DNA from: Candidatus Chlorohelix allophototropha
GTDB lineage: Bacteria > Chloroflexota > Chloroflexia > Chloroheliales > Chloroheliaceae
Direction of reading: 5' to 3'
Length of the DNA: 64,000 nucleotides
Assembly (NCBI RefSeq): GCF_030389965.1
Contig: NZ_CP128401.1
Coordinates: forward strand, 248,001 to 312,000
The translations under genes and the position numbers were made by a program. The notes beneath the pieces were generated by a model. That model worked only from the letters and a program-made list of their open reading frames with translations, did not search any database and was not told where the DNA came from. Positions 1-64,000 of this stretch are shown piece after piece (the stretch's first letter is position 1; each line of letters begins with the position of its first letter).

Positions 1-954
1 CGTAGGCTGCTGAAAACCCGCTTCCTGTAGCCAAGCAATCATTTCTTCGACCGAATGGGCTTTGCCACTATCGCTCGAAAGTAAAAGATGCAGGTCAATA
101 AGGGTTGTCTCTACAGTACCGCTACCGTCGGGTTTTAGATAAAAACCGCGTATAGCCACAATTCCTCCGGGAACGAGCGCCCGATAAACCTCAGCAAGCA
201 AATTTCTAGCTGTAACGGCTGTCTCGCTTGCCAATACTCCAAATAACAATACTAGATCAAAATTATCACCCAGTGAATCTACCCTAAAATCCCCACTTTG
301 AACGGAAACCTGCTTTTCCCTATTGGCGGTGGCTATAACTTCCCTTGCTACTTCTGCTGCCGCCGGTAGTTCAAATACTACCGCTTGAAGTCCTTTAAAA
401 TACTCCGCCAGAGCAATACTATATCCTCCATGTCCTCCCCCCACGTCAATTACTCGTAAAGGGGGTTCAACTCTTTGTGGTAATAGCGGTTCCAGGACTT
501 TTGCTACCAATGGACCATTGATACGGGCTGTTTCGAGAAGAGCTAACTCGAAGTTTCGCACCCAATTCGGGTCTTTCTCATCCGTAGTATTCTCAGTAGG
601 GCGCTGCCCGGTACGTACCGCTTCAGTAAGATGAGACCAGCGCCGATAAAATGCTGCTTCGCGTTTAACTTGCTTGCCCATATAGTGGGAACCCTCTGGA
701 ACAAGACAAGCACAGGCTAACGGACTAGCGTGATAATATTGACCATCCCTTTCAACCAGTCCTAAAGCTGTAGCAGAATTTAGCAAGCGGGTTAAAGCTG
801 CAATATCGACATTAAGACTTTGCCCTAGTTCGCTCACTGAGGCACGCTCATTTTTAAGTTGCTCAAATATACCCAACTCAACACAGGTAATCAGTGTTTG
901 TGTTATCCGGTAGCCATTTAGCATTTCCTGAATACGTTCTCGATATTCTGACAT
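1..954 (-). CDS. SAM-dependent O-methyltransferase, C-terminus cut by window edge
   Basis: The reading frame is open from an ATG at 954 to the window start, giving 318 visible codons, so the C-terminus is missing. The N-terminal ~90 residues look like the winged-helix dimerisation domain of the acetylserotonin O-methyltransferase family. The SAM-binding motif I, V-I-D-V-G-G-G-H-G-G, sits at residues 168-177. The family methylates hydroxyl groups or ring carbons of small aromatic molecules and also includes the bacteriochlorophyll methyltransferase BchU, but nothing visible fixes the substrate. It is transcribed in the same direction as the gene at 1060-1305, with about 100 bp between them. 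Confidence 0.85.
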   Translation of the reverse strand, partial: MSEYRERIQEMLNGYRITQTLITCVELGIFEQLKNERASVSELGQSLNVDIAALTRLLNSATALGLVERDGQYYHASPLACACLVPEGSHYMGKQVKREAAFYRRWSHLTEAVRTGQRPTENTTDEKDPNWVRNFELALLETARINGPLVAKVLEPLLPQRVEPPLRVIDVGGGHGGYSIALAEYFKGLQAVVFELPAAAEVAREVIATANREKQVSVQSGDFRVDSLGDNFDLVLLFGVLASETAVTARNLLAEVYRALVPGGIVAIRGFYLKPDGSGTVETTLIDLHLLLSSDSGKAHSVEEMIAWLQEAGFQQPT

Positions 955-1059
955 CTGCTTGCCTCTTTATATTGCAATCACAAAATTATACTAGGAAAAG
1001 CTTACTGGTTTATGCTATGGTCATTTCATCTAATTGATCAATGAAAGCAGATACGCTTT

Positions 1060-1305
1060 TCAGCCACCAAAATTTGCCATTGGGCAGGTACCGGTCGCGC
1101 AACTTGATTCGCTACTGGCATTAACGCTGCGGCTGTCATTTTTGTACCAGCCTGCTCCTTTAAAAACCAGACCAGTAGGTGAAAATACCTTCCGCAACGC
1201 TTCAGTGCTGCATTCCGGGCAAACCTTGAGGGGAGATTCGCTCATACTCTGAGATTTTTCAAAGCGGTGACCGCAATTGTTGCAGGCATAATCATACATT
1301 GGCAT
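1060..1305 (-). CDS. FmdB-family small zinc-ribbon protein
   Basis: This 81-residue protein starts M-P-M-Y-D-Y-A-C and carries two paired cysteines, C-N-N-C near residue 8 and C-P-E-C near residue 29, the zinc ribbon of the FmdB family. A cysteine/serine-rich tail with C-A-T-G-T-C follows. FmdB was proposed as a regulator of formamidase; the function of most homologues is unknown. An AAAGG ribosome site precedes the ATG at 1305. The four-unit array at 1379-1433 lies upstream in the correct orientation, linking it to the sulfur island. Confidence 0.85.
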   Translation of the reverse strand: MPMYDYACNNCGHRFEKSQSMSESPLKVCPECSTEALRKVFSPTGLVFKGAGWYKNDSRSVNASSESSCATGTCPMANFGG

Positions 1306-1378
1306 TTTAATATACCTTTCGGGCTTGAATAGCGAATTTTAAATATAGTGCGGTATTATCCGATCAATTCCTAGCGTT

Positions 1379-1433
1379 AGGATAACAAACTAATTTGAAA
1401 TAACTTTTAAGAAATATTAAAGAAAGTTTGAAG
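1379..1433 (-). promoter_or_regulatory. Four 11-bp tandem units plus -10 upstream of the FmdB gene
   Basis: Read on the minus strand, four units start at 1433 (CTTCAAACTTT), 1422 (CTTTAATATTT), 1411 (CTTAAAAGTTA) and 1400 (TTTCAAATTAG), each exactly 11 bp. A -10-like TATCCT starts at 1384, 16 bp after the fourth unit begins. There is no good -35. This is the usual form of a promoter activated by an OmpR/PhoB-type regulator. It is one of eight such arrays in the window. Confidence 0.65.
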
Positions 1434-1451
1434 ATATGCCCGATCGCTATT

Positions 1452-2561
1452 CTACCGTTTCCAGACCTCTCCGGTGCGTATTCCTGTTACGGTACGTATT
1501 GCTACGGTCAGCCAAAAAGCAACCAGCAGCAGGAAAAATCCCACTCCCAACCATTCCATAAAATCCACCTTCCACTGTCGAGCTAATGCAAGAGTGCTTA
1601 CCGTAAAAGCTCCCACTGGAAAGGTAAAAGCCCACCAGCCCAGAGTAAAATGTAGCCCACCTTGGCGCAAGTAACGCACCAGTAAAAGCCCTGCCATCGG
1701 CAGCCACCATAACCCAAAACCCCAGATAGCGGTTGCCGCGATTGAAGAAATTGAGAGAATAACTTGACTCTGATCACCCCAGATTACCGCCCCTTTTTGT
1801 GCCAACCGTACCAAGTCAATACTACCCACACCGATGGGAGCCAGACCGATCCAGAGTGAAGGAGCGAAATGGGCTGCCGGAAGGGCGTGATAAATCATGC
1901 GGGCATACAGTAGTGCCGCTACTAGAATGAACAGGAAAATGCCAATACCCCAAGCGGCGTAACTGATAACCAGTAGCACGCGCGCTCCATCCTTGCCTGC
2001 TGTTTCTAATAAAGGAGCCAACGCCAAAGGTAGCAGAATATTTACCACCGGCGGGATAAACCAGCCACCTCCTACTTGTTCAGCATTAATGCTGGGAGTT
2101 GTGAATAGGATGTAAGTGAAAACTAAGCTAATCAGAAAAGCCAGAACACCACCCAGCATTGCCAGAGTGACGATTATTGTATTTGCGATATCCTTAGAGA
2201 AAAGCAGCGATCCAGCGTTAGCAGTTGCAATTGCCAATACCAAGAGTCCAGCCGGAAAAGTGGCGTACATTGCTCCTAGTATGGGGTGACGTAGGTCTTT
2301 CCAGGCAAATGCTGGATGGCGAAACCAACGCCAAAGATATGGTACTCCCAGCAAAACAGCCAAAATATAAGCCAGCATCAAAATTGCTACTGAAAGAGGG
2401 TCGGTAATGGGTTTAAGCTCACTTATTCCGCCAGGGTTCTGGTAAATGGCTACCGACAGTACGCCGGTACCCATCACAGCCGCGAACCAAGCAGGGTGAA
2501 AAGTGTGTAATACCCCGGTTTTTGTATCCGGAGCAATAGTTGGAGCGGGTGAAGTAGTCAT
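1452..2561 (-). CDS. TDT/SLAC1-type membrane transporter
   Basis: The 369-residue protein has about ten hydrophobic helices and the F-H-P-A-W-F opening of the tellurite-resistance/dicarboxylate transporter (TDT) family, which includes TehA, Mae1, SLAC1 and the fungal sulfite pump Ssu1. It sits in the inner membrane and probably conducts a small anion. It lies 14 bp downstream of the 102-residue protein and behind the Rieske gene, so the three are probably one operon. Sulfur genes all around make sulfite or another sulfur anion a plausible substrate, but this is inferred from context only. Confidence 0.85.
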   Translation of the reverse strand: MTTSPAPTIAPDTKTGVLHTFHPAWFAAVMGTGVLSVAIYQNPGGISELKPITDPLSVAILMLAYILAVLLGVPYLWRWFRHPAFAWKDLRHPILGAMYATFPAGLLVLAIATANAGSLLFSKDIANTIIVTLAMLGGVLAFLISLVFTYILFTTPSINAEQVGGGWFIPPVVNILLPLALAPLLETAGKDGARVLLVISYAAWGIGIFLFILVAALLYARMIYHALPAAHFAPSLWIGLAPIGVGSIDLVRLAQKGAVIWGDQSQVILSISSIAATAIWGFGLWWLPMAGLLLVRYLRQGGLHFTLGWWAFTFPVGAFTVSTLALARQWKVDFMEWLGVGFFLLLVAFWLTVAIRTVTGIRTGEVWKR

Positions 2562-2574
2562 AGTTATCTTGGCT

Positions 2575-2883
2575 CTAGTCTTCCTTTACTACGCTACGGT
2601 AATACTTTAAAGCCTCCTCGGCTTCGGGAATACCGTTGTTGCGCATGTTTTCGATACATTTTTCAACTTCTGGTTTGACTGTCTCCCAAGCTTCATTTAC
2701 GTTCTGGGAAGACATGGTGCGACCGAACAGGTAGTAGCAAAAGAGATCGATATTATCTACTTCATCTTGATTGACTAGTTGGAACAAGGTTGCAGAACAA
2801 GCCGGACCAAGCTCCTTATTGTTATCCCATTGCTGGTAAAAGCGCTCTTTGACCGAGTCAATTGAAATCATAATCGTATCCAT
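2575..2883 (-). CDS. Small acidic protein of unknown function
   Basis: A 102-residue soluble, mostly helical acidic protein with three scattered cysteines (near residues 29, 49 and 76) and no signal peptide. I do not recognise a domain. A GAGAAG-type ribosome site precedes the ATG at 2883. It lies between the Rieske protein and the TDT transporter with short gaps, so it is probably co-transcribed and may serve the same electron-transfer or transport unit. Confidence 0.65.
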   Translation of the reverse strand: MDTIMISIDSVKERFYQQWDNNKELGPACSATLFQLVNQDEVDNIDLFCYYLFGRTMSSQNVNEAWETVKPEVEKCIENMRNNGIPEAEEALKYYRSVVKED

Positions 2884-2935
2884 AAGACTTCTCTCTTTCT
2901 TCCGCCTTTAAAGACGGCTCTGGTGGAGTTATGAA

Positions 2936-3484
2936 TTAAACCGAAAAGGTCTGAAAAACATTTATCACAACCTCACCATTCTCTATTTTTACTTCGTAAC
3001 TGCCCAGCGGGCGCGGAGCAGGACCTTTAATGTTTTTGCCATCTTGGTCGTAATAACTGCCATGACAGCCACAAAAAATATCTTTTGTACTAACCCGATA
3101 ATCCACCGAACACCCAGCGTGGGTGCAGGTAGAGTCAAGCACCAAGAAATCCTCTGGTTGGCTGGCATTTGGTTTAAGCGCTCGAACAAATACTTTCCGG
3201 TTTATAGTGGACGGTTTAAAGGTATCGGTGTAGGTAATATCTCTAAGCATGACCGTTTTTAGTTCGGTCTGGTTGGATAAATCGGCTACTTTACCGACCG
3301 CTACCTTTATCGCTGATCCCTCTTTATTGGTAGCTGGTGCGATAAAATAACCCATAGTAGGCACAGCTATCACCAGTCCTGCCCCGGCAGCCACCGCATA
3401 AATTCCTGTTTTAAGAAAGGTACGGCGGGTGGGAGTTGGATCGACTAGGGGGGTATCCAAGTCATTTGTATTACTTAGTATCAC
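2936..3484 (-). CDS. Rieske 2Fe-2S protein with Tat signal anchor
   Basis: This 182-residue protein begins at a GTG. It has a twin-arginine-type signal T-R-R-T-F-L-K near residue 19, followed by a hydrophobic stretch (about 28-48) that probably stays as a membrane anchor. The cluster-binding boxes C-T-H-A-G-C (120-125) and C-G-C-H-G-S (138-143) supply the two Cys and two His ligands and the disulfide pair. Length and layout fit a bc-complex or arsenite-oxidase-type Rieske subunit exposed outside the cell. No cytochrome b or molybdopterin partner lies nearby, so its electron partner is unknown. Confidence 0.93.
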   Translation of the reverse strand: MILSNTNDLDTPLVDPTPTRRTFLKTGIYAVAAGAGLVIAVPTMGYFIAPATNKEGSAIKVAVGKVADLSNQTELKTVMLRDITYTDTFKPSTINRKVFVRALKPNASQPEDFLVLDSTCTHAGCSVDYRVSTKDIFCGCHGSYYDQDGKNIKGPAPRPLGSYEVKIENGEVVINVFQTFSV

Positions 3485-3530
3485 TTTTGTGTTTTACCTC
3501 TAAGAAAAAGGAGATTTATAAAATCCACCT

Positions 3531-3734
3531 TTATTGCCTGTTTCGGCAACAATGATGTCCATTTTCAGATTCAGTTTCTTCCGTATTATGCCGGTGGCAA
3601 CGCTCGTCCGAATCTTGGTTAATAGAGGTTGTTGTTTGAGTCTGTTTTTTGCACTGGTGTGTACCTTGCTCCCCCTCACCTTTTTCGCGACAACAAGTAT
3701 GTTCTTTAGGGGTTTCAGTTGATTGGTTGGTCAT
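3531..3734 (-). CDS. Small His/Cys-rich protein, possible metal binder
   Basis: The frame is open from 3812, but the ATG at 3734 has an AAGGA ribosome site about 10 bp upstream, giving 67 residues. The sequence is very polar, with C-C near residue 13, C-R-H-R-H in the middle and G-H-H-C-C at the end. No known domain is recognised. Composition suggests metal or persulfide binding, and it would head the Rieske operon. Low-complexity composition leaves some doubt that it is translated. Confidence 0.5.
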   Translation of the reverse strand: MTNQSTETPKEHTCCREKGEGEQGTHQCKKQTQTTTSINQDSDERCHRHNTEETESENGHHCCRNRQ

Positions 3735-3792
3735 TGGGGCTGTCCTTATCTTAGTATCATAATTATAAGTATCACAAATAAGATGGTAACAA

Positions 3793-3901
3793 ACTAAGCG
3801 TATCTTAGTCAATGTAAATTCGGTAAAAATCTAAGAATCGTGCATATTAGCCATATTATAATCGGTTAAACTATTCTTATGTAGAATCTCTTGACTAAGA
3901 T
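3793..3901. promoter_or_regulatory. Divergent control region with repeated ACTAAG sites
   Basis: A perfect palindrome ACTAAG-N5-CTTAGT lies at 3793-3809. An 11-bp inverted pair, ATCTTAGTCAA at 3802-3812 and TTGACTAAGAT at 3891-3901, spans the divergent gap; the second copy overlaps the -35 of the rightward promoter. Another CTTAGT lies near 3751-3756, upstream of the His/Cys-rich gene. A second palindrome ATTCT-N5-AGAAT lies at 3873-3887. One dimeric regulator probably controls both directions. Confidence 0.5.
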
Positions 3902-3919
3902 TAAGATATCTGTTATTCT
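3891..3919 (+). promoter_or_regulatory. Sigma-70-type promoter for the DUF6788-like gene
   Basis: TTGACT (3891-3896) is separated by 17 bp from TATTCT (3914-3919), about 40 bp before the ATG at 3960. The -35 lies inside one arm of the ACTAAG inverted pair, which suggests repression or activation at this site. Confidence 0.55.
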
Positions 3920-3959
3920 TAAAAACTGGAAGAAGTTTTTGTTTGATTGGGAGTAGGCT

Positions 3960-4484
3960 ATGTACGATTTTATGAGGCGGTTTTGCGATATTGCGGAGAA
4001 AGGCGCTGGGGAAGACAACCCACTCACTCTATCCCGATTAATTGGGCAACTGGAGATCCTAGCCGAGTTTTGTTCCAGCAATTACAAGCTTGAGGGCTTG
4101 TGTGAAATGCTAGCCAACGAAATGCTTAAGTTGCAGGGAAAGTTGGATGGACTTGCGCAACTTCAGAGTATGGCTGCTACCTCTGCCGCTACTCCGGCAG
4201 TGAAAACCATTTTTAAACAAGAGTATGTGCGTTGTGGTAAGACAAACTGCACCAAATGTGCCGATCGCCAAGGACACGGACCTTACTGGTATTCCTACAA
4301 CTTTTCAGGTGGGCAAAGTCGGAAGCGCTATATCGGTTTGAAACTCCCGGACGATATAACGGCGGATAAAGCGAATGTACGTTACGCTCTACCACTCGCT
4401 ACAGCAACATGCCAGCAGCATTGCCAGCGGGATGGTGGAGAGTTGAAAGAACCCTGCTGTCGTAAAGGGCATAATGAAGATTGA
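3960..4484 (+). CDS. DUF6788-like protein with R-C-G-K cysteine motif
   Basis: This 174-residue soluble protein has a helical N-terminal half and then R-C-G-K-T-N-C-T-K-C, followed by H-G-P-Y-W-Y-S-Y and a K-R-Y-I-G-L segment. That combination marks the small DUF6788-like family, often found beside mobile or regulatory genes and of unknown function. The C-terminus adds a C-Q-Q-H-C and a C-C pair. It is followed 36 bp later by the NifX-like gene and probably shares its transcript, which ends at the terminator at 4959-4997. Confidence 0.7.
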   Translation: MYDFMRRFCDIAEKGAGEDNPLTLSRLIGQLEILAEFCSSNYKLEGLCEMLANEMLKLQGKLDGLAQLQSMAATSAATPAVKTIFKQEYVRCGKTNCTKCADRQGHGPYWYSYNFSGGQSRKRYIGLKLPDDITADKANVRYALPLATATCQQHCQRDGGELKEPCCRKGHNED

Positions 4485-4520
4485 ACACACAGTTACAAGC
4501 TACAGAGGAGATACTTATTT

Positions 4521-4946
4521 ATGAAGGTTGCAGCAGTTTCAAATAATGGTACCTCAATCAGTGCCCATTTCGGAAAAGCCCGCTATTTTGTAGTGCTGAC
4601 CATTGAAGCGGGCAAAATTGCTAATCGCGAAGTAATAGATAGAGAAGCGGTAGTGGAGACTCCTATTCAGAGTGGCACTAACGGTCGCGCCCTTAATGTT
4701 ATCAACCAACACTCACATGAGCATGAACACGATAGCAAAAACCATACCGGCAATGGTAAGCATCACAATATTGAGCCAATTGCAGGTTGTGAAGCAGTGC
4801 TGTCAAGGGGTATGGGAATGGGCATGCTACAAAGATTGGAACAGGCTAATATCAGGGCTATTCTAACCGATGTAATGAGCATTGATGAGGCAGTCGAAGC
4901 TTATTTGGGTGGAAAATTAGCCAATCATCCTGATCTGGTACACTGA
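4521..4946 (+). CDS. NifX/NifB-type Fe-Mo cofactor-binding domain protein
   Basis: A 141-residue protein of the dinitrogenase iron-molybdenum cofactor (NifX/VnfX/NafY) domain family, with the usual opening and H-F-G-K-A motif and the late G-M-G-M-G and I-L-T-D region. A histidine-rich insert (about residues 68-88, with H-S-H-E-H-E-H and K-H-H) interrupts the domain and could bind metal. No nif genes are visible, so a role in Fe-S or metal delivery is more likely than nitrogen fixation. A GAGGAG ribosome site precedes the ATG. Confidence 0.85.
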   Translation: MKVAAVSNNGTSISAHFGKARYFVVLTIEAGKIANREVIDREAVVETPIQSGTNGRALNVINQHSHEHEHDSKNHTGNGKHHNIEPIAGCEAVLSRGMGMGMLQRLEQANIRAILTDVMSIDEAVEAYLGGKLANHPDLVH

Positions 4947-4958
4947 TACTTTACACAA

Positions 4959-4997
4959 AAAAGCGGCTCTATCCTAGAAAAGGACAGAGCCGCTTTT
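4959..4997 (+). terminator. Intrinsic terminator after the NifX-like gene
   Basis: The arms AAAAGCGGCTCT and AGAGCCGCTTTT pair perfectly over 12 bp, with an inner TCCT/AGGA extension and a short loop. The stem ends in TTTT. It lies 13 bp after the stop codon. Confidence 0.85.
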
Positions 4998-5003
4998 GAA
5001 AAT

Positions 5004-5058
5004 CTTTATACTTTCCTCATATTTATCTTAAAGATTCTTAAAACGTCATTGGTAATAT
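5004..5058 (+). promoter_or_regulatory. Four-unit array plus -10 upstream of tusA-1
   Basis: Units start at 5004 (CTTTATACTTT), 5015 (CCTCATATTTAT), 5027 (CTTAAAGATT) and 5037 (CTTAAAACGTC). TAATAT follows at 5053, 16 bp after the start of unit four. The second and third units are 12 and 10 bp, so the overall phase of 33 bp across three units is kept. The 283 bp between this box and the start codon form a long leader with no gene in it. Confidence 0.6.
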
Positions 5059-5341
5059 GACAACAATCAACGCAATTAACTTTATATCAGAAAGATTTTA
5101 CCAAATACTCTATAAAGTTTTGCCCGACCTTCTCAGCCTAAGACAAAGCGAACGCCACTTCACCACTATCTAGTGTAAATAGCCTTGATACAGTTTGAGA
5201 ATCAGGGAAAACTTTAAATAATTGTGGGGCATTTCCTGACTCAAGCCCATTGCTCGGTTCCTCCATTGTAGGTTTGGAGTAACTATTTAACTATGATGTC
5301 CATATTATTTATAACATACATTTAAAAAAGGAGACTCTGTG

Positions 5342-5581
5342 ATGCAAGGTATTACCTTCACTAAGGAAGTGGATGCGCGTGGAACCTTTTGCCCCGGTCC
5401 ATTGATGGAAATGATCCGCGCAGTAAAAAGTTGTAGCTTGGGTGACGTAGTGGCAGTTATCTCAAGTGACGAAGGCAGCCGCAAAGATATTCCGGCTTGG
5501 ATTGAAAAAGCCAAACAGGAATTTCTGGGCGAAGAAGCAGTTACCGGCGGTTATCGTTTGTATTGCCGCAAAATAAAGTAA
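5342..5581 (+). CDS. tusA: TusA-type sulfur carrier 1
   Basis: A 79-residue sulfur-carrier protein with the family motif D-A-R-G-T-F-C-P-G-P-L-M; Cys17 would carry the persulfide. AAGGAG lies about 9 bp before the ATG at 5342; an in-frame GTG at 5339 is possible. It is nearly colinear with the second TusA at 8194-8433, sharing the S-R-K-D-I-P-A-W-I-E-K segment, so the two are recent paralogues. It is followed 65 bp later by the SQR-like flavoprotein, suggesting it accepts sulfane sulfur from sulfide oxidation. Confidence 0.92.
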   Translation: MQGITFTKEVDARGTFCPGPLMEMIRAVKSCSLGDVVAVISSDEGSRKDIPAWIEKAKQEFLGEEAVTGGYRLYCRKIK

Positions 5582-5646
5582 GAGCAGAGCTATTTCCGGG
5601 CGCATTGAGTCTCACCCGGCTATATGAGAGAAGGAGCAAGGATGCT

Positions 5647-6789
5647 ATGAAAAGAATACTCGTACTGGGCGGTGGTATCGGTGGGACCTTAGTGGCAAAC
5701 CTGATCGCCCGGAAATTAAAAAAAGAAGAAGCAGAAATTACCCTGATAAGCGCCAGCCAGCGCCATATTTACCAACCCGTCTGGCTTTATATCCCTTTCA
5801 GCATGGATGATATTCGTTCCGCCAGCAAACCCCTTAAAAATCTTCTTAACAAAAGAATAAAACTGGTGTTAGGTAACATCACACAACTCGATGCCGGAAT
5901 TCAGAAAGTTACTTTGGAGGACGGTCAGCAAATTGATTACGATTTCCTTGTTGTAGCCACCGGTTCTCATCCTTCACCAGAAGATGTACCCGGCTTCAAA
6001 GAAGGCGCACACTTTTTTTACACTGAAGATTCGGCAAGCAGATTGCGGGTAGCGTTGGAGGAGTTTAGAGGTGGGAAAATCGTGGTGGGAGTAGGGGGAT
6101 TACCTCACAAATGCCCGGTTGCCCCTCTTGAATTTACCTTTCTAGTAGAACATTTCCTGAACAAACGAAAGTTGAGAGACAAAACCGAATTAACCTACAC
6201 CTACCCCCTAAATCGGGTCTTTACAATCGAAAGCGCGGCGGGCTACGCTCAAACTCTACTGGAACAACGCAATGTCCAGATAGAGACTTTCTTTAACCTA
6301 GAAGAGGTTGACCCGGAAAATAAAGTTATTCGGAGCATGGAAGGCACGGAACTGCCTTATGACCTATTGGTGATGATTCCACCACATCGGGGCGCAAAAT
6401 TTTTGCAAGGAAATCCTATCGCCGATGAACAAGGTTGGGTTAAAACAAACCGCAATACTCTACAGGTAACAGGCTTTGATAATATCTGGGCGATGGGCGA
6501 TACCACCGACATCCCGATTAGCAAAGCTGGGAGTGTCACGCACTTTGAGGCTCCGGTAGTGGCAGAACGGCTGGTGGCAACACTACGCAAAACTACCCCA
6601 CATAAGAAACACGCTGAATACGGTGGTAAAGTGCTGTGCTTTATAGAAACAGGGTATGGCACTGCTACCAAACTAGAGTTCGATTATCAGAACCCACCCA
6701 AAACCCCGAAGCCAAATCGAATGATTCGGTTAGAGAAAATATTGTTCAATAAGGCCTATTTTTTCTTGGTTCCCACCGGGCGAATATAA
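5647..6789 (+). CDS. SQR-like FAD-dependent oxidoreductase
   Basis: The best start is ATG 5647, preceded by GAAGGAG; an upstream in-frame start at 5563 would overlap tusA. The 380-residue protein has the FAD Rossmann motif G-G-G-I-G-G at 8-13, V-V-A-T-G-S near 102, G-L-P-H-K-C-P with Cys156, and M-G-D-T-T near residue 280. A second cysteine lies in the C-terminal K-V-L-C-F segment. Paired cysteines at these places fit sulfide:quinone oxidoreductases, which act at the membrane surface and pass electrons to quinone. Other family members are NDH-2-like, so substrate is not proven. Confidence 0.8.
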   Translation: MKRILVLGGGIGGTLVANLIARKLKKEEAEITLISASQRHIYQPVWLYIPFSMDDIRSASKPLKNLLNKRIKLVLGNITQLDAGIQKVTLEDGQQIDYDFLVVATGSHPSPEDVPGFKEGAHFFYTEDSASRLRVALEEFRGGKIVVGVGGLPHKCPVAPLEFTFLVEHFLNKRKLRDKTELTYTYPLNRVFTIESAAGYAQTLLEQRNVQIETFFNLEEVDPENKVIRSMEGTELPYDLLVMIPPHRGAKFLQGNPIADEQGWVKTNRNTLQVTGFDNIWAMGDTTDIPISKAGSVTHFEAPVVAERLVATLRKTTPHKKHAEYGGKVLCFIETGYGTATKLEFDYQNPPKTPKPNRMIRLEKILFNKAYFFLVPTGRI

Positions 6790-6809
6790 GCGTTGTGTAT
6801 CCCGTTTCT

Positions 6810-6849
6810 GGAACAGAAACAGTTGGTATTTTTCCGCTGGTTCTGTTCC
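6810..6849. other. Hairpin downstream of the SQR-like gene
   Basis: GGAACAGAA (6810-6818) pairs with TTCTGTTCC (6841-6849), 21 bp after the stop codon. There is no clean U-tract, so a terminator function is only possible. Confidence 0.35.
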
Positions 6850-6894
6850 AAATAGCATAACAGATGCCCAATCGCTTTTCCATGCTGTCTAAAT

Positions 6895-6949
6895 CTTCAA
6901 GTTTTCTTCATATTTATCTTAAAATTTCTTAAAATTTGTTTGCTACCCT
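6895..6949 (+). promoter_or_regulatory. Four-unit array plus -10 upstream of rhodanese 1
   Basis: Units start at 6895 (CTTCAAGTTTT), 6906 (CTTCATATTTAT), 6918 (CTTAAAATTT) and 6928 (CTTAAAATTTG). TACCCT follows at 6944, 16 bp after the start of unit four and 34 bp before the ATG at 6983. This is the most regular copy in the window. Confidence 0.65.
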
Positions 6950-6982
6950 ATTTTACAGGGGTAGTACCGTTTCTTTCAACGG

Positions 6983-7363
6983 ATGGTTAATTTTATGTTT
7001 AATATATTTGGCACAAAAATATCCCCATTTAGTTTGATTTCTCCCATGCAGGTAGAAGAACGGTTGCAAGGTGGCGCAACTCTAGTCATAGATGTACGTG
7101 AGCCTTACGCATACGCTGAATGGCATATCAAAGATTCAAAACTAATCCCGCTCGGGCAGCTTAATAATATAACCAATCTGCTTTGCTCGAAATATCATGA
7201 AATCATCGTAGTTTGTGAGAGCGGAAATCGTAGCCATTTTGCTGCCGGACAACTTGTGCTCCTTGGTTTTACCAAAGTAGCGAATTTGAAAGGCGGTTTA
7301 CGTAACTGGCTTAAATCAGGATTTCAAGTAGAGATGTGGATAGATAAGGAGCATGTAAAGTAA
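6983..7363 (+). CDS. Single-domain rhodanese 1
   Basis: This 126-residue protein is one rhodanese domain: V-I-D-V-R-E-P-Y-A-Y-A near residue 34 and the active-site loop V-V-C-E-S-G-N-R-S, whose Cys would hold the persulfide. A second start at 6995 is possible. It has a short hydrophobic lead but no clear signal peptide. It overlaps closely with the glutaredoxin gene (1-bp gap) and then a PDZ protein, forming a three-gene operon under the four-unit array. It is one of three similar single-domain rhodaneses here. Confidence 0.92.
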   Translation: MVNFMFNIFGTKISPFSLISPMQVEERLQGGATLVIDVREPYAYAEWHIKDSKLIPLGQLNNITNLLCSKYHEIIVVCESGNRSHFAAGQLVLLGFTKVANLKGGLRNWLKSGFQVEMWIDKEHVK

Positions 7364-7364
7364 A

Positions 7365-7604
7365 ATGGGAGAAACAATTGTACATACCACCCCAACCTGT
7401 CCATATTGTCGCTATGTAAAAGATTATCTCACCCGTGAGAATATCAGCTTTCTGGAAAAGAATATAGCAGCCGACCGACAAGCAGCTATGGAAATGGCCA
7501 TGCAAAGCGGACAACAGGGAGTTCCAGTTACCGAGATTGCCGGTGAGACGATAGTGGATTTTGACCAACCAGCTCTGCGGGAGGCTGTTTACAAACTGCG
7601 CTAG
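7365..7604 (+). CDS. Glutaredoxin
   Basis: A 79-residue glutaredoxin with the dithiol site T-P-T-C-P-Y-C-R and the later G-V-P-V-T motif containing the cis-proline. It reduces protein disulfides or glutathione-type mixed disulfides. It starts one base after the rhodanese stop, so translation is probably coupled, suggesting it resolves persulfides or disulfides formed on that rhodanese. Confidence 0.92.
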   Translation: MGETIVHTTPTCPYCRYVKDYLTRENISFLEKNIAADRQAAMEMAMQSGQQGVPVTEIAGETIVDFDQPALREAVYKLR

Positions 7605-7616
7605 CAGGGTAAAGGC

Positions 7617-7910
7617 ATGAGCGGGATAAAACTGGGAGTGCAAGTAGCCGATGCCGCAAAATTGCTGCCAAAGCAGGGTAAAACGGCTATCAAGGGCGCA
7701 TTATTAGGTGAGATCAAGCCCGACTCACTAGCAGCTAAATCTGGTATGAGGGAAGGCGATATAATCATTGCATTGCAAGGGCACTCAATTCACGGGGTGG
7801 AAGACCTGGCAAAAGAACTACAAAGGGTAGCGATTGCACATTTGCAAGAACCCACTGTAACTATCTGGAGGGAAGGGCGCGAGGAGTTATTATATCTAGA
7901 GGTGAACTAA
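7617..7910 (+). CDS. Stand-alone PDZ-domain protein
   Basis: A 97-residue protein made of little more than one PDZ domain, with the carboxylate-binding-type loop early and the G-M-R-E-G-D-I-I-I-A-L motif near residue 43. There is no signal peptide, membrane segment or protease domain, unlike the usual PDZ carriers such as HtrA or RseP. It follows the glutaredoxin by 12 bp. A scaffold or adaptor role for the rhodanese-glutaredoxin pair is possible but not shown. Confidence 0.75.
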   Translation: MSGIKLGVQVADAAKLLPKQGKTAIKGALLGEIKPDSLAAKSGMREGDIIIALQGHSIHGVEDLAKELQRVAIAHLQEPTVTIWREGREELLYLEVN

Positions 7911-7931
7911 ACAGCATCTGGCACAGTGTGG

Positions 7932-8156
7932 CTAGTAACTTTCTTCGGTCTGCTGTGACATGGGGGAAAGTTTCTGTGTCTCAGCCAATCGCTTCAGTAG
8001 AATTTGCATAGATGACGCGCACGGACCCTTACCACCGTTGTTTCGGGTCAGTAGCATATGTTTTGCCAGTAGGTTTTCCATTAGTGCCACGCCGATTTCG
8101 CCCAGGAATTAATACTGTTCCTCAACTTCCTGGTCGTAGGGTAGTACCGGACGAAC
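7932..8156 (-). pseudogene. Degenerate reading frame, unidentified
   Basis: A 75-codon minus-strand frame is open except for one internal TAA around 8110. Its translation is protein-like, including F-L-G-E-I-G-V-A-L-M-E-N-L-L and a lysine/leucine-rich end. It lies downstream of tusA-2 with no start or ribosome site. I do not recognise the family. It may be the tail of a decayed gene, or chance. Confidence 0.25.
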
Positions 8157-8193
8157 TTATAAATTTGCCCGGTAGCCTACTTGAAACTCCGCG

Positions 8194-8433
8194 TTATTTC
8201 ACTTTGCGGACGATAAAACGGGTAGCGCCTTCCGTCGTTTCCATTCCCAGAAACTCCTGTTTGGCTTTTTCAATCCATGCTGGAATATCCTTGCGACTAC
8301 CTTCATCGCCGGAAATCACCGCAATTACATCTCCCACCTGAGCGGCTTTAACCTGCCGAATCAGTTCCATCAAAGGTCCGGGGCAAAAACTGCCACGTGC
8401 ATCAGACTCTTTGGTAATTACTACCCCTTCCAT
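8194..8433 (-). CDS. tusA: TusA-type sulfur carrier 2
   Basis: A 79-residue TusA with D-A-R-G-S-F-C-P-G-P-L-M; Cys17 is the carrier residue. The ATG at 8433 lies 8 bp after AGGAG; the upstream GTG at 8442 is too close to it. It is the last gene of a trxB-dsrE2-tusA operon, a grouping that matches the Dsr/TusA sulfur relay known from sulfur oxidisers. It is a paralogue of the TusA at 5342, with most differences in the last 20 residues. Confidence 0.92.
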   Translation of the reverse strand: MEGVVITKESDARGSFCPGPLMELIRQVKAAQVGDVIAVISGDEGSRKDIPAWIEKAKQEFLGMETTEGATRFIVRKVK

Positions 8434-8482
8434 AACAATCACTCCTGTTGAATTGAATATCTTTGAATAAACAAAAGGCTCA

Positions 8483-8905
8483 CTAGATAAATAGAATAGT
8501 GCCGCCTTCGGATTCGTTTATAAAGCTGGCAACGCCGGTAACTTCACTAACCACTGGCTCCATGTCTTCCAACTTAATATCAAACAAGTCCATAGTCATC
8601 CCACAAGCCTTAATGGTAACATCTCCGATCTCCATAACTTCCTGAAGGGTCTGCATCCAGTTAGGTACTTTCTTAACCTGCATCATCTCCAGCGTTTGTT
8701 CGGTGTAATCTTCAAAATCCTTGCTAAATCTGATATTTTTCTGCCAGTCATCCTTGCGAAAACCCATCAAGCCCCAGAAAGTAAGAAAGATGAAGGTTTT
8801 CTTACCCATGGCAGCAGCGCCTGCGGCCAAGGTAACAGCACCCATAATCTTATCAACAGTGCCGGAAAAAAGGACGATTGAGAATTTGTCGGTGTCTTCA
8901 CTCAT
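8483..8905 (-). CDS. DsrE2-like protein (DsrE/F superfamily)
   Basis: This 140-residue protein has the DsrE2-type opening S-I-V-L-F-S-G-T-V-D-K and a conserved A-C-G-M-T-M-D-L-F segment near residue 100, whose Cys is the likely persulfide carrier. DsrE2 proteins are linked to TusA and rhodanese in thiosulfate or polysulfide transfer. It lies between thioredoxin reductase and TusA-2 on one transcript. Many DsrE2 proteins are membrane associated; this one has one weakly hydrophobic stretch around residues 20-45. Confidence 0.88.
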   Translation of the reverse strand: MSEDTDKFSIVLFSGTVDKIMGAVTLAAGAAAMGKKTFIFLTFWGLMGFRKDDWQKNIRFSKDFEDYTEQTLEMMQVKKVPNWMQTLQEVMEIGDVTIKACGMTMDLFDIKLEDMEPVVSEVTGVASFINESEGGTILFI

Positions 8906-8989
8906 ATTGAATCTCCTTTGCTGATCACAAAAACAGCATGAAATAACTTGTTATATTCGTGTATTTATTGGTTAATCAATACAGTAATA

Positions 8990-9952
8990 TTACCTTGGCG
9001 CTACTAAATTCATTTCTTCTCTTTCCGCCACCATTTCAAAATATTTTTCAGCATCAAGCGCCGCTTTGCAACCGCTTCCGGCAGCAGTAATTGCTTGGCG
9101 ATAGCGATAGTCAAATACATCCCCTGCTACAAATACACCCGGTACGTTGGTTTCACTTTCATTGCGGGTTATTAGATAACCCTGTTCGTTCATTTCCAGC
9201 CAGCCCTTGAATATATCGGTATTGGGTTTGTGCCCGATAGCTACAAATAGACCTTGCAAATTTATATTCTTTGTCTGTCCGGTTTTGAGATTACGCAGAA
9301 TCAGACCTTCGACCTTGCTTTCCCCCAACACTTCCTCTACCGCGCTATCAAAAAGCATTGATATTTTTGGATGGCTTAAAATACGATCCTGCATAATCTT
9401 GGAAGCGCGGAGTTTGTCCCGTCTATGAATCAGAGTGACTTTCGAGGCATATCTGGTCAGGAAAAGGGCTTCTTCTAAAGCGGTATCACCTCCGCCAATC
9501 ACTGCTATCTCCTTGTCCTTAAAGAAGAAGCCATCACAGGTTGCGCAGCCTGAAACTCCACGCCCCATCAGCCGCTGTTCGCTAGGCAGGTTAAGCCACA
9601 TTGCGTTGGCTCCAGTTGCCACAATTACCGCATTCGCTTCGAAGGTTTCATTATCAGTGAAAACCTTATGGAGAGTACCTGAGAAATCTACTCCAGTAGC
9701 GTCCACATCTACTATCCGTGTGCCGAAACGCTCGGCTTGCCGACGCATATTATCCATCAATTCTGGTCCCTCTATCCCTTTCGGGAAACCCGGGAAATTT
9801 TCAATTTCGCTGGTTATCATCAATTGACCACCCGGTTGGTATCCCGCAATAAGGGTAGTGTCAAAATCAGCACGACTGGTATAAATAGCGGCAGTTAGAC
9901 CGGCCGGTCCACTTCCGATTATCACTACTTTTTTGTTCTTTTCATCCTTCAT
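8990..9952 (-). CDS. trxB: Thioredoxin reductase
   Basis: The ATG at 9952 is preferred over an in-frame TTG at 9961. The roughly 320-residue protein has the FAD motif G-S-G-P-A-G near 13-18, the redox pair C-A-T-C (136-139), the NADPH motif G-G-G-D-T-A-L-E-E-A and the late G-D-V-F-D-Y. It transfers electrons from NADPH to thioredoxin or a related CxxC protein. Its placement at the head of a dsrE2-tusA operon suggests it recycles disulfides formed during sulfur transfer. Confidence 0.94.
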   Translation of the reverse strand: MKDEKNKKVVIIGSGPAGLTAAIYTSRADFDTTLIAGYQPGGQLMITSEIENFPGFPKGIEGPELMDNMRRQAERFGTRIVDVDATGVDFSGTLHKVFTDNETFEANAVIVATGANAMWLNLPSEQRLMGRGVSGCATCDGFFFKDKEIAVIGGGDTALEEALFLTRYASKVTLIHRRDKLRASKIMQDRILSHPKISMLFDSAVEEVLGESKVEGLILRNLKTGQTKNINLQGLFVAIGHKPNTDIFKGWLEMNEQGYLITRNESETNVPGVFVAGDVFDYRYRQAITAAGSGCKAALDAEKYFEMVAEREEMNLVAPR

Positions 9953-10105
9953 TTGTTGCAAAGACCTTTCTAATTAATGTGAAATCTTAATATAATCATT
10001 TTCAATAAATAGTTAAAATATGAATCGGCTTTGACTCATTCAGGTCAGGCTGCTAGCTGATGTATTACTCTGGAATATTAATTGATTAGTTGTTCTGATT
10101 GTAAT

Positions 10106-10160
10106 ATCTTAGCAACTAGGTTTTAAGAAACATTAAGACAAATATGAAGAAAGCTTAAAG
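10106..10160 (-). promoter_or_regulatory. Four-unit array plus -10 upstream of trxB
   Basis: On the minus strand units start at 10160 (CTTTAAGCTTT), 10149 (CTTCATATTTGT), 10137 (CTTAATGTTT) and 10127 (CTTAAAACC). TAAGAT starts at 10111, 16 bp after the start of unit four. It would drive the trxB-dsrE2-tusA operon through a leader of about 150 bp. Confidence 0.6.
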
Positions 10161-10315
10161 GTTTGGATTGGAGACAGCATTTGTCCGTTACCTGCTTAGA
10201 AATAGACCTAGATACAGAAATGAATCGGCTTAATCGTGACAAAGTACAGTACTTCTCTTTTGCTAACTCAATCAGTCTGAACATTTATCTCTACCGAAAG
10301 GCAGCGGATAACAAT

Positions 10316-10370
10316 CTTTAAACATTCCTTATATTTTCCACAAATACTCTTTATATTTTGCTGTTAAAAT
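10316..10370 (+). promoter_or_regulatory. Four-unit array plus -10 upstream of rhodanese 2
   Basis: Units start at 10316 (CTTTAAACATT), 10327 (CCTTATATTTTC), 10339 (CACAAATACT) and 10349 (CTTTATATTTTG). TAAAAT follows at 10365, 16 bp after the start of unit four. Unit three is the most divergent. Confidence 0.6.
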
Positions 10371-10425
10371 TCCAAGTAGTTGTGTTACCCTTTAGACCAT
10401 CAAAAGAAAGAGTTACATTAAAAAT

Positions 10426-10776
10426 ATGTTATTAAAGAAGCTATTCGGCTTTGGTCCGCCTCCTTATACGGTGCTTGGTCCTCAAGAAGTTGCCGAAAAA
10501 TTAAAAAGCGCCCGTCCTCTGATTGTGGATGTTCGGGAACAATATGAATATGCTCAGGGGCATATTAAAGGAAGCAAAAATATACCCTTGCGGCAGTTAC
10601 CGGAGCGAATTACGCAGCTTGGCTCTCAAGATCAAGAAATAATTATGGTGTGTGCCAGCGGGAGCCGTAGTAGTTCTGCCGCGAACTATCTGGTGAAAGA
10701 GGGATACACCAATATTTGTAACCTTAACGGTGGAATGATGTCCTGGCAAAGAGCTGGGCTTCCTGTCAAACGCTAA
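10426..10776 (+). CDS. Single-domain rhodanese 2
   Basis: This 116-residue rhodanese has V-D-V-R-E-Q-Y-E-Y-A-Q-G-H near residue 35 and the active loop V-C-A-S-G-S-R-S with the catalytic Cys. It lacks a signal peptide and should be cytoplasmic. It closely resembles the third rhodanese at 12560. It stands alone between its own array promoter and a terminator, so it is probably monocistronic. Confidence 0.92.
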   Translation: MLLKKLFGFGPPPYTVLGPQEVAEKLKSARPLIVDVREQYEYAQGHIKGSKNIPLRQLPERITQLGSQDQEIIMVCASGSRSSSAANYLVKEGYTNICNLNGGMMSWQRAGLPVKR

Positions 10777-10791
10777 TAATTTTCCCTATAT

Positions 10792-10830
10792 AAAAGGCTG
10801 CCTCATTGTTATGATAGTAGCCTTTTCCCT
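10792..10830 (+). terminator. Probable terminator after rhodanese 2
   Basis: AAAAGGCT (10792-10799) pairs with AGCCTTTT (10819-10826), with an inner imperfect CTCAT/ATGAT extension. It ends in TTTT and lies 16 bp after the stop codon. Confidence 0.65.
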
Positions 10831-10869
10831 GCTTTGTCTTATTGCCGATAATTTCTACTTACTGCCAAA

Positions 10870-10924
10870 CTTGACCAAAACTTGATATTTCTCCCATCTT
10901 GCCTTGATCTTTCTACCTCATACT
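10870..10924 (+). promoter_or_regulatory. Four-unit array plus -10 upstream of the 4Fe-4S gene
   Basis: Four exact 11-bp units start at 10870 (CTTGACCAAAA), 10881 (CTTGATATTTC), 10892 (TCCCATCTTGC) and 10903 (CTTGATCTTTC). CATACT follows at 10919, again 16 bp after unit four begins. The units carry CTTGA in place of the CTTCA or CTTTA seen elsewhere, so affinity may differ. Confidence 0.55.
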
Positions 10925-10974
10925 GAATGTAGAAAACATTCCAACTCCTTATGATAAGGAAAGGCAAGCAGATT

Positions 10975-11913
10975 ATGACTACCGCAAGTACAGGTACAGA
11001 CAAAAAACATCCCTTCCCAATTCGCCGTAAACCCGAACTGGTAAAAGACACCAAGCGAATCCATCTTCTTCGGCGAGCATCGCAGGTGGGCTTCACCACA
11101 TTAATCGCTTACCACGTAGTGGGCAATCTAATCAACAGCGATAACGGCGCTATCGCCAATCCAGAAGCTTATTGCCCCTTTGGGGGTCTCGAAACCGCCT
11201 ACAATTTCATTTCTACTGGCGGCAAGTACGTAGCACACACCCACCTTTCCAACGTAGTGTTGCTAGTAGCAGTGTTAGGTCTGACATTAGTGTCAAAATC
11301 AGCTTTCTGCGGCTGGATTTGCCCGCTTGGTGCAATTCAGGATTGGTTGCACAATTTCCGCCGCCTCTTCTTCAAGAAAGACCTAAAGCTACCCTTCACT
11401 ATGCCACGCTGGCTGGATAAAGCCCTTCACAGTGTCAAATACTTAGTGTTGGCTTGGTTGCTGTGGGAAACCGCTCAGGCTGGGTATATGGTGTTTCGCG
11501 ATTATGATCCTTGGTCAGCCCTGTTAAACCTGGGTAAAGAAGCCGCGCTGGGTGGAACTATTATCTTATTCACCACTCTGGTGTTATCGCTGTTCGTAGA
11601 ACGACCTTGGTGTACTTATGCCTGTCCACTTGGTGCAACGATTGGGCTGGTGGGAAAAGCTAGTTTGCTGAAAATCAGACGAGATGAAAGCACCTGCCTA
11701 TCCGGCTGTACCATCTGCAACAATGCCTGCCCTTCCAAACTGGAAGTAAAGAAAATGAAGAGTATCAGCAGCAGTGAATGTGTGAACTGCATGAGTTGTG
11801 TGGCAGGTTGCCCGACCGGAGCGTTGGCAGTGCGTTTGCCGATGTTACCGACTTTCAAAAAAGAAGAAAATGAACCGGTAATGGCGGGAGAAGCCGCTAA
11901 GAAAGAACTGTAG
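10975..11913 (+). CDS. Membrane-bound 4Fe-4S ferredoxin-type protein (NapH/YccM-like)
   Basis: The ATG at 10975 has AAGGAAAGG about 10 bp upstream and is preferred over 10951. The 312-residue protein has several membrane segments interleaved with two C-x3-C-P-L-G motifs (C-G-W-I-C-P-L-G and C-T-Y-A-C-P-L-G), the hallmark of NapH/NosR/RdxA-like quinol-electron-transfer proteins. Two 4Fe-4S binding motifs follow near the C-terminus (C-T-I-C-N-N-A-C-P and C-V-N-C-M-S-C-V-A-G-C-P). It probably moves electrons between the quinone pool and a periplasmic or soluble partner. Confidence 0.88.
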   Translation: MTTASTGTDKKHPFPIRRKPELVKDTKRIHLLRRASQVGFTTLIAYHVVGNLINSDNGAIANPEAYCPFGGLETAYNFISTGGKYVAHTHLSNVVLLVAVLGLTLVSKSAFCGWICPLGAIQDWLHNFRRLFFKKDLKLPFTMPRWLDKALHSVKYLVLAWLLWETAQAGYMVFRDYDPWSALLNLGKEAALGGTIILFTTLVLSLFVERPWCTYACPLGATIGLVGKASLLKIRRDESTCLSGCTICNNACPSKLEVKKMKSISSSECVNCMSCVAGCPTGALAVRLPMLPTFKKEENEPVMAGEAAKKEL

Positions 11914-11926
11914 AGGAGGTGAAATT

Positions 11927-12352
11927 ATGGGAACGACTACAAAGCGGCGACTGGCACCGAAAGTAAACCATTACGTGTATGGGGTTATGGCAGTAGTTAT
12001 CTTTATGGGAGTAATTCTAGGAGCCCAAGCGTTGGGCGTGTGGACTACCAGTGGCAAAGTGGATACCAGCGGTAAGGCAGTGGAGCTTACGGGCAAAGAC
12101 CCGGCTGAGATAAAGGGCTGGATGTTACTGGGAGATATCGCAACGGCTTACAATGTACCGTTGGCAGACATAGTAGCGGCTTTCAAGCTACCGTCTGACA
12201 CAACAGCTTCTACAGCAGTAAAAGACTTGGAAGGGAAGGGTGAGAACTTCTCAACTACCACCCTTAAAGTTTGGGTAGCCCAAAAGATAGGGGTAGCAGC
12301 CCCACCAACGGTTTCTACACCAAAAGCCGGAGGGGATAAGACCAAACCATAA
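11927..12352 (+). CDS. Membrane-anchored small protein with E-I-K-G-W-M domain
   Basis: A 141-residue protein with one N-terminal membrane helix (about 17-38) and a soluble domain containing E-I-K-G-W-M-L-L-G-D-I-A and a later L-K-V-W-V-A-Q-K-I-G segment. Similar segments occur at the C-terminus of some membrane 4Fe-4S proteins, so this is probably the separated accessory domain of its neighbour. AGAGGAGG precedes the ATG and the gap to the upstream gene is 13 bp. The tail is rich in Pro, Lys and Thr. Confidence 0.7.
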   Translation: MGTTTKRRLAPKVNHYVYGVMAVVIFMGVILGAQALGVWTTSGKVDTSGKAVELTGKDPAEIKGWMLLGDIATAYNVPLADIVAAFKLPSDTTASTAVKDLEGKGENFSTTTLKVWVAQKIGVAAPPTVSTPKAGGDKTKP

Positions 12353-12376
12353 CAATCTGCTTGTTTTTCAAAGAGC

Positions 12377-12412
12377 GGTAGTGGGAGAGAAATACTCCCA
12401 CTACCACTTTTT
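12377..12412 (+). terminator. Intrinsic terminator
   Basis: GGTAGTGGGAG (12377-12387) pairs perfectly with CTCCCACTACC (12395-12405) around a 7-base loop, followed by ACTTTTTG. It closes the 4Fe-4S operon. Confidence 0.88.
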
Positions 12413-12425
12413 GTTGGTAAATATT

Positions 12426-12480
12426 CTTTAACCTTTCTTCATATTTGCCACAAAGATTCTTCACTTTTTCTTGTTAACAT
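12426..12480 (+). promoter_or_regulatory. Four-unit array plus -10 upstream of rhodanese 3
   Basis: Units start at 12426 (CTTTAACCTTT), 12437 (CTTCATATTTGC), 12449 (CACAAAGATT) and 12459 (CTTCACTTTTT). TAACAT follows at 12475, 16 bp after unit four begins. Alignment with the array upstream of rhodanese 2 is gap-free. Confidence 0.6.
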
Positions 12481-12559
12481 ATTAATGTGACAGCCGGATG
12501 AGAAAATACCGACTTCAAAACCGCTATTAAAACTAGAATAATAAGGAAAAAGAAACTAA

Positions 12560-12895
12560 ATGTTCAGTTATAAAGCCTTACCTTTTGAGGAAATAACCCC
12601 ACAGCAAGCCGAGCAGCGGATGAAAAACAGCAAGTCACTGGTAATTGATGTGCGCGAACCGTATGAGTATGCTCAGGGGCATATTGAAGGCTCGAAATTA
12701 TTATCACTAGGTAACTTGACGGCAAATATTCACGAACTTTGCTCAAAAGATCAGGAAATTATCTTGGTTTGCCGGAGCGGCAGTCGGAGCGGCTTTGCTG
12801 CCCAACAATTGAGCGCCATCGGTTATAAGAAAGTCTATAACTTGAGTGGGGGAATGCTATCGTGGATGAGGGCGGGGTTGCCAACTACTAGGTAA
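12560..12895 (+). CDS. Single-domain rhodanese 3
   Basis: This 111-residue rhodanese has V-I-D-V-R-E-P-Y-E-Y-A-Q-G-H near residue 29 and the active loop V-C-R-S-G-S-R-S with catalytic Cys. It is the closest relative of rhodanese 2. It precedes the MBL-rhodanese fusion by 59 bp and is probably the first gene of a rhodanese-MBL-TauE operon. The basic residue after the catalytic Cys fits a thiosulfate-type rather than a phosphatase-type loop. Confidence 0.92.
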   Translation: MFSYKALPFEEITPQQAEQRMKNSKSLVIDVREPYEYAQGHIEGSKLLSLGNLTANIHELCSKDQEIILVCRSGSRSGFAAQQLSAIGYKKVYNLSGGMLSWMRAGLPTTR

Positions 12896-12954
12896 CTAAG
12901 CATCTTCATAATTTATTAAAAACAGACTCTATATTCAAAAAGCAGAGGATAAAC

Positions 12955-14316
12955 ATGTATTTCAAACAATTCAAACTGGAGGGAATGGGCTGCGCCAGTT
13001 ACTTGATCGGCTCCACCAAAAGTGGCGAAGCAGCAGTAATTGACCCTGCCTGGGAAATAGAGCAATATCTGGAAGAAGCGGCTGCCCAAAACCTCAAGAT
13101 AACTCAAATATATGAGACACACCTGCACGCTGACCATGTTTCCGGCAATCGTCGTTTGGCGGCAATTACCGGGGCACGGATTTATCTCCACAAGATAGCC
13201 GACGCCGCTTTCCCATACGTGGCGGTAGAGGGCGGTACTGAGATAAAATTAGGAGAACTGAATCTCAAAGTGCTGCACACTCCTGGTCACACTTGGGAGT
13301 CGATTAACCTGCTTGTAGAGGACACCAGCACTCCAAACTTTCCTCCTCACTTGTTATCCGGCGATACCTTGTTTGTCGGGGATGTGGGTCGTCCAGATTT
13401 TGCCGGGCAGGAAGGTGCTGGTACTCTTTTTGACAGCATCCAGCGCGAGATTTTGCCCCTACCTGATAACACCGAAGTCTATCCGGCACATCTGGCAGGG
13501 TCGTTATGCGGAAGAAGCCTCAGTACCGCTACCGTCTCCAGTATCGGCTACGAGAAAAAGACCAACCCAGCGCTTCAAATTTTTGACCGCAATCGGTTTG
13601 TAGACTTTTTAACTGCGGATTTACCGCCTGCTCCACCCGATTTCAAACGCATTGTAGGGTTAAACCGGGCTGGTTCACCAGAGGTGCAAACGAGGCTAAC
13701 TGAACTAAAGTGGGAAGAAGTTCAGGCTAAAATTCAGACGGGGGCAAAACTTCTAGATATTCGCGAACCGGAACAATACTGGAAAGAACATCTCCCCGGT
13801 TCACAAAGCGTACCGTTAGGACTCAGCCAGTTTGGGGCAACCGCTGCAATGTTTGTGTTGCCAGAAAACCCTATTATTATGGTTGCAGCAGACTTGGCGG
13901 CAATTCAAGCTGCACAAAATGGTTTGGGGGTAGTAGGGCGTTACAATGTAGCAGGCTATGTGCTATTTGATAAGGTAGCAGAACAGGCTCAAAGTGGGCT
14001 GCACAAGCGGTTGCTGGGTGAAGAACTGGCTTCAAAACTTACAGATGATACACCGATAATTCTGGATGTACGTGAACCGGGCGAGTTTGCGGTTGATGGG
14101 TTATTCGGTGCACTCAATATCCCACTGCGAAAGCTTCCGGTGCAATTATCCCAAATTGAGCAGACCCGTGATAAGTTGGTAGTGGTGCTCTGCGCTTCAG
14201 GATACCGTTCCAGCGTGGCTACCAGCTATCTGGAAAATCAAGGTTGGAAAATGGCACGCAATCTGAAGGGCGGGATGGATGCAATGAACGCCCTTAAAGT
14301 GAAGCAGCCTGTATAA
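12955..14316 (+). CDS. Metallo-beta-lactamase-fold hydrolase with two rhodanese domains
   Basis: The 453-residue protein has an N-terminal MBL domain (about 1-240) with T-H-L-H-A-D-H-V-S-G and the later H-T-P-G-H-T metal ligands, as in persulfide dioxygenases (ETHE1/SdoA type). A first rhodanese domain (about 255-345) has I-M-V-A-A-D-L-A where the catalytic Cys loop should be, so it appears inactive. The second (about 355-450) has V-L-C-A-S-G-Y-R-S with Cys. Known MBL-rhodanese fusions oxidise persulfide to sulfite and exchange it with thiosulfate. The TauE-type exporter lies 5 bp downstream. Confidence 0.9.
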   Translation: MYFKQFKLEGMGCASYLIGSTKSGEAAVIDPAWEIEQYLEEAAAQNLKITQIYETHLHADHVSGNRRLAAITGARIYLHKIADAAFPYVAVEGGTEIKLGELNLKVLHTPGHTWESINLLVEDTSTPNFPPHLLSGDTLFVGDVGRPDFAGQEGAGTLFDSIQREILPLPDNTEVYPAHLAGSLCGRSLSTATVSSIGYEKKTNPALQIFDRNRFVDFLTADLPPAPPDFKRIVGLNRAGSPEVQTRLTELKWEEVQAKIQTGAKLLDIREPEQYWKEHLPGSQSVPLGLSQFGATAAMFVLPENPIIMVAADLAAIQAAQNGLGVVGRYNVAGYVLFDKVAEQAQSGLHKRLLGEELASKLTDDTPIILDVREPGEFAVDGLFGALNIPLRKLPVQLSQIEQTRDKLVVVLCASGYRSSVATSYLENQGWKMARNLKGGMDAMNALKVKQPV

Positions 14317-14321
14317 AAAAG

Positions 14322-15071
14322 ATGGTCACTATTGTTACACTCGCAATCGGGTTGATAACCGGCTTACTTTTAGGTTTGGTGGGTGGCGGCGGATCAATTC
14401 TGACCGTCCCCGCCTTAATTTATTTGTTGGGCATTGGAATTAGCCCGGCAACAACAATTTCGCTTTTTGTAGTGGGCACGAATGCGGTTTATGGGGCAGT
14501 CCGACAGCGAGGTTCCAATCTCAATGTGAGTTACGCCCTCGCACTGGCTTCGACCGGGTTGGCAGGTGCACAGATCGGAAACTGGTTGAACCGAACCCTT
14601 CCAGACCGACTGCTGATGGCGGGTTTCGCTCTATTGATGCTGCTGGTAGCAGGTCTCATGCTTCGTCCGCCTAAGTTGAGCAATCTGAGAAATGAACCCG
14701 CACCGCTTAAACTACTCTGGTTCAAGGTAGGACTCATAGGGTTGGGACTGGGCTTTTTGACTGGGCTATTCGGAGTCGGCGGCGGTTTCTTGATTGTGCC
14801 AAGTCTGGTTTTATTGTTAGGTTTTCCGATGAGGAGTGCGGCTGCTACCTCTCTTCTGGTAATAGCCCTTAATTCATTCTCGGCATTGGCGGGAAGGTGG
14901 CCGCTGGTAGGTTTTGACCCTGCGCTGGCTTTTACCCTACTAGCTGCTGGGCTGGTTGGTACTACCGTAGGAGCAAAGTTGGCTAAACTGATACCGGATA
15001 AAACCCTCCGCTTTATTTTTGCCTGGGTAGTAATTGCCATCGGGATTTATATCGCTATACGGACATTCTAG
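14322..15071 (+). CDS. TauE/SafE-family (TSUP) membrane exporter
   Basis: A 249-residue membrane protein with about eight helices and the duplicated family signatures G-L-V-G-G-G-G-S near residue 19 and G-L-F-G-V-G-G-G-F near residue 147. The family carries sulfite, sulfonates or other sulfur anions. It starts 5 bp after the MBL-rhodanese gene, so the likely role is removal of sulfite produced by persulfide oxidation. The transcript ends at the terminator at 15073. Confidence 0.9.
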   Translation: MVTIVTLAIGLITGLLLGLVGGGGSILTVPALIYLLGIGISPATTISLFVVGTNAVYGAVRQRGSNLNVSYALALASTGLAGAQIGNWLNRTLPDRLLMAGFALLMLLVAGLMLRPPKLSNLRNEPAPLKLLWFKVGLIGLGLGFLTGLFGVGGGFLIVPSLVLLLGFPMRSAAATSLLVIALNSFSALAGRWPLVGFDPALAFTLLAAGLVGTTVGAKLAKLIPDKTLRFIFAWVVIAIGIYIAIRTF

Positions 15072-15072
15072 A

Positions 15073-15099
15073 AAAAGAGAGGGAGTTGCCCTCTCTTTT
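15073..15099. terminator. Intrinsic terminator, probably bidirectional
   Basis: AAAAGAGAGGG (15073-15083) pairs perfectly with CCCTCTCTTTT (15089-15099) around a five-base loop, followed by GTTTT. The genes on both sides converge, and the A-tract on the left arm could serve the minus-strand operon. Confidence 0.85.
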
Positions 15100-15150
15100 G
15101 TTTTATAAGGTTTTCCCCTGCCCTGCTTGCATAGTTGCAGATTAATTTAT

Positions 15151-16344
15151 CTAAACCGGGGCGTTGGGTACTTTGCCATTTTTGTTAAGTTTGTAATATT
15201 TCTCCCAAGCTAGCTTAGACCAATGCGCCCATTTGCCAGTAGGCGCCATTGCCCGCTTTCTATCACGGTAGATAAAAGCCGCTTCCTTACCCAAATCCAT
15301 CACGCACATAATGTTAAGATGCTCGCTGAAAGTTGCGGTTTGCTCTTTGCCTTCTTCCCGAAGCGCAATGTTTTTAGCGGTATTTCGAGCCATTGCTTCA
15401 GCCAAGTGACCCTGTTTAGCGCGCCACTCAGGTCCATCGAAAGCGGTGTTATCCCCGATGGCATAGCAATTTGAAGGCTTGTGCTGCGCTGTGCCGGGAA
15501 ATTCAACTTGGCAAAAATCGTTAATTGGGATAAACCCAGCATCAGTACGAGGCAAATCGCCATTCGCGAGAACCGGATTACCTTGCATACCGGGAGTAAA
15601 AATGGTGAGGTCAGTCTCTAATTTGGTACCATCTTCAAATAATACTCCGTCTGTGCCAAATTCAGTTATTTTCTTACCCATAATCGGCTCAATTTGGCGT
15701 TCTACAAATAGGCTTTGTACCTTTTTAAGTCCAGGTTCGCCGAGGCGTTTACCTGCCTCTTCTGATGGGCTGAAAAATACCAACTTGAAATTCTGGCGAA
15801 TACCTTTCTCTCTGAGGAAATGATCAAGGTTAAAAAGCACCTCGAAAACCGGACCACCTCTAACCGCAGTGGGGTCTTTGGGGTTGCCGGAAAAACCACA
15901 GGCGATGGTACCGCTGCCCTTCTCAACCAGTGCATTAAATCTGTCGCGGATTCTGACCGCTTCATCCCCACCGCCACAAATCGAGAGAGTGTTTTCAACC
16001 CCTTTTGGTTTCAACTTGGCGCCACCGATGGCAACCACTAAATAATCGTAGCTATGTTCTTTGCTGCTGGTAATAACCTTGTTTTCAGCCGTCAGTATGC
16101 GTTCAACCTTTTCTTGAATAAAATTGAACCCGCGTTTTGCTGCAATTTCCGCAATTGGCATCGAAACATCTTCTGGGGTGCGCTTACCAACCGGAATCCA
16201 AATCGAGAGTGGGTAGATAAAAAGGTCTTTCCGGTCAGAAATAAGATCTATCTGGTAATCGGTTTTCTTTTTGAATTCTTTTGCCAGAGAGATAGCGGCT
16301 TCAACCCCACCGATACCTCCTCCTAATACCAATATCTTTTTCAA
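15151..16344 (-). CDS. SQR/NDH-2-like FAD-dependent oxidoreductase 2
   Basis: The 397-residue protein starts M-K-K-I-L-V-L-G-G-G-I-G-G, a FAD Rossmann motif, with V-V-A-I-G-G near residue 105 and a late A-I-G-D-N-T-A-F motif. A Cys lies in I-A-C-G-F-S-G-N-P near residue 149 at the position of the SQR catalytic Cys. It is more divergent than the flavoprotein at 5647, and the only late cysteine near the C-terminus is in I-M-C-V-M-D-L-G. It could be a sulfide or other thiol:quinone oxidoreductase or an NADH dehydrogenase-2 type. It follows the AhpD-like gene by 19 bp on one transcript. Confidence 0.8.
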   Translation of the reverse strand: MKKILVLGGGIGGVEAAISLAKEFKKKTDYQIDLISDRKDLFIYPLSIWIPVGKRTPEDVSMPIAEIAAKRGFNFIQEKVERILTAENKVITSSKEHSYDYLVVAIGGAKLKPKGVENTLSICGGGDEAVRIRDRFNALVEKGSGTIACGFSGNPKDPTAVRGGPVFEVLFNLDHFLREKGIRQNFKLVFFSPSEEAGKRLGEPGLKKVQSLFVERQIEPIMGKKITEFGTDGVLFEDGTKLETDLTIFTPGMQGNPVLANGDLPRTDAGFIPINDFCQVEFPGTAQHKPSNCYAIGDNTAFDGPEWRAKQGHLAEAMARNTAKNIALREEGKEQTATFSEHLNIMCVMDLGKEAAFIYRDRKRAMAPTGKWAHWSKLAWEKYYKLNKNGKVPNAPV

Positions 16345-16363
16345 AATAGGCTCCTATTATAGA

Positions 16364-16873
16364 TTATGCCGATTTTTGTCGAAGTTCGGGACAGCCCCAT
16401 AACCCCCGCGATAAGCGGCACAATAAATAGTCAAAAGTGTTACCGCTTAAATTCCCCACTCGGATAGTTTTTAATGCCAGTTCAATCAGTTCTGCTTTCT
16501 CCACACCGTAAATTCCAGCCAATTCATCATAGGCTTCCTTATCAGGGTAGCTATTATTCTCCGCCCATTGGCGGGCATAAAGAAGCGCTGGAATTTCCTC
16601 TGAAGGGCAATCCTCGATAGTTCCCTCTAAAAGTTCCGCTATTTCGGGATGGGTTAATCCGGCGACAAGGGAAACCTGCGAATGGTAGGCAGCACAATAG
16701 CGGCAACGGTTAACGGAGGTTACTACCAACATCAGGCGTTGCCGGAAAGCACCTGAGATAGTTTCGCCTTTTAGAGCGTGTCTCAGGTTTTTTCGATTCC
16801 TCAGTAAATAAGCCAGTTCAGCGCGGAACTGGCTCAAATTATCATATTTTCTCCGCCTGAATGGTTTGGTTGG
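16364..16873 (-). CDS. AhpD-like / carboxymuconolactone decarboxylase-family protein
   Basis: A protein of about 170 residues with the redox motif C-R-Y-C-A-A-Y-H near residue 60, as in alkylhydroperoxidase AhpD, where the two Cys and nearby His form the active site. The GTG at 16873 has AGGA 6 bp upstream and is my preferred start; a TTG at 16909 would add 12 residues. It probably reduces peroxide-type substrates or serves as a thiol oxidoreductase. It lies between the DUF302-glutaredoxin fusion and the flavoprotein. Confidence 0.82.
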   Translation of the reverse strand, partial: PTKPFRRRKYDNLSQFRAELAYLLRNRKNLRHALKGETISGAFRQRLMLVVTSVNRCRYCAAYHSQVSLVAGLTHPEIAELLEGTIEDCPSEEIPALLYARQWAENNSYPDKEAYDELAGIYGVEKAELIELALKTIRVGNLSGNTFDYLLCRLSRGLWGCPELRQKSA

Positions 16874-16920
16874 CACAATTAATCCTATAAATATGCAGGC
16901 TTTTCCCAAGTTATTTGCTA

Positions 16921-17541
16921 CTATACACCTAACAGACTGGAGAGCTTTGGTTTGTCAAAGCCGATAATATACTCGGATTCTCCGTTCTCAAACAGGATTT
17001 CAGTTACAGGAACTCCCATTTGACCGGTTTTGTTTACCATCGCCTTCGCTTCCTTCTGGTCATTGTCGACATACACTACCTGATGTTCAATCTTATGACC
17101 CTCTAGCCAGTTCTTTTCCATATTGCAATAGGGGCAAGACCTGGTGGAATAAAGCTTTACTCCGGTTGGTTTCAGGTCGCTTACTCCTGCCGCCTCGTGG
17201 ATTAGTTCTCTGGTTTGGCTTTCCGCCTGTCCGGCAAGTTCGGCTATATCTTGGCTTTGGGAGAGAGCTTTGATAATAGTGGGCTGTCCGGTGCCGACTC
17301 GCACTTCCCCTTCTCTCTCGAAAATTGTGATAGCGCAGGGAAGGAAGCCCAACAGGTTATAATCCTCATTAATAACAGTGCTCAACCATTCGGGGCGGCA
17401 GATCAAAAGCATCTTGCCGCCCTGATCTGGTAGGTCAACTTCTCCTAGGATTTTCCAACCTTGTTCGCGGGCTTTCCGGTTCACGTTTTCAACAGTCTGA
17501 TTTAGGGAGTAGTTGCTTTTTCTAAAATACGCGATATTCAT
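16921..17541 (-). CDS. DUF302-glutaredoxin fusion protein
   Basis: The first ~125 residues are a DUF302 domain, recognisable from L-L-I-C-R-P-E-W, the G-F-L-P-C segment and V-R-V-G. The last ~80 residues are a glutaredoxin with R-S-C-P-Y-C-N-M and G-V-P-V-T. DUF302 has been seen alone or fused to other redox domains in sulfur oxidisers and may bind a sulfur or metal ligand. The fusion physically ties DUF302 to a dithiol reductant. It heads a three-gene operon under a four-unit array. Confidence 0.88.
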   Translation of the reverse strand: MNIAYFRKSNYSLNQTVENVNRKAREQGWKILGEVDLPDQGGKMLLICRPEWLSTVINEDYNLLGFLPCAITIFEREGEVRVGTGQPTIIKALSQSQDIAELAGQAESQTRELIHEAAGVSDLKPTGVKLYSTRSCPYCNMEKNWLEGHKIEHQVVYVDNDQKEAKAMVNKTGQMGVPVTEILFENGESEYIIGFDKPKLSSLLGV

Positions 17542-17660
17542 ATGCCGATCCTTTTTAAATAAATGGTTTTGAATTACACTAACTTCATAGACATTTTCTC
17601 AAAATATAACGCTGGATAATTTTTCAAAATAAAACACTGAAATACCAACCTCGTATATAC

Positions 17661-17715
17661 ATCCTAGCAGACAGATTTGAAGTAACCTTATTGGAAAGTT
17701 AAAGAAAGTTTGAAG
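17661..17715 (-). promoter_or_regulatory. Four-unit array plus -10 upstream of DUF302-Grx
   Basis: On the minus strand four exact 11-bp units start at 17715 (CTTCAAACTTT), 17704 (CTTTAACTTTC), 17693 (CAATAAGGTTA) and 17682 (CTTCAAATCTG). TAGGAT starts at 17666, 16 bp after unit four begins. The first two units are nearly identical to those upstream of the FmdB gene. Confidence 0.6.
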
Positions 17716-17856
17716 CTTTGAAATGTGGTAGGTAAAAAAAGAACCTTGCTACGATAATGCAAATGTTCTCCCCCCTTGCGAACAGGGTAATTTCTGCTCA
17801 AATTGAACTCAATACCACCTATAGTAATTTGCCTAAAATTTGTCAGAGGTGTTCTC

Positions 17857-17885
17857 TTGACCATATTCAGTATTTGGAATATAAT
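17857..17885 (+). promoter_or_regulatory. Consensus promoter with internal operator, leaderless
   Basis: TTGACC (17857-17862) is followed after exactly 17 bp by TATAAT (17880-17885). An inverted repeat ATATTC-N8-GAATAT (17863-17882) fills the spacer and enters the -10, the right place for ArsR-type repression. The ATG is at 17892, only 6 bp after the -10, so transcription should begin at or next to the start codon. Confidence 0.8.
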
Positions 17886-17891
17886 TAGACT

Positions 17892-18257
17892 ATGAGTGAA
17901 TATAATCACAAAGAAATAGCGCAACTGTTCAAAATCCTCTCAAACCCCGGCAGAGTGGCAATTCTTGAGGCTTTAAGGGATGACGAACATTGCGTCTGCC
18001 ATATTGAGAATAGACTTAAATATCGGCAAGCATACATCTCCCAACAACTAATCTTGTTAAGAGAAGCGGGTCTAGTAGAAGACCGTCGGGACGGTTGGAA
18101 CATTTATTACCGGGTTACTAGCTCAGAGGTTTTCGGGCTTATCGATACCGCCCGTACCGCGCTTAAACTACCCACAGATTTCAAGCGGAAAGTAACAGCA
18201 TCCGATAATTGTCCTTGCCCAAAGTGCAATCAGTTGTTAACTAATGTCAGTGGATAG
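17892..18257 (+). CDS. ArsR/SmtB-family repressor
   Basis: A 121-residue winged-helix repressor. The recognition region contains H-C-V-C-H (residues 33-37), matching the alpha-3 metal/arsenite site of ArsR-type proteins, and the tail adds C-P-C-P-K-C near residue 110. The D-G-W-N-I-Y-Y-R beta-wing is clear. It probably releases DNA when As(III), another soft metal or a reactive sulfur species binds the cysteines. It controls itself through the operator between -35 and -10, and probably the CxxC protein and permease downstream. Confidence 0.9.
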   Translation: MSEYNHKEIAQLFKILSNPGRVAILEALRDDEHCVCHIENRLKYRQAYISQQLILLREAGLVEDRRDGWNIYYRVTSSEVFGLIDTARTALKLPTDFKRKVTASDNCPCPKCNQLLTNVSG

Positions 18258-18306
18258 TTTTTGCCAAAGGATATTCTAAATTCAGAATGTGATACAGGAG
18301 GAAATA

Positions 18307-18543
18307 ATGCTTAATGTAAAAGTGCTTGGCTCTGGGTGTGCCAATTGTAAGAAACTTGAGGGATTGGTTCGGAAAGTGGTGGACGAGCAGGGCTTGGTAG
18401 CCGAGGTTGAAAAGGTAACCGATTATGCCGAGATTATGAAGTGGAATGTTATGTCCACGCCCGGTCTGGTGGTTAACGATAAGGTGGTTTCCACCGGGCG
18501 CATCCCCAAAGAGAGCGAAGTAAAAGCTTGGCTTAACTCATGA
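18307..18543 (+). CDS. Small redox-active CxxC protein (Thioredoxin_3 type)
   Basis: The ATG at 18307 has AGGAGG a few bases upstream, so the longer frame from 18289 is not used. The 78-residue protein has G-S-G-C-A-N-C-K-K at 8-16 and the S-T-P-G-L-V motif with cis-proline, as in the thioredoxin-like proteins found beside ArsP-type permeases. It probably supplies electrons for metal/metalloid handling or for the permease's cysteines. Confidence 0.9.
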   Translation: MLNVKVLGSGCANCKKLEGLVRKVVDEQGLVAEVEKVTDYAEIMKWNVMSTPGLVVNDKVVSTGRIPKESEVKAWLNS

Positions 18544-18548
18544 TTTAG

Positions 18549-18575
18549 TAGGGGCGATTTTGTCGCCTCTCTTTT
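18549..18575 (+). other. Short hairpin between the CxxC gene and permease
   Basis: GGCGA and TCGCC pair around a TTTTG loop, followed by TCTCTTTT, directly after the stop codon. It could attenuate permease expression or protect the mRNA end. Confidence 0.35.
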
Positions 18576-18618
18576 GGGTAAATAACATTCGCTTTTTTGA
18601 ATATATTAAGGAGTAGCT

Positions 18619-19665
18619 ATGTCCGTTCCTACAATTTCTACCAAACGCGCCGGATTACATCCCATCCTGATTCTGGGACTAGCTGCTATGGTTTGGTTAG
18701 TCGCTTACAATATTATTGAACCACTGGCGAATTGGATTGCCTATAACCTGCTTGGGCTGGAGCATGGCTCGCATCTGGGAGAAGCACTTGCCTTCTTTCT
18801 GTATGATGTGCCAAAAATCATCCTGCTTTTAGGAGGGATGATATTCGTGATTACCATAATTCGTTCCTTTTTCAGTCCAGAACAAACCCGCGCTTTTCTG
18901 GGTGGGAAGCGCGAAGGGATCGGTAATGTACTGGCAGCCTCTCTCGGAGTGGTAACCCCTTTTTGCTCTTGCTCAGCCGTACCGCTTTTTATCGGGTTTG
19001 TAGAAGCGGGCATTCCACTGGGTGTCACCTTTTCCTTCCTTATAGCGGCTCCACTAGTAAATGAGGTAGCGTTAGTGATGCTTTTTGGTCTTTTCGGTTG
19101 GCAGGTAGCCCTTTTATATATGGGTTCGGGGTTGGTAATCGCGGTACTTGCCGGGATTATTATCGGGCGGCTAAAGCTTGAGCGTTACGTGGAGGATTTT
19201 GTTTGGCAGGTCAAAATGGGCAAAGCCGCTTTGGATCTAACCAAACCAGCTTTACCGCAGCGGTTGTCGATCGGTTGGCAATCCACGAAAGAGATTGTAG
19301 GCAAGGTCTGGCTATATGTGATAATTGGGATTGCGGTGGGAGCGGCGATACACGGCTACGTGCCGGAAAGTGCCTTAGCGGATATTATGGGCAAAGACGC
19401 TTGGTGGTCTGTACCAGCAGCAGTAGGATTGGGAGTGCCACTCTATTCGAATGCAGCAGGAGTAATGCCGGTAGTGAGTACCCTTATTGAAAAAGGGGCG
19501 GCAATGGGAACAGCGCTGGCATTTATGATGGCAGTGGTGGGACTGAGTCTGCCGGAAATGATTATTCTCCGGCGAGTGTTAAAGCCACAGCTTATCGGGG
19601 TTTTTGTTCTGGTGCTGGCATTGGCAATTACGCTGACCGGCTATTTGTTCAACCTAGTGCTTTAG
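18619..19665 (+). CDS. ArsP-like permease (DUF318 / SO_0444 type)
   Basis: A 348-residue protein with about eight to ten membrane helices. The F-C-S-C-S-A-V-P-L-F segment near residue 115 is the cysteine signature of this permease family, which includes ArsP (export of trivalent organoarsenicals) and Cu/Zn- or unknown-substrate efflux proteins. The second half repeats the pattern with V-P-L-Y-S-N-A-A-G. The ArsR-CxxC-permease order is a common metalloid-resistance unit; the exact substrate is not fixed by sequence. Confidence 0.88.
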   Translation: MSVPTISTKRAGLHPILILGLAAMVWLVAYNIIEPLANWIAYNLLGLEHGSHLGEALAFFLYDVPKIILLLGGMIFVITIIRSFFSPEQTRAFLGGKREGIGNVLAASLGVVTPFCSCSAVPLFIGFVEAGIPLGVTFSFLIAAPLVNEVALVMLFGLFGWQVALLYMGSGLVIAVLAGIIIGRLKLERYVEDFVWQVKMGKAALDLTKPALPQRLSIGWQSTKEIVGKVWLYVIIGIAVGAAIHGYVPESALADIMGKDAWWSVPAAVGLGVPLYSNAAGVMPVVSTLIEKGAAMGTALAFMMAVVGLSLPEMIILRRVLKPQLIGVFVLVLALAITLTGYLFNLVL

Positions 19666-19698
19666 GGTTTGCCAAAACTAATGCACCTTATGAAATTA

Positions 19699-19731
19699 TT
19701 TCATATGGATTTCACATAAATTGTATAGTAT
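19699..19731 (+). promoter_or_regulatory. Two 11-bp units plus -10 of the two-component operon
   Basis: TTTCATATGGA (19699-19709) and TTTCACATAAA (19710-19720) are adjacent direct repeats. TAGTAT lies at 19726-19731, 16 bp after the start of the second unit, the same spacing as in the sulfur arrays. The perfect palindrome TATGAAA-TTA-TTTCATA (19689-19705) overlaps the first unit. This is a likely autoregulatory site of the encoded regulator. Confidence 0.6.
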
Positions 19732-19774
19732 GAATAATTGTCTAAAAGGACTTTGTCGTATGGATAAATAGGAA

Positions 19775-20452
19775 ATGAATATAAAAATCCTTGTTGCGGA
19801 TGATGACCCGGTTTTTAGAGAGCTTGTATGCGATATTGTAAGAAAACAGGGCTACAATCCGATTGAGGCGTGTGATGGACAACAAGCCCTTGACCTTTAT
19901 TTTAGCTCTAACGATTTCGACCTCTTATTATTAGACGTAATGATGCCCCAGTATAATGGTTGGGAGGTACTCAGGGAAATAAGAGAACATTCGGATGTTC
20001 CGATTATTATGCTGACAGCACTAGGCGATGAGGTGCATGAAGTGCAAGGGCTTAGAAAAGGAGCGGACGACTATATTTCCAAGCCCTTTAGTTATGAAGT
20101 TTTTGTCGCTAGGCTTAATACCCTTTTAAGAAAGATAAAAAAAGAAAGATTTGCCGAGATAACTGTGGGAGAATTAAAAATTAATCAGGCTGCCCAAAAA
20201 GTAACGGTAGGTGATTTGGAAATTGATTTACACCGCAAAGAATATAACCTTCTGTTATATCTCCTGAAAAACAGAAATCGGGTACTATCCAGAGAACAGA
20301 TTTTAACTAGTATATGGGGTTATGATTTTGAGGGTGATGCTAGGACTATTGATACACACGTAAAAACACTTCGCGCCAAGCTTTCTAATTGTGGCGAATA
20401 TATTAAAACCGTTCGGGGTAGTGGGTATATGTTTGACGTGAATGAGCCATGA
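19775..20452 (+). CDS. OmpR/PhoB-family response regulator
   Basis: A 225-residue regulator with a receiver domain (about 1-120; phospho-acceptor Asp54 in L-L-L-D-V-M-M-P, acidic D-D-D at 9-11, Lys of K-P-F-S near 103) and a winged-helix DNA-binding domain (about 125-222, with R-T-I-D-T-H-V-K-T-L-R). It overlaps the kinase gene by 4 bp. The pair is AT-richer than the neighbouring genes and resembles Firmicutes-like systems. It is the only OmpR-type regulator visible here and so a candidate for the 11-bp arrays, though that link is unproven. Confidence 0.93.
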   Translation: MNIKILVADDDPVFRELVCDIVRKQGYNPIEACDGQQALDLYFSSNDFDLLLLDVMMPQYNGWEVLREIREHSDVPIIMLTALGDEVHEVQGLRKGADDYISKPFSYEVFVARLNTLLRKIKKERFAEITVGELKINQAAQKVTVGDLEIDLHRKEYNLLLYLLKNRNRVLSREQILTSIWGYDFEGDARTIDTHVKTLRAKLSNCGEYIKTVRGSGYMFDVNEP

Positions 20453-21852
20453 GAACAATTCGCGCAAAGTTGGCTTTAATATTCGCCCTATTCATGTTTT
20501 TTTTGATTGTCTGCGGAATACTTTTAAATGCATTGTTTTTAGAGCCATATTACATTTTCAAAAACAAGGATATTTTCATCTCTACAGATGCGGAAATCAG
20601 CAAGGAATATATAAGTAATAAACGAAATGTACCTAACTTAATAAGCTTGATTGATCGGGTGGAGAGCATAAGCTGCACCATTACCGATAAAGACTTGAAT
20701 GCTCTATATAATTCTTTCCCCCCCAATCCTGACACCAATGATACCCGCTTACCAAATGAGATTGAACAACTTATCCTCAATAACCAAAAACAGTTGTCAG
20801 AAAATTATATCTATACAGTGGTTGAAAGACCCAATGATCAAGCCCCCAAATTAGTTTTTGTTTCACGAATGGCTGGTGGAGAACTTATTATTCTTAGAAA
20901 ACCGATGAAGGGTATCGGTGAAAGTGTAGCGATTGCGAACCAGTTTTATTTTATTTCGGGGTTTATCTCCTTAATTTTAGGCGGGGTGTTTATATTTATT
21001 TTTTCAAAGAAAATCACCAGACCTATTATAGAAATGAGCAATGTGGCAGTAAGCATCTCAAATCTTGACTTTAGTAAACGGGTTCTCAGCGATTCGCAGG
21101 ATGAGATTGGGAATTTGGGAAGAAGTATCAACAATATTTCTGAAAAATTAAGCGCCAGCATGGATAGCCTTAAACTGGATGTTGAGCGCAAAAAACAGCT
21201 TGTCAGGAATATATCACATGAACTAAAAACACCGATCGGTGTAATTAAAGGCTATGCGGAAGGGCTAAAATTCGGTGTGGCTGAAGATAAGGAAAAGACT
21301 GATAGATATTGCACAGTTATTGCAGCAGAATGCAATCGTATGGATAACATGGTAAGAGAACTTCTAAATCTTTCGTTACTAGAATCCGGAATGTTCCAGA
21401 TACACCTTTCCCGATTTGATGCAGCAGAATTGATCGAAAAGGTATTAGAAAGATTTGAACCTACATTTCTTGAAAAAAATATAACTCTCGATTTGAATAT
21501 CCCAAAGAATTTAATAGTAGCTGCCGATTATGAATTACTTGAAAGAGCTATAAATAATTATATTACAAACGCTATAAATCATTTAGAAGGGATGAGACTC
21601 ATCAAAGTAACGGCGGAAAAGAAAGAAAGTGGAATAAGAATAGCTGTATATAATACCGGCAAGCCTATACCAAAAGACGACTTGCCCCATATCTGGGACG
21701 TTTTTTACAAAGTGGATAAAGCTCGGTCACGGCAGTATGGCGGGCATGGGCTGGGTCTTTCGATAGTGCAAATGATAGCGGAGCTTCATGGCGGTATTAC
21801 AGGAGTAGAGAATGTAAGTGAGGGTGTGTTGTTCTTTATCGAGATACCTTAG
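20449..21852 (+). CDS. Sensor histidine kinase
   Basis: A 467-residue kinase: membrane helix about 9-29, extracytoplasmic sensor of about 130 residues, second membrane helix about 168-188, HAMP linker, HisKA with phospho-acceptor His in N-I-S-H-E-L-K-T-P, and HATPase with N-Y-I-T-N-A-I-N-H (N-box), W-D-V-F-Y-K-V-D-K and G-G-H-G-L-G-L-S (G-boxes). It starts within the response-regulator stop (ATGA overlap), so the two are translationally coupled. The sensed signal is unknown; the extracytoplasmic domain has no recognised ligand motif. Confidence 0.93.
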   Translation: MRTIRAKLALIFALFMFFLIVCGILLNALFLEPYYIFKNKDIFISTDAEISKEYISNKRNVPNLISLIDRVESISCTITDKDLNALYNSFPPNPDTNDTRLPNEIEQLILNNQKQLSENYIYTVVERPNDQAPKLVFVSRMAGGELIILRKPMKGIGESVAIANQFYFISGFISLILGGVFIFIFSKKITRPIIEMSNVAVSISNLDFSKRVLSDSQDEIGNLGRSINNISEKLSASMDSLKLDVERKKQLVRNISHELKTPIGVIKGYAEGLKFGVAEDKEKTDRYCTVIAAECNRMDNMVRELLNLSLLESGMFQIHLSRFDAAELIEKVLERFEPTFLEKNITLDLNIPKNLIVAADYELLERAINNYITNAINHLEGMRLIKVTAEKKESGIRIAVYNTGKPIPKDDLPHIWDVFYKVDKARSRQYGGHGLGLSIVQMIAELHGGITGVENVSEGVLFFIEIP

Positions 21853-21853
21853 A

Positions 21854-21886
21854 CTTCACCGGGATTTCACAATAATATTTTAGTAT
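21854..21886 (+). promoter_or_regulatory. Two 11-bp units plus -10 upstream of the lipoprotein gene
   Basis: CTTCACCGGGA (21854-21864) and TTTCACAATAA (21865-21875) are followed by TAGTAT at 21881, 16 bp after the second unit begins. Both the GGATTTCACA core and the TAGTAT hexamer match the two-component operon promoter, so the same regulator probably controls both. Confidence 0.6.
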
Positions 21887-21931
21887 ATACCTGTCGGCAG
21901 TTATCTCTGCAATCGCAGGTATATTTTTTTT
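21885..21931 (+). terminator. Terminator-like hairpin before the lipoprotein gene
   Basis: ATATACCTG (21885-21893) pairs with CAGGTATAT (21916-21924), with an inner GCAG/CTGC stem, followed by a run of T. It should end the kinase transcript. Because it overlaps the -10 of the next promoter, it may also attenuate transcripts entering the lipoprotein gene. Confidence 0.6.
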
Positions 21932-21947
21932 GAAAGGAAGGTGTCCT

Positions 21948-23534
21948 TTGAAAAAGCGTTTTATTCCACTTTTAATCATCACCCTTATGCTGAGTTTGCT
22001 ATTAATAACCGCATGCGCATCCTCAGACAAAACGGCTCTCTCCGCCAGTTCTGTAACAACTACAGAGGCTGTGCAAAATGCGCAGTTGGCGCAACCAACC
22101 AAAACGCGCTCTGTTGAAGCTCCAAAAAACCAACCGACTCCGAAAGCAACGCCTCAGCCGCAACCTTCGGAATCTCCCAAAGCTGGTGACACTGCTAACC
22201 AATACACATTAGAGCAGGCAATGAGCGACAATGCCCAACTCTCTACCATTGCTTTCAGTGGGCTTGCCTTTATCACCGGCAGTAGTGGTGCAGATACCTT
22301 TATGCCTCCTGGAAAAGTAGCCGATTTTTTTGGATTTCAGTATATGAGAGATGTTGATACAGCAGGCTACGGTCACAATACTACTTTTCTTAGCAAGGCA
22401 GCAAACAACGTCCTCTTTATACTGAATGACCAGCAGAAAGCAAAGCTTGTCGCGCTGGCGAAAGAGCAAGCGCCCCTTTATACCAATTTTGCCTATAACC
22501 GCTTCCCAATTATGGATGCTTTTCGAAGAAACCTAGAAGGTAAAGTCCCGACAGGCTCAAACAGTCTGAATATACAGGCGGTGGCTAGTTATACGGCAAG
22601 CCTTTACCAAACAGATGCAGACCTTAGCTATAATCGTGCAATTGTGGTGGGGTCTATAATCAGTTCGTTTACTGATGAGCAAAAGGCATATTTGGCAAAA
22701 ATGCAGTTTAATAACTCGGCAACTTGGGCTGAAGTAGCTGAAGATGAGCAACTCAAAAAGAGCATGACTAATACAGAATTTGTTGCGGTAATGACCTATG
22801 CCAGCGAGTTGTTTTCTTGGTACAAGGGCAGTATTGATGCAGACGTATATTTCTGCCCTGAGCGTCACGGCACTTATTTTGGCGGGTTCTACATGAAAGA
22901 TTACCCGGCAATGAACAATCCAGATTATTTTATCAGTACTTCTCTTACCGGAGATAGTGGGCAAGGGTTCTTGAATGTTCTGAATACTGAGCAACGTGCT
23001 TTGATTACTGGGATTATTGACGAGCAACGCAGCGCCCTTCAGGAAATTGCCCAAATTCGCACCACTGTTTCGACTGAACTGCGCAAGGCAATGACCGGAG
23101 GCAGTGTTGATAAGGAAATGGTTTATTCGCTCATCAAACGTTATGGAGAATTGGATGGGCAGATGTCCGCCCTTTACGCCACACGTTTCTCACAGGTCAA
23201 TAAGACCCTTACCGAAACACAACGAGCCGCGCTAGTAAAATTACGGGATTTAGATGTCGTACCACAGGGTGCGTACATGTTTTCAACTCCAACGGCGATG
23301 CCGCAACTACCAAACACAGACTATATGTTTGGTATGGGTAGCGCCCCTGCAAATGCAGGACAACTGACTGCGCCTGCAAGTTTTGGGAGTACAAATGAGC
23401 CTAAGAACGCAGAAGACCCCAATAAGCCGCCACAGGGAGGTAACAAAAATACTGCTGAGCCTAAAAACACTCAAGACCCTAATAAGACACCACAGGGAGG
23501 TAATAAAGATACTACGCCCAAACCCAAGCCATAA
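21948..23534 (+). CDS. Secreted lipoprotein, function unknown
   Basis: The TTG at 21948 follows GGAAGGTG at good spacing. The protein of about 528 residues has a lipoprotein signal ending L-I-T-A-C, then a Pro/Thr/Gln-rich linker (about 60-95). Its body contains repeated L-T/N-x-x-Q-R/K-A-x-L segments, such as L-N-D-Q-Q-K-A-K-L and L-T-E-T-Q-R-A-A-L, reminiscent of the LTxxQ motifs of CpxP/Spy-type stress sensors. The C-terminus carries two near-identical E-P-K-N-x-x-D-P-N-K-x-P-Q-G-G-N-K repeats. It shares a promoter box with the two-component system and may be its output or its sensor partner. Confidence 0.75.
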   Translation: MKKRFIPLLIITLMLSLLLITACASSDKTALSASSVTTTEAVQNAQLAQPTKTRSVEAPKNQPTPKATPQPQPSESPKAGDTANQYTLEQAMSDNAQLSTIAFSGLAFITGSSGADTFMPPGKVADFFGFQYMRDVDTAGYGHNTTFLSKAANNVLFILNDQQKAKLVALAKEQAPLYTNFAYNRFPIMDAFRRNLEGKVPTGSNSLNIQAVASYTASLYQTDADLSYNRAIVVGSIISSFTDEQKAYLAKMQFNNSATWAEVAEDEQLKKSMTNTEFVAVMTYASELFSWYKGSIDADVYFCPERHGTYFGGFYMKDYPAMNNPDYFISTSLTGDSGQGFLNVLNTEQRALITGIIDEQRSALQEIAQIRTTVSTELRKAMTGGSVDKEMVYSLIKRYGELDGQMSALYATRFSQVNKTLTETQRAALVKLRDLDVVPQGAYMFSTPTAMPQLPNTDYMFGMGSAPANAGQLTAPASFGSTNEPKNAEDPNKPPQGGNKNTAEPKNTQDPNKTPQGGNKDTTPKPKP

Positions 23535-23541
23535 AAAGAGC

Positions 23542-23576
23542 CTTTCCCTCAAGAATTGAACCCAACTTGGGGAAAG
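23542..23576 (+). terminator. Weak terminator-like hairpin
   Basis: CTTTCCC (23542-23548) plus CAAG pair with CTTG plus GGGAAAG (23566-23576), with one bulged base. There is no U-tract, so activity as a terminator is uncertain. Confidence 0.35.
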
Positions 23577-23720
23577 TAAACTCACGGAAGAGTCGATGAT
23601 TGAACTGGCATGGTAAAACCTCAATCTAACAGAGATTAGAAGCGAGACAGAAATCATGGGGACAGTCACCGACTCTATCCATTCAGTTTTGGATGTAAGA
23701 TACTAGGGAGACTACCGCAA

Positions 23721-24311
23721 ATGCGAATGATGAGCAAAATTCTTGCAATCTGTATGTTAATAGCAATATTGAGTGCATGTGGGACGGAAAGCAACGCTAC
23801 TATAAGCACATCCAATGCACTCACTAATCCTGCTACGATATCTCCTGCATTATCCTCATCTTTTGTCCTGCAAAGTAGCGAAGTTGTAGCGGGTGGTATA
23901 TTACCGAAAGATTATACCTGCGATGGGACAAGCGCCACATTGCCGCTTTCCTGGAGCGGTGTACCAAATGGAACTCAAGAGTTTGCACTGATTATGCACC
24001 ACATTCCAGCGACGGGCGATAGCCACTGGTACTGGACACTCTATAATATTCCCTCCACTGTTACCAGCTTAGGGCGTAACGTCATCGGTATCGGAACGCT
24101 TGGAAATAACAGCGTCAATCATAAAACTGAATATGCCCCGCCCTGTTCTAAAGGACCGGGAATGAAAGTTTATACCTATACAATTTATGCTCTCTCAGGG
24201 TCTCCCAAACTGACTGTGCCACCCGCGCAAGTCAACAGGGATACCTTGCTGGCAGCTATTAAAGACAACACCCTTGCCAGCACTACATTAAATGTCAGTT
24301 ATTCCCGATAA
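23721..24311 (+). CDS. PEBP / YbhB-YbcL family lipoprotein
   Basis: The 196-residue protein has a lipoprotein signal ending L-S-A-C-G, then a phosphatidylethanolamine-binding-protein fold with Y-T-C-D-G near residue 69, the long P-L-S-W core, H-W-Y-W-T-L-Y-N-I-P, and Y-A-P-P-C-S-K-G-P-G (the G-P/P-P signature). Bacterial members have a ligand pocket but no agreed function. It lies between the stress-like lipoprotein and the phosphoesterases with gaps of 80-190 bp. Confidence 0.9.
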   Translation: MRMMSKILAICMLIAILSACGTESNATISTSNALTNPATISPALSSSFVLQSSEVVAGGILPKDYTCDGTSATLPLSWSGVPNGTQEFALIMHHIPATGDSHWYWTLYNIPSTVTSLGRNVIGIGTLGNNSVNHKTEYAPPCSKGPGMKVYTYTIYALSGSPKLTVPPAQVNRDTLLAAIKDNTLASTTLNVSYSR

Positions 24312-24391
24312 AATAAGGGTAAAAATAATTTTTCAAACGGACAATATTTATTTTTCTGAACTAATTAATATTTGAAAGCAAGGTTACATTG

Positions 24392-25987
24392 ATGTCAGAC
24401 AAGCAAACAAATACGTGGTTGACTCGCCGCAAATTCGTCAGGATGGCGTTGTTAGCTTCTCCTGCTCTTGCGCTAATAGCGTGCGGGGAACAGCCCACCG
24501 CCACACCTCAGCCACAAACACAACAGCTACTAAATACTCCAACCTCAACCCCTCAACCTCAGCCGCAGACACAGCCTACAGCCGTATCTACTGTACAAAA
24601 ATCAGATTCAAAAAAGGCGCAAACCCCCACAGCCGGTATTGTATCGGTTAATCCGGCTTTTGCTATGCCAGAATTACTAGGGCGACCAACAAATAATTCA
24701 ATTGCGGTCAACATTGTACCGGTCAAAAAATTGGAATTATATGTTGAATATGGTACAGAATCGGCGAAATACACCGTACAGACCAAAACGATAATCGGCG
24801 AAGCAGCAACGCCGGTTGAAACGTTACTTGAAAACCTGCAACCTAATACACGCTACTATTACCGTGTAAGATACCGCGAACCCGGCGCAAGTTCTTTTTC
24901 AGAGGTTTTGGAAAACTCATTTGTTACACAGCGAGCTCCGGGTAGCGCCTTTATCTTTTCTATTCAAGGCGATTCGCATCCTGAGCGTCCCCAACAATTT
25001 GATGCGGATTTGTATATGCAGACGATGAAAAATGTTCAGGCGGAAGGAGCCGATTTTTTCCTTACTATAGGGGATGATTTCAGTGTAGATAAATTAAGTC
25101 CTCCTACTAAAGAGGGTGTAGAGCAGCTATACATCTATCAAAGGCAATTTCTAGCTCAAATAGGAAAAAGTTCGCCTGTATTTCTGGTAAACGGTAATCA
25201 TGAACAAGCGGCAAAATATCTTTTAGATGGTACGCCAAACAATGTGGCGGTATGGGCACAAAACGCCCGCAACAAATATTTTTCGCAGCCTGCGCCTGAC
25301 AACTTTTACAGTGGCGATACCCAAGCGGTGGAATTCATTGGACAGCTTAGGGATTATTACGCATGGACATGGGGCGATGCGCTGGTTGTTACGATTGACC
25401 CCTACTGGCATTCCGCTGTTCCGGTAGATAGCGTGCTTGGCGGCGGGGGCGATAAAAATATAGACCTATGGGACATAACTTTAGGAGATGCTCAATATCA
25501 ATGGCTAAAGAAAACTCTCGAAGAGAGCAAAGCCAAGTATAAATTTGTTTTTACCCATCATGTGCTTGGCACCGGGCGCGGCGGAACTGATATGGCGAGT
25601 CAATATGAATGGGGCGGAAAAAATAAAAAAGGCGTTTGGGAATTTGATAAAAAACGTCCCGGCTGGGAATTGCCAATTCACCAATTGATGGCGAAAAACG
25701 GGGTTACTATCTTCTTTCAAGGGCATGACCATGTGTTCGTAAAACAGGAATTGGACGGCGTAATATACCAATCACTGCCTGAGCCTGCTGACCCCAACTA
25801 TGCTTTCTATAACGCAGATGCCTATAAATCAGATGTGAAATACCCCAACACAGGGCATGTGCGGGTTTCTGTATCGGCACAGCAAGTTAAGGTTGAGTAT
25901 ATTAGCTCGGTTTTACCGAAAAATGAGACAAAAGAAAAGGCTAACGGGACGGTCATCTACTCATATATAGTTTTACCTAAAAACTAA
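24392..25987 (+). CDS. Tat-exported purple-acid-phosphatase-like metallophosphoesterase 1
   Basis: The ATG at 24392 is chosen over a TTG just before it. The protein of about 531 residues starts with T-R-R-K-F-V-R and a hydrophobic stretch ending L-I-A-C-G, a combined Tat and lipoprotein signal. After a Pro/Gln/Thr linker comes a fibronectin-like N-domain (P-N-T-R-Y-Y-Y-R-V-R-Y) and then a metallophosphoesterase domain with G-D-S-H, T-I-G-D-D, V-N-G-N-H-E, F-T-H-H and Q-G-H-D-H. These supply the binuclear metal site. It likely cleaves phosphate esters outside the cell. Confidence 0.9.
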   Translation: MSDKQTNTWLTRRKFVRMALLASPALALIACGEQPTATPQPQTQQLLNTPTSTPQPQPQTQPTAVSTVQKSDSKKAQTPTAGIVSVNPAFAMPELLGRPTNNSIAVNIVPVKKLELYVEYGTESAKYTVQTKTIIGEAATPVETLLENLQPNTRYYYRVRYREPGASSFSEVLENSFVTQRAPGSAFIFSIQGDSHPERPQQFDADLYMQTMKNVQAEGADFFLTIGDDFSVDKLSPPTKEGVEQLYIYQRQFLAQIGKSSPVFLVNGNHEQAAKYLLDGTPNNVAVWAQNARNKYFSQPAPDNFYSGDTQAVEFIGQLRDYYAWTWGDALVVTIDPYWHSAVPVDSVLGGGGDKNIDLWDITLGDAQYQWLKKTLEESKAKYKFVFTHHVLGTGRGGTDMASQYEWGGKNKKGVWEFDKKRPGWELPIHQLMAKNGVTIFFQGHDHVFVKQELDGVIYQSLPEPADPNYAFYNADAYKSDVKYPNTGHVRVSVSAQQVKVEYISSVLPKNETKEKANGTVIYSYIVLPKN

Positions 25988-26008
25988 GAGCAATGGAAGG
26001 CAACATTG

Positions 26009-27568
26009 ATGTCAGATAAACAATCCCGCATGTGGGTAACTCGCCGCAAATTTGTCAGAATGGCGTTATTAGCTTCTCCCGCTATTGCGCTTATAGCTTG
26101 CGGGGAACAGCCCAATGCCACACCTCAGCCACAAACACAACAGCTACAAAATACTGCAACTTCTCAACCTCTAGCACAAAGGCAACCTACCGCCCAACCT
26201 TCTGTGCAAAAAACAGTTGCACAAACTTCCGTAGCAGGAAATGCAACAAGTTATTTTTTGGGCAAAGAACTGCTTGGGCTTATTACAGACCACTCAGTAA
26301 TGGTAAAATTAATGGCGGTTAAAGAGCTTGAAGCCTACATAGAATTTGGAACAGATAGCGGAAAATACACTGCAAAAACGAATCCGGTAGTAATTGAGAA
26401 AGAAAAACCTTTTGAACTTTTAATAGATAATCTTAACGCCGATACGCAATATTATTATAGATTGCTTTACAGGATGCGAGGAGATAGCGCCTTTCTCGCC
26501 GGGAATGCCTACAGCTTTCACACACAGCGAAAGCCCGACGAAACTTTTACTTTTACAATCCAAGCCGACTCTCATCGGGATGAGAATACCAACGAGGAGC
26601 TTTACCGGAGAACGCTTGCCAACATACTGGCAGATAAACCAGATTTTCACATTGACCTTGGCGATACATTTATGACGGAAAAGTTCGCAAAAACTGAAGG
26701 AGAGGTTATTAACCGGTATGTGGAAGAAAGACAATTTTTCGACCTCATCGGTCATTCCATTCCACTTTTTCTGGTCAATGGAAATCACGAAGGTGAAAAC
26801 GGATGGATGCTGAACGGTAAGGCAAATAATCTTGCGGTATGGGCTTCAAACGCTCGCAATACATATTACTTGAATCCAAAGCCTGACAGTTTTTATTCAG
26901 GAAACGGAAAAGAGGAGAATTTTGTTGGCAAGCGGGGCGGTTACTATTCATGGGAATGGGGCAATGCTTTGTTTGTGACGCTTGACCCGTTTTGGTATTC
27001 AACCAAAAAATCCAGTTCATTTGAGACAAACTGGAATTACACATTGGGCAAAGAGCAATATGACTGGTTTAAGGGCATTCTTGAAAAAAGCAAGGCTAAA
27101 TATAAGTTTGTTTTTAGCCATAATCTGGTAGGGGGTTCTGATAAGGATGCCAGAGGGGGAATAGAGCCAGCAAAATACTTTGAATGGGGCGGCTTAAATA
27201 ACGATGGAAGCTACGGGTTTGATAAAAACCGTGCCAGATGGGGCAAGCCAATACACCAATTAATGGTGGAGAACAAAGTAACCGCTTTTTTTCATGGGCA
27301 TGACCACTTTTTTGCAAAGCAAGAATTGGATGGAATTGTATATCAGTTAGTACCACAACCCGGAAACCCCGGCTACAATAAAAAAGACCAAGGTGCGGAA
27401 TATGGCTATGTAAATGGGGTTCTTATGCCTCCAGCCGGACATATACGGGTTACTGTTTCAAACTTAAATGTAACAGTGGAATATGTAAGGGCTTATCTGG
27501 CAAAAGATGAAAACAAGGACAGAAAAAATGGGGAATCAGCATACACGTATGTTATGGTGTTCGATTAG
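26009..27568 (+). CDS. Tat-exported purple-acid-phosphatase-like metallophosphoesterase 2
   Basis: A tandem paralogue of the previous gene, 21 bp downstream. The signal region M-S-D-K-Q-x, T-R-R-K-F-V-R-M-A-L-L-A-S-P and L-I-A-C-G-E-Q-P is nearly identical, whereas the catalytic domain has diverged. It keeps A-D-S-H, L-G-D-T, V-N-G-N-H-E, F-S-H-N and H-G-H-D-H. The Asn in F-S-H-N replaces the second His of the first copy, which may shift metal or substrate choice. Confidence 0.9.
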   Translation: MSDKQSRMWVTRRKFVRMALLASPAIALIACGEQPNATPQPQTQQLQNTATSQPLAQRQPTAQPSVQKTVAQTSVAGNATSYFLGKELLGLITDHSVMVKLMAVKELEAYIEFGTDSGKYTAKTNPVVIEKEKPFELLIDNLNADTQYYYRLLYRMRGDSAFLAGNAYSFHTQRKPDETFTFTIQADSHRDENTNEELYRRTLANILADKPDFHIDLGDTFMTEKFAKTEGEVINRYVEERQFFDLIGHSIPLFLVNGNHEGENGWMLNGKANNLAVWASNARNTYYLNPKPDSFYSGNGKEENFVGKRGGYYSWEWGNALFVTLDPFWYSTKKSSSFETNWNYTLGKEQYDWFKGILEKSKAKYKFVFSHNLVGGSDKDARGGIEPAKYFEWGGLNNDGSYGFDKNRARWGKPIHQLMVENKVTAFFHGHDHFFAKQELDGIVYQLVPQPGNPGYNKKDQGAEYGYVNGVLMPPAGHIRVTVSNLNVTVEYVRAYLAKDENKDRKNGESAYTYVMVFD

Positions 27569-27774
27569 TAATTGAGAAAGATCAGGATCTGTGTAAAATT
27601 TAGTGGTAAAAGATCAAAAAGGAGAAAGTAGTGGTCAACCGGAAAGTAACTCGCCGGGGGACCATCTCACCTGCCTAAAGAATGGCGAAAGGTGATAGAA
27701 TTGTCCGCTCAAATCGCTGAAAATGAAAAAAACTGCCCCCCCCTGCCACTTGGAAAGTCGAACCTTCCCAACAG

Positions 27775-27915
27775 AGCGAACAAAGGCGACTTGCCCACCG
27801 AGTTGAATGAATGGCTCGTTAGCAGCAGGTAGTACAATTACGCGCGAATAGCTTAAAGCAAAGTGAAATTGTGACACGAATGGGGATCTCAGAGCAGACG
27901 GTAGGTAAGGGGCTA
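27775..27915 (+). pseudogene. Relic of an ISL3-type transposase helix-turn-helix
   Basis: In one frame the sequence reads E-Q-R-R-L-A-H-R-V-E, stop, M-A-R, stop, Q-Q-V-V-Q-L-R-A-N-S-L-K and R-M-G-I-S-E-Q-T-V. This matches the central HTH of ISL3-type transposases in pattern. Two stop codons and loss of the rest show it is dead. It abuts the CHAT fragment. Confidence 0.4.
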
Positions 27916-27955
27916 CGCTCACCTGTAGTAGACAGGACTTGGCGTAGGCTGTGCG

Positions 27956-28240
27956 TAAATCCAGATGCAGGCATAAGGGTTGTCCGCTGTTATACACCTT
28001 ACGGAAAGCCTCGTCCAACACGCCCGGCAGCAAATGGTTATAAAGCTGCTGCCCGTAGTCCACCAGCATTTTCTCTTCTTCAGCGGGAAGGCGAGTGCGG
28101 CGCATTAGCGCGATGGTAAGTTCAACTAAAGCGGGAGCAGGGGCAGAAAAAGGCGCTTCGGCGAGGAAGCTTGGCGTTTTCTCCGGTCAGTTCATTTAGG
28201 CGTACAGTGGCGAGAGTTTCATCAACTTTTAGTTGCAAGA
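27956..28240 (-). pseudogene. Broken N-terminal fragment of a CHAT-domain-type protein
   Basis: The minus strand gives L-Q-L-K-V-D-E-T-L-A, then after a frameshift F-L-A-E-A-P-F, then M-R-R-T-R-L-P-A-E-E-E-K and Y-G-Q-Q-L-Y-N-H-L-L-P and S-G-Q-P-L-C-L-H-L-D-L. This layout is typical of the N-terminal part of Chloroflexota CHAT (caspase-like protease) proteins. The frame stops being similar at about 27956 where the transposase relic begins. No CHAT catalytic His/Cys region remains. Confidence 0.5.
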
Positions 28241-28245
28241 TGGGG

Positions 28246-28542
28246 GGGGATTATTTCGCTCAAGTCCAACGCTCCTGTCTCTATTCCGGCTAATGGTTTA
28301 GATGTAGTTAAACCCTGTTACGGTCAGGCTGGCAGTTACTGCCTGATTCTAGCATTAAACCACTTTCAAGAAAAGTAGCTAGGCTACTACTCGTTAAAAT
28401 TAGTTTAGTAGCACAGGCTGTGCAAGTTTGTCCTATTTTCATTGCCTCCACTCCCGCTATGGGTTATGATTGCCACTGGTATTTGCACCAGCTATTTTGC
28501 ATATCTCGCCAAACTTGTCAGAATTATTGAAAGGAGCCAGTT
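28246..28542. other. Intergenic stretch, no gene seen
   Basis: No credible frame on either strand. An imperfect inverted pair with AAAC-type arms lies around 28310-28370. It probably holds the promoter of the CpXC gene, but no convincing -35/-10 is visible. Confidence 0.4.
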
Positions 28543-29178
28543 TTGCTTAACCCTGCGCTACAACCTTACCTGCTAGATTGCCCTCAGTGTGGCAAGCCTT
28601 TTGAAACACAGGTGCACACGATTGTACTGCCCGGCAGCCCTGCTTTTGAGGCGCTCAAGCAAGCGGAGTTGAACCGGAGTAGCTGCCCTCACTGCGGGCA
28701 AGCTGGTTATCTGCTGGTGCCTTTTGTGCTGTACCAACCGGGGCGAGTTACCTGCTTTATTCCCCACTTTCAGGAGATGTCGGAGCAAGCACGACAGGAG
28801 TTGGTGGCACCGTTGGTGAGTATGCTCAGGCAGGTGGCAGGGGAGGAGTTTGAGGCGGAGGGGCAAGTGCAGGTCGGGGTGAGCGAAAATTACGAGACGA
28901 TGGTGCAACTGGCAAGGGGCGAGGTAGGGGCAGAGGGTGAGGAAGCCGCCAAACTGCGCTATTTGATCGGTATCTTACAACTGATGTTGCAGGTTGATGC
29001 GGTGCAACTGGCTGCCCTGAAAGCGAAGCATCAGGATAAACTCCCTGCTCTGGTAGAACTGGCGGAAGGGTTTGCAGCGCAAGAGAGTGGACGTAATCCT
29101 GCCATGGTGGAAGCCTTGCAAGCGCTGGCTCTTAAATTGAAAGAGACCGCGCCAAAGGTCCAAGAGCCCTACGCTTGA
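28543..29178 (+). CDS. CpXC-domain protein
   Basis: A 211-residue protein starting at TTG 28543 with AAAGGAG upstream. The N-terminal half has two zinc-ribbon pairs, C-P-Q-C near residue 14 and C-P-H-C near residue 48, the CpXC arrangement. The C-terminal half is helical and rich in Glu, Ala and Gln, and may be a coiled coil. CpXC proteins are of unknown function and are common in Chloroflexota and Actinobacteria. It lies between relics of mobile DNA and the partition module. Confidence 0.82.
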   Translation: MLNPALQPYLLDCPQCGKPFETQVHTIVLPGSPAFEALKQAELNRSSCPHCGQAGYLLVPFVLYQPGRVTCFIPHFQEMSEQARQELVAPLVSMLRQVAGEEFEAEGQVQVGVSENYETMVQLARGEVGAEGEEAAKLRYLIGILQLMLQVDAVQLAALKAKHQDKLPALVELAEGFAAQESGRNPAMVEALQALALKLKETAPKVQEPYA

Positions 29179-29767
29179 TGGAAGGAACAGGTAAGTACAA
29201 GCCGGTTGAAATGAGAGGCTAATTGATGCAACAAGATTTGTGTTATAAGTTATGTCAAGTTGAAGTTATTTAGCAAGCGGTGTAGGGTTGGGGAGCATAA
29301 GGAGGAAATAGTTAGAGGTTACCTCACCACAACAGCAAACGCCAATGTTTTACCGAGGTATTTGGGATAAGTTGGGTCTTGCGGGATAAGTGGACTGGAC
29401 GAATCTCATGACTTGACAAACGCAAGAATCAGCTTACAATTAGACTCAGGTAGAGTACAGGCGTTCGCACCGACTACCCATTATTTCTATACCCAACCTT
29501 TTGGTCATGGGTCTAGAGCTACTCATCGAATGAATATTCGTAAGTACTAATAGTATCTCTTTGTAGAAAGATGTAAGAGAAACGACAAAGCCAGTCAGTG
29601 ACTGGCAAGCTAAAACTTATAAAACAAGAAAATCCCCTCGTGCCGACCAAAGCTGTGGGGATTCTCCAACAAGTGCATAGCCCTCACAGGGAGGACTTTT
29701 ATTTTCCTTTTACGCTTAAAGGATAGCATAAGTGATTCTCCATGTCAAGGGTTAGGGAGGATTTTTT
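29179..29767. other. Intergenic region upstream of the Rep-like gene, with hairpins
   Basis: No credible gene. It contains a perfect hairpin GCCAGTC-AGT-GACTGGC (29590-29606) and a stem AATCCCC (29631-29637) with GGGGATT (29657-29663). These could be replication or transcript-control structures for the Rep-like gene that follows, or remnants of transposon ends. Confidence 0.4.
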
Positions 29768-30730
29768 ATGCCTTCTTTACAGAAAAAACAGGCTCAGATT
29801 GAGGTTGCGGATAATTCTACTCCGACTTCTTCTCAATCAGAACACTTTGTGCAAATCCCGGTCAATATAATTGCGAACCCAAACCTCACGCCAGCAGCCC
29901 TCAAGCTTTACCTAGTGCTGATGGCTTACTGCGGACCCAAACCCTGTGCCTGGCCCTCTCAAGCCCGGCTGGCAGAGGAAATGCATATCACTGAAAGACG
30001 GGTGCGCGACCTGTTGAAAGAACTAACAGACGAAGGGCTGATAACGGTGGCACATCACATGGGCGCTACCAACACCTATTACGTGGATAAGCATCGGGTG
30101 AAGAAGCAGCCAGTACCACCACTACCGGTGGCCCAGCCGGAAATATATTTCCGGGGTGAGGAAGAAAATTCCCGGAGGGATAGGAAATATATTTCCGCCT
30201 ATATACATGAATTAAATCATGTGTGTGAAGAGCCACTTTCTGAAATCGCTTTTAGCGAAATCGAAGATACCGATAATGCCACTCCTTTACCGGAAGTTTC
30301 TTTTCCTGCTCCTACACCAGAAACAGGAGAAATGAGAGAGATTAGAGCTTTGTTGGCACCCTCCGGTTTGTCAGAAAGCCTTATCCAAGAGTTAGCAGTA
30401 TTCGTGACCAGCAAGAACCGGGACGTGGAGTATGTCAAGCGCATAGTACAGGCAAGCCAAGTATCCGGTATCCACAACCCTCCCGGTTATGTTCGCTATA
30501 TGCTTTTGAACAATGCTGAACCTGTACCAGTCAAGGAGAGCAAGTCGGTCAAAGAGAGCCGAGAGCGTAAGAGCCAGCCTAAGAGTCCTGCGGCTATAGA
30601 CTTTTCCAAGTACGCTCCCGGTGGTAAGTATGGCTATTTGGTGAGGGCAACGGATACGGAATCGCCTATACTGGGAGATGGCAGGGGGCGTTTTGTGCCT
30701 GAGGCGGGCAGCTACGCACCACGGCTTTAG
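29768..30730 (+). CDS. Winged-helix Rep-like protein (HTH_36 type)
   Basis: The 320-residue protein has an N-terminal domain with F-V-Q-I-P-V-N-I and a winged helix-turn-helix (about 40-115: W-P-S-Q-A-R-L-A-E-E-M, R-R-V-R-D-L-L-K-E-L, G-L-I). The middle is a low-complexity linker, and the C-terminal ~60 residues are basic and serine/lysine-rich. This layout is typical of plasmid replication initiators and phage replication proteins of the HTH_36 group. It converges on parB, so it and parAB may form the replication-partition core of a plasmid or integrated plasmid. GGGAGG precedes the ATG. Confidence 0.75.
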   Translation: MPSLQKKQAQIEVADNSTPTSSQSEHFVQIPVNIIANPNLTPAALKLYLVLMAYCGPKPCAWPSQARLAEEMHITERRVRDLLKELTDEGLITVAHHMGATNTYYVDKHRVKKQPVPPLPVAQPEIYFRGEEENSRRDRKYISAYIHELNHVCEEPLSEIAFSEIEDTDNATPLPEVSFPAPTPETGEMREIRALLAPSGLSESLIQELAVFVTSKNRDVEYVKRIVQASQVSGIHNPPGYVRYMLLNNAEPVPVKESKSVKESRERKSQPKSPAAIDFSKYAPGGKYGYLVRATDTESPILGDGRGRFVPEAGSYAPRL

Positions 30731-30798
30731 TTTATTTTGCTGGCAAACTGGAAAAGGCGTTTGCGTGGTAGCAATGGTTCTGCTCTCGGCTTTTATGC

Positions 30799-30862
30799 GT
30801 AGCAGTTCAGACCAGTAGCTTGGGAAGACGAGATTGCCTACAAAAAGTGTCAAGGAGTGCTA
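30799..30862 (-). mobile_element. Vestigial end of an IS66-type element
   Basis: This 64-bp stretch matches the left end of the complete IS66-type element (34423 onward), starting at GTAGCAGTTCAG versus GTAACAGTTCAG. On the minus strand it still reads L-A-L-L-D-T-F-C and L-P-K-L-L-V before a stop, matching the transposase C-terminus. Similarity ends at the same base where the complete copy ends, which supports that boundary. Confidence 0.75.
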
Positions 30863-30979
30863 ATAACAAAAATTGGTAGCATCTCAATAATCCGAAGCAA
30901 CTCGAGGTTTTCAAATGAAAATGAGCTCAATTGCAAGGCTCTACAGCACTTTTGCCACGAAAACCTGAGAGGACACACC

Positions 30980-32059
30980 TTAGAGGTTTTTTAGGGCGGC
31001 TAATCGCGCTAAAATATCTTCCAGAAGAAATTCGTCTGCCTCTGTTAGCTGGTTAAAATCTTGCCTGACTAATTTTTCAAGACCTTTCATAGCGTGTAGA
31101 AGACTAGAAAGAGCTTCCGGTACGTTTTTAGGCTCCTCTACATTAATGTAGAGTGCGTAACGACCCTCGCTTATTTCTTCAGCCGAGCCATATGAATCGG
31201 CATATTGATTGTGAGATAAATCACTATTCGGATACTGTATCCGATCTGTGATATTTTTCACATTAACTTGAGGGTCTTCTCCGTGCTTTTTCTGTTTCTT
31301 TTCTCCACTACTTCCTTTGGAGGACTTCAGATGCTTTTCCAACTTCTCCCGGGTGAGTTTTCCTGAAACCACTTGGTCAATCAGGCTGGTCCTTTCAGCA
31401 GGGTCGTCCACTTGGAGAAGTAGCCTCACATGGCCTAGGGTTTCTGGTTTTTTTTCCACCAACCCTCTTATATCAGGGGGTGCCTGATAGAGACCCAACC
31501 GAAGTTTTACCCATCCTTCGCCTTTTCCTACAGTTCGGGCTATCTCGGGTATAGAAAGGTTTTGCTGATCATATAGGTGTCCGATGATACTAGCTTCACC
31601 AGTAGGGGTGAGGTCTTCTCTGGAAAAGTTCTCGCTCGCCATTATCCTGGCCATTTGAGCATCCGATAAATCCACTATTCGTACCGGAAGGGTAGTAAGT
31701 CCTGCTCTCTTTGCGGCCTCTTTACGTCGGTGTCCAAAGGCCAGTTCGTATTCTTCCAAAAGACCACGCTTTCGTCTGGCAAGAAGAGCCCCGTAGAAAC
31801 CGTTCTGTTGGATAGAGTTCACCAGTTCTTCCATAGCCGCTTCATTTACACTGGGTCTGGCCAAATGCTGGAATGGGTTGTCCGATAAATGATTAACAGC
31901 AACTTCTCCGATTGGCATATTCTGAGTCTCTCGTTCCAGTTCTTCTCTGAGATCTTCTCCAAACGGGCGCTCTTGTCCTTCTCTGATTTTTTCTCCACGC
32001 AACACCACTTCCCGGTTGGTGAGCTTGTTCATAGCGTTTTTAAAGTCTTTAGATGGCAT
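30980..32059 (-). CDS. parB: ParB/Spo0J partition protein
   Basis: A 359-residue ParB with the nuclease-like N-domain (N-P-F-Q, then G-H-R-R-K-E-A-A-K-R-A-G, the CTP/arginine patch), the conserved M-A-S-E-N-F-S-R-E-D-L-T-P and E-A-S, and the HTH region G-K-G-E-G-W-V-K-L-R-L. The acidic C-terminus should dimerise. It lies 15 bp downstream of parA. ParB binds parS sites and loads onto DNA; no canonical parS is visible, but the palindrome at 34022-34046 is a candidate. Confidence 0.93.
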   Translation of the reverse strand: MPSKDFKNAMNKLTNREVVLRGEKIREGQERPFGEDLREELERETQNMPIGEVAVNHLSDNPFQHLARPSVNEAAMEELVNSIQQNGFYGALLARRKRGLLEEYELAFGHRRKEAAKRAGLTTLPVRIVDLSDAQMARIMASENFSREDLTPTGEASIIGHLYDQQNLSIPEIARTVGKGEGWVKLRLGLYQAPPDIRGLVEKKPETLGHVRLLLQVDDPAERTSLIDQVVSGKLTREKLEKHLKSSKGSSGEKKQKKHGEDPQVNVKNITDRIQYPNSDLSHNQYADSYGSAEEISEGRYALYINVEEPKNVPEALSSLLHAMKGLEKLVRQDFNQLTEADEFLLEDILARLAALKNL

Positions 32060-32074
32060 CTTTTATTCTCCCTC

Positions 32075-33106
32075 TTAGCTCCCTACTGGTTCAGGTAGCT
32101 GTATCCTCTGGCAAATTTCATTTACCATCGTTCGATAATCCTCAGCCACGGCGCTGTCGGTTGCGTACACAGGGAGGGGGGTTGCCATCGCCTCAGACTC
32201 GCGAGCTAGGGTGGATCGCCTAATCTCGGTCTTGAAAAGATGATTAGGATAGCTTTCCTGTGCCACCTCCCGTACATTTTGCATAATCCGTGTGCGATCT
32301 ACCATAGTGAGAAAAAGACCAAGGAATTGGTTGTTCGAGTTATAGTAGTTAGCGTTTTTCCTTGCCACCGCCAGTAAAGCTTTTACCGAACGGAGAGCCC
32401 AGGGACCATTTACCGGGATTAAAAACCAGTCGGAGGCAGCGAGGACGTTTACTGAGAACTTTCCTAAGTTAGGTGGGCTATCTAGAATTATGAGATCGTA
32501 ATACTGACGACTAGGGCGGAGCGCCATGCTGAGCCTGAGATCGCTACCACTCTTTCCGGGTAACATCATTTCTACTTCTGCAAGATCTACTGAGGCAGGT
32601 ACGAGATCTACTCCTGGATAACCAGTGGAAACTGCAACCTCGTGCGCCACGGCTTTTTCTAAGTAGAGGTCGGAGACGGTTCCATAACTAGGACCTACTT
32701 CAATATCTAGAAGGTCAATGCCTAGCTGGAGGCTCACATTGCCTTGGGGATCGTTATCTATAACAAGTACCCGGTAGCCCCTCTCTGCGAAAATAGCAGC
32801 AATGGCAGCTGCGGAGCTGCTTTTTCCAACTCCACCTTTCTGGTTACAAAGTCCTATGGTTATTCCATGGTGTGCCCCGTTCTTCATAAATTTCCCCTCC
32901 ACTTCTTCCCCAATTATTTCTTCCAATTCCCGACCAGAGCGCGATTTATATTCGGCGAGGTAGGTCTTAAAACTATCGCTCTGATCATCTACCATACGTA
33001 TTCCACCCACTTTTTCGGCACGGAGGATTCCTCGGTGAATAGCGGCTCTGAGAGTCGAGGTGGGAATTCGATGTTCAAGTTCAATTTCATGCAATGTCTT
33101 ACGCAT
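32075..33106 (-). CDS. parA: ParA partition ATPase with N-terminal DNA-binding domain
   Basis: The ATG at 33106 has AAAGG 10 bp upstream; the longer frame to 33160 overlaps the antirepressor gene. The 343-residue protein starts with a short helix-turn-helix-type segment (I-P-T-S-T-L-R-A-A-I-H-R-G-I-L), as in type Ia ParA proteins that also repress their own operon. The deviant Walker A K-G-G-V-G-K-S-S is near residue 91, with D-N-D-P-Q-G-N and L-I-I-L-D-S-P-P later. It moves plasmid or chromosome copies apart together with ParB. Confidence 0.92.
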   Translation of the reverse strand: MRKTLHEIELEHRIPTSTLRAAIHRGILRAEKVGGIRMVDDQSDSFKTYLAEYKSRSGRELEEIIGEEVEGKFMKNGAHHGITIGLCNQKGGVGKSSSAAAIAAIFAERGYRVLVIDNDPQGNVSLQLGIDLLDIEVGPSYGTVSDLYLEKAVAHEVAVSTGYPGVDLVPASVDLAEVEMMLPGKSGSDLRLSMALRPSRQYYDLIILDSPPNLGKFSVNVLAASDWFLIPVNGPWALRSVKALLAVARKNANYYNSNNQFLGLFLTMVDRTRIMQNVREVAQESYPNHLFKTEIRRSTLARESEAMATPLPVYATDSAVAEDYRTMVNEICQRIQLPEPVGS

Positions 33107-33119
33107 TCTGGTTGTACCT

Positions 33120-34004
33120 TTAATCTTTTGTAGATGGTATGAGTGATTTGTACCAATCATTTAACCACTCTATGGCATCCTTAAATTTTGAGGAAGGAAG
33201 CTGCTTATAGCTGGCAATGCCATAGCGTTGGTAGAGAGCCAGAAAGACACGTTGGTAGGGATTGCCTTCTTTTTGATCCCGACGTGCTAATTCCCCTGCC
33301 ACCTCTTTTACTGCAAGACTAATTTCGGTGGCTTGTTCTTCAGTGAGGGCACCAACTGAGGTGCGTTCTTCCAAGTGTTTAATCCTAGTAAGGGCTTTGC
33401 CTACCACCCCTGCTGCGTTATCCACTCGCTCCTTCAATTTCTCCACTTCTTCTCTAGTAAGAAGTTGGTCTCGGGAAAGCATCTCCTGCCTATCTGATAG
33501 GTAGCTCTGCTGTTGTTCAAGTGCAAGCTGTTCATCTGCTAGTTGCACTAGAGCCAGCCCGATTTCGCGGAGGCTTACTAGGTTTTGAAAAGAAGCAGAA
33601 AGGCTGGGTTCCGGGGCTAGTTCCCTTAAAAAGGCCTCATATACCTTTTGTACCACCCACTTTTTATATGCTTTCAGTTTATCTTGCAGCTCCGGTTTTA
33701 CTTTACCTATCGTTATCCCAGCTAGCCAGTAGGGAACTACTTCTAGCCGTAAGAACTGTATATCGCGTAAACCTTGGGTTGTTTCCACTGGGAACTCTTG
33801 TAGTTCTTCTGCAAGGGACTCTTCACGTTTTATACGACGTATCTGAGCAGCACGATCCAGGCCTAAATATTCGCATAACACATTAACAGGTAAGAAAATA
33901 GCCCCATCTTCCAAACGATAAGCGGGCAGATTGTCTTCCAGTATCTGCACTTCTTTTCTATCACGAATTTTGAGAGGAGTTTGTTGAATGTCATTCTGAC
34001 TCAT
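33120..34004 (-). CDS. Phage antirepressor N-terminal-domain protein
   Basis: The 294-residue protein opens with an antirepressor/BRO-like N-domain: I-F-L-P-V-N-V-L-C-E-Y-L-G-L-D, R-I-K-R-E, then W-L-A-G-I. The middle (about 150-230) is helical and probably coiled coil. Such proteins bind DNA or repressors in phages and plasmids. AGAGGAAA precedes the ATG. It heads the operon with parA and parB under a perfect consensus promoter, and may regulate partition or copy number. Confidence 0.78.
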   Translation of the reverse strand: MSQNDIQQTPLKIRDRKEVQILEDNLPAYRLEDGAIFLPVNVLCEYLGLDRAAQIRRIKREESLAEELQEFPVETTQGLRDIQFLRLEVVPYWLAGITIGKVKPELQDKLKAYKKWVVQKVYEAFLRELAPEPSLSASFQNLVSLREIGLALVQLADEQLALEQQQSYLSDRQEMLSRDQLLTREEVEKLKERVDNAAGVVGKALTRIKHLEERTSVGALTEEQATEISLAVKEVAGELARRDQKEGNPYQRVFLALYQRYGIASYKQLPSSKFKDAIEWLNDWYKSLIPSTKD

Positions 34005-34021
34005 GTCTTTTTCCTCTGTTT

Positions 34022-34046
34022 AATGGGTGCCATTATGGCACCCATT
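34022..34046. repeat. 25-bp perfect palindrome upstream of the par operon
   Basis: AATGGGTGCCAT and its exact complement ATGGCACCCATT flank a single central T. It lies 18-42 bp upstream of the antirepressor ATG, downstream of the expected transcription start. It is a candidate operator, or the partition centromere, for one of the three encoded DNA-binding proteins. Confidence 0.75.
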
Positions 34047-34089
34047 CGCTGGTAATTATTTTTTAAGGTTTGATGGTTTGAAACGAAAT

Positions 34090-34128
34090 CGTTGCAAATA
34101 TTATAGCAACGGAAACGTTGCATGTCAA
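34090..34128 (-). promoter_or_regulatory. Perfect consensus promoter with CGTTGC operator hexamers
   Basis: On the minus strand TTGACA (34128-34123) is separated by 17 bp from TATAAT (34105-34100), an exact sigma-70 consensus. Three copies of CGTTGC/GCAACG lie at 34090-34095, 34106-34111 and 34116-34121, two inside the spacer and one just past the -10. Such a strong promoter is normally silenced by a bound repressor, so these hexamers are probable operators. Confidence 0.85.
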
Positions 34129-34422
34129 GAGAGTCTCAAATAAATTTTTGCACTCTGCTGAGATATGGTGGATTAGGTAACTCATAATCAGTTGACTTGG
34201 TGGTCATGTTTCAATTCTAAATCTTGGGGTAAATTTAAAGTGATTGAACAGTTCGCTCTTTGTTTTTCTCTGCCACAAACCGCATAGCAATTCCTACAAT
34301 TTCGAGAAATGAAACCTGCGTTGGAATAGCGGGGAGAAAACTTCCTACTACGCTGATTGTCGTTATTTGGAAATATGCCAAATACAATTTATCCAGACAA
34401 ACTGGGTCATTCCAAATGATTC

Positions 34423-35926
34423 GTAACAGTTCAGACCAAAAGCTTGGGAAGGGGAGGATGCCCACAAAAAGTGTCAAGGAGCGCAACCAACAAGTTTTCA
34501 CCTTGCTTTTTCATGGTGGAAAGGTAGCCTCTTATCCGACAAAAGAAGCTGGCACCTTCCTGGCTGCGAAAACAACCTGAAACTTTTTGTTGCACTTTAA
34601 CCATCCGAATATCACGCTCGGCTAAATTGTTATCAAAAGGCACGTCAAAACGGTAGGCAAACAGCAGCACTTGATGACGCTGTTTATCCAGCCGATCCAG
34701 TAAGTTCTTAGGCTTGCTCTGCCGGGGCTTGCCCCGTTTTCCACAAGGCCAACCACCCTCCGGAGGAGGATTAGCTGCCAGACCCTGTGTGATCAATTGC
34801 TGGTAGCGCTCTTCGAAATGCGCTAACCGTGCACTGCTTAAACTGGTTTCAGACCTGGCCTTGGCGACTTCCACTTCTTCTTTCAAGTCCACAAGAAGGG
34901 TGGTGAACTCAGCCGCCCACGCCTGCTTGAGTTGTTCGTGGACAAAAGCAAGTTCCCTGAGATGATGGGCGTTACACAGACCGTGGGTACAGGCATAGCG
35001 CAGATAGTTAGACCAACCGTCGTGGATCGCTACTCCCTGGAAAGTCGGTAAAATCCCAATCTCGTCCGTGGCTTTACTACCACGCCGTAAATGGTGAGCA
35101 TAGTGGGTTAAGTAAAGGGTGCTGGCTACGTGCAACCAGTGGCGCTTGCCTTCTACATACAACCCGGTTTCATCGCAATGTAACACTTTGGCCTGGGTAA
35201 GCGCTGTCTTGATGGTTTTTTCTGGCTCAGCCAATTGCTCGTAGCACTCCGCTATCATATTGACCAAACTGCCGGGTGAAAGACTTTCGCTGTAGATTTC
35301 ATTAAGTAGCTCGCACACCCGGGCATAAGGCAGCAGTTGATAAGTGATCAGGTAAACTGCCAGAGCCCGAAACCCAGGTCCGTATTGCACCCAATTCTTG
35401 ACGGACTGCGGGAATTTGGCTTTGGTAACAGTCTGACAAGTAGGACACTTTTTGCTGTAAGTGCGGTGTTCGGTGACGTGCAGTTTGAGTTGAGTAGGCA
35501 GCTCAAAAACCTGACGAGGCTCGAAGTGAGGTAGCGCTGCTTCTTTGGTTAAGTCAGTCTGGCACTTTTCACAGGTGGTGGGCAGATGCGCAATCACTGC
35601 ATCTGGGTTTTCGCTTTGTTTAAGAGCCTGACCCTCGTGACCAGGTTGACCACCCGGTTTCTTACCGGTGGATTTACGCAAGCTGCGTTTTTTGGGCGAG
35701 CGCTTAAACCCGTCGGAAGAGGGTGGTTTTGATGAATTATGGCTATCTTGAGAGAGCCGGGCTTCAAGGGTTTGAATTCGCTCTATCAGTTGGGTAACCA
35801 AGGCATCCCGTGAAGTCAGTTGTTCTCGCAATTGGGCATTTTCTATTCTAAGTTGTTCTAGTTCTTGCGCAGGTGTCATTATTTTAGTCTACCAGCCTCG
35901 TCAACTGACCCTGGCTGATTTGTTAC
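34423..35926 (-). mobile_element. Complete IS66-type insertion sequence (ISBst12-like layout)
   Basis: The 1504-bp element begins GTAACAGTTCAGACC and its other end, read inward, is GTAACAAATCAGCCA, so the imperfect inverted repeats start with the GTAA typical of IS66. It is flanked by an exact 8-bp duplication AATGATTC (34415-34422 and 35927-35934), the size expected for IS66. It has a single transposase gene and no tnpA/tnpB. The intact ends and open frame suggest recent insertion. Confidence 0.93.
34431..35879 (-). CDS. IS66-family transposase (TnpC type)
   Basis: The 482-residue protein has an N-terminal leucine-zipper-like segment, a basic linker (K-P-P-S-S-D-G-F-K-R), a zinc-finger (C-E-K-C-Q near residue 100 and C-P-T-C-Q near 145), and a DDE catalytic core with H-C-D-E-T-G, C-N-A-H-H-L-R-E-L and the late D-N-N-L-A-E-R-D-I-R segment. 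The C-terminal G-C-F-R-S-Q-E-G-A extension fits the IS66 family. It spans nearly the whole element. Confidence 0.94.
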   Translation of the reverse strand: MTPAQELEQLRIENAQLREQLTSRDALVTQLIERIQTLEARLSQDSHNSSKPPSSDGFKRSPKKRSLRKSTGKKPGGQPGHEGQALKQSENPDAVIAHLPTTCEKCQTDLTKEAALPHFEPRQVFELPTQLKLHVTEHRTYSKKCPTCQTVTKAKFPQSVKNWVQYGPGFRALAVYLITYQLLPYARVCELLNEIYSESLSPGSLVNMIAECYEQLAEPEKTIKTALTQAKVLHCDETGLYVEGKRHWLHVASTLYLTHYAHHLRRGSKATDEIGILPTFQGVAIHDGWSNYLRYACTHGLCNAHHLRELAFVHEQLKQAWAAEFTTLLVDLKEEVEVAKARSETSLSSARLAHFEERYQQLITQGLAANPPPEGGWPCGKRGKPRQSKPKNLLDRLDKQRHQVLLFAYRFDVPFDNNLAERDIRMVKVQQKVSGCFRSQEGASFFCRIRGYLSTMKKQGENLLVALLDTFCGHPPLPKLLV

Positions 35927-35973
35927 AATGATTCAATGTTTAGGAATTGAGGATAGCCCGATTTGCAAGAAGG

Positions 35974-36000
35974 AAAAAAGCCCGGTTTATACCGGGCTTT
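35974..36000 (-). terminator. Intrinsic terminator of the S9 peptidase gene
   Basis: AAAGCCCGGT pairs with ACCGGGCTTT around a TTAT loop (35977-36000). On the minus strand the stem is followed by six T. It lies about 20 bp after the peptidase stop codon. Confidence 0.88.
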
Positions 36001-36016
36001 ACTGCTTGACTCAGTT

Positions 36017-38242
36017 TCAGGAAATACCGAGATACTGCTGGAACCATGCTACCTGAGCCTGTCCCGCCATAAGCTCGCTATGAGGGCTGCTGAGACCATG
36101 TCCTTCCTGATCAAAAAGCAACATGTTGGTAGCTGTACCGTTAGCTGCTACCTGATCGTGGAAGTTAACCGCAAGTTGGTAGGGCAGGAAATTTTTAGTA
36201 GCATCAAAAATTAGTAAGGGGGTTTTGATACGGTAGGCGTTATAGAAGGGCGAATCTTTTATATATTCATTCGGGTCAGAGGTAGGGGTACTACCCATTA
36301 TGTAGGAAACAAGTGGAGTAAAGCCAAACTCCCACTCGTTATTAAAATCTAGAAGGGTACACTGAGTGTTGGCGGCAGCATATAGGTCGGGATATCGACT
36401 GATACTCTGGCTGGTGAAATAGCCCCCGTAAGAGCAACCGGTAATTCCGGTTTTGGTCTGAGAAGTATAACCACGTGAAAGCGCCTGACGCATTACTTCA
36501 GCCCCCTCGTCAATATCAAGTTGACCAAAGTTGTGGTTATCATACAGAGCATTTTGAAAAGCTGCCCCAAAGCCATCGCGACCAGAGAAAGGTACAAATA
36601 ATAGCGCCATTCCAAATTGCGGCAACAGGTTAAAGGGATATTCCACAGAAGTACCGAAAATATTGACGTAGGCATCACCGAATGGTCCGCCATCCTGCCA
36701 TAGCACCAGCGGCACATTTTTAGGTGGGAACTCGGCATTGGCAGCCTGAATAATATAACCATTCCGCTTCTGGCCGTTAGCAAGAGTGAAATCAACGGGG
36801 TCTACGCGCACTTTACTCAAATCAACCAGCTTATTATTGTTAAAGGTAAGCTGAGTAAGACCACTACCGTCCCAGTTGATTCGGAAAACCTCTGGCACTT
36901 GTAGGAAGGAAGAGAAGGTGAAAACTATCTGGCGGGTGCGCTCATTGGCGACAAAATTAGTAACCGCGCCATCGGGAATCGGTAACTTACGGAACTCGCC
37001 AGTGGCTTTATTATGGTAGAAAAGGGCGTGGTTAGTACCACGTTTTGCCAGCGTAATAACTTCATCAGGGGCTACAAAATTTGGGTAAGAGAATAAGGAA
37101 GTGTTGGTTTCCTCACTTTCAAAGCTAGAAAGGAGTTTCCCGTCCGCCGTATAGTAGCGATGGTAAGAACTCTGGCTAAAAAAGTAGGAAGGATACTGGC
37201 GACCAGCCAGATGGCTAGGAACCGCCATTTTTACCAATAATGTCTGCCCATCGGTAGACCAAGAAAGATTGCCAGCAAAACCATCTCCATTTCCATCAAC
37301 CGCCTTGAGGGCATTAGGTCTGATTGAGTTAGCGTTAAAATCAACCAAGTCAATAGTATCATTCTGGAAAAATGGATTCTTGTCAGGTGGTAACTGCCCC
37401 AAAGTATCTTGAGTAGCTTTATCCGACAGATAATTCCCAGTACGTCCCAATTCGGGAATAGTTTTGCGGGATATTGCCAACTTCGTTCCAGTAGGTGTCC
37501 AACTTATCCCGGTCAGACCACTTCCTTCCGGCAACGCATAGAGTGGGGTGATCTGACCATTTGCCAGATCCAGACTCAGAAGCATCAGTGATGGGGCAGC
37601 AAACTGAAGGGTGGTAATGTCCTTGGACTCGCCCCATTTAGTCGGCGTTGCTGCTTGGAAAGTTTTGTGAACTACTTGATCGAAAGGTGACACCAGCGGG
37701 TTTGAGAGAGGCTCGTAAGCAACTTCATCAGCTAGGCTGGAAGAGGTAGAGCCTTTGGTCTGAGCTACCAGCAGGAGTCGCGAACCGTTTGGTGCCATAG
37801 ATAGCGGGTAACCGGGTAAGCCCACTTTCTGGATTGCACCCTTGCCACTAGTGCGGTTAATGGTAACTAGTACCGGTGCATCTCCTATAGAAGAAATGAA
37901 ACCCAACGTATCAGGATTTAGCCAAACAGGTGTGGTCAAAGGATTGGGGGGGAATTCACCACCCACCGAAACCGGGATAGTTGAGCCGTCCTGAGTATTT
38001 AAGAAAACCAATTGGGGACCCATTGGATTGGTGAAAAGTAGCATCATGCTTTTCCCGTCTGGGCTGAGATTGCTCTGAATATAAGGAGTGGTAACGTTCT
38101 GCAAAGCTTCAATCTTATCCTTGTTGGAAGAAATAACAACCGATTGATCTTGCGAAATCGGTATCATAGCAGCCATTACCAATGACTGGCTGCACAATAA
38201 AAAAAACAGAGCAATGAGACTAAACCAACGAATTCGACGCAT
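36017..38242 (-). CDS. Secreted S9-family (prolyl oligopeptidase-type) peptidase
   Basis: The 741-residue protein has a signal peptide (M-R-R-I-R-W-F-S-L-I-A then V-M-A-A), an N-terminal beta-propeller-like half (about 40-470) and a C-terminal alpha/beta-hydrolase domain. The nucleophile elbow is G-C-S-Y-G-G with Ser in the centre, and the late F-D-A-T-K-N Asp and E-G-H-G-L His complete the triad. It probably cleaves short peptides outside the cell. AAAGGGAG precedes the ATG. Confidence 0.88.
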   Translation of the reverse strand: MRRIRWFSLIALFFLLCSQSLVMAAMIPISQDQSVVISSNKDKIEALQNVTTPYIQSNLSPDGKSMMLLFTNPMGPQLVFLNTQDGSTIPVSVGGEFPPNPLTTPVWLNPDTLGFISSIGDAPVLVTINRTSGKGAIQKVGLPGYPLSMAPNGSRLLLVAQTKGSTSSSLADEVAYEPLSNPLVSPFDQVVHKTFQAATPTKWGESKDITTLQFAAPSLMLLSLDLANGQITPLYALPEGSGLTGISWTPTGTKLAISRKTIPELGRTGNYLSDKATQDTLGQLPPDKNPFFQNDTIDLVDFNANSIRPNALKAVDGNGDGFAGNLSWSTDGQTLLVKMAVPSHLAGRQYPSYFFSQSSYHRYYTADGKLLSSFESEETNTSLFSYPNFVAPDEVITLAKRGTNHALFYHNKATGEFRKLPIPDGAVTNFVANERTRQIVFTFSSFLQVPEVFRINWDGSGLTQLTFNNNKLVDLSKVRVDPVDFTLANGQKRNGYIIQAANAEFPPKNVPLVLWQDGGPFGDAYVNIFGTSVEYPFNLLPQFGMALLFVPFSGRDGFGAAFQNALYDNHNFGQLDIDEGAEVMRQALSRGYTSQTKTGITGCSYGGYFTSQSISRYPDLYAAANTQCTLLDFNNEWEFGFTPLVSYIMGSTPTSDPNEYIKDSPFYNAYRIKTPLLIFDATKNFLPYQLAVNFHDQVAANGTATNMLLFDQEGHGLSSPHSELMAGQAQVAWFQQYLGIS

Positions 38243-39100
38243 TTAGTTTCTCCCTTTCTTTACCTTGCTAAAAGTTGGAAGTGTTAATGGGCTAGGACTC
38301 AACGCGATCAGTTGAAATTTAGACAAACGAGACAACAAGAAGTGATCCGCTATAAGCAAATTTAGAGCAACCTAGCTCGCTAGCAGTGGAGGCTAATTTG
38401 GTGATTGCTGCCCATGCACGCTTTTTGAGTGGTTGCCCTAATTATTCAATTATTCGAGCGCTACCCCGGCGGATTTGTTGAGGGTGAAACGAGCGAGGTT
38501 GTTAGCACAAAGAATTTGAGCGAGTTGTCGCAAAGTGGCGTGCTCTTCTGGTTATCTACACTGATCTTTAGCCTGACGGCGCACAAACGGCGGTGAAAAT
38601 AGGCTGAGAAACGCGGACTCAACTCAACTTATTTTCCAAAGAACATCAAGCATGTGAAGGATAAAGATTAATTTCAACTATTATCTCTAATATCTGAGAG
38701 CATATACGACTTTATTATTAATTTTATAATTATTTCTGAGTATTTCAATACGTTTAATATGTATAAATATTTATTTCCTTATACATTTCAGCTGTATAGC
38801 GGGTAAAACAAATAATAGTTGAGTTATATTTTTGATGTTTCCTCATAATATTTGGATAAACTTGCATAGAAATATAGACAAAAACGCCATGAATATTGTA
38901 TTATAGCTTCATCATCTTTCGCTTCAGCAATTTAATTACATTCTGTAACTAAACTACTACCCAGAAATAAAACCCCTCGGAATGGGGTAAAAACCAATAG
39001 AATATATCCCATCGGTTTACCTACAGAAGCGCTGTATATCAAATTACAGCCTACTTTATATAATATAAAGGTAAATTTCCCCTAGCTAGGTATAAGAAGT
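38243..39100. other. 860-bp AT-rich intergenic region
   Basis: No complete gene is visible. A short minus-strand frame (about 38450-38545) reads E-E-H-A-T-L-R-Q-L-A-Q-I-L-C-A-N-N-L-A and looks like the end of a decayed gene. Further right, the sequence is very AT-rich, as expected of a promoter or regulatory zone. The perfect palindrome CCTAGCTAGG (39081-39090) lies 10 bp before the ATG of the ATPase gene. Confidence 0.4.
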
Positions 39101-40552
39101 ATGGCTCAAATCAAAAATAAAGAACTAGTAGCCAGACAAATTAAAGATGGACTGCGGGCAATCGCCTCTCACACTACCAAAACAGTGGAACGGGTAGACC
39201 AAGATATTGCGCCCCAACTTGCCATTGAAGCCCGCACCCTTAAAAGCTGGAAAACCCCCAGCGCTATCCCGGATAACATTGATGAAGACAAACTTCTAGG
39301 ACTGATATGGTTGATACTGGAACACGGTGGGCTGAGTTTAGCTTGGCTTACTACTTTACTCTCGGCTACTTCTTTACCGGTAGTTGACCCTCCCACGCCT
39401 AGTTGGGTACGCTCTTATCTTAAAATAGCTAGAGTGGCAAGTGGCGCAGGAAGTACTCCTTTGTCAGAAAGTGCTATCGAAAGAACCATTGAACACCTTT
39501 TCTATAACGGTATTACTGGCATTCCTTCTTCTCCCGCCTCCACCCACCTCCTAGAATTTCCAGATGGGATAATGTCGCCGGAATCCCCTTTCTACATCGA
39601 ACGTGCCTCTGATACTGTGGCTTTAAATACGCTTAAGTCGCAGGGCGCTGCCCTAGTAATTAAAGCCCCTCGGCAGATGGGTAAAAGCTCTTTACTTTTG
39701 CGGATTTCTAGATTGGCGGAAAAACTGGAGAAGCGGGTGGTTCTTATGGATTGCCAACGCTTTGACAAAGCCGCCCTAACTAATCCTGATCTGTTTTATC
39801 GACTTTTTTGTGGTTGGCTGGGTAATCTTCTGAAGCTGGATAATCGAGTAGAAGAATTCTGGTCTGAATTTCCGGGAAATATCCAACATTGCAGTAACTA
39901 TTTAGAGGAGTATCTGCTCCCCGAACTAAATTCCCCGCTTGTGCTGGCTATGGATGAGGTGGATCATCTATTCGATACACCCTTTCGTTCCGATTTTTTT
40001 GGAATGCTCAGGAGTTGGCATAATGCTCGACAGTTGAGCCATATCTGGAAGAATCTGGATTTGGTATTGGTAACCTCCACCCAGCCTTACCAGTTTGTGC
40101 AGGATTTGAATCAATCTCCCTTTAACGTGGGGATAATATTGGAATTGGAAGATTTTACGCCGGGACAGGTAGCCGAACTCAACCGACGACACGGTTACCC
40201 CTTTCTAGCAGAAGAAGAAGCGAAACTAATAGAGCTAACCGGAGGGCAACCCTATCTGACGCGGCAGGCTTTATATATGGTAGCCAACGGGAGTTATACC
40301 CCTGACCGACTGTTTGAGAAAGCAAATGATGAGTATGGTCCTTTTGGAGAACATCTCCGCTACTACTTTCAACGCTTGCATCATAACCCTCAATTGGTAG
40401 AGGGCTTACGCACTACTATTCTTGCCAACACCTGCTCTGACGAAACCACTTTCTGGAGATTACAAGGAGCGGGACTGGTGAGGCGGCATGGAAAAAAAGT
40501 AATACCCCGCTGCAAACTATATAACGACTACTTTAGAGAGAGGCTATTATGA
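39101..40552 (+). CDS. STAND-type AAA-like ATPase without C-terminal repeats
   Basis: The 483-residue protein has an N-terminal helical domain (about 1-110) with R-V-D-Q-D-I-A-P-Q-L-A and L-G-L-I-W-L-I-L-E-H-G-G, a segment seen in several Chloroflexota STAND proteins and possibly an HTH or adaptor fold. An AAA-like (AAA_35 type) domain follows: Walker A A-P-R-Q-M-G-K-S-S near 188, Walker B L-V-L-A-M-D-E-V-D near 285, and G-G-Q-P-Y-L-T-R near 385. It overlaps the next gene by 4 bp. It probably forms a heteromeric ATPase with that partner. Confidence 0.82.
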   Translation: MAQIKNKELVARQIKDGLRAIASHTTKTVERVDQDIAPQLAIEARTLKSWKTPSAIPDNIDEDKLLGLIWLILEHGGLSLAWLTTLLSATSLPVVDPPTPSWVRSYLKIARVASGAGSTPLSESAIERTIEHLFYNGITGIPSSPASTHLLEFPDGIMSPESPFYIERASDTVALNTLKSQGAALVIKAPRQMGKSSLLLRISRLAEKLEKRVVLMDCQRFDKAALTNPDLFYRLFCGWLGNLLKLDNRVEEFWSEFPGNIQHCSNYLEEYLLPELNSPLVLAMDEVDHLFDTPFRSDFFGMLRSWHNARQLSHIWKNLDLVLVTSTQPYQFVQDLNQSPFNVGIILELEDFTPGQVAELNRRHGYPFLAEEEAKLIELTGGQPYLTRQALYMVANGSYTPDRLFEKANDEYGPFGEHLRYYFQRLHHNPQLVEGLRTTILANTCSDETTFWRLQGAGLVRRHGKKVIPRCKLYNDYFRERLL

Positions 40553-43500
40553 CATTTCACTACCAAGGTGGTGGCACTCTTTCACCGGATAGCGAACTAT
40601 ATATCTCCCGGCAGGCTGATAAAGAACTTTTGGAATTATGCCAGAAATCCCAGTTCACCTATATTTTAGCGCCTCGGCAAATTGGCAAATCCAGCCTAAT
40701 GCTTCGCACTGCTCAGAAGCTTTCGCTTGAAGGAATAAAGGTAGTTAAACTTGATCTCACCCGGTTGGGTACACAGGTAGAAGCCGAAGGCTGGTATTAT
40801 GGATTTATGTATGAGGTGCGAAAACAGCTTGAGTTGAAATTAAAGCTGAGTGAATGGTGGGAAGAGAATAAGAACCTGAGTCTAGCACAGCGTCTTACCC
40901 TTTTCTTTGAAGAGGTACTTCTTTGTGAAGTAACTGCCCCGGTGATTATTTTTGTAGATGAAATTGATACTACCCTCAGTCTCTCTTTTACTGACGATTT
41001 CTTTGCGAGTATTCGAGGGTTATATGTAGCACGTGCCGGTAATCCTGAGCTTAAGCGGCTTTCTTTTGTACTGATAGGGGTGGCTACTCCCGGAGACCTT
41101 ATCCGTGACCCCAAACGCACCCCCTTTAATATCGGGCAACGGGTAGAAATGACCGATTTTACCTTTGAGGAAGCCTTACCTCTAGCAGGTGGTTTAGGTT
41201 TGCCAAATGTCGAAGCTCAGGAAACCTTAAAAAGCATATTGGAGTGGACGGGAGGGCATCCCTATCTAACCCAGAGACTTTGTCAGGTTATGGCAGAACA
41301 GAGCATGAGCAAAGCCAATTCACAAATTGGGGCTAATCTAAATACAACCCCCATAGTGGTAGCCAAAACTTTTCTGGGAGAGAAAAGCGAAGAGGACAAT
41401 AATCTACAATTTGTGCGGGACATGTTAACCCGCCGCGCCCCTGACCTTTTACAAGTGCTGAGTACCTATCGGGAAGTAAGACGAGCAAAAGAGGTGCTAG
41501 ACCAGGAACAATCCATAGTAAAATCTCACTTAAAACTTTCGGGTGTAGTAAAACGGGAACGTGGAAGGCTACTGGTAAGGAACCAAATCTATAAGACAGT
41601 ATTTGACGAAAAGTGGATAAAAGAACATCTACCGATCAATTGGGCTAAAAGGCTCAAGCAAGCGCTGGGAGTGATTGCAGCCACATTATTACTGGCATTA
41701 ATAATGGGAGGGTTGGCAATCTACGCTTTTATCCAGCAGGACGAAGCGGGTAAACAAGCAGATGAAGCCAATAAGCAGCGCAACACCGCTGAAACCAGAA
41801 GGATTGAGGCTGAAACTGCTCGAAACCAGTCGGATCGCTTACTGCGTGGGACAGAAGCGCAAGCGCTGGCATTTCGCTCTCAAACTCAGACCGACCCGGA
41901 ATTGGCTTTGTTACTAACCATTGAAGCCGCCCAGCGCATTCAAGATGGCAAACTGGAAGATAGTGGAGGACAGGTGGAAGCGGCGTTGCGCCAAGCTCTG
42001 GCAAATTACACCCCGAATATTGCCCTGCGCAGCCCGGCTACCGCAACGAACAGTGTTGCATTCAGCCCGGATGGAAAGCGACTGGTGGTAGCCGGAAATG
42101 ACGGTTATGCCAGAGTGTATGAGACAGGTACTAATAAAGAAATTATGTCATTGGGCGGGAAGTTCGGATCAGTCTATATGGCGAAATATAGCCCCGATGG
42201 CAGTATGGTCGCTACCGCCGATGCCGAAGGCAATACCATCTTTTATGAAACGGCCAGCGGGAAGCAGTTGGGAGACATAATAACTTGCCAATGTTTTTTC
42301 AACCAGATGGCTTTCAGTCCCGATGGTAAAATGCTGGCGGAAGGCCCGGGTAATCGCACCGCTCGAATACTCGACCCTATTGGCGGAAAAGTGTTATGGG
42401 AACAATTTGATGCAGGTGGTATCTATAGTCCGGTGTTCAGCCCGAACGGAAAATGGCTGGCAATAGCGAGTGGGAACCTCTTATTCCTGTGGGATCTTAC
42501 CAGTGGCACTATTCCACCGAAAGAACCTTATCATATAACCATAGGGTTTAAGACTTTAGTTACGACAAGCGCAATTTTCAGTCCGGATAGCCGCTGGCTG
42601 ATTCTAACCAGCACAGATTTTACTGCCCGAATCATTGATACTACCACCGGAAAGTATGTCGCTACCCTAAAACATAATGGCTTTGTGAATAATGCCGTAT
42701 TTACCCCGGATGGCAAACAGGTTTTAACCGCCAGCAGCGATAAAACCGTTAAAGTCTGGGAGACCGAAAGCGGCAAAGAACTGCTCACCTTCCAGAACCA
42801 TACCTCGGCGGTACAGGATGTGATTCTAAGCCCCGACGGTAAATTGGCAATTAGCACGGGCAATGACACCACCATCCGGGTGTGGGATTATGTCAGCGGC
42901 AAGGAGGTGACGGTGTTGAGAGGGCACGCTAGTACGGTGGCGAGTGCGCCAAATCATGCCGGATTAAGTTTTAGTCCGGACGGGAAATGGCTGGCTTCCA
43001 CCAGCAGCGATGGCACTGCCAGATTGTGGGACTGGGAAGCGCTTTCACAGAAACGCTTGATCTTAAACCCCAATACCGATCGTTTATTAAGCGCCAGTTA
43101 TAGCCCGGATGGTAAAACCGTATTTACGGTAGCAAATAATAACCCACCGCGTCTGTTCGATAGCGCCAGCGGCAAACAACTTCTAACCCTTCAAGGATTC
43201 TTAACCAATGGTCTCGGAATGCTCCAGTTTTACCCTTCAGAAGTGAGCCCGGATGGCAAATTGGCAGTTACTTCAGGTGGGTTTAACGATCAATCAACCC
43301 GGATTTGGGAAGTGGCTACCGGCAAAGAATTAGGTTTTCTCGATGGCGCTGCTTACACCGATTATGTGCTTGCCAAGAATAGCCTTATTTACGCAGATGT
43401 GAGGAAAGACCTGACCATTGAAATTCGGGATTTGGAAAAAGATTCGATATTACAAGGGGGCTTGAAAGGGCATCAGGCTGAAATAACCGGAATGGCTTTC

Positions 43501-45030
43501 AGCCCCGATTATAAGCTTTTGGGTTCAGCCAGCAAGGATCAAACCGCACGCATTTGGGAAGTGGCTACCGGCAAAGAGGTGGCGGTTTTGAAAGGGCATA
43601 ACGGGGCAGTTACGGGAATTGAGTTCAGTCCCGATGGAAAATATGTGGTCACCGCCGGAGAGGACAAGACCCTACGCTTGTGGGATACAACAAACTGGCA
43701 AGAAGTAAGAGTTATCCGGGGACATACGGCTGAGATCAGCAGTGTAGCCTTCAGTCCAGACGGTCAGACCGTTATTTCAGGAAGCGCTGACAAAACAGCG
43801 CGTATCTGGGAAGTGGCAAGCGGCAAGGAACTGCTGGTACTCAGTGGACACAGCGGGGGGATAACCAGTCTTGCGGTAAGCGAGGATGGCAAACGGATTG
43901 CTACTGCCAGCGAGGATGGAACTGCCAGAGTGTGGGATGCCGCCAATGGTACAGAACAAATGGCGCTGAGGGGGCATAGCGGGGCAGTAACCGCCGTATT
44001 TTTCAAGCCAGACGGGAGCCGGATCTATACCGGAGGGGCAGACAAAACCCTTCGGTTGTGGGACAGCGCCAGTGGTAAGGAAATGAAAATAACCACTGGC
44101 TTCACCAAACCCATCAAGCGTCTCTATACCTGCGCAACTTTTAAGGCTATTATGGAATCTGGCACTCCCGTTGATCAACCAATTGAAGACCCGGTCTGGG
44201 TGGTAAACGATGAAGTGTGGCGAATTTTCGATTTGTACTATGGCTATGGTTATGGATGGGTTCCCTTTGTTCCTACCTATACCGGCGCAATTTTCAGCCC
44301 GGACAGTAAATTGGTTGCCACCGGAGGGAGTGATGGGGTAGTGCGGTTGTGGGACAGCGCTACCGGAAAGTTGGTGCGCACCCTGGAAGGGCATACAAAT
44401 GGAGTGCTTTTAACGGGAAATGGCGGTTTCAGCCCGGATGGGCAACGAATTGTGGCAGGTGGGGGTGATAGTATCGCAATAGTGTGGGAGGTGGTTAGCG
44501 GTAAGCAACTCCTGACCCTGACCGGTCATAGCGATGGAGTTACGAATGCCACTTTCAGCCCAGACGGCAAGTTAATCGTCACCGCCGGGGCAGATAATAC
44601 CGCCCGTGTCTGGGATGCAACTACGGGTAAGCAGTTGCTGGTATTGAAAGGTCACACCGGAGCATTAAATACTGCTCGTTTCAGCCCGGATGGCAAGTTT
44701 ATTATAACCGCCAGCGCGGATAGTACTGCCCGCATCTGGGATACTGCATCTGGACAGTTGCTGGCGATAGTACTTGGGCATAACGGCCCGGTGAGCGATG
44801 CCAACTTCAGCCCGGATGGGAAAAACATCTTGACCGCCAGCGAAGATTTCACTGCCATCATTCAACCCTGCGATATTTGCGGTAGCTTTTCCCAAGCGCT
44901 GGAGCAAGCTAAAAATACCGTCACCCGTTCCCTCACCCCCGATGAAAAAGCCCAATTCGGGATAGCGACTGCGGCTGTTTTACCACTCAACCCAGTATCT
45001 CGCTGGAGTAGAAAACAAGAAAGAGCTTGA
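40549..45030 (+). CDS. STAND-type AAA-like ATPase with about 21 WD40 blades
   Basis: The 1493-residue protein starts with the same kind of AAA-like domain: Walker A A-P-R-Q-I-G-K-S-S near 43, Walker B I-I-F-V-D-E-I-D near 140, and G-G-H-P-Y-L-T-Q near 240. A membrane helix (about 370-393) and a coiled-coil linker follow. From about residue 485 to 1440 there are around 21 WD40 repeats with F-S-P-D-G-K and W-D/W-E signatures, enough for three seven-bladed propellers. A tyrosine-rich insert (about 1205-1250) splits one blade. Such proteins sense a ligand and switch on an effector; no effector domain is seen here. Confidence 0.88.
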   Translation: MTFHYQGGGTLSPDSELYISRQADKELLELCQKSQFTYILAPRQIGKSSLMLRTAQKLSLEGIKVVKLDLTRLGTQVEAEGWYYGFMYEVRKQLELKLKLSEWWEENKNLSLAQRLTLFFEEVLLCEVTAPVIIFVDEIDTTLSLSFTDDFFASIRGLYVARAGNPELKRLSFVLIGVATPGDLIRDPKRTPFNIGQRVEMTDFTFEEALPLAGGLGLPNVEAQETLKSILEWTGGHPYLTQRLCQVMAEQSMSKANSQIGANLNTTPIVVAKTFLGEKSEEDNNLQFVRDMLTRRAPDLLQVLSTYREVRRAKEVLDQEQSIVKSHLKLSGVVKRERGRLLVRNQIYKTVFDEKWIKEHLPINWAKRLKQALGVIAATLLLALIMGGLAIYAFIQQDEAGKQADEANKQRNTAETRRIEAETARNQSDRLLRGTEAQALAFRSQTQTDPELALLLTIEAAQRIQDGKLEDSGGQVEAALRQALANYTPNIALRSPATATNSVAFSPDGKRLVVAGNDGYARVYETGTNKEIMSLGGKFGSVYMAKYSPDGSMVATADAEGNTIFYETASGKQLGDIITCQCFFNQMAFSPDGKMLAEGPGNRTARILDPIGGKVLWEQFDAGGIYSPVFSPNGKWLAIASGNLLFLWDLTSGTIPPKEPYHITIGFKTLVTTSAIFSPDSRWLILTSTDFTARIIDTTTGKYVATLKHNGFVNNAVFTPDGKQVLTASSDKTVKVWETESGKELLTFQNHTSAVQDVILSPDGKLAISTGNDTTIRVWDYVSGKEVTVLRGHASTVASAPNHAGLSFSPDGKWLASTSSDGTARLWDWEALSQKRLILNPNTDRLLSASYSPDGKTVFTVANNNPPRLFDSASGKQLLTLQGFLTNGLGMLQFYPSEVSPDGKLAVTSGGFNDQSTRIWEVATGKELGFLDGAAYTDYVLAKNSLIYADVRKDLTIEIRDLEKDSILQGGLKGHQAEITGMAFSPDYKLLGSASKDQTARIWEVATGKEVAVLKGHNGAVTGIEFSPDGKYVVTAGEDKTLRLWDTTNWQEVRVIRGHTAEISSVAFSPDGQTVISGSADKTARIWEVASGKELLVLSGHSGGITSLAVSEDGKRIATASEDGTARVWDAANGTEQMALRGHSGAVTAVFFKPDGSRIYTGGADKTLRLWDSASGKEMKITTGFTKPIKRLYTCATFKAIMESGTPVDQPIEDPVWVVNDEVWRIFDLYYGYGYGWVPFVPTYTGAIFSPDSKLVATGGSDGVVRLWDSATGKLVRTLEGHTNGVLLTGNGGFSPDGQRIVAGGGDSIAIVWEVVSGKQLLTLTGHSDGVTNATFSPDGKLIVTAGADNTARVWDATTGKQLLVLKGHTGALNTARFSPDGKFIITASADSTARIWDTASGQLLAIVLGHNGPVSDANFSPDGKNILTASEDFTAIIQPCDICGSFSQALEQAKNTVTRSLTPDEKAQFGIATAAVLPLNPVSRWSRKQERA

Positions 45031-45896
45031 TGGAGGTTTATTTTATGAGGTGTGTCCATTTTCGATTTGGTTTAAGTTTAGTATTATGCTGCTGGAGATG
45101 ACCGGGTTATCCTAGTCTGGAAGGCTTGAATGAACTCTATGCGTTTAGCACATTGATTAGGCGGAAAACTAAAACTTGTGAAAGCGTTGGGAGTGGGATT
45201 AAATTGTCAGCCCTATTTGACTACCTGTAATGGCTATTGCCATTAATTAAGAAATGCACCAAAAGTCTCCGCATCTGCGCCACGTATACAATACACCGCC
45301 CTTAAATAAAAAGCCTGACAACCTACTAACGCCCATCGTAACGCTGTTGTGAGAAGGGGAGCGGATAACGACACCTAGTAAGAGAACTCTTAACCATCAA
45401 ATACCGTCACATACTGAGGTAGCGGTCCTTTTTACCCCAACAGTCGCACGAACACATGCGCTATTACTGACATCATCATACCGACTTGTACCGCACCTTG
45501 TTTAAAAGACTGCTAGTTAATGTTGACCCTGCGTTCACTGGAATTTAACCTCACAATGCTATAATTGAATAATCATTCTAAAATACAGGTTAGAATCTTA
45601 AACTCATTGAATCCAGCTTGCACCCCAGTCATACCAAAGATTTAAGAACCTGTAAAGCCAGCCAAAGAACAGGATGCCAGCATTAAGCCCCGTCAATTTA
45701 AGTAATAAGTTGTATTAGAACTATGCTACTGATTTCAGCTTGGTGGTGAGTTTTATTTCCATGAGGGGGAAATGAAAACACTAATTGTTAAATGTACCAA
45801 GCTAACAGTCCCAAAGAAAGGTAAGCTTGGAGCATTTCGTATGCTACCAGATTTGCCTATACCTATTAACGTTGCTTAAACAGGAGGGTGAAGGGT
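45031..45896. other. Intergenic region, no gene recognised
   Basis: About 860 bp without a credible frame. I see no terminator, mobile-element end or RNA gene. A ribosome site AGGAGG lies at the right end for the beta-helix gene. Confidence 0.45.
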
Positions 45897-48326
45897 ATGA
45901 CGGAGTTAGCTATCAGCTCATCAAAACGGTTACGTTTCGCAGCGCTTGCCATGCTTTGGATTATGGCAATTCTACTACTGTTTGGGTTAGTAGCCGTACC
46001 CACCAAGGCGGCAGGTTCCTTTATTGTTACCACCACAGCAGATACCTCTGACAGTAATATTGGAGACGGGAATTGCGCCGATAACAACGGCAAATGTTCC
46101 TTAAGAGCGGCTATAGAACAAGCGAACGCTCTTGGTGCAGGTAGCATCAGTCTCTCGGTTGCTACCTATACTCTAGCCACCCAAAATAAGTTGTTTATTT
46201 CACCGGGTGTAAGTATCAATATAACTGGAACAGATAGAAGCGCCACCATTATTGACGGCACTAATGACCTTGCCCATCCCTTTAACATTTTCGAGTTAGG
46301 TAGCAATGCCCATCTCACTCTGGACGGAGTAACTGTAACCAGAGCGATAGGTGCAGGTAATTTAGGGGGCGCTATTAACAGTTTCAGCGCCACTTTGGAT
46401 TTAAGGAACTGCGTTTTCTCAAATAACACTAACCCCACTGGCACTGGCGGGGCTATATTTTCCGGCGATGGGGGCGTACTAAATATTACCAATTGCATTT
46501 TCGATGGTAATAAGACTTTCTCCAACAATGGAGGCGCTTTAAGCACAAGCCGGAGCGCGGTGACTATTAAGGATAGCACTTTCCAGAATAACCGCGCAGA
46601 AACAGCCCCCGACAACGGATGGCCCTCATCGGGTGGCGCTATGTGGGTATATGAGAGTAATTCGCTTTCCGGTAGCAATGTCAAAGCTGTAATTGATCAT
46701 ACCAGCTTTATCAATAATAGCGCTAGCAACACCGGTGGCGCAATTGCCGCTAATAACAACGATCTTTTCATCCAAAATGGCTCCCAATTTTTAGGTAATC
46801 AAGCCCAAATGGGAGGGGGTGCGCTGGATTTAAGAAATAACAACTATGGGGACGCTTCCGGAAAGGGCAGCGTGAGCATAACAGCTACAACCTTCACCAA
46901 TAACCTCGTGACTACTGCCGTTGACCCTAATACCAATACGAATCCAAGTGGCGGTGCCATCAGTGCATTTGGTTTAGACATTGGTATTCATAACAGTACT
47001 TTCATAGGAAATACTGCTACTTTTGCAGGGGGCGCAATTAGTGGAAATAACTATAACCTTACAGTGGAGAACTCCACTTTTGAGAGTAATGTGGCAGAAC
47101 GGGGTGCGGGCGCTATTTTCTTTACGGACTACACTTTCCCCGGAGCCCTACAGGGTAATCTGGTAATTACTGGCAGCACTTTCAAAACCAACCACGAAAC
47201 CAAAACAGGTAGTGGTACAAATGATTTCTATCCTTTTGGGGGGGCGCTTTCTATTATGAATGCCCCTGCCAGTATTAGCAATAGCACCTTCAGTGGCAAC
47301 ACTGCACTAGAACCGGGGGGCGCGATCCATTTTAATTCAGCTGGTTTACTGTCCCTAAATATATATGGTTCTACTTTTAATGGGAATACCTCCGAAAGAA
47401 GCGGTGGCGCAATCAATGGATGGGGCAAAACGAATATAACCAACAGCACCTTCAGCGGCAACATCGGCGGTTCCGGAGCTGCTATAAATACCCGTGACGA
47501 TGTAGCAACTGTGTTGAATTCCACCATTAGCGGTAACCGTTCAATCTCAGGACAGGGAGGTGGCATTAGCGCTAATGGAAACGTGCTAACATTCCAAAAT
47601 ACAATTCTGGCAAATAACACGGGTGGTAACTGTTACGGTTCCGTCACCAGCGCCGGAAATAACCTACAATATGGCGACAGTTCCTGCCCCAATACGCTTA
47701 ATCAGAATCCTAAGCTTGACCCGAACGGCTTACAAGATAACGGCGGTCTTACCCAAACTATAGCCCTTCTTGGTGGTAGTCCGGCTATAGATAGCGGGAA
47801 TAATTCCACTTGCCCGGCAGTAGATCAACGCGGAGTATCCCGAAACGGTCCCTGTGACATTGGCGCGTATGAATATACTGGTGGATTTGTCACCGGAGGA
47901 GGCTGGATCAACTCTCCTGTTGGTGCTTGCAACCTCTCAGCCGCCTGCCAGAATGCTACCGGCAAAGCGAACTTCGGTTTCAATGCCAAGTACAAGAAAG
48001 ACGCAACAATACCGGAGGGTAATACCGAGTTCCAATTTAGTCCTGGGAACCTGAACTTCAAGGCCACTAGTTATCAGTGGTTGGTGCTAGCGGGAGCCAA
48101 AGCTCAATTCAAGGGCAGCGGAACCATCAACGGCAACGGCAATTACGACTTTATAGTAACCGTTATTGACGGAAAGCTTAGCAGCAGCGGGGTGGATAAG
48201 TTCCGCATCAAAATCTGGGACAAAGTTACTGGGTTAGTAATTTATGATAACCAGATGGGTGCAGCAGACGATGTAGAACCTTCGACCACAGTAGGAGGTG
48301 GCAGCATTGTCATACATAAGAGTTAG
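45897..48326 (+). CDS. Secreted right-handed beta-helix surface protein with post-COAP-type C-terminus
   Basis: The ATG at 45897 is preceded by AGGAGG; an upstream GTG is less likely. The 809-residue protein has a hydrophobic signal segment (about 15-40), the C-S-L-R-A-A-I-E-Q-A-N opening of CSLREAI-type exported proteins, and then about 20 parallel beta-helix rungs with S-T-F-S-G-N and G-G-A-I signatures. The C-terminal ~150 residues carry G-G-G-W-I-N-S-P, F-G-F-N-A-K-Y-K-K and a conserved W-D-K-V-T-G region seen in post-COAP domains. It is probably cell-surface attached or secreted; target unknown. Confidence 0.85.
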   Translation: MTELAISSSKRLRFAALAMLWIMAILLLFGLVAVPTKAAGSFIVTTTADTSDSNIGDGNCADNNGKCSLRAAIEQANALGAGSISLSVATYTLATQNKLFISPGVSINITGTDRSATIIDGTNDLAHPFNIFELGSNAHLTLDGVTVTRAIGAGNLGGAINSFSATLDLRNCVFSNNTNPTGTGGAIFSGDGGVLNITNCIFDGNKTFSNNGGALSTSRSAVTIKDSTFQNNRAETAPDNGWPSSGGAMWVYESNSLSGSNVKAVIDHTSFINNSASNTGGAIAANNNDLFIQNGSQFLGNQAQMGGGALDLRNNNYGDASGKGSVSITATTFTNNLVTTAVDPNTNTNPSGGAISAFGLDIGIHNSTFIGNTATFAGGAISGNNYNLTVENSTFESNVAERGAGAIFFTDYTFPGALQGNLVITGSTFKTNHETKTGSGTNDFYPFGGALSIMNAPASISNSTFSGNTALEPGGAIHFNSAGLLSLNIYGSTFNGNTSERSGGAINGWGKTNITNSTFSGNIGGSGAAINTRDDVATVLNSTISGNRSISGQGGGISANGNVLTFQNTILANNTGGNCYGSVTSAGNNLQYGDSSCPNTLNQNPKLDPNGLQDNGGLTQTIALLGGSPAIDSGNNSTCPAVDQRGVSRNGPCDIGAYEYTGGFVTGGGWINSPVGACNLSAACQNATGKANFGFNAKYKKDATIPEGNTEFQFSPGNLNFKATSYQWLVLAGAKAQFKGSGTINGNGNYDFIVTVIDGKLSSSGVDKFRIKIWDKVTGLVIYDNQMGAADDVEPSTTVGGGSIVIHKS

Positions 48327-48419
48327 AACCTGCCTTATTAGGCTCAAGGCACTGAGACCTTTTGAGGTTGGGTAGCCCATGTAAAACACGTTCTTATTGA
48401 TTGTTTGCGTGCCTAATTC

Positions 48420-48466
48420 GTAACAGTACAGCCAGCCTCAGTTGACAAGGTTGGCTGTATTGTTAC
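48420..48466 (+). terminator. Long terminator-like hairpin after the beta-helix gene
   Basis: GTAACAGTACAGCCA (48420-48434) pairs at 14 of 15 positions with TGGCTGTATTGTTAC (48452-48466), followed by a T-rich stretch. It lies about 95 bp after the stop codon. Confidence 0.65.
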
Positions 48467-49466
48467 TTAATTCTCTCACTAATCCTAGTGCCATCAAGTA
48501 ACTTGACATAAATATTTATAAATTTCTTTCCCCCCCAATAGGGCTTTCTCAATATTAAGGCAGTAACATTATTTTGGCTTCCTTTTCTCTTTGACAAACC
48601 AACTTTCAAAGAGTTATTGTTATTTCTGGCTTTAAGAAGCCTCCAAACCGGGCTTCCCTTAAAAAGGGCAAGTTCTCCAAACTTGTATAAAATAACTAAA
48701 GGTATTAAAAGCTTATGGAAATGCGTCAATTGGGAAAAACAGGTCCACTGGTCTCTGCACTTGGTCTGGGCTGTATGGGAATGTCAGATTTCTACGGTAG
48801 CCGGGATGATCAAGAGTCGCTGGCAACCCTCCAATATGCCCTTGATCAGGGTCTTAACTTCTTTGATACCGCCGATATGTACGGGGTGGGTCGAAATGAA
48901 GAACTGGTGGGTAAAGCCATAAAGGGACAGCGCAGCAAGGTATTTCTCGCTACCAAATTCGGGAACCAGCGTGCTGCCGATGGCGCCTTTTTAGGAGTAA
49001 ACGGACGACCAGAATATGTCCGCAGTGCCTGTGAAGCCAGCCTACAACGGTTGGGGGTAGAGTATATAGATTTATACTACCAGCACAGAGTTGATCCCAA
49101 AACTCCAATCGAAGAAACAGTTGGGGCGATGGCAGAACTGGTAAAAGAAGGTAAAGTGCGTTATCTGGGACTCTCGGAAGCTTCAGCCTCAACCATTCGT
49201 AGGGCTTACGCCATTCACCCCCTCACCGCTTTGCAAACCGAGTATTCCTTATGGGCTAGAGATGTAGAAGCAGAGATACTACCAACTGTAGATTGCGGTT
49301 GTCAAGACCTAATATTCCGGGCTAAAAATGCATCTGAATTTAACCCACTTTTTTAAGAAAAAGCTCCAGGCAGTGGCCTGTCGCACGCTGGCGTTCGCAC
49401 AAAAGCCAAGCTTTTGCGCTCAACCAGCTCTTATTAGGCTGAAATAATCTTAGCCTCTTGAAATCT

Positions 49467-50264
49467 TTAAGAACCAGTTCCCGCTTCCGGTTTCTTTTCT
49501 TCTGGTGGAAGTTGCCGACGCTCTAAGCCGTAACTCTCCTTTCCTAAAGTGCGGTAACTGCTACCTCTTAAATAAAAAACTTCTCCGTGATGCAATAAAC
49601 GGTCAATAATCGCCACCATCAAGGCAGTATCACCACCCTCGATCAGTTCGCCCCAGTTAGAAAGGCTTTTGTTACTGGTAATGATCGTAGCACCTCTGAG
49701 GTAACGTCCGCTGATCAGCTCATATAAGGCCGGACCTACACGTGCGTCCATCGGTAAATAGCCCAGTTCGTCTAATACCAACACCTGACATTTCAAAAGC
49801 GGCTCTAAAATCCTGGCTATTTCCTGGCGAGTGCTAGCCGCAATCACTTGGTTCGCCAGTTGTTGAGCCGTAATGAACTTTACGGTGTAACCCAACTGCA
49901 CCATCTTAATTCCGGCTGCAATCGAAAGATGGGTTTTCCCAAGCCCACTTGCCCCGATTAGGAGTAAATTCCCAGCTTTTTCTACAAAACTGCTGTCGAA
50001 ATAGCGTAAAATCACGCTGCGCTTCAGTTCCGGGTGGCGACTGAAATCGAATTGTTCCAGGCTGGCTTCAAAAGGGAAACTGGCTGAGTGCAAACGCTTT
50101 TTGAGTTGGTTCTCCTGACGAGATAGCAACTCTTCGCTTAACAATTCTTCTAAAAACTCCCCGTAATCCATTCCGGTTTCGCGTGCCCGTTCAATCCAAT
50201 CGCTGTATACCTGTTTTACCCTGCCCAGTTTTAGGCTGGTGAGTTTATGTTCCAGACTATTCAT
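49467..50264 (-). CDS. istB: IS21 helper ATPase IstB
   Basis: The 265-residue AAA+ protein has Walker A G-A-S-G-L-G-K-T-H near residue 105 and Walker B V-L-V-L-D-E-L-G-Y-L near 160. It assists IstA in target selection. It overlaps istA by 4 bp in the usual ATGA arrangement. The frame is intact. Confidence 0.95.
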   Translation of the reverse strand: MNSLEHKLTSLKLGRVKQVYSDWIERARETGMDYGEFLEELLSEELLSRQENQLKKRLHSASFPFEASLEQFDFSRHPELKRSVILRYFDSSFVEKAGNLLLIGASGLGKTHLSIAAGIKMVQLGYTVKFITAQQLANQVIAASTRQEIARILEPLLKCQVLVLDELGYLPMDARVGPALYELISGRYLRGATIITSNKSLSNWGELIEGGDTALMVAIIDRLLHHGEVFYLRGSSYRTLGKESYGLERRQLPPEEKKPEAGTGS

Positions 50265-51772
50265 CCCACCGCCCTTTCTATTTCATTTTCCTCAGGTATG
50301 GCCGAAAAACGGTTGGCCACCAGTGGTTCGTATTCACTGAGTAGCCGTTCCACCGCTGGTTGAGTGGGCTTGAGGGTAGCGGCATTACTGCCTGAACCCG
50401 CTGGCTTGAGTAATAAACCCTTGAGATATTCCGCCCCGTAAAGCTGTTGTTCCGTTGCCAATTCCACCGCCGCCTGGAATTCTTCCAGCCCTACCTGCTG
50501 GGCCAGCGCGTATAGTTGGTGGATTTGTTCACTCATGGTGGCTCTTTGCCGTCGACAGATTACCGCCACATACTGGTACACTTGCGGTCCTAAATTTAAC
50601 AACCAATCCCGCCACACCATGGTTCTGGCTCTGGGTTTGATCTCAAAAGCTTGGGTGTAATGTTCCGGTATTACTAAGCGGCGGTTTCGGGAATAACAAC
50701 GGGGGTGCTGTGCCACCAGTTCCGTACCCCGCCATAACTTCAGCCATTCCCGATGTATCCGGGCTGTCAGGGTTTGTCCCATTAGTTCCGCCGGTACGCT
50801 ATATTTGTTGGTCTCAAAAATGACTACCCCTTCCCGGTTTACCACCAGGCTGGTAAATAAACCGTAATCCCGGGCACTAGCAGGCAATGGGCTGAAGTGT
50901 TTACGCTCTATTTCCAGTAAGCTACCCGGAATTTCCCCGGTCGCTGCGCATGTACGCTCGTAATTCACTACCCCTAACCATTCTTCCAACTGCCTTACCA
51001 GATCCGCCGCATCGTAGAATGTACGACCAGCTAGAAAATTGTTTTTGGTATACTTTACCAAATTTTCTACGGCACCTTTCTGGTTTCCGCTGGCCGGGGC
51101 ACAGGCTTCCGGGTGAAACTCGAATTCTAGTGCCAGTTTCTGCCACACCGGATGCCACACTGGTTGGTTCTTTTCATCTCGCCTCAGTACCACCGTCTTC
51201 ATATTATCCGTGGTAATTACCCACGGTACTCCCCCCATCCGGTTGAGGGCTTCCACCAGGCAGCGCACCAGCGTTTCTTCGGCCATATCTTTCTGAAAGC
51301 TCACATACATAAAACGCGAGTATTTCAGCCGGGCACAGAAAAAGTAGAAGGTTTGGGGTACACTATCTTGTTTACTGAACAGCACTCCCCGAATTTCACC
51401 CCAGTCTATTTGCAAAAACTCTCCAGGTAAGCCCTCAAAACGTATCTGTACCTGATGAGCCTGGTTCTCTCTGGCTTTTTTGAGCTTGCGCACATAGTCA
51501 TAGAAGGCGGTGGGTCTGCCACAGTAGGGCTGTTTGGGATCTTCCCACGCTAGTTCCAGCATTCTTTTCACTTGTAGTTTTTGTTCTAGCCAGCCTTCAA
51601 TCTGTTCTTTGAAGACTGCCACACTACTTTCACGATTGGGGCGGGTTTGTACCTTGTCGCTAGGTTCATTTAGCACTCTTTTTACGGTACGGGCATCATG
51701 TTGCACTTTGCCCGCAATTACGTTGTAGTTGTCCCCTCGTTTCCGGTGGTACTTTATTGCGCTTCTGGCCAT
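50261..51772 (-). CDS. istA: IS21 transposase IstA
   Basis: The ATG at 51772 is preferred over one at 51784 that overlaps the AGGAG site. The roughly 503-residue protein has an N-terminal HTH (Y-N-V-I-A-G-K-V-Q-H-D-A-R-T-V-K-R) and a DDE core: L-Q-I-D-W-G-E, V-I-T-T-D-N-M-K-T and G-N-Q-K-G-A-V-E-N. The C-terminal region is a beta-barrel-type DNA-binding domain. The frame is intact, so the element may be active. Confidence 0.95.
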   Translation of the reverse strand: MARSAIKYHRKRGDNYNVIAGKVQHDARTVKRVLNEPSDKVQTRPNRESSVAVFKEQIEGWLEQKLQVKRMLELAWEDPKQPYCGRPTAFYDYVRKLKKARENQAHQVQIRFEGLPGEFLQIDWGEIRGVLFSKQDSVPQTFYFFCARLKYSRFMYVSFQKDMAEETLVRCLVEALNRMGGVPWVITTDNMKTVVLRRDEKNQPVWHPVWQKLALEFEFHPEACAPASGNQKGAVENLVKYTKNNFLAGRTFYDAADLVRQLEEWLGVVNYERTCAATGEIPGSLLEIERKHFSPLPASARDYGLFTSLVVNREGVVIFETNKYSVPAELMGQTLTARIHREWLKLWRGTELVAQHPRCYSRNRRLVIPEHYTQAFEIKPRARTMVWRDWLLNLGPQVYQYVAVICRRQRATMSEQIHQLYALAQQVGLEEFQAAVELATEQQLYGAEYLKGLLLKPAGSGSNAATLKPTQPAVERLLSEYEPLVANRFSAIPEENEIERAVG

Positions 51773-52376
51773 AACTTCTAACATCTCCTTCTCGTAGCTC
51801 CTCTCTTCTCACCCTTCTTGCCAATAGTGTTGCTAGAACAACTATTCTACAAAATTGGTCTTCTAAGAGAAACCCAAAACGGCATTTTTATCCCGGAATC
51901 CTTTTCCTTTCCTTCCCGTATTCTACACCAACCTGCAGGGAGCTTGGAATAGGTTTTGTAGCCTATAGTCCGCTAGGACGTGGCTTATTGACCGGAAATT
52001 ACAAACGTCCTGAAGATTTCGAAGAGGGAGATTACCGCCGCCACCAGCCGCGGTTTCAGGGAGAAAATTTCCAAAAGAATCTGGAATTGGTAGCGGCGGT
52101 AGAAAAGCTGGCGGAAGAAAAAGGAGCAAAAGCTTCACAAGTAGCGCTGGCATGGTTACTGGCGAAGGGACTTGACATAATACCGATTCCGGGAACCAAG
52201 CGACAAAAATATCTGGAAGAAAATATGGGTGCAATACAGGTGAAGTTAACCGAAGCTGAAGTAGCGCTTCTTGAAAACGTATTCAAGCCGGGAGTAGGAG
52301 CAGGGACGCGCTATCCCGAAACGGCAATGCGAGCGGTCAATTTGTAGAAGCTTGATTAACTTGTGACATAAGAAAC

Positions 52377-52464
52377 TGAGGACGGCTGGACGTTGAAATA
52401 ATGTGTGTTGGCTGAGATAGCAATAAAGGAAGAAATCAACCGCCTATTTCTCCAGTCGTCCTCA
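52377..52464. repeat. Long imperfect inverted repeat between AKR and hemH
   Basis: TGAGGACGGCTGGA (52377-52390) pairs with TCCAGTCGTCCTCA (52451-52464) with 13 matches and one G-U pair. Inner GTTGA and TCAAC segments extend the stem. It sits in the 248-bp gap between two convergent genes and could be a two-way terminator or a small non-autonomous element. Confidence 0.6.
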
Positions 52465-52595
52465 AAACTCCGAAAAAACGCTAAGTTTTCAGAAGGGCGC
52501 TTCCAAAACTAGGGGTAAAGCTATCGTAGCCTTCATTTCACCCTCCACCAAATCCACCCCCCCCCCATCCTAATCTTCGGGATTGGTCTAAACCC

Positions 52596-53543
52596 TCACC
52601 TACTGCCTACTGAGCTATTTTCCAATATAAGCGTTGCCAACGCTTCGATATATAGCGGGTCGTCATTTAGCGCGGGCGGTCGTTCCAAGCGAATACCCAA
52701 ACTTTTTGCTGCCTCCTGCGCCTTGAGGTCTATATCAAACAGAATCTCCACGTTATCGCACACAAAGCCCACCGGTAGGCTCACCACCCCCTTGATGCCC
52801 TTGCCTGCCAGCGCTTGCAACTGCTCTTCAATCGAAGGACCAAGCCAAGGTTCTGGACTACGTCCCGCACTCTGATAACTCCAACTCCATTGTTCTGGCT
52901 TCAAGCCGGCTTTTTCTACCACCAATCGCACCGTTTCAAACAACTGCTCCTGGTAAGGATCGCCCATTTTCAGGATGCGCACCGGCAGACTGTGGGCGCT
53001 AAAGAGCACATGCACCCCCTCTTGCGCTTCTTCTGACCAGCGTGAAATACCTAAATGCACCCGCTTAGCCAACGCCTCAATATATTTCGGGGCAGTGTGG
53101 TGGCTCTTGATATATTCAAACCTAATATCACCGTGATACAGCGCCAGCCCCTCTGCAATCTTCTGGTAGAACCTCTCGGAGTTAAAGCGGCTGTAATGGG
53201 GCGCCAGTACCAACGCCACCGCTTGCTCAATACCATCGGCCAGCATCTCTCGGATGGTTTCCTCAATCCAAGGCGCCCAATGACGCATACCCAGATAAAC
53301 TTTGAAATAATCCCCATTCTGGTTAAGCTGCTTTTCAAGGGCCGCTGCCTGCTTGCGACTGAACTCCAAGAGGGGGGATTTACCTCCCACGAGAGTATAG
53401 TTATGCCGCATCTCCTCCAGAACCGCTCGCCCGGTGGGTCTGCCGCTGCGAATATCGGCTAAATAACCGGGCAGATCGTCCAGACTGTCCGGACCACCGT
53501 AAGACATTAGCAGCACCCCGATGGGGGGGATATTAATTGTCAC
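52596..53543 (-). CDS. hemH: Ferrochelatase
   Basis: GTG 53543 with GGGAG 8 bp upstream is preferred over a TTG at 53561. The 315-residue protein opens G-V-L-L-M-S-Y-G-G-P-D and has G-G-K-S-P-L, the metal-binding F-S-A-H-S-L-P near residue 190, the Y-Q-S-A-G-R-S-P-E-P-W-L-G segment near 228, and the V-G-F-V-C-D-N-V-E-I-L-F-D-I-D motif. It inserts ferrous iron into a porphyrin (protoporphyrin IX or coproporphyrin). It stands alone; no other heme gene is adjacent. Confidence 0.94.
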   Translation of the reverse strand: MTINIPPIGVLLMSYGGPDSLDDLPGYLADIRSGRPTGRAVLEEMRHNYTLVGGKSPLLEFSRKQAAALEKQLNQNGDYFKVYLGMRHWAPWIEETIREMLADGIEQAVALVLAPHYSRFNSERFYQKIAEGLALYHGDIRFEYIKSHHTAPKYIEALAKRVHLGISRWSEEAQEGVHVLFSAHSLPVRILKMGDPYQEQLFETVRLVVEKAGLKPEQWSWSYQSAGRSPEPWLGPSIEEQLQALAGKGIKGVVSLPVGFVCDNVEILFDIDLKAQEAAKSLGIRLERPPALNDDPLYIEALATLILENSSVGSR

Positions 53544-53701
53544 GCCTCTAGCTCCCTTCAAAGGTCAGGTTATCTCAAGCAAAATACAAGTCGGTATGAA
53601 CATCATAGAGAAAGCGGGAGAGGGCAAAGGTAGTATAGATTACAGAGAAACGGCTGTAACCACGCTTGCTTAAACCTGAGCCCCTCGAACCGCAAGCCCT
53701 G

Positions 53702-54157
53702 CTACCGAGAAGACGAGCCATGGCGAACTCTGGAATAGGAGTAAAAGCTGGTGAACAGGTTTAAGAAATAAGTTGCCAGCGTTACAAAGCCGTAGAGCTT
53801 ACCCACCAGAAAAGTATAGCCAATCATTCCGAACAGCCCCAGATAATATACCAGTAGGTAAGGACCAAGCCACCGAGTAGACCGAAAGTCCAGTTTTAGT
53901 AGATAATCCAGACACCACTCTAGCCCTAGGAAAATTATTAGCGGGAGCGGCAACCCTACCAACCATAAATCCCGCCCCGTAACGCTGTTATAGAGCAGAA
54001 CCGCGACCAAGGGAATTGCCAAGCACACTGCCGCTAATCCAAAATCGTGTTCAATTTTTTGCAAGTTGCGGGTGCGAGAAAGGAAAATAGAAACCATCAG
54101 CAGATTATAGAGATTTGCCACCAAAAACAACATGAAATCGACAAATTCTGCGCTCAT
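53702..54157 (-). CDS. Small integral membrane protein, unknown
   Basis: From the ATG at 54157 the protein has about 151 residues, with four to five hydrophobic helices and a basic C-terminal tail. A GTG at 54190 with GGAGG very close upstream is an alternative start. I do not recognise the family. It is transcribed towards hemH with a gap of 158 bp. Confidence 0.6.
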   Translation of the reverse strand: MSAEFVDFMLFLVANLYNLLMVSIFLSRTRNLQKIEHDFGLAAVCLAIPLVAVLLYNSVTGRDLWLVGLPLPLIIFLGLEWCLDYLLKLDFRSTRWLGPYLLVYYLGLFGMIGYTFLVGKLYGFVTLATYFLNLFTSFYSYSRVRHGSSSR

Positions 54158-54573
54158 ATCGCCCACCACTTTCCGGTAAAAGCCTGTCACAACCTCCGCT
54201 AAAGGTTTCCCCTGATTCCATTTTACAACCCCCTGAAAAGAGTAGCAGCGCTACCGAACAGCGGGGGCAAATAAAAATTCTTTGCCGGATTCGTTGCCCT
54301 CTGGGGCTAAATATCTTGAAATTAGCGTTAATCACATGTGAGCGCTTTTTCTCACATACTCGTTTAAAAAGATGGACCTCGCAATTCTGCTTTTTCTGAG
54401 AAACAAATAACGCCACTGAAAGCGCCTAATTTCGAGGCTATAATGGTTTGAAAGTAATCGCTACCGTAATAAGTCCACCGGAATTCTATTCAAGCGAGTA
54501 AGGATAGCTGCAAACAACCCTTGTGTGTGCCCAAAGGGGGCTGGTAAATTTCGACAAACAGGAGATCACGGGT

Positions 54574-56334
54574 ATGAAAACCACACATTTGAGAATTTAC
54601 AGGCAAGCTTGTCTGCTAGTGAGCCTAATTATTGCGTCACTACTCCTGACAACCCCTCTAACCGCCCTCGCCCAACCTAACTTTGGAGTTACCCCTGGCA
54701 ACCTGCGGGAAGCCCACTCTGATTTCCCGGCTAATATTCAAACTGTCACAGCCGCACCCCTGTGGCAAACATACTCTACTGCGGAACAAACAGAAATCTA
54801 CTCTGATGGTGAAACGCTGGTCTGGACCGGCTACAAAGCCGGGGATAGCGCCAGAGACCCGGATATTTATGGTATGAGGCTCAAAACTGGTCAGGAATTC
54901 CTGCTTGCGGGTGGTTCGGCTGTACAAGGTCAACCTGAAGTAGCGGGCAATCTGGTAATCTGGGAAGATTACACCACCCCTCAAACCATTCGAGGCAAAG
55001 ACTTACAGAACGGACAGGAATTCGTAGTCGCACAATCACCTAATTTCATCGGTGGGGCGCATCTTAGCGGTAGTATGGTGTACTGGTTAGCGGCTCAAGG
55101 TAACGACTATAAAGTGATGGGGCGGAATATTAGCCCGTTGGGCGACCCCTTTGTAGTATTACCCAAAGTATTCCGAGAACCCTCCGCTGCCTTGCTCGAT
55201 TTTAGTGTGGTGGGACAGCACGTAGTTTGGCAAACTATTAACAGTTATAGCCGGGATATTGATTGCAGGCTCTACCAACAGAAAATAGGCACAACCGAAT
55301 ACAAGAAATTGGCAAACACCCCCGTACCAGCCGCTTGCACTATCAGTTGGACGGGACGTGGCAACACCCTGATTTACGCTGACCTCCAGACCATTCCCTT
55401 GACCACCTACGACCTTGAAAGCGAAACAGTTCTGCGCCAGTTCAAGGATCAATACCTCGGAGCGCTAACCTTAAGTGAACCCTACCTCTTCTGGAAAACC
55501 ACCGCATACCCCAACCCTTCCATTATGGGTTATGACTTTGCAACGGGGAGTCTGTTTGAAGCGGTTTCGACAGAACGGCTCAAGAACTATGCCCTTGGAA
55601 AACCGCTGGTATATGGAAACGGGAGACTTTTCTGGCTGGAGCATCCCGACCAAAGCGCTCCAACTACCCTAACCTCAATGCTGCTAAGCGAGGTCTTACC
55701 TACAGCGGCACAAACTGGCCCGGCTAATCCCGACCCCAACAGCGCTTACTTTAACGAATCGAAGCACTACTTGAAAACGCCCTTCAAAGCTTACTGGGAG
55801 CAAAATGGGGGGCTGGCAAACTTTGGCTTCCCCTTTACCGAGCAACTAGAGGAAACCAACCCTGACGATGGCAACAGCTACACCGTGCAATATCTGGAAC
55901 GGCAGCGCTTCGAGTATCATCCTGGGAACGCCGGCACCCCTTACGAAGTGGAATTGGGCTTACTGGGTAAAGCCGAAGCCACCCGCTTGGGTTTAATCGG
56001 CACTGCTCCCTTTGCCCCGGTCAAAGCTGCTCCCGGTTCCAGTTGTATCTACTTCGCCGAGATAAGCCATTTCCTGTGTAGCAGGTTCAAGGCATATTGG
56101 CAGAGCCACGGACAGGAATTTGGGGATCCCGGGGTATCCACCCGGGAAGCGTTGGCGCTATTTGGTTACCCTATCAGTGAATCGTATGTAGATCCTGGGA
56201 CAGGGCTGATCATCCAATATTTCGAGCGGGCACGTTTCGAGTGGCATTCTGAAAACGCAGGCACCCCGTATGAGGTCTTGTTAGGTCGGCTTGGCAACAA
56301 CAGCCTGACACAGCGGGGCTGGCTACAGGAATAG
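54574..56334 (+). CDS. Secreted protein with propeller-like body and FGFP-type C-terminal repeats
   Basis: The ATG at 54574 has AGGAG 9 bp upstream. The 586-residue protein has a signal peptide (about 1-35, ending A-L-A-Q), a body of beta-strand repeats resembling a TolB-type propeller (about 60-390), and two C-terminal repeats with F-K-A-Y-W, F-G-F/Y-P and Y-E-R/F-E-R-A-R-F-E-Y/W-H, each ending N-A-G-T-P-Y-E-V. These repeats are common in Chloroflexota exported proteins and probably bind the cell wall. No catalytic motif is seen. Confidence 0.8.
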   Translation: MKTTHLRIYRQACLLVSLIIASLLLTTPLTALAQPNFGVTPGNLREAHSDFPANIQTVTAAPLWQTYSTAEQTEIYSDGETLVWTGYKAGDSARDPDIYGMRLKTGQEFLLAGGSAVQGQPEVAGNLVIWEDYTTPQTIRGKDLQNGQEFVVAQSPNFIGGAHLSGSMVYWLAAQGNDYKVMGRNISPLGDPFVVLPKVFREPSAALLDFSVVGQHVVWQTINSYSRDIDCRLYQQKIGTTEYKKLANTPVPAACTISWTGRGNTLIYADLQTIPLTTYDLESETVLRQFKDQYLGALTLSEPYLFWKTTAYPNPSIMGYDFATGSLFEAVSTERLKNYALGKPLVYGNGRLFWLEHPDQSAPTTLTSMLLSEVLPTAAQTGPANPDPNSAYFNESKHYLKTPFKAYWEQNGGLANFGFPFTEQLEETNPDDGNSYTVQYLERQRFEYHPGNAGTPYEVELGLLGKAEATRLGLIGTAPFAPVKAAPGSSCIYFAEISHFLCSRFKAYWQSHGQEFGDPGVSTREALALFGYPISESYVDPGTGLIIQYFERARFEWHSENAGTPYEVLLGRLGNNSLTQRGWLQE

Positions 56335-56936
56335 CGGGGTTATGGGTCTAGCTTAACCTTTTCAAGCGGCGAGAGGGCTATAGCTGGCTTGCGCACAAAC
56401 TGCCTCCAGCCGAGAGTACGACCCTGGCTTCAAACCGGGCAAATCTGGCTATACCCTGACCGAACGCCAGGTCAGCGGCGCGGCGTCCTTCCCTTACAGC
56501 TCTATACACGGGAACCAACCCCTTTGACAGCAATGAAGAAAAACGGAACTATAGTAGGATGATTGAACGCAGATAAATAAATATTGTCCCATCCTATTCC
56601 GGTGAATCCTGAGATTTAATAAATGGGTTGGTTCACTCATGAACTTTCAGAAGTATTACAATCATATGAACTTCGCGATTCTCCCAGATATCAAAATGGC
56701 ATTTGCGCCTGTTTGCGTGAGCTCACACAAACTCTTTCAAGTTCAAATCTGAGGTCTACTGCTTTTCTTGCTGTACTACTTATTATGAATATATGGAGCT
56801 TTTCGTTATACGCTACCGGATATCATAAATTATTGTGAAGTATCCGGAGGAATGTATAAACGGGCTTGTGGGTATGCTCTCTGGTATTAATAGCCAGACA
56901 CCAGAAAGTTTTTGAATGGAAAAGAGTTAACTTACT

Positions 56937-57551
56937 ATGCAGCAGACAACAAAACACCACAGTTTTCTCACCAGTTTCCTAGTCGCACTCATTTTATTGC
57001 TTATGATAGCAGTTTTGGCATTATTTTTAGCGCCAGGTGGACTCTTGTTTCCAAAAGGGTATAACTTTTCGAACACGGCTGCTTCTACTATTCCTTCTCT
57101 ACGGGCAGAATATCAGATCGGGGAGGAGATAATGTTAGGCGACCAGTTCTCGAACAGACACGCTCATTCCATAACAGTTAACCTGGCCAAGTATGACACC
57201 AGTAGAGCATACTCTAGAGGTACTGTTATTCTTTTAGGAGTTACAGCTAAGGCAACTGGCACAGATGGCTTTACACTGGTCCCCGGCAGTTTCGTTATTG
57301 TGGATGATCTAGGACATACCTTCTTTTCTTGGTCCGAAACCGATTATATGAAGGATTTTTATAATGAGAGTGAAGCAATGGATGGAGTTGTTCGCTTGAC
57401 TCCCTTACGCGTTGGAGAAAGCTCTACAGGTATCTTGGGCTTCGATCTTCCTGAGTACAGTACGAGCGCCAGTTACTGGCTTAAGTATTATCCTCAATAC
57501 GGAATGAATGCCGTGAAAATCCGGCTTGATACCAGTTTCACACGTCTATGA
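56937..57551 (+). CDS. Membrane-anchored extracellular protein, DUF4352-like
   Basis: The 204-residue protein has one N-terminal membrane helix (about 12-34) and an extracellular beta-rich domain with features of DUF4352/telomeric-repeat-like immunoglobulin folds: an early Y-Q-I-G-E segment, I-V-D-D-L-G-H-T-F near the middle, and G-I-L-G-F-D-L-P. The start is unclear because no good ribosome site is visible; the frame begins at ATG 56937. Function unknown. Confidence 0.65.
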   Translation: MQQTTKHHSFLTSFLVALILLLMIAVLALFLAPGGLLFPKGYNFSNTAASTIPSLRAEYQIGEEIMLGDQFSNRHAHSITVNLAKYDTSRAYSRGTVILLGVTAKATGTDGFTLVPGSFVIVDDLGHTFFSWSETDYMKDFYNESEAMDGVVRLTPLRVGESSTGILGFDLPEYSTSASYWLKYYPQYGMNAVKIRLDTSFTRL

Positions 57552-58970
57552 AAGTGAAGCTATCTTGATAGCATTAAACAAATAGAATTTGAATGAATTA
57601 TCTTCAGAAATCAGTTAGAACGAGTACCCTGCATTAAGTCTTCAACCCACTTTTAGCACGGTAGTCTACAATGAAACAACCACCAGATGGCTGAGTACAA
57701 AGCAATAGGTAGTTTCAATCTATTCCGACGATTTTTGAGATTTTAATCACTTTGGGTAAATTCCCCACCGCTTGCGGCGTAACTTATGGAAATTGGTATC
57801 TACCGCATGCAAAGAGGTCAATCCCCGGCTACCCGGTGGAATACTTTATTAAGTGGGTTGGGACCATTGTATGCTAAACTTGAAGCAGGCTGTCAATTTT
57901 AGGTGGGTTGGTTATGCCTATCTAATGCTCATAGCAAATTAGAAAATCGCTGACCTGCTCACCCAGTCCACTGTAGGCGACTGCTCAGCCTAGATAATAT
58001 GTCTCTAGGGCATTCGTGATTAAGGACAAGGCACGTCGGCATCTAGTATACTCTCCTCCAAACCCGGTGCAGTCCAGTAATAGTGGCAGTACAGCCTTGG
58101 TTTTTCCACCGTGATGGGGCAAACTGCCGCAGAACTTGCCTAACCAACCTTGCTTGAACCGCAAAATCAGCTTTCAAAAAAATTAGCTGCGCACTAAGCG
58201 GGCATGTCTCACGCGAATTTTCTAGGGGGGTTACCTGCGAGATTGGGGGGTAGGGTCTGCGCAGGCGCGTCATAAAAAGCGCTTGGGAGGTTAGGAGGGC
58301 GCCTTGGTTAAACAGCTCGAAAGTGCCACCAACGCTATGGGAGCAGTTTTTTGAATTTCCCAGTTGTAAATACCGTTGATCATTTTTCTTAAAGTCCCCC
58401 CCTAGCGTTGCCTTTTTATATTTTCCCAAGATCGACATTTATAAATTGGGGTAGAAAATATCTATAACACACTGTCTACGGCAGATTAAGCTTTCTCCCA
58501 AAGACAATTGGACGAGATATCCCAGTCTCATTGCTCAAATTGAAATCTGGCGCGCTGGTTTGACTTATCCCAACTGTACCGCTTTTACAAGGTGTAATTC
58601 ACAACGGGGAAATACGGACATTGATAGAGCTAATCTACCGATGCTGAGAGATAGCCTCAAGGCTACTTGATTGGCTGCCACCGTATTTCTTAATAATGCT
58701 GTTATTGGACGACAGCAAGAGTGGCAGTTTGTTTAAAACACATTCACCAGTTGCATTCCAACTTAAAGAATCAAAACAAGATTTTAGTAACGAGGAGCAC
58801 ATCACATAAAGGCATAAAGGGGGGGCGGTATTGAAAATAACTGTAAAATAAAGTAAAATGACAAAGCAGGGGTAGTACATAAATTTCAAATAAATGTACT
58901 ACCCTTAAATCGATTTTTAATAAAAGAGGAACCGGATACAACTTGCCGGTAATCTTTTTAGCTTAAAAAG
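57552..58970. other. Gene-poor stretch with a possible transposase relic
   Basis: No complete gene is visible in about 1.4 kb. On the minus strand (about 58000-58170) an open stretch reads K-F-C-G-S-L-P-H-H-G-G-K-T-K and G-G-E-Y-T-R-C-R-R, which resembles the N-terminal part of DDE transposases. It has no start, stop context or catalytic residues, so it is at most a relic. The rest is AT-rich. Confidence 0.35.
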
Positions 58971-58977
58971 AAAATAA

Positions 58978-59071
58978 TTGAAAACATTATCTATCGATGT
59001 AAAGCAAAATACTTGGCTAATCTATTTGACTAGCTAAGTTTAGTTTTGCATTCGATAGATAATGTTTTCAA
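58978..59071. repeat. 94-bp inverted repeat with 20-bp perfect arms
   Basis: TTGAAAACATTATCTATCGA (58978-58997) is an exact inverse of 59052-59071. Pairing continues imperfectly inward (GCAAAA with TTTTGC, GCTA with TAGC). Such a large AT-rich hairpin in a gene-free zone suits a replication or transfer origin, a strong terminator, a structured RNA or a mobile-element end. Confidence 0.85.
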
Positions 59072-59116
59072 CTGGAGTGTTGTACACCGCCTTTTATGAC
59101 AACTTAATAAGAATCG

Positions 59117-59151
59117 AAGCCCTGTGATTGTTTGCATCAATCACAGGGCTT
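59117..59151. repeat. Perfect 14-bp stem hairpin
   Basis: AAGCCCTGTGATTG (59117-59130) pairs perfectly with CAATCACAGGGCTT (59138-59151) around TTTGCAT. It is followed by a run of A rather than T on the plus strand, so it is not a normal rightward terminator. Confidence 0.8.
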
Positions 59152-59169
59152 GAAAAAAGCTGAGGGAAT

Positions 59170-59238
59170 TTACCTGATCCTAAAATATTTGAAATGCTGT
59201 ATACATTTCAAACACTATCATTTAGGTTAATCAGGTAA
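59170..59238. repeat. Multi-segment hairpin with TGTATACAT sites
   Basis: Three nested exact pairings occur: TTACCTGAT with ATCAGGTAA, CCTAAA with TTTAGG, and TTTGAAATG with CATTTCAAA. The loop region includes TGTATACAT (59198-59206), and a second copy of that 9-mer lies at 59260-59268. The copies are possible binding sites for a replication or excision protein. Confidence 0.8.
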
Positions 59239-59804
59239 TCAGACAATCTCGTGTACAGTTGTATACATCTTATCATAGTAGTACTATTGAAGCAACAACA
59301 ACTAGAACAAAAATACACATTTATATTATTTAGGAATCCGCCAACTTGTGAAAATCGGTAAAAATAAACAGTATAGCTTTAAACACTGCCTACTCTACCA
59401 AAGCAAATGCCTCCACCTGAACTCCCTGTAAGCCAGCTTCAATCGATTCTTTTGTCCATTTTTTGATGAAAGAAAACCGCGCTGACCTTTATTGCTCATC
59501 AAGCTCGGTCAAACGCGGATTGTTATTGCAAGTCTAATAGGCTTATTATACCACTACTCATGCTTTGAGTAAATACTAACTCCCCCCTATAGCTTGCTGG
59601 AAAGAAGTAAGCTATGAATAAAATATTACCAGACATAAACCTTTTGATACCGTTGCTCGGTCTGCATTCCGCGTCATTGCGATTTCTCCTCAGTATTCAC
59701 CGAGATGCTTCGCCTGAACCATGTGAAGCTAAAGACAAGCTCTCCAAAGCTTGTAGTGAGCCTGAATCCGCCCCTTTTAATCAAAAGAGGGGAGGGTTTG
59801 TAGG

Positions 59805-60794
59805 ATGCAGCATTTTAAACTAGCCGTTTCCAGTAGTGAAAAAGTTCTAGCCTATCCTGGTCACAAACCGGATATGGGTACTGGATTAGAATGGTCGAAA
59901 TTATCTGAGTGGCAAAAGCGGTGCCGGCTGGAATTAAATTATTACATGCTGAACGCTCAGCTTACAGCCGATCAAATAGCTTACGGTTTGGGCAAGGGCG
60001 CTACTATCACGGCGCAACATACCGGCGCTGAAAATTGCCAAATGGAGTTTGATAGTTCAGGTCGGAAACACCTCCCTTGCCGTTACCGACAACATCGCTG
60101 CAATGCTAATTTTTTAGCTGTCCAGTATCTGGGGGCTGACTTCGACACCCTAAGCTCAGAGGCGCAAATCTGGGAACATCCTGTGGTCAGAAAATATGCC
60201 AGCATAATCTATAACACTGTCTCAAGCACCTTCGAAAATCCGAAAATGCGGGTTATCTTCCTGCTTGATGATTCTATTGAAGACGGTGAGAAATATCGTC
60301 ACCTAGTAAGAGCGATGCAATGGCTATTTGAGAATAAACCCGATCCAAGTTGTACCGACTATTGTCGACTATTCTTAGGGAATAGCGCCGGGAATCCGGT
60401 TGTAACCGGCAATATCCTACCCTTATCGGTTGCTGAGGAATGGGGAGAACGCTATAGCCGATATCTTAACAGCAAAAAACCACCCGTAAAAGTAGCCATT
60501 AACTATACGGTTAGCGGTAATCAATCCGCCCGCGTCAAAGCCTTTTCCGCGGCTGTAATTCGTAAACTTTGTGATAAGGTGCAATTCGCGGTAGCCTTTA
60601 CCCGCCATGAAACCTTGAAAAAAAGCCTAGTGAGCGTCTTCTACTTTATTAATGGCGGGGTAATTGATGAAAGTGAGGCGATTGAAGCGCTTAGGAGCGC
60701 TTGGAGTTCCCATAACCGCCCTGAAGATTTTGACCCTCTGGTGATTTGGGCAAAAACCCACATCACCGCATCTCAAGGATTACCGGAGGATTAA
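59805..60794 (+). CDS. Archaeo-eukaryotic-type primase (AEP/primpol-like)
   Basis: The 329-residue protein has an early C-R-Y-R-Q-H-R segment, the catalytic G-A-D-F-D near residue 108 and R-V-I-F-L-L-D near 148, then D-Y-C-R-L-F-L-G near 185. These match motifs I to III of bacterial AEP primase-polymerases found on plasmids, phages and integrated elements. GGGAGGG lies about 15 bp before the ATG at 59805. It is followed 4 bp later by a helicase-type ATPase, the usual partner. It primes replication of the element that carries it. Confidence 0.75.
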   Translation: MQHFKLAVSSSEKVLAYPGHKPDMGTGLEWSKLSEWQKRCRLELNYYMLNAQLTADQIAYGLGKGATITAQHTGAENCQMEFDSSGRKHLPCRYRQHRCNANFLAVQYLGADFDTLSSEAQIWEHPVVRKYASIIYNTVSSTFENPKMRVIFLLDDSIEDGEKYRHLVRAMQWLFENKPDPSCTDYCRLFLGNSAGNPVVTGNILPLSVAEEWGERYSRYLNSKKPPVKVAINYTVSGNQSARVKAFSAAVIRKLCDKVQFAVAFTRHETLKKSLVSVFYFINGGVIDESEAIEALRSAWSSHNRPEDFDPLVIWAKTHITASQGLPED

Positions 60795-60798
60795 GGCA

Positions 60799-62292
60799 AT
60801 GACAGAACCCCTACCATCAAAAGCCACCCTGCTTGTTCAATTGTTAGAGGATAATGGAGCCGAATTCTTTCACGACACGGACGGCAAGAATTATTTCTCT
60901 GAGTTCAAAAACGGACGAATGGAAACACTCCTGCTAAGTGCTAACCGCTTCAAGAGATTTTTAACCGGGATTTACAGCGAGAGTTACAAAAGTGTTCCTT
61001 CTTCTTCGGTAATACAAGATGCTTTAACACACCTTGAATACAAAGCGCAAATGGGACCGTGTAAATCGGTTTATATCCGAGTGGCACGTGTGCAACGGGA
61101 AACAGACATCTTTATTTATTGTGACCTGGCAAATGAGGAGCGTGACGTGGTGGAAATCAGCGCCACCGGTTGGCAAATCATTAAAGACCCTCCGGTTCAT
61201 TTTATCAGGAAGGACGGTCTTGAAGCTTTGCCAAAACCGGAGCGAGGCGGCAATCTCGACACCTTGCAAAACTTCATTAACATAGCGCCAAAAGACCTAG
61301 TTTTGATCAAAGGTTGGCTGTTGGGAACCGTTTCCGGGCAAGGACCTTACCCGATTCTGGTATTAGTAGGCGAGCAAGGCAGCGGTAAAACTTTCACCTC
61401 CAGAATTTTACGTAGTCTGGTAGATCCTTCAAAGGCGCTTACACGGATCCTATCACGCGATATTCGCGCCCTAATGATAGCGGCCAGTAATAGCCACATA
61501 CTAAGCTACGATAATGTCAGCTCCATTTCGATGGGGTTCAGTGATGCGTTTTGTTCATTAGCTACCGGAATCGGTTTCAGCGACAGAACCCTCTATACCA
61601 ACGAGGATGAAACAATCTTTCAAGCTACTCGGCCAATACTGATTAACGGTATTGATATTAGTCGCCGTCCTGACTTTCAGGATCGCTCAATAACCATTGA
61701 ATGTCCGCGTTTGGTAGAAAAAAACCGTAAAACGGAAGAAGAAATATTGGAGGAGTTTTATCAGGAACAACCGAAATTGCTGGGGGCATTGTGTGACAGC
61801 GTAGCAGTTGCGTTGGAAAATCTCCCTAAAACCCGGTTGGACGTACTGCCGCGTATGGCTGATTTTGCCAAATGGGTAGCCGCGGCAAGTTCGAAAATAG
61901 AGACAAATGGAGCTAATTTTCTTGAAACCTATAAAGCCAACCGAGAAGCTGGCAATACCCAAATTCTGGAAACCACTTTGCCCAGTGTTATTACAAAATG
62001 GTTTGATGGTAAAAGAACATGGGAAGGAACAGCGACTGAACTGCTAAAGGAATTACGGAACGCTAACATGGAGGATGGCAATGATAAGATAAAACTACCC
62101 GCTGATGGCGCTCACTTAAGTAGGGAAATAAGCCGGTTAATACCCAGCTTGCGCCTTGCCGACCCGCCTATTTATATTACCAAAGCTCGCAACAGAAAAG
62201 GCAGTAATATGCGTATTTCCAATTCTGAAGAAGAGCAATTGGATCAGGAGGTTCAACTTATTTTTGGACAGGGAGAAATGGAGTATTTATGA
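60799..62292 (+). CDS. Primase-associated ATPase/helicase (phage/plasmid type)
   Basis: The 497-residue protein has a divergent N-domain and then an ATPase core: Walker A L-V-G-E-Q-G-S-G-K-T near residue 192, the Walker B-like H-I-L-S-Y-D-N-V-S-S near 232, and R-P-I-L-I-N-G-I-D near 275, followed by D-R-S-I-T-I-E-C. This resembles the ATPases that accompany AEP primases in mobile elements and may act as the replicative helicase. It is coupled to the primase gene (4-bp gap). Confidence 0.8.
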   Translation: MTEPLPSKATLLVQLLEDNGAEFFHDTDGKNYFSEFKNGRMETLLLSANRFKRFLTGIYSESYKSVPSSSVIQDALTHLEYKAQMGPCKSVYIRVARVQRETDIFIYCDLANEERDVVEISATGWQIIKDPPVHFIRKDGLEALPKPERGGNLDTLQNFINIAPKDLVLIKGWLLGTVSGQGPYPILVLVGEQGSGKTFTSRILRSLVDPSKALTRILSRDIRALMIAASNSHILSYDNVSSISMGFSDAFCSLATGIGFSDRTLYTNEDETIFQATRPILINGIDISRRPDFQDRSITIECPRLVEKNRKTEEEILEEFYQEQPKLLGALCDSVAVALENLPKTRLDVLPRMADFAKWVAAASSKIETNGANFLETYKANREAGNTQILETTLPSVITKWFDGKRTWEGTATELLKELRNANMEDGNDKIKLPADGAHLSREISRLIPSLRLADPPIYITKARNRKGSNMRISNSEEEQLDQEVQLIFGQGEMEYL

Positions 62293-62301
62293 TCATTTAA
62301 T

Positions 62302-62569
62302 GTGACGCTGTGACGCTGTGTGACGCTAACTTTTTTGTGTAGCGTCACGGCTTTTACCGCATTGTAGTGGGATAAGCAACAGCGTGTGACGCTGTGACGC
62401 TAACTTTTCTATACTTACCAAAAAAGAGAGAGAGAAATAAAAAGTATTGGGAATTATAGCGTCACAGCGTCACAGACCCCCCCGCTAAGGCTGTTTGTCC
62501 CTTTGTACTGGGATAACCCCCTGTGACGCTGTCGCTATTTATCAGCGTCACCTAGCGTCACAGCGTCAC
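62302..62569. repeat. Cluster of twelve GTGACGCT motifs, candidate replication origin
   Basis: GTGACGCT occurs on the plus strand at 62302, 62310, 62320, 62386, 62394 and 62523. Its complement AGCGTCAC occurs at 62341, 62458, 62466, 62544, 62554 and 62562. That is six in each direction in 268 bp. Tandem pairs form an 18-bp perfect inverted repeat, TGTGACGCTGTGACGCTA at 62385-62402 against 62457-62474, flanking an AT- and purine-rich segment. The layout resembles iterons with an unwinding region and starts 10 bp after the helicase stop. Confidence 0.85.
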
Positions 62570-63038
62570 CACTTTTTGATTATTTGATTTAAGAGCGCTT
62601 TACGAAAGCCGATTAGCTTTTTCTCAACCCAAGTTGGTCATACCCTTTACTACTTTTCTGTCAGCCCCACTCCACCCATACCACTGCCCAAGTTTATCAG
62701 CCCCTGTGTAAAACCCCTAATGAAATTAGTGTCGAACTTTCCCCTGCTGACCGGAATATATGTAGGGGGTAAAGTCTATTCTAATGCATCTGGCTTGCTG
62801 ACTACGTATATGTTTGTTGTTCACTTGCTTTTTACCAAAAGTGGTTGCGGGATTGTATATAATAGGGATAGTCACAATAGTTTAGCTTTGTTGCGGGCAG
62901 TTCACTCAATGGAGTGCGTCTAGGTACATTACAGTTCCAATCTGTAAGGGATATATGTTTAAACCAAATCCCAGTCAATCCCCATTACTTCTGATTTCTT
63001 ACTTTTCGTATGTGAAGCACTTTTATCGGTAACTGTTT
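62570..63038. other. Intergenic region after the repeat cluster
   Basis: No credible gene. A TATAAT-like sequence lies near 62857-62862 without a matching -35. It may contain the promoter of the truncated PLD gene. Confidence 0.4.
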
Positions 63039-63262
63039 ATGCTACCCAACACATTCAAGTCTTTAACAGTACCACAATTTTTAGATACATCCGGTAATGA
63101 TCTCACACGGGATTTTTTCCAACCGCTCCTTTCTTGTGCAATCCGTTATGATAGGGGAGTAGGTTTCTTTAGTTCTAGTTGGCTGCGCATCAATGCACAG
63201 GGTATGGCAGCATTTGCCAAGAACCATGGTCATGCCCGCTGGGTTACTAGTCCAATTTTTGC
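63039..63262 (+). pseudogene. 5' fragment of a PLD-domain helicase-type gene, interrupted
   Basis: About 73 residues remain: L-P-N-T-F near the start, then D-L-T-R-D-F-F-Q-P-L-L, I-R-Y-D-R-G-V-G-F-F-S-S-S-W-L-R and A-R-W-V-T-S-P-I. This is the start of the phospholipase D-like domain found in large DEAD/DEAH helicases associated with DNA repair or phage defence. The frame ends in unrelated residues at the boundary with the transposase gene. The rest of the gene, if kept, lies beyond the window. Confidence 0.65.
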
Positions 63263-63274
63263 TACCGTACACAA

Positions 63275-64000
63275 TTAGAAATCCTCTAAAAGAAAAGGGA
63301 TAAAGGCGACTGGTAAGGGTAAATGTTCATTCAAAAAATGCTCAAGCAGGTTCAAACCTAAATTGAACAGGCTCAAATCCAGTCGTTCGGTGCGATGAAT
63401 GACCCGGTTCCAGCCTTCAGCTAAAGCTATCGTACCCAGATGTACAATCCAAAGATAAGCCAGACAAGCCGCTAACAATAACCTTTCTAGCCGTTTAGGG
63501 TCATCCAAATGGCTCTTGTCCAGCCGAAACCCTCGGCTCTTGCTATCGGAAAAGAAGGTTTCAATCCTAAACCTCTTTTTGTAGTACCGGATTGCTTCCT
63601 GGGCTAGAGCCAAATTACTCACCAGATAAAGTGGCTCACGGTAAGGCTTTTGCCAGACCGCTATGACCAGTACTGGTCCGTACTCGTGTTTGCTGAATGC
63701 TACGCCGCTCTGACTCACTACCTGACCAGGCTGAACCCCTAACTTACTGATGGCATAATGAGCTTGTTCATCCAACCAGACCTGGCTATTTTTAGCAGTA
63801 CGACAGACATACTGCCAACCGTAATAATCTAACCGTCTTAACAAACGACAGCCATCGAATTCACCATCACCCAAAAAGACTACTTGGCTACCAGACGGAA
63901 CCAACGAGTGAACTTGCTTTAACAATCTGATGTGCAAAGCTTGAGCTAAATGTCCCTTTTTAGCCTTAACCACCAACCAACCCAAAGGTAAAGCCCGCCC
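63275..64000 (-). CDS. IS4-type DDE transposase, N-terminus outside the window
   Basis: The frame is open to the right window edge, so the N-terminus is missing. The visible 241 residues include F-L-G-D-G-E-F-D (a catalytic Asp), W-Q-Y-V-C-R-T-A-K-N-S, and Y-Y-K-K-R-F-R-I-E-T-F-F-S-D-S-K-S-R-G-F, the Y-R-E-K signature with the catalytic Glu. It points to an IS4-like element inserted in the PLD gene. Its left end lies at about 63255-63275; the exact terminal repeat cannot be set without the other end. Confidence 0.9.
   Translation of the reverse strand, partial: GRALPLGWLVVKAKKGHLAQALHIRLLKQVHSLVPSGSQVVFLGDGEFDGCRLLRRLDYYGWQYVCRTAKNSQVWLDEQAHYAISKLGVQPGQVVSQSGVAFSKHEYGPVLVIAVWQKPYREPLYLVSNLALAQEAIRYYKKRFRIETFFSDSKSRGFRLDKSHLDDPKRLERLLLAACLAYLWIVHLGTIALAEGWNRVIHRTERLDLSLFNLGLNLLEHFLNEHLPLPVAFIPFLLEDF

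Follow-up and report, generated by a model that had tools for sequence, protein, structure and literature searches.

Type Ia ParABS systems, such as those of P1 ParA, F SopA and Vibrio cholerae ParA2, combine a ParA ATPase that carries an N-terminal DNA-binding domain, a ParB protein and an operator at the par promoter. The locus analyzed here has these parts, the DNA-binding domain of its ParA being predicted. It differs in that the N-terminal domain of its ParA is a short MerR/excisionase-like helix-turn-helix (HTH), whereas that of type Ia ParA proteins is longer, and in that an antirepressor-family gene, ant, lies inside the operon. In the immI (arc-ant) region of phage P22, an operator lies between the –35 and –10 elements of the promoter that drives the Ant gene. 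The promoter driving ant here also has an operator in its –35/–10 spacer, but no Arc protein was seen at the window, the operator tracks ParA, and Ant is encoded on a chromid beside parAB. With phage antirepressors of the P22_AR_N/BRO-N/ORF6C kind, the protein shares domain make-up and predicted fold, although its ORF6C match is below the cut-off; unlike those phage genes, this ant sits in a par operon. Some plasmid rep genes carry the origin within their coding sequence. The rep gene of the window likewise contains paired repeats, but it belongs to the HTH_36 family and its match to RP-C of RepABC falls below the cut-off. Nor is there a repA-repB-repC operon as in RepABC, since rep is convergent.

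A partition locus with an antirepressor-family gene on a chromid

The 6.09-Mb genome is assembled in five contigs (2,961,161, 2,453,413, 375,274, 241,389 and 54,957 bases). The window, meaning the whole 64,000-nt stretch analyzed, is C3:248001–312000, where C3 is the 375,274-base contig. The published account of 'Ca. Chlorohelix allophototropha' L227-S17 describes a closed genome in which two chromosomes (2.96 and 2.45 Mb) are accompanied by a 375-kb chromid and by plasmids of 241 and 55 kb, the chromid and both plasmids being circular (PMC10972752). By that account the replicon is circular, a point that an earlier sequence-only reading had asked to have checked. The same reading had suggested that the module might be an integrated plasmid; this is not supported, the contig being itself the closed circular chromid and not a chromosome with a plasmid inside it.

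The chromid carries three parAB pairs, at chromid coordinates of about 20.9–22.8, 157.4–159.0 and 279.0–281.2 kb, as well as rep genes at 154.6 and 277.8 kb. It may therefore have arisen by fusion of plasmid-type modules. The recognition of a plasmid-type maintenance core held up, this being a plasmid-like replicon with rep and parAB. The scenario of a sole chromosomal ParAB beside oriC does not apply, as the window ParA has 11 matches within its own genome and three parAB pairs lie on the chromid. Among the eight flanking genes scanned were those for a PBP-family protein, two phosphoesterases, a CpXC protein, an IS66 transposase, a peptidase, an AAA_35 protein and WD40 proteins; no phage gene, structural genes included, was found among these eight. 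No RNA family matched at window positions 26–37 kb, and a plasmid collection gave no match, either at the DNA level or with the Ant protein.

Downstream of the minus-strand promoter, ant, parA and parB are closely packed, and rep converges on parB (Table 1). The first ATG of parA overlaps ant; because homologues begin at the residue corresponding to position 33106, we placed the start there, 13 nt past the ant stop codon. The three genes are probably co-transcribed. The description of ant as 'fused in operon' with parA and parB is thus apt in the sense of a closely packed putative operon, not of a single polypeptide. The convergent winged-helix Rep-like gene was also confirmed (HTH_36, 3e-9). 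ParB, encoded next to parA, matches ParB_N (8e-13) and HTH_ParB (6e-13), and the ParA/ParB gene content points to a type I ParABS partition locus with a putative role in partition.

Table 1. Coordinates of the features of the module, in window positions
Feature	Position	Strand	Description
rep-like gene	29768..30730	+	HTH_36; convergent with parB
CCGGAAATATATTTCCGG	30137..30154	.	Candidate Rep/origin site within rep; member of a GGAA-N6-TTCC pair
second GGAAATATATTTCC	30183..30196	.	44 bp further; one base differs on plasmid C5
parB	30980..32059	-	ParB_N + HTH_ParB
parA	32075..33106	-	ParA ATPase with predicted N-terminal winged HTH; open frame extends to 33160; start set by homologues
ant	33120..34004	-	P22_AR_N antirepressor-family protein, 294 aa; domain matches, AlphaFold2 model
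25-bp odd palindrome	34022..34046	-	In leader, 18 nt ahead of the start of ant; probable site for Ant, either in DNA (operator) or in RNA (hairpin)
operator O2, GCAACG-ATTT-CGTTTC	34080..34095	-	One mismatch from O1 pattern; 26 bp downstream of O1
operator O1, GCAACG-TTTC-CGTTGC	34106..34121	-	Perfect inverted repeat inside promoter spacer
promoter TTGACA-N17-TATAAT	34100..34128	-	Exact consensus; spacer motif shared by homologous promoters ahead of parA in L082 and L109

We lean, somewhat more than evenly, toward a model in which this is the type I partition operon of the chromid with two separable regulatory inputs, a ParA-HTH operator and the ant palindrome. Through its N-terminal winged HTH, ParA would bind the GCAACG-N4-CGTTGC repeats, of which one lies in the promoter spacer and one over the start site, and would thereby repress the promoter in the manner of type Ia ParA proteins. 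The gene between promoter and parA, ant, would be a phage antirepressor-family gene that was domesticated and brought its own palindrome, and Ant, acting via that palindrome, would most likely regulate its own expression and that of parA and parB behind it. Such recruitment of ant to par operons would have occurred repeatedly in Chloroflexota. The gene order, the conservation of the operator together with the ParA HTH, the association of the palindrome with ant and the linkage of ant to parA are observed; the pairing of proteins with sites, the repression and any effect of Ant on partition are inferred.

Ant resembles phage antirepressors

By its P22_AR_N domain (6e-15; 55.8 bits against a cut-off of 30.7), Ant belongs to the P22-type antirepressor family, and its antirepressor activity is putative. 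Its ORF6C match scores 18.2 bits, below the Pfam cut-off of 22, and the P22_AR_N assignment does not need it. The genome has no second copy of ant. In the AlphaFold2 model (mean pLDDT 80, pTM 0.41), a BRO-N-like N-domain is followed by a long helix and, at the C-terminus, by a helical domain. Compared with BFVD, this model gave 31 matches at E 0.001 or better, to viral repressor, Ant and BRO-N models; Foldseek returned no match in the PDB at E 0.001, and sequence comparison with solved structures gave nothing convincing. In a second comparison, against PDB chains, the N-domain matched the DNA-binding motif of Dachshund at Z 9.6 and, at Z 7.4, an N-terminal domain from a granulovirus protein that is presumably BRO-N-like. 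The N-domain is accordingly described here as having a predicted fold of DNA-binding type. For the C-terminal domain there was a match over 66 residues to a chain of the 80a-Sak SSAP/SaPI2 Stl complex (Z 8.4, rmsd 1.9); since this tool can give chance matches between helical structures at scores under about Z 13, it is a lead only.

Relatives of Ant in phage contigs sit among genes read, from their translations, as phage replication and packaging genes, so a phage origin of Ant is likely. With another ant as query, six records of the plasmid collection contained N-terminal relatives. Three of the six, from plasmids or phage-plasmids, were inspected; none had par neighbours and all had phage genes nearby.

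A palindrome associated with the ant family

The 25-bp perfect palindrome noted earlier upstream of ant is present as described, with 12-bp perfect arms around one central base. It is unique in the 6.09-Mb genome, where the most similar other sequence has 3 mismatches. For comparison, we surveyed 88 ant-family open frames for palindromes in the preceding 250 bp, with 577 other genes of the same stretches as controls. Exact palindromes with arms of at least 8 preceded 36/88 ant-family genes and 72/577 controls. Odd palindromes, regardless of core, were found for 23/88 versus 25/577 (9e-10), and those with the core YRTNAYR for 16/88 versus 3/577 (Fisher 1.7e-12); the latter P value is optimistic, because the core was derived from the same set as was counted, whereas the core-free count is unaffected. 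Two of the three control palindromes with this core lie in an intergenic region shared with an ant. Eight of the 16 carriers are ants without parA nearby. In genome G008, such palindromes precede ant at seven of the eight loci examined (L083–L087, L096 and L097, but not L113), mostly with different arms. The YRTNAYR palindrome is missing from 72 of the 88 ants, including that of L082, the nearest linked relative, and from all six ants of viral (phage) contigs. These data suggest that the palindrome goes with the ant family, not with parB.

The palindrome might act not as a protein-binding DNA site but as an RNA hairpin in the 5' leader, setting ant translation or messenger stability. The fold of the leader (z –3.5) and the position of the palindrome center, 26–34 nt before the start in eight loci, are in keeping with this. 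Yet the central T-N-A is retained across differing arm sequences. Of 17 first outer mismatches, 5 are G-T and 8 are A-C, a pattern that does not favor a sense-strand RNA stem. We consider the hairpin possible, though on the unlikely side, and regard the palindrome as a probable Ant site in either form. A more speculative proposal, to which we give little credence, makes Ant, as a domesticated phage regulator, a third, replicon-specific part of Chloroflexota partition systems. The diversifying palindromes would then be identity or incompatibility sites that distinguish co-resident plasmids and make par expression depend on copy or partition state. The locus also bears on how a genome of two chromosomes, a chromid and two plasmids keeps its replicons distinct.

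ant is linked to parA across Chloroflexota

Of 400 genomes searched in the phylum, 46 contain a match to the Ant profile, with at most six candidates scored per genome. The linkage count covers 76 ant loci, the window included; two apparent near-copy pairs (L101/L166 and L181/L182) were counted separately. Weak fragments (G001:C34, G003:C32 and G008:C32) and near-identical genomes were excluded, as were 20 further places from the phylum-wide search, 5 of them near-identical to G029 and 15 weak. A parA gene was present in the stretch at 24 of the 76 loci, and within 2.5 kb of ant at 23, across 12 genomes. All but one of these 23 pairs have both genes on the same strand, with ant downstream in 13 and upstream in 9; the remaining pair is on opposite strands. 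Distances between gene edges gave 14, 12, 0, 0, 0 and 1 pairs per successive kb, at similar exposure. This sharp drop beyond 2 kb indicates that ant is linked to the neighboring operon, not merely to plasmids.

One could instead regard ant as a phage remnant that accumulates on plasmids or near par genes and has no function there. Such a passenger would explain why parA is missing from the examined stretch at 52 of the 76 loci, and why relatives occur in phage contigs and in the three plasmid or phage-plasmid records described above. It would not account for the constraint on strand and distance, nor for the tight packing of the genes: besides the 13-nt spacing in the window, in the MAG Ww555 (L225), which is outside the 76, parA overlaps a small gene by 8 nt and this small gene overlaps ant by 4 nt. 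We judge a functionless passenger to be rather improbable. The recurrent pairing suggests instead that phage-type regulators have been adopted into plasmid inheritance.

Descriptions of type I partition usually name a site and two genes. If a third gene, derived from phages, recurs in one phylum, mobile elements would have a new way of connecting partition with regulation; the recurrence also provides a concrete set of operators for testing. We found no description of ant as a par-operon gene in the literature, judging from search results rather than full texts, and the impression that this arrangement had not been described stands at that level.

Candidate sites for ParB

The 25-bp palindrome adjoins parAB and is unique in the genome, as a single parS can be, which would suit a centromere for the window ParB. 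However, its 15-bp core GTGCCATNATGGCAC recurs before the ants of L083 and L096, neither of which has parA in the stretch examined, and the homologous par locus L082 lacks such a palindrome. Given its association with ant, we set the palindrome aside as parS, a role that appears quite improbable. A search of window positions 24–42 kb found no repeated palindrome outside rep that could serve as parS. GGAAATATATTTCC, within rep, fits a Rep/origin site better than parS, since plasmid C5 retains it in its own rep gene but showed no matching ParB in the 18 kb examined.

The promoter operator tracks the ParA HTH

ParA has the Soj fold, with AAA_31 (6e-38) and a deviant Walker A motif, KGGVGKS. Its closest relatives, among 41 genomes searched, are in the same family of genomes. 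No Pfam HTH domain matched the window ParA, but in its predicted structure the N-terminus forms a unit of its own (strand-helix-helix-hairpin-helix, roughly residues 20–75), mostly with pLDDT 81–88. This winged-HTH-like unit aligns with the HTH_17 of L229 and L095; among related fusions, HTH_17 scores 2e-15 in L085 and 1e-5, under the cut-off, in L095. The fold matches of ParA include Vibrio ParA2 structures and the full-length plasmid ParA entries 3ez2 and 3ez9, which we take to be P1/P7 ParA. The winged-HTH-like unit is a predicted DNA-binding domain.

The promoter matches consensus at 12 of 12 positions, bearing out the earlier call, and the window holds two TTGACA-N17-TATAAT sequences with at most one mismatch against 0.35 expected. 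The three reported CGTTGC hexamers are likewise there, as exact CGTTGC/GCAACG half sites, and the right-hand half of O2 is a fourth, imperfect one. O2 is expected to cover the predicted transcription start. With up to two mismatches allowed, the operator pattern occurs at three sites in the window versus 1.99 expected; the bare pattern is therefore not rare, and the evidence lies in its position in the promoter spacer and its conservation.

We compared the DNA before 11 close parA relatives, the window included. GYAACG-N4-YRTTRC was found within a 17-nt spacer in the window (TGCAACGTTTCCGTTGC), in G003:C41 (TGTAACGATTGTGTTGC) and in G002:C127 (CGTAACGCAAACATTAC). The motif lies directly upstream of parA in G003:C41, and upstream of a small HTH gene followed by parA in G002:C127. 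A query with the N-terminal 80 residues of ParA found this domain in three of the five genomes of the order, exactly at these three operator loci. At G003:C66 and G002:C267, where ParA has another N-terminus, the promoter is similar and the spacer sequence is different. The operator is thus present at 3/3 loci with the window-type HTH, an association that rests on these three examples, and at two of them ant is elsewhere or absent (downstream of parB in G003; none in the G002 stretch). Because the operator is kept with the ParA HTH in such cases, we assign it to ParA. O1 is probably the site of autorepression by the ParA HTH, and ParA would repress its own promoter.

The original proposal that Ant controls the promoter through the CGTTGC sites, attractive in that ant heads the operon and its product has a predicted fold of DNA-binding type, is highly improbable given the same spacer operator before parA in the two relatives. 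The sequence-only reading of a phage-type regulator controlling partition therefore stands as regards the location of ant in a par operon, but is not supported as regards its action at the CGTTGC operator. The idea of a phage-type regulator built into partition gains phylum-wide support, with a changed assignment of DNA sites.

Paired repeats within rep

The Rep-like protein also matches PHROG replication initiation (6e-14), and rep paralogues are found on C2, C3, C4 and C5. By GC skew, the module was rejected as an active origin: the cumulative maximum of the chromid is at ∼20 kb and the minimum at ∼198 kb, versus 278–282 kb for the module. Exactly two GGAA-N6-TTCC sites, 23–44 bp apart and in a similar part of the gene, are present in five of the seven rep genes of the genome. 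The whole chromid has ten such sites, four of them within its two rep genes. These pairs are probably in-gene origin sites. The window rep and that of the 55-kb plasmid agree at 83% over 1218 bp, sites included.

Candidate centromeres and other features of related loci

Three perfect copies of TTGTTTTCGCGAAAACAA, at about 19.9–22.9 kb of the chromid, lie around another of its parAB pairs, and triplet and genes together adjoin the point where the chromid's cumulative GC skew peaks. These copies are likely parS, the centromere site of ParB, as are the paired palindromes TGTCTGTATATACAGACA and TGTACGTCYGGACGTACA, which adjoin parAB on the 241-kb plasmid and chromosome 2, respectively. Tandem AAGGGGGGACCATWATGGTCCCCCCTT palindromes also occur about 100–135 nt 5' of an antirepressor-family gene (ant) that stands without parA.

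The rep genes of the chromid and the 55-kb plasmid share 83% DNA identity over 1218 bp, candidate origin sites included. Interference between co-resident replicons with such near-identical rep genes would be expected.

At two loci, a small gene directly precedes parA. That of G002 encodes the HTH that the window ParA carries as a fusion; that of G008 encodes an 89-aa protein, which has no Pfam match and looks HTH-like.

An IS66-type transposase gene lies a short way upstream of the window par promoter. Its counterpart in the homologous G003 locus, assigned to this type from similarity of its start alone, is likewise just 5' of the par promoter. Elsewhere in the window, an AAA_35 gene precedes one whose 1493-residue product contains many WD40 repeats, and the two tandem Metallophos phosphoesterase genes are related to each other.

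Coordinates of the features
Feature	Stretch	Position
TTGTTTTCGCGAAAACAA	L031 (chromid)	5924, 6846, 8877
TGTCTGTATATACAGACA	L035 (241-kb plasmid)	10453, 10537
TGTACGTCYGGACGTACA	L041 (chromosome 2)	5481, 7200
ant without parA	L205	2741 (–)
rep	window	29768–30730 (+)
rep	L036 (55-kb plasmid)	5891–6838
Small gene	L109 (G002)	1487–1744
Small gene	L087 (G008)	2573–2842
Transposase	window	34431–35879
Transposase	L082 (G003)	10865–12352
AAA_35	window	39101–40552
WD40 repeats	window	40549–45030
Metallophos pair	window	24389–27568

Follow-up and report, generated by a model that had tools for sequence, protein, structure and literature searches.

A cluster of twelve short repeats directly following a probable primase gene and a Rep helicase gene in 'Ca. 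Chlorohelix allophototropha' L227-S17 is very probably the replication origin of a mobile pri-rep-ori module, recognised by that helicase and working like those of the PICI/SaPI elements. The cluster lies towards the end of the window, i.e. the 64-kb stretch analyzed (C3:248001-312000, C3 being the 375-kb replicon), and displays the layout of an iteron replicon: a cluster of short repeats beside an initiator gene, together with an A+T-rich stretch. This reading draws directly on the array geometry, the predicted Rep fold, the recurrence of such arrays beside related Reps and the co-divergence of motif and winged helix.

The iteron array and the genes upstream of it

The array (62302-62569) consists of 12 exact copies of GTGACGCT, six per strand, within 268 bp, with starts at 62302, 62310, 62320, 62386, 62394 and 62523 on the plus strand and at 62341, 62458, 62466, 62544, 62554 and 62562 on the minus strand. 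Between the rep stop codon and the start of the first iteron there are 10 bp. The count, strandedness and position right after the primase-ATPase genes are those given by an earlier sequence-only reading of this DNA. The rest of the window contains just two further exact copies, while 54 matches occur with one mismatch, versus 30.1 +/- 4.7 in shuffled sequences. Tandem GTGACGCTGTGACGCT (at most 2 mismatches) occurs four times in the whole 6.09-Mb genome, always at the array, versus none for the backwards control; a dispersed (REP-like) repeat was rejected on account of this confinement.

As a whole the sites form a dyad, a feature that the sequence-only reading had missed, ordered +++-++ on the left and --+--- on the right, with six sites flanking an A+T-rich centre on either side. 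The left outer iterons (62302-62348; three plus, one minus) and the right outer iterons (62523-62569; one plus, three minus) show the same spacings of 8, 10 and 21 bp in mirrored order, and the inner pairs (62386-62401, plus; 62458-62473, minus) are each 8 bp apart. Exact mirroring about one centre involves four pairs (8 sites); when 12 sites were placed at random, 2 of 20,000 trials reached that figure. The 18-bp perfect inverted repeat that the sequence-only reading had described around an AT/purine-rich segment is real (62385-62402 and 62457-62474, arms separated by 54 bp), and the 56 bp between the inner pairs (62402-62457), the proposed melting region, are 75% A+T and 64% purine. Direct reading of the sequence shows that the spacers of the two arms are unlike although their spacings agree. 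The geometry is therefore probably under selection, and conserved spacing is a likelier cause than a recent inverted duplication, which was rejected for this reason.

Each half of the array also carries one copy, in the same orientation, of a 14-bp second repeat, TTGTANTGGGATAA (TTGTAGTGGGATAA at 62362-62375 and TTGTACTGGGATAA at 62503-62516, both plus strand), which is absent elsewhere on either strand of the 375-kb contig and is a possible site for a second protein. No tRNA, tmRNA or known RNA was found at the array site, and a MIR859 match at 58973-59076 falls far below the gathering score. Further downstream, at 62888-62958, TTACAG-TTCCAAT-CTGTAA could form a 6-bp stem with a 7-nt loop resembling the anticodon arm of tRNA-Trp, for which ARAGORN and Rfam returned nothing.

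The gene adjoining the array (60799-62292, plus strand) encodes a 497-aa protein, Rep, that by fold and P-loop is a D5-like SF3/AAA+ helicase of the D5/SaPI5-Rep type. Sequence libraries gave weak P-loop matches to Rep and nothing better, and a search of solved structures with its sequence profile gave P-loop noise alone, so a comparison of folds was needed. The AlphaFold2 model (pLDDT 90.0) best matches the SaPI5 primase-helicase 7ola (Z 19.6 over 380 residues, rmsd 6.2), followed by poxvirus D5/E5 (Z about 17) and, lower, by AsfvPrimPol and PriRep1. The predicted fold is thus SaPI-Rep-like, a fold common to D5/E5 too. The Walker A motif reads GEQGSGKT, and P-loop residues G191, G194 and K197 are invariant in 33 sequences. 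A C-terminal winged helix is predicted at residues 404-474 (62008-62220, plus strand; secondary structure E407-410, H412-425, H437-452, E459-465, E468-474) and, from the model and the motif co-divergence described below, is proposed as the iteron reader.

The upstream gene (59805-60794, plus strand, 329 aa) probably encodes an AEP-type primase. PHROG DNA-primase models match the protein and its homologs, it has a candidate DxD motif (GADFD), D112/F113/D114 and R188-L189-F190 are invariant in its two homologs (three sequences in total), and it shares homology with the N-terminal part of the primase-SF2 helicase (1007 aa) encoded at C3:199080. Pfam yielded nothing convincing, the AEP Prim-Pol family PF09250 matching neither this protein nor, above the cut-off, anything in the whole genome. 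Profile comparison with five PF09250-type relatives was negative, solved structures gave no match by sequence, and structure prediction returned no usable fold (pLDDT 37.9). The primase identity asserted by the sequence-only reading is thus upheld by the PHROG models and the DxD motif, fails to find an echo in Pfam, and stands as probable; given the PHROG matches, the gene may belong to other AEP families. The about 2.2 kb preceding it (57552-59804) contain short ORFs and no convincing gene.

Recurrence of the array beside related Reps

Related loci were selected purely on the similarity of their Rep proteins. An array was defined as one 7-mer present at least 5 times in a 500-bp stretch after the Rep domain. 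In a first set of 40 regions, which includes the window's own locus and a few near-duplicates, 24 carry such an array; among control windows taken from these loci, 10 of 508 do (Mann-Whitney p = 2e-15). Of the 128 distinct loci in a larger set, 68 have a dense array of a short motif, mostly on both strands, after the helicase domain. By the 7-mer criterion such an array is lacking in about half of the wider relatives, mostly distant viral ones, and several small plasmids with relatives (L068, L070) show no clear one. The sequence-only reading had advised a search for comparable clusters beside related genes and had named their absence beside related primases as an objection to an origin-bearing primase-helicase module. 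Most close relatives of the ATPase are in fact followed by such clusters, so that this objection fails and the module gains support.

Array-bearing relatives occur in several bacterial phyla and on an archaeal 12-kb plasmid. Their hosts include Bacillota (L030, L034, L035), Alphaproteobacteria (L037, L041, L044, L062), a Solibacteraceae MAG (L038), a Syntrophaceae MAG (L039), candidate division NPL-UPA2 (L040, L050) and the archaeon Methanothrix harundinacea, whose complete plasmid pH6Ac (L069) carries eight sites (+++-++--). On this circular 12-kb plasmid the Rep relative is the sole large ORF with primase-helicase character. The motif contains GAC in 56 of the 68 arrays, followed by G (GACG) in 47 of the 56 and preceded by G in 27 and by T in 23. 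Among the 59 arrays with at least 6 copies, 36 lie wholly inside the rep ORF, 15 wholly after its stop codon and 8 straddle it; since the sites occur inside the ORF or past the stop, and on both strands, it is the DNA and not the peptide that is conserved. The most A+T-rich internal gap exceeds the A+T content of the rep gene in 51 of 52 arrays, and many arrays are near-symmetric, with gaps of 9,10,29,10,9 in L037, 18,44,12,30,12,45,18 in L013 and 9,9,48,19,21,44,21,19,26,9,9 in L110.

The priming modules vary among the relatives: a PF09250 Prim-Pol occurs in L030, L038, L015, L032 and L066, a weak Toprim match in L044, and a gene for a CHC2-type zinc ribbon precedes the helicase gene in L035. 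Little was gained from single-protein scans of the viral contigs with L030 and L044, and the GC skew of the small plasmids was uninformative. In a genome of the same family (L222; G003:C90), a 1291-aa ORF with TACGCAAA sites contains a Rep relative; a few genes away is encoded a protein of 328 aa similar to the HNH protein found near the window module. Within the phylum, 9 of 10 VapE and DUF3987 helicase loci reach at most 5 copies of one 7-mer; at L218 (region of G029:C4:245406-246101), a DUF3987 helicase gene is followed by 11 AGTGTCA sites (+++++------), a clear two-way array, so that this kind of arrangement also accompanies a second helicase family.

The sequence-only reading had left room for a reader protein yet to be identified; the need for one is not supported, as Rep has its own C-terminal winged helix, whose divergence is weakly tracked by that of the motif. 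In a non-redundant set of 52, by statistics that ignore shared ancestry, motif distance correlated with distance in the winged-helix region once the AAA+ core was controlled for (partial r 0.137, permutation p 0.03); for the AAA+ core, controlling for the winged helix, the corresponding values were 0.007 and 0.40. Wing column 464 holds Arg or Lys in 19 of 23 GGAC-type versus 10 of 23 TGAC-type cases (Fisher p 0.013, uncorrected and for a column chosen post hoc); the window Rep combines Lys at 464 with a TGAC motif and therefore falls outside a simple Arg/Lys-GGAC rule. These sequence comparisons support, without proving, that the iterons are read by Rep's own winged helix.

It is conceivable, though short of probable, that these loci represent a widespread unnamed family of self-recognising replicons, in which one helicase/winged-helix/origin unit is combined with exchangeable priming modules (AEP Prim-Pol, Toprim/CHC2-type or the window's type), the origin often lies inside the initiator's reading frame, and the bases on either side of a GACG core change in step with the wing of the winged helix. 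Should this be true, the origin sequence would be predictable from the protein on account of that joint change. The same plan beside divergent helicases in several bacterial phyla and on an archaeal plasmid would mean generality for mobile primase-helicase replicons. The layout would offer a ready means to find the origins of unassigned mobile elements, would account for the low-complexity tails at the C-termini of many such proteins, which would be origin DNA that is read through, and would supply naturally occurring pairs of protein and site on which to test how the DNA preference of a winged helix shifts.

Role of the array and its genomic context

By analogy with SaPI5 Rep, Cch2 and P4 alpha, the C-terminal winged helix of Rep would bind the GTGACGCT iterons, and the sites flanking the A+T-rich centre, six to the left and six to the right, would place one helicase ring per half-array. 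ATP-driven remodelling would then melt the centre (62402-62457), the exposed strands would be primed by the upstream primase gene product, and a host polymerase would take over, probably in both directions.

The module probably belongs to an integrated element carrying the adjoining Dnd-Pbe phosphorothioation genes, i.e. likely an integrated, defence-carrying one. Downstream of the array, pbeA (PADLOC PbeA; 63039-63278 and C3:312621-314339) is split by an insertion sequence encoding a DDE transposase (63275 onward, minus strand), with inverted ends TTTGCTACCGTACA that match at 15 of 16 bases and with GTCCAATTTT repeated at both junctions; the fragment left at 63039-63278 amounts to 79 codons. 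The split gene is followed, beyond the window, by an HNH gene, DndB, DndD/PbeC and DndC, in that order (C3:314917-322044, or 67-74 kb in window numbering), and by a tyrosine recombinase at C3:322864-323361, about 12 kb downstream of the array. A search for att sites between the flanks examined found no direct repeat longer than 14 bp and no element borders.

Some weight, if little, is due to the view that the module is a dead remnant whose repeats are fossils within a defence island. The insertion sequence that breaks pbeA lies 0.7 kb away, the site is unmarked by GC skew and a flanking att repeat was not found, but both ORFs are intact, with the Walker A motif and the family's invariant residues, and all twelve iterons are identical although their spacers have diverged. 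It is also rather unlikely that the array is a regulatory or copy-control site (an operator, or a locus for handcuffing or incompatibility) to which Rep or some other protein binds, with replication starting elsewhere. The iterons of iteron plasmids often serve control as well as initiation, and phage P4 has two iteron regions, ori and crr. However, the array lies 3' of the operon and not at its promoter, forms a dyad with an A+T-rich centre, and has no second counterpart on the contig except an unrelated one at 202.6 kb. The same placement recurs in many relatives and, according to passages of PMC6092414, in the experimentally shown PICI origins.

The strain has been described as containing circular molecules of 2.96 Mb, 2.45 Mb and 375 kb, the last a chromid (PMC10972752), in agreement with assembly contigs of 2,961,161, 2,453,413 and 375,274 bp. 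A scan of all C3 for two-way 8-mer arrays recovered two places, the window array and C3:202615-202750. The latter lies 3' of the gene for the 1007-aa protein, whose N-terminus is primase-like and which has an SF2 domain (PF02399); this gene sits at the GC-skew minimum and is followed by four perfect palindromes, GGTGGTACGGATTCTGTACCACC. The window array is unlikely to serve the 375-kb replicon itself, whether as its main origin or as a second functional one: the description of the replicon as a circular chromid and the presence on it of two such arrays, both 3' of primase-type genes, speak for such a role, but the cumulative GC skew, with its minimum at 197-200 kb and its maximum at about 20 kb, fits the C3:199080-202750 locus (L086/L087) instead. 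This locus is the likely origin of the replicon and a better candidate than the window array, which is unsupported as the skew-defining origin and is probably not the main one. Since the skew turns at 197-200 kb and not at 310 kb, any use of the array as an origin leaves no strong skew mark. Lastly, end sites for recombination or transposition by an integrase or transposase can be given almost no credence, for in spite of the tyrosine recombinase downstream, the array adjoins rep and not the recombinase, relatives with unlike neighbours still have it beside rep, and no matching copy occurs at another border.

Comparison with known replication modules

As an origin, the array finds its nearest counterpart in layout in the PICI origins. 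The sequence-only reading had taken the two-way arrangement as a departure from ordinary same-direction iterons, a distinction that is not supported: PICI origins, in passages of PMC6092414, place an AT-rich region between two sets of iterons 3' of rep, as found here, and the order primase, Rep helicase, origin is likewise shared. In the SaPI5 island the origin follows rep directly and is recognised by the C-terminal domain of Rep, according to portions of PMC7581432 and PMC6092414, and a Rep fold with a C-terminal DNA-reading domain (7ola/7om0) is a further likeness. The PICI organisation is said, in part of PMC6092414, to be common to no other known bacterial element examined there. In contrast, the window Rep has about 8% identity to SaPI5 Rep in the structural alignment, the module resides on a Chloroflexota replicon beside a Dnd-Pbe cluster, and in many relatives of the window Rep the array lies inside the rep ORF. 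The module is thus PICI-like in layout and Rep fold, a likeness known here from the replication genes and the origin alone.

Other systems are less close. Phage P4 carries type I iterons with repeats in both directions. Its alpha protein shares with the window module the primase-helicase function and a winged helix that binds short repeats (PMC4234260), but has a Toprim primase fused to the helicase and acts in a phage with two separate iteron regions. In SCCmec, the Cch2 helicase uses its C-terminal domain to bind short repeats that immediately follow its gene, at a putative origin; these are just three 5-nt iterons in direct repeat, and an A-family polymerase serves as the primase (PMC7581432). 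ORF904 of pRN1 joins an AEP primase, an SF3 helicase and a C-terminal winged helix, with an origin 3' of the gene, but this origin is a stem-loop without iterons (PMC4234260), a type rejected for the window site with its 12 iterons. The AEP PrimPol-PV1/all3500 proteins of bacterial mobile elements have primase domains joined to assorted helicases, D5-like ones included, and winged helices suggested for origin recognition, whereas iterons and such arrays are not described in the part of PMC5862659 drawn on here. The window module is therefore not a new kind: its gene-plus-origin layout is shared by bacteria and some archaea, so the module broadens a plan familiar chiefly from phage satellites, and it represents this known plan in a new, sequence-divergent helicase family with a wider spread than the cited literature describes.
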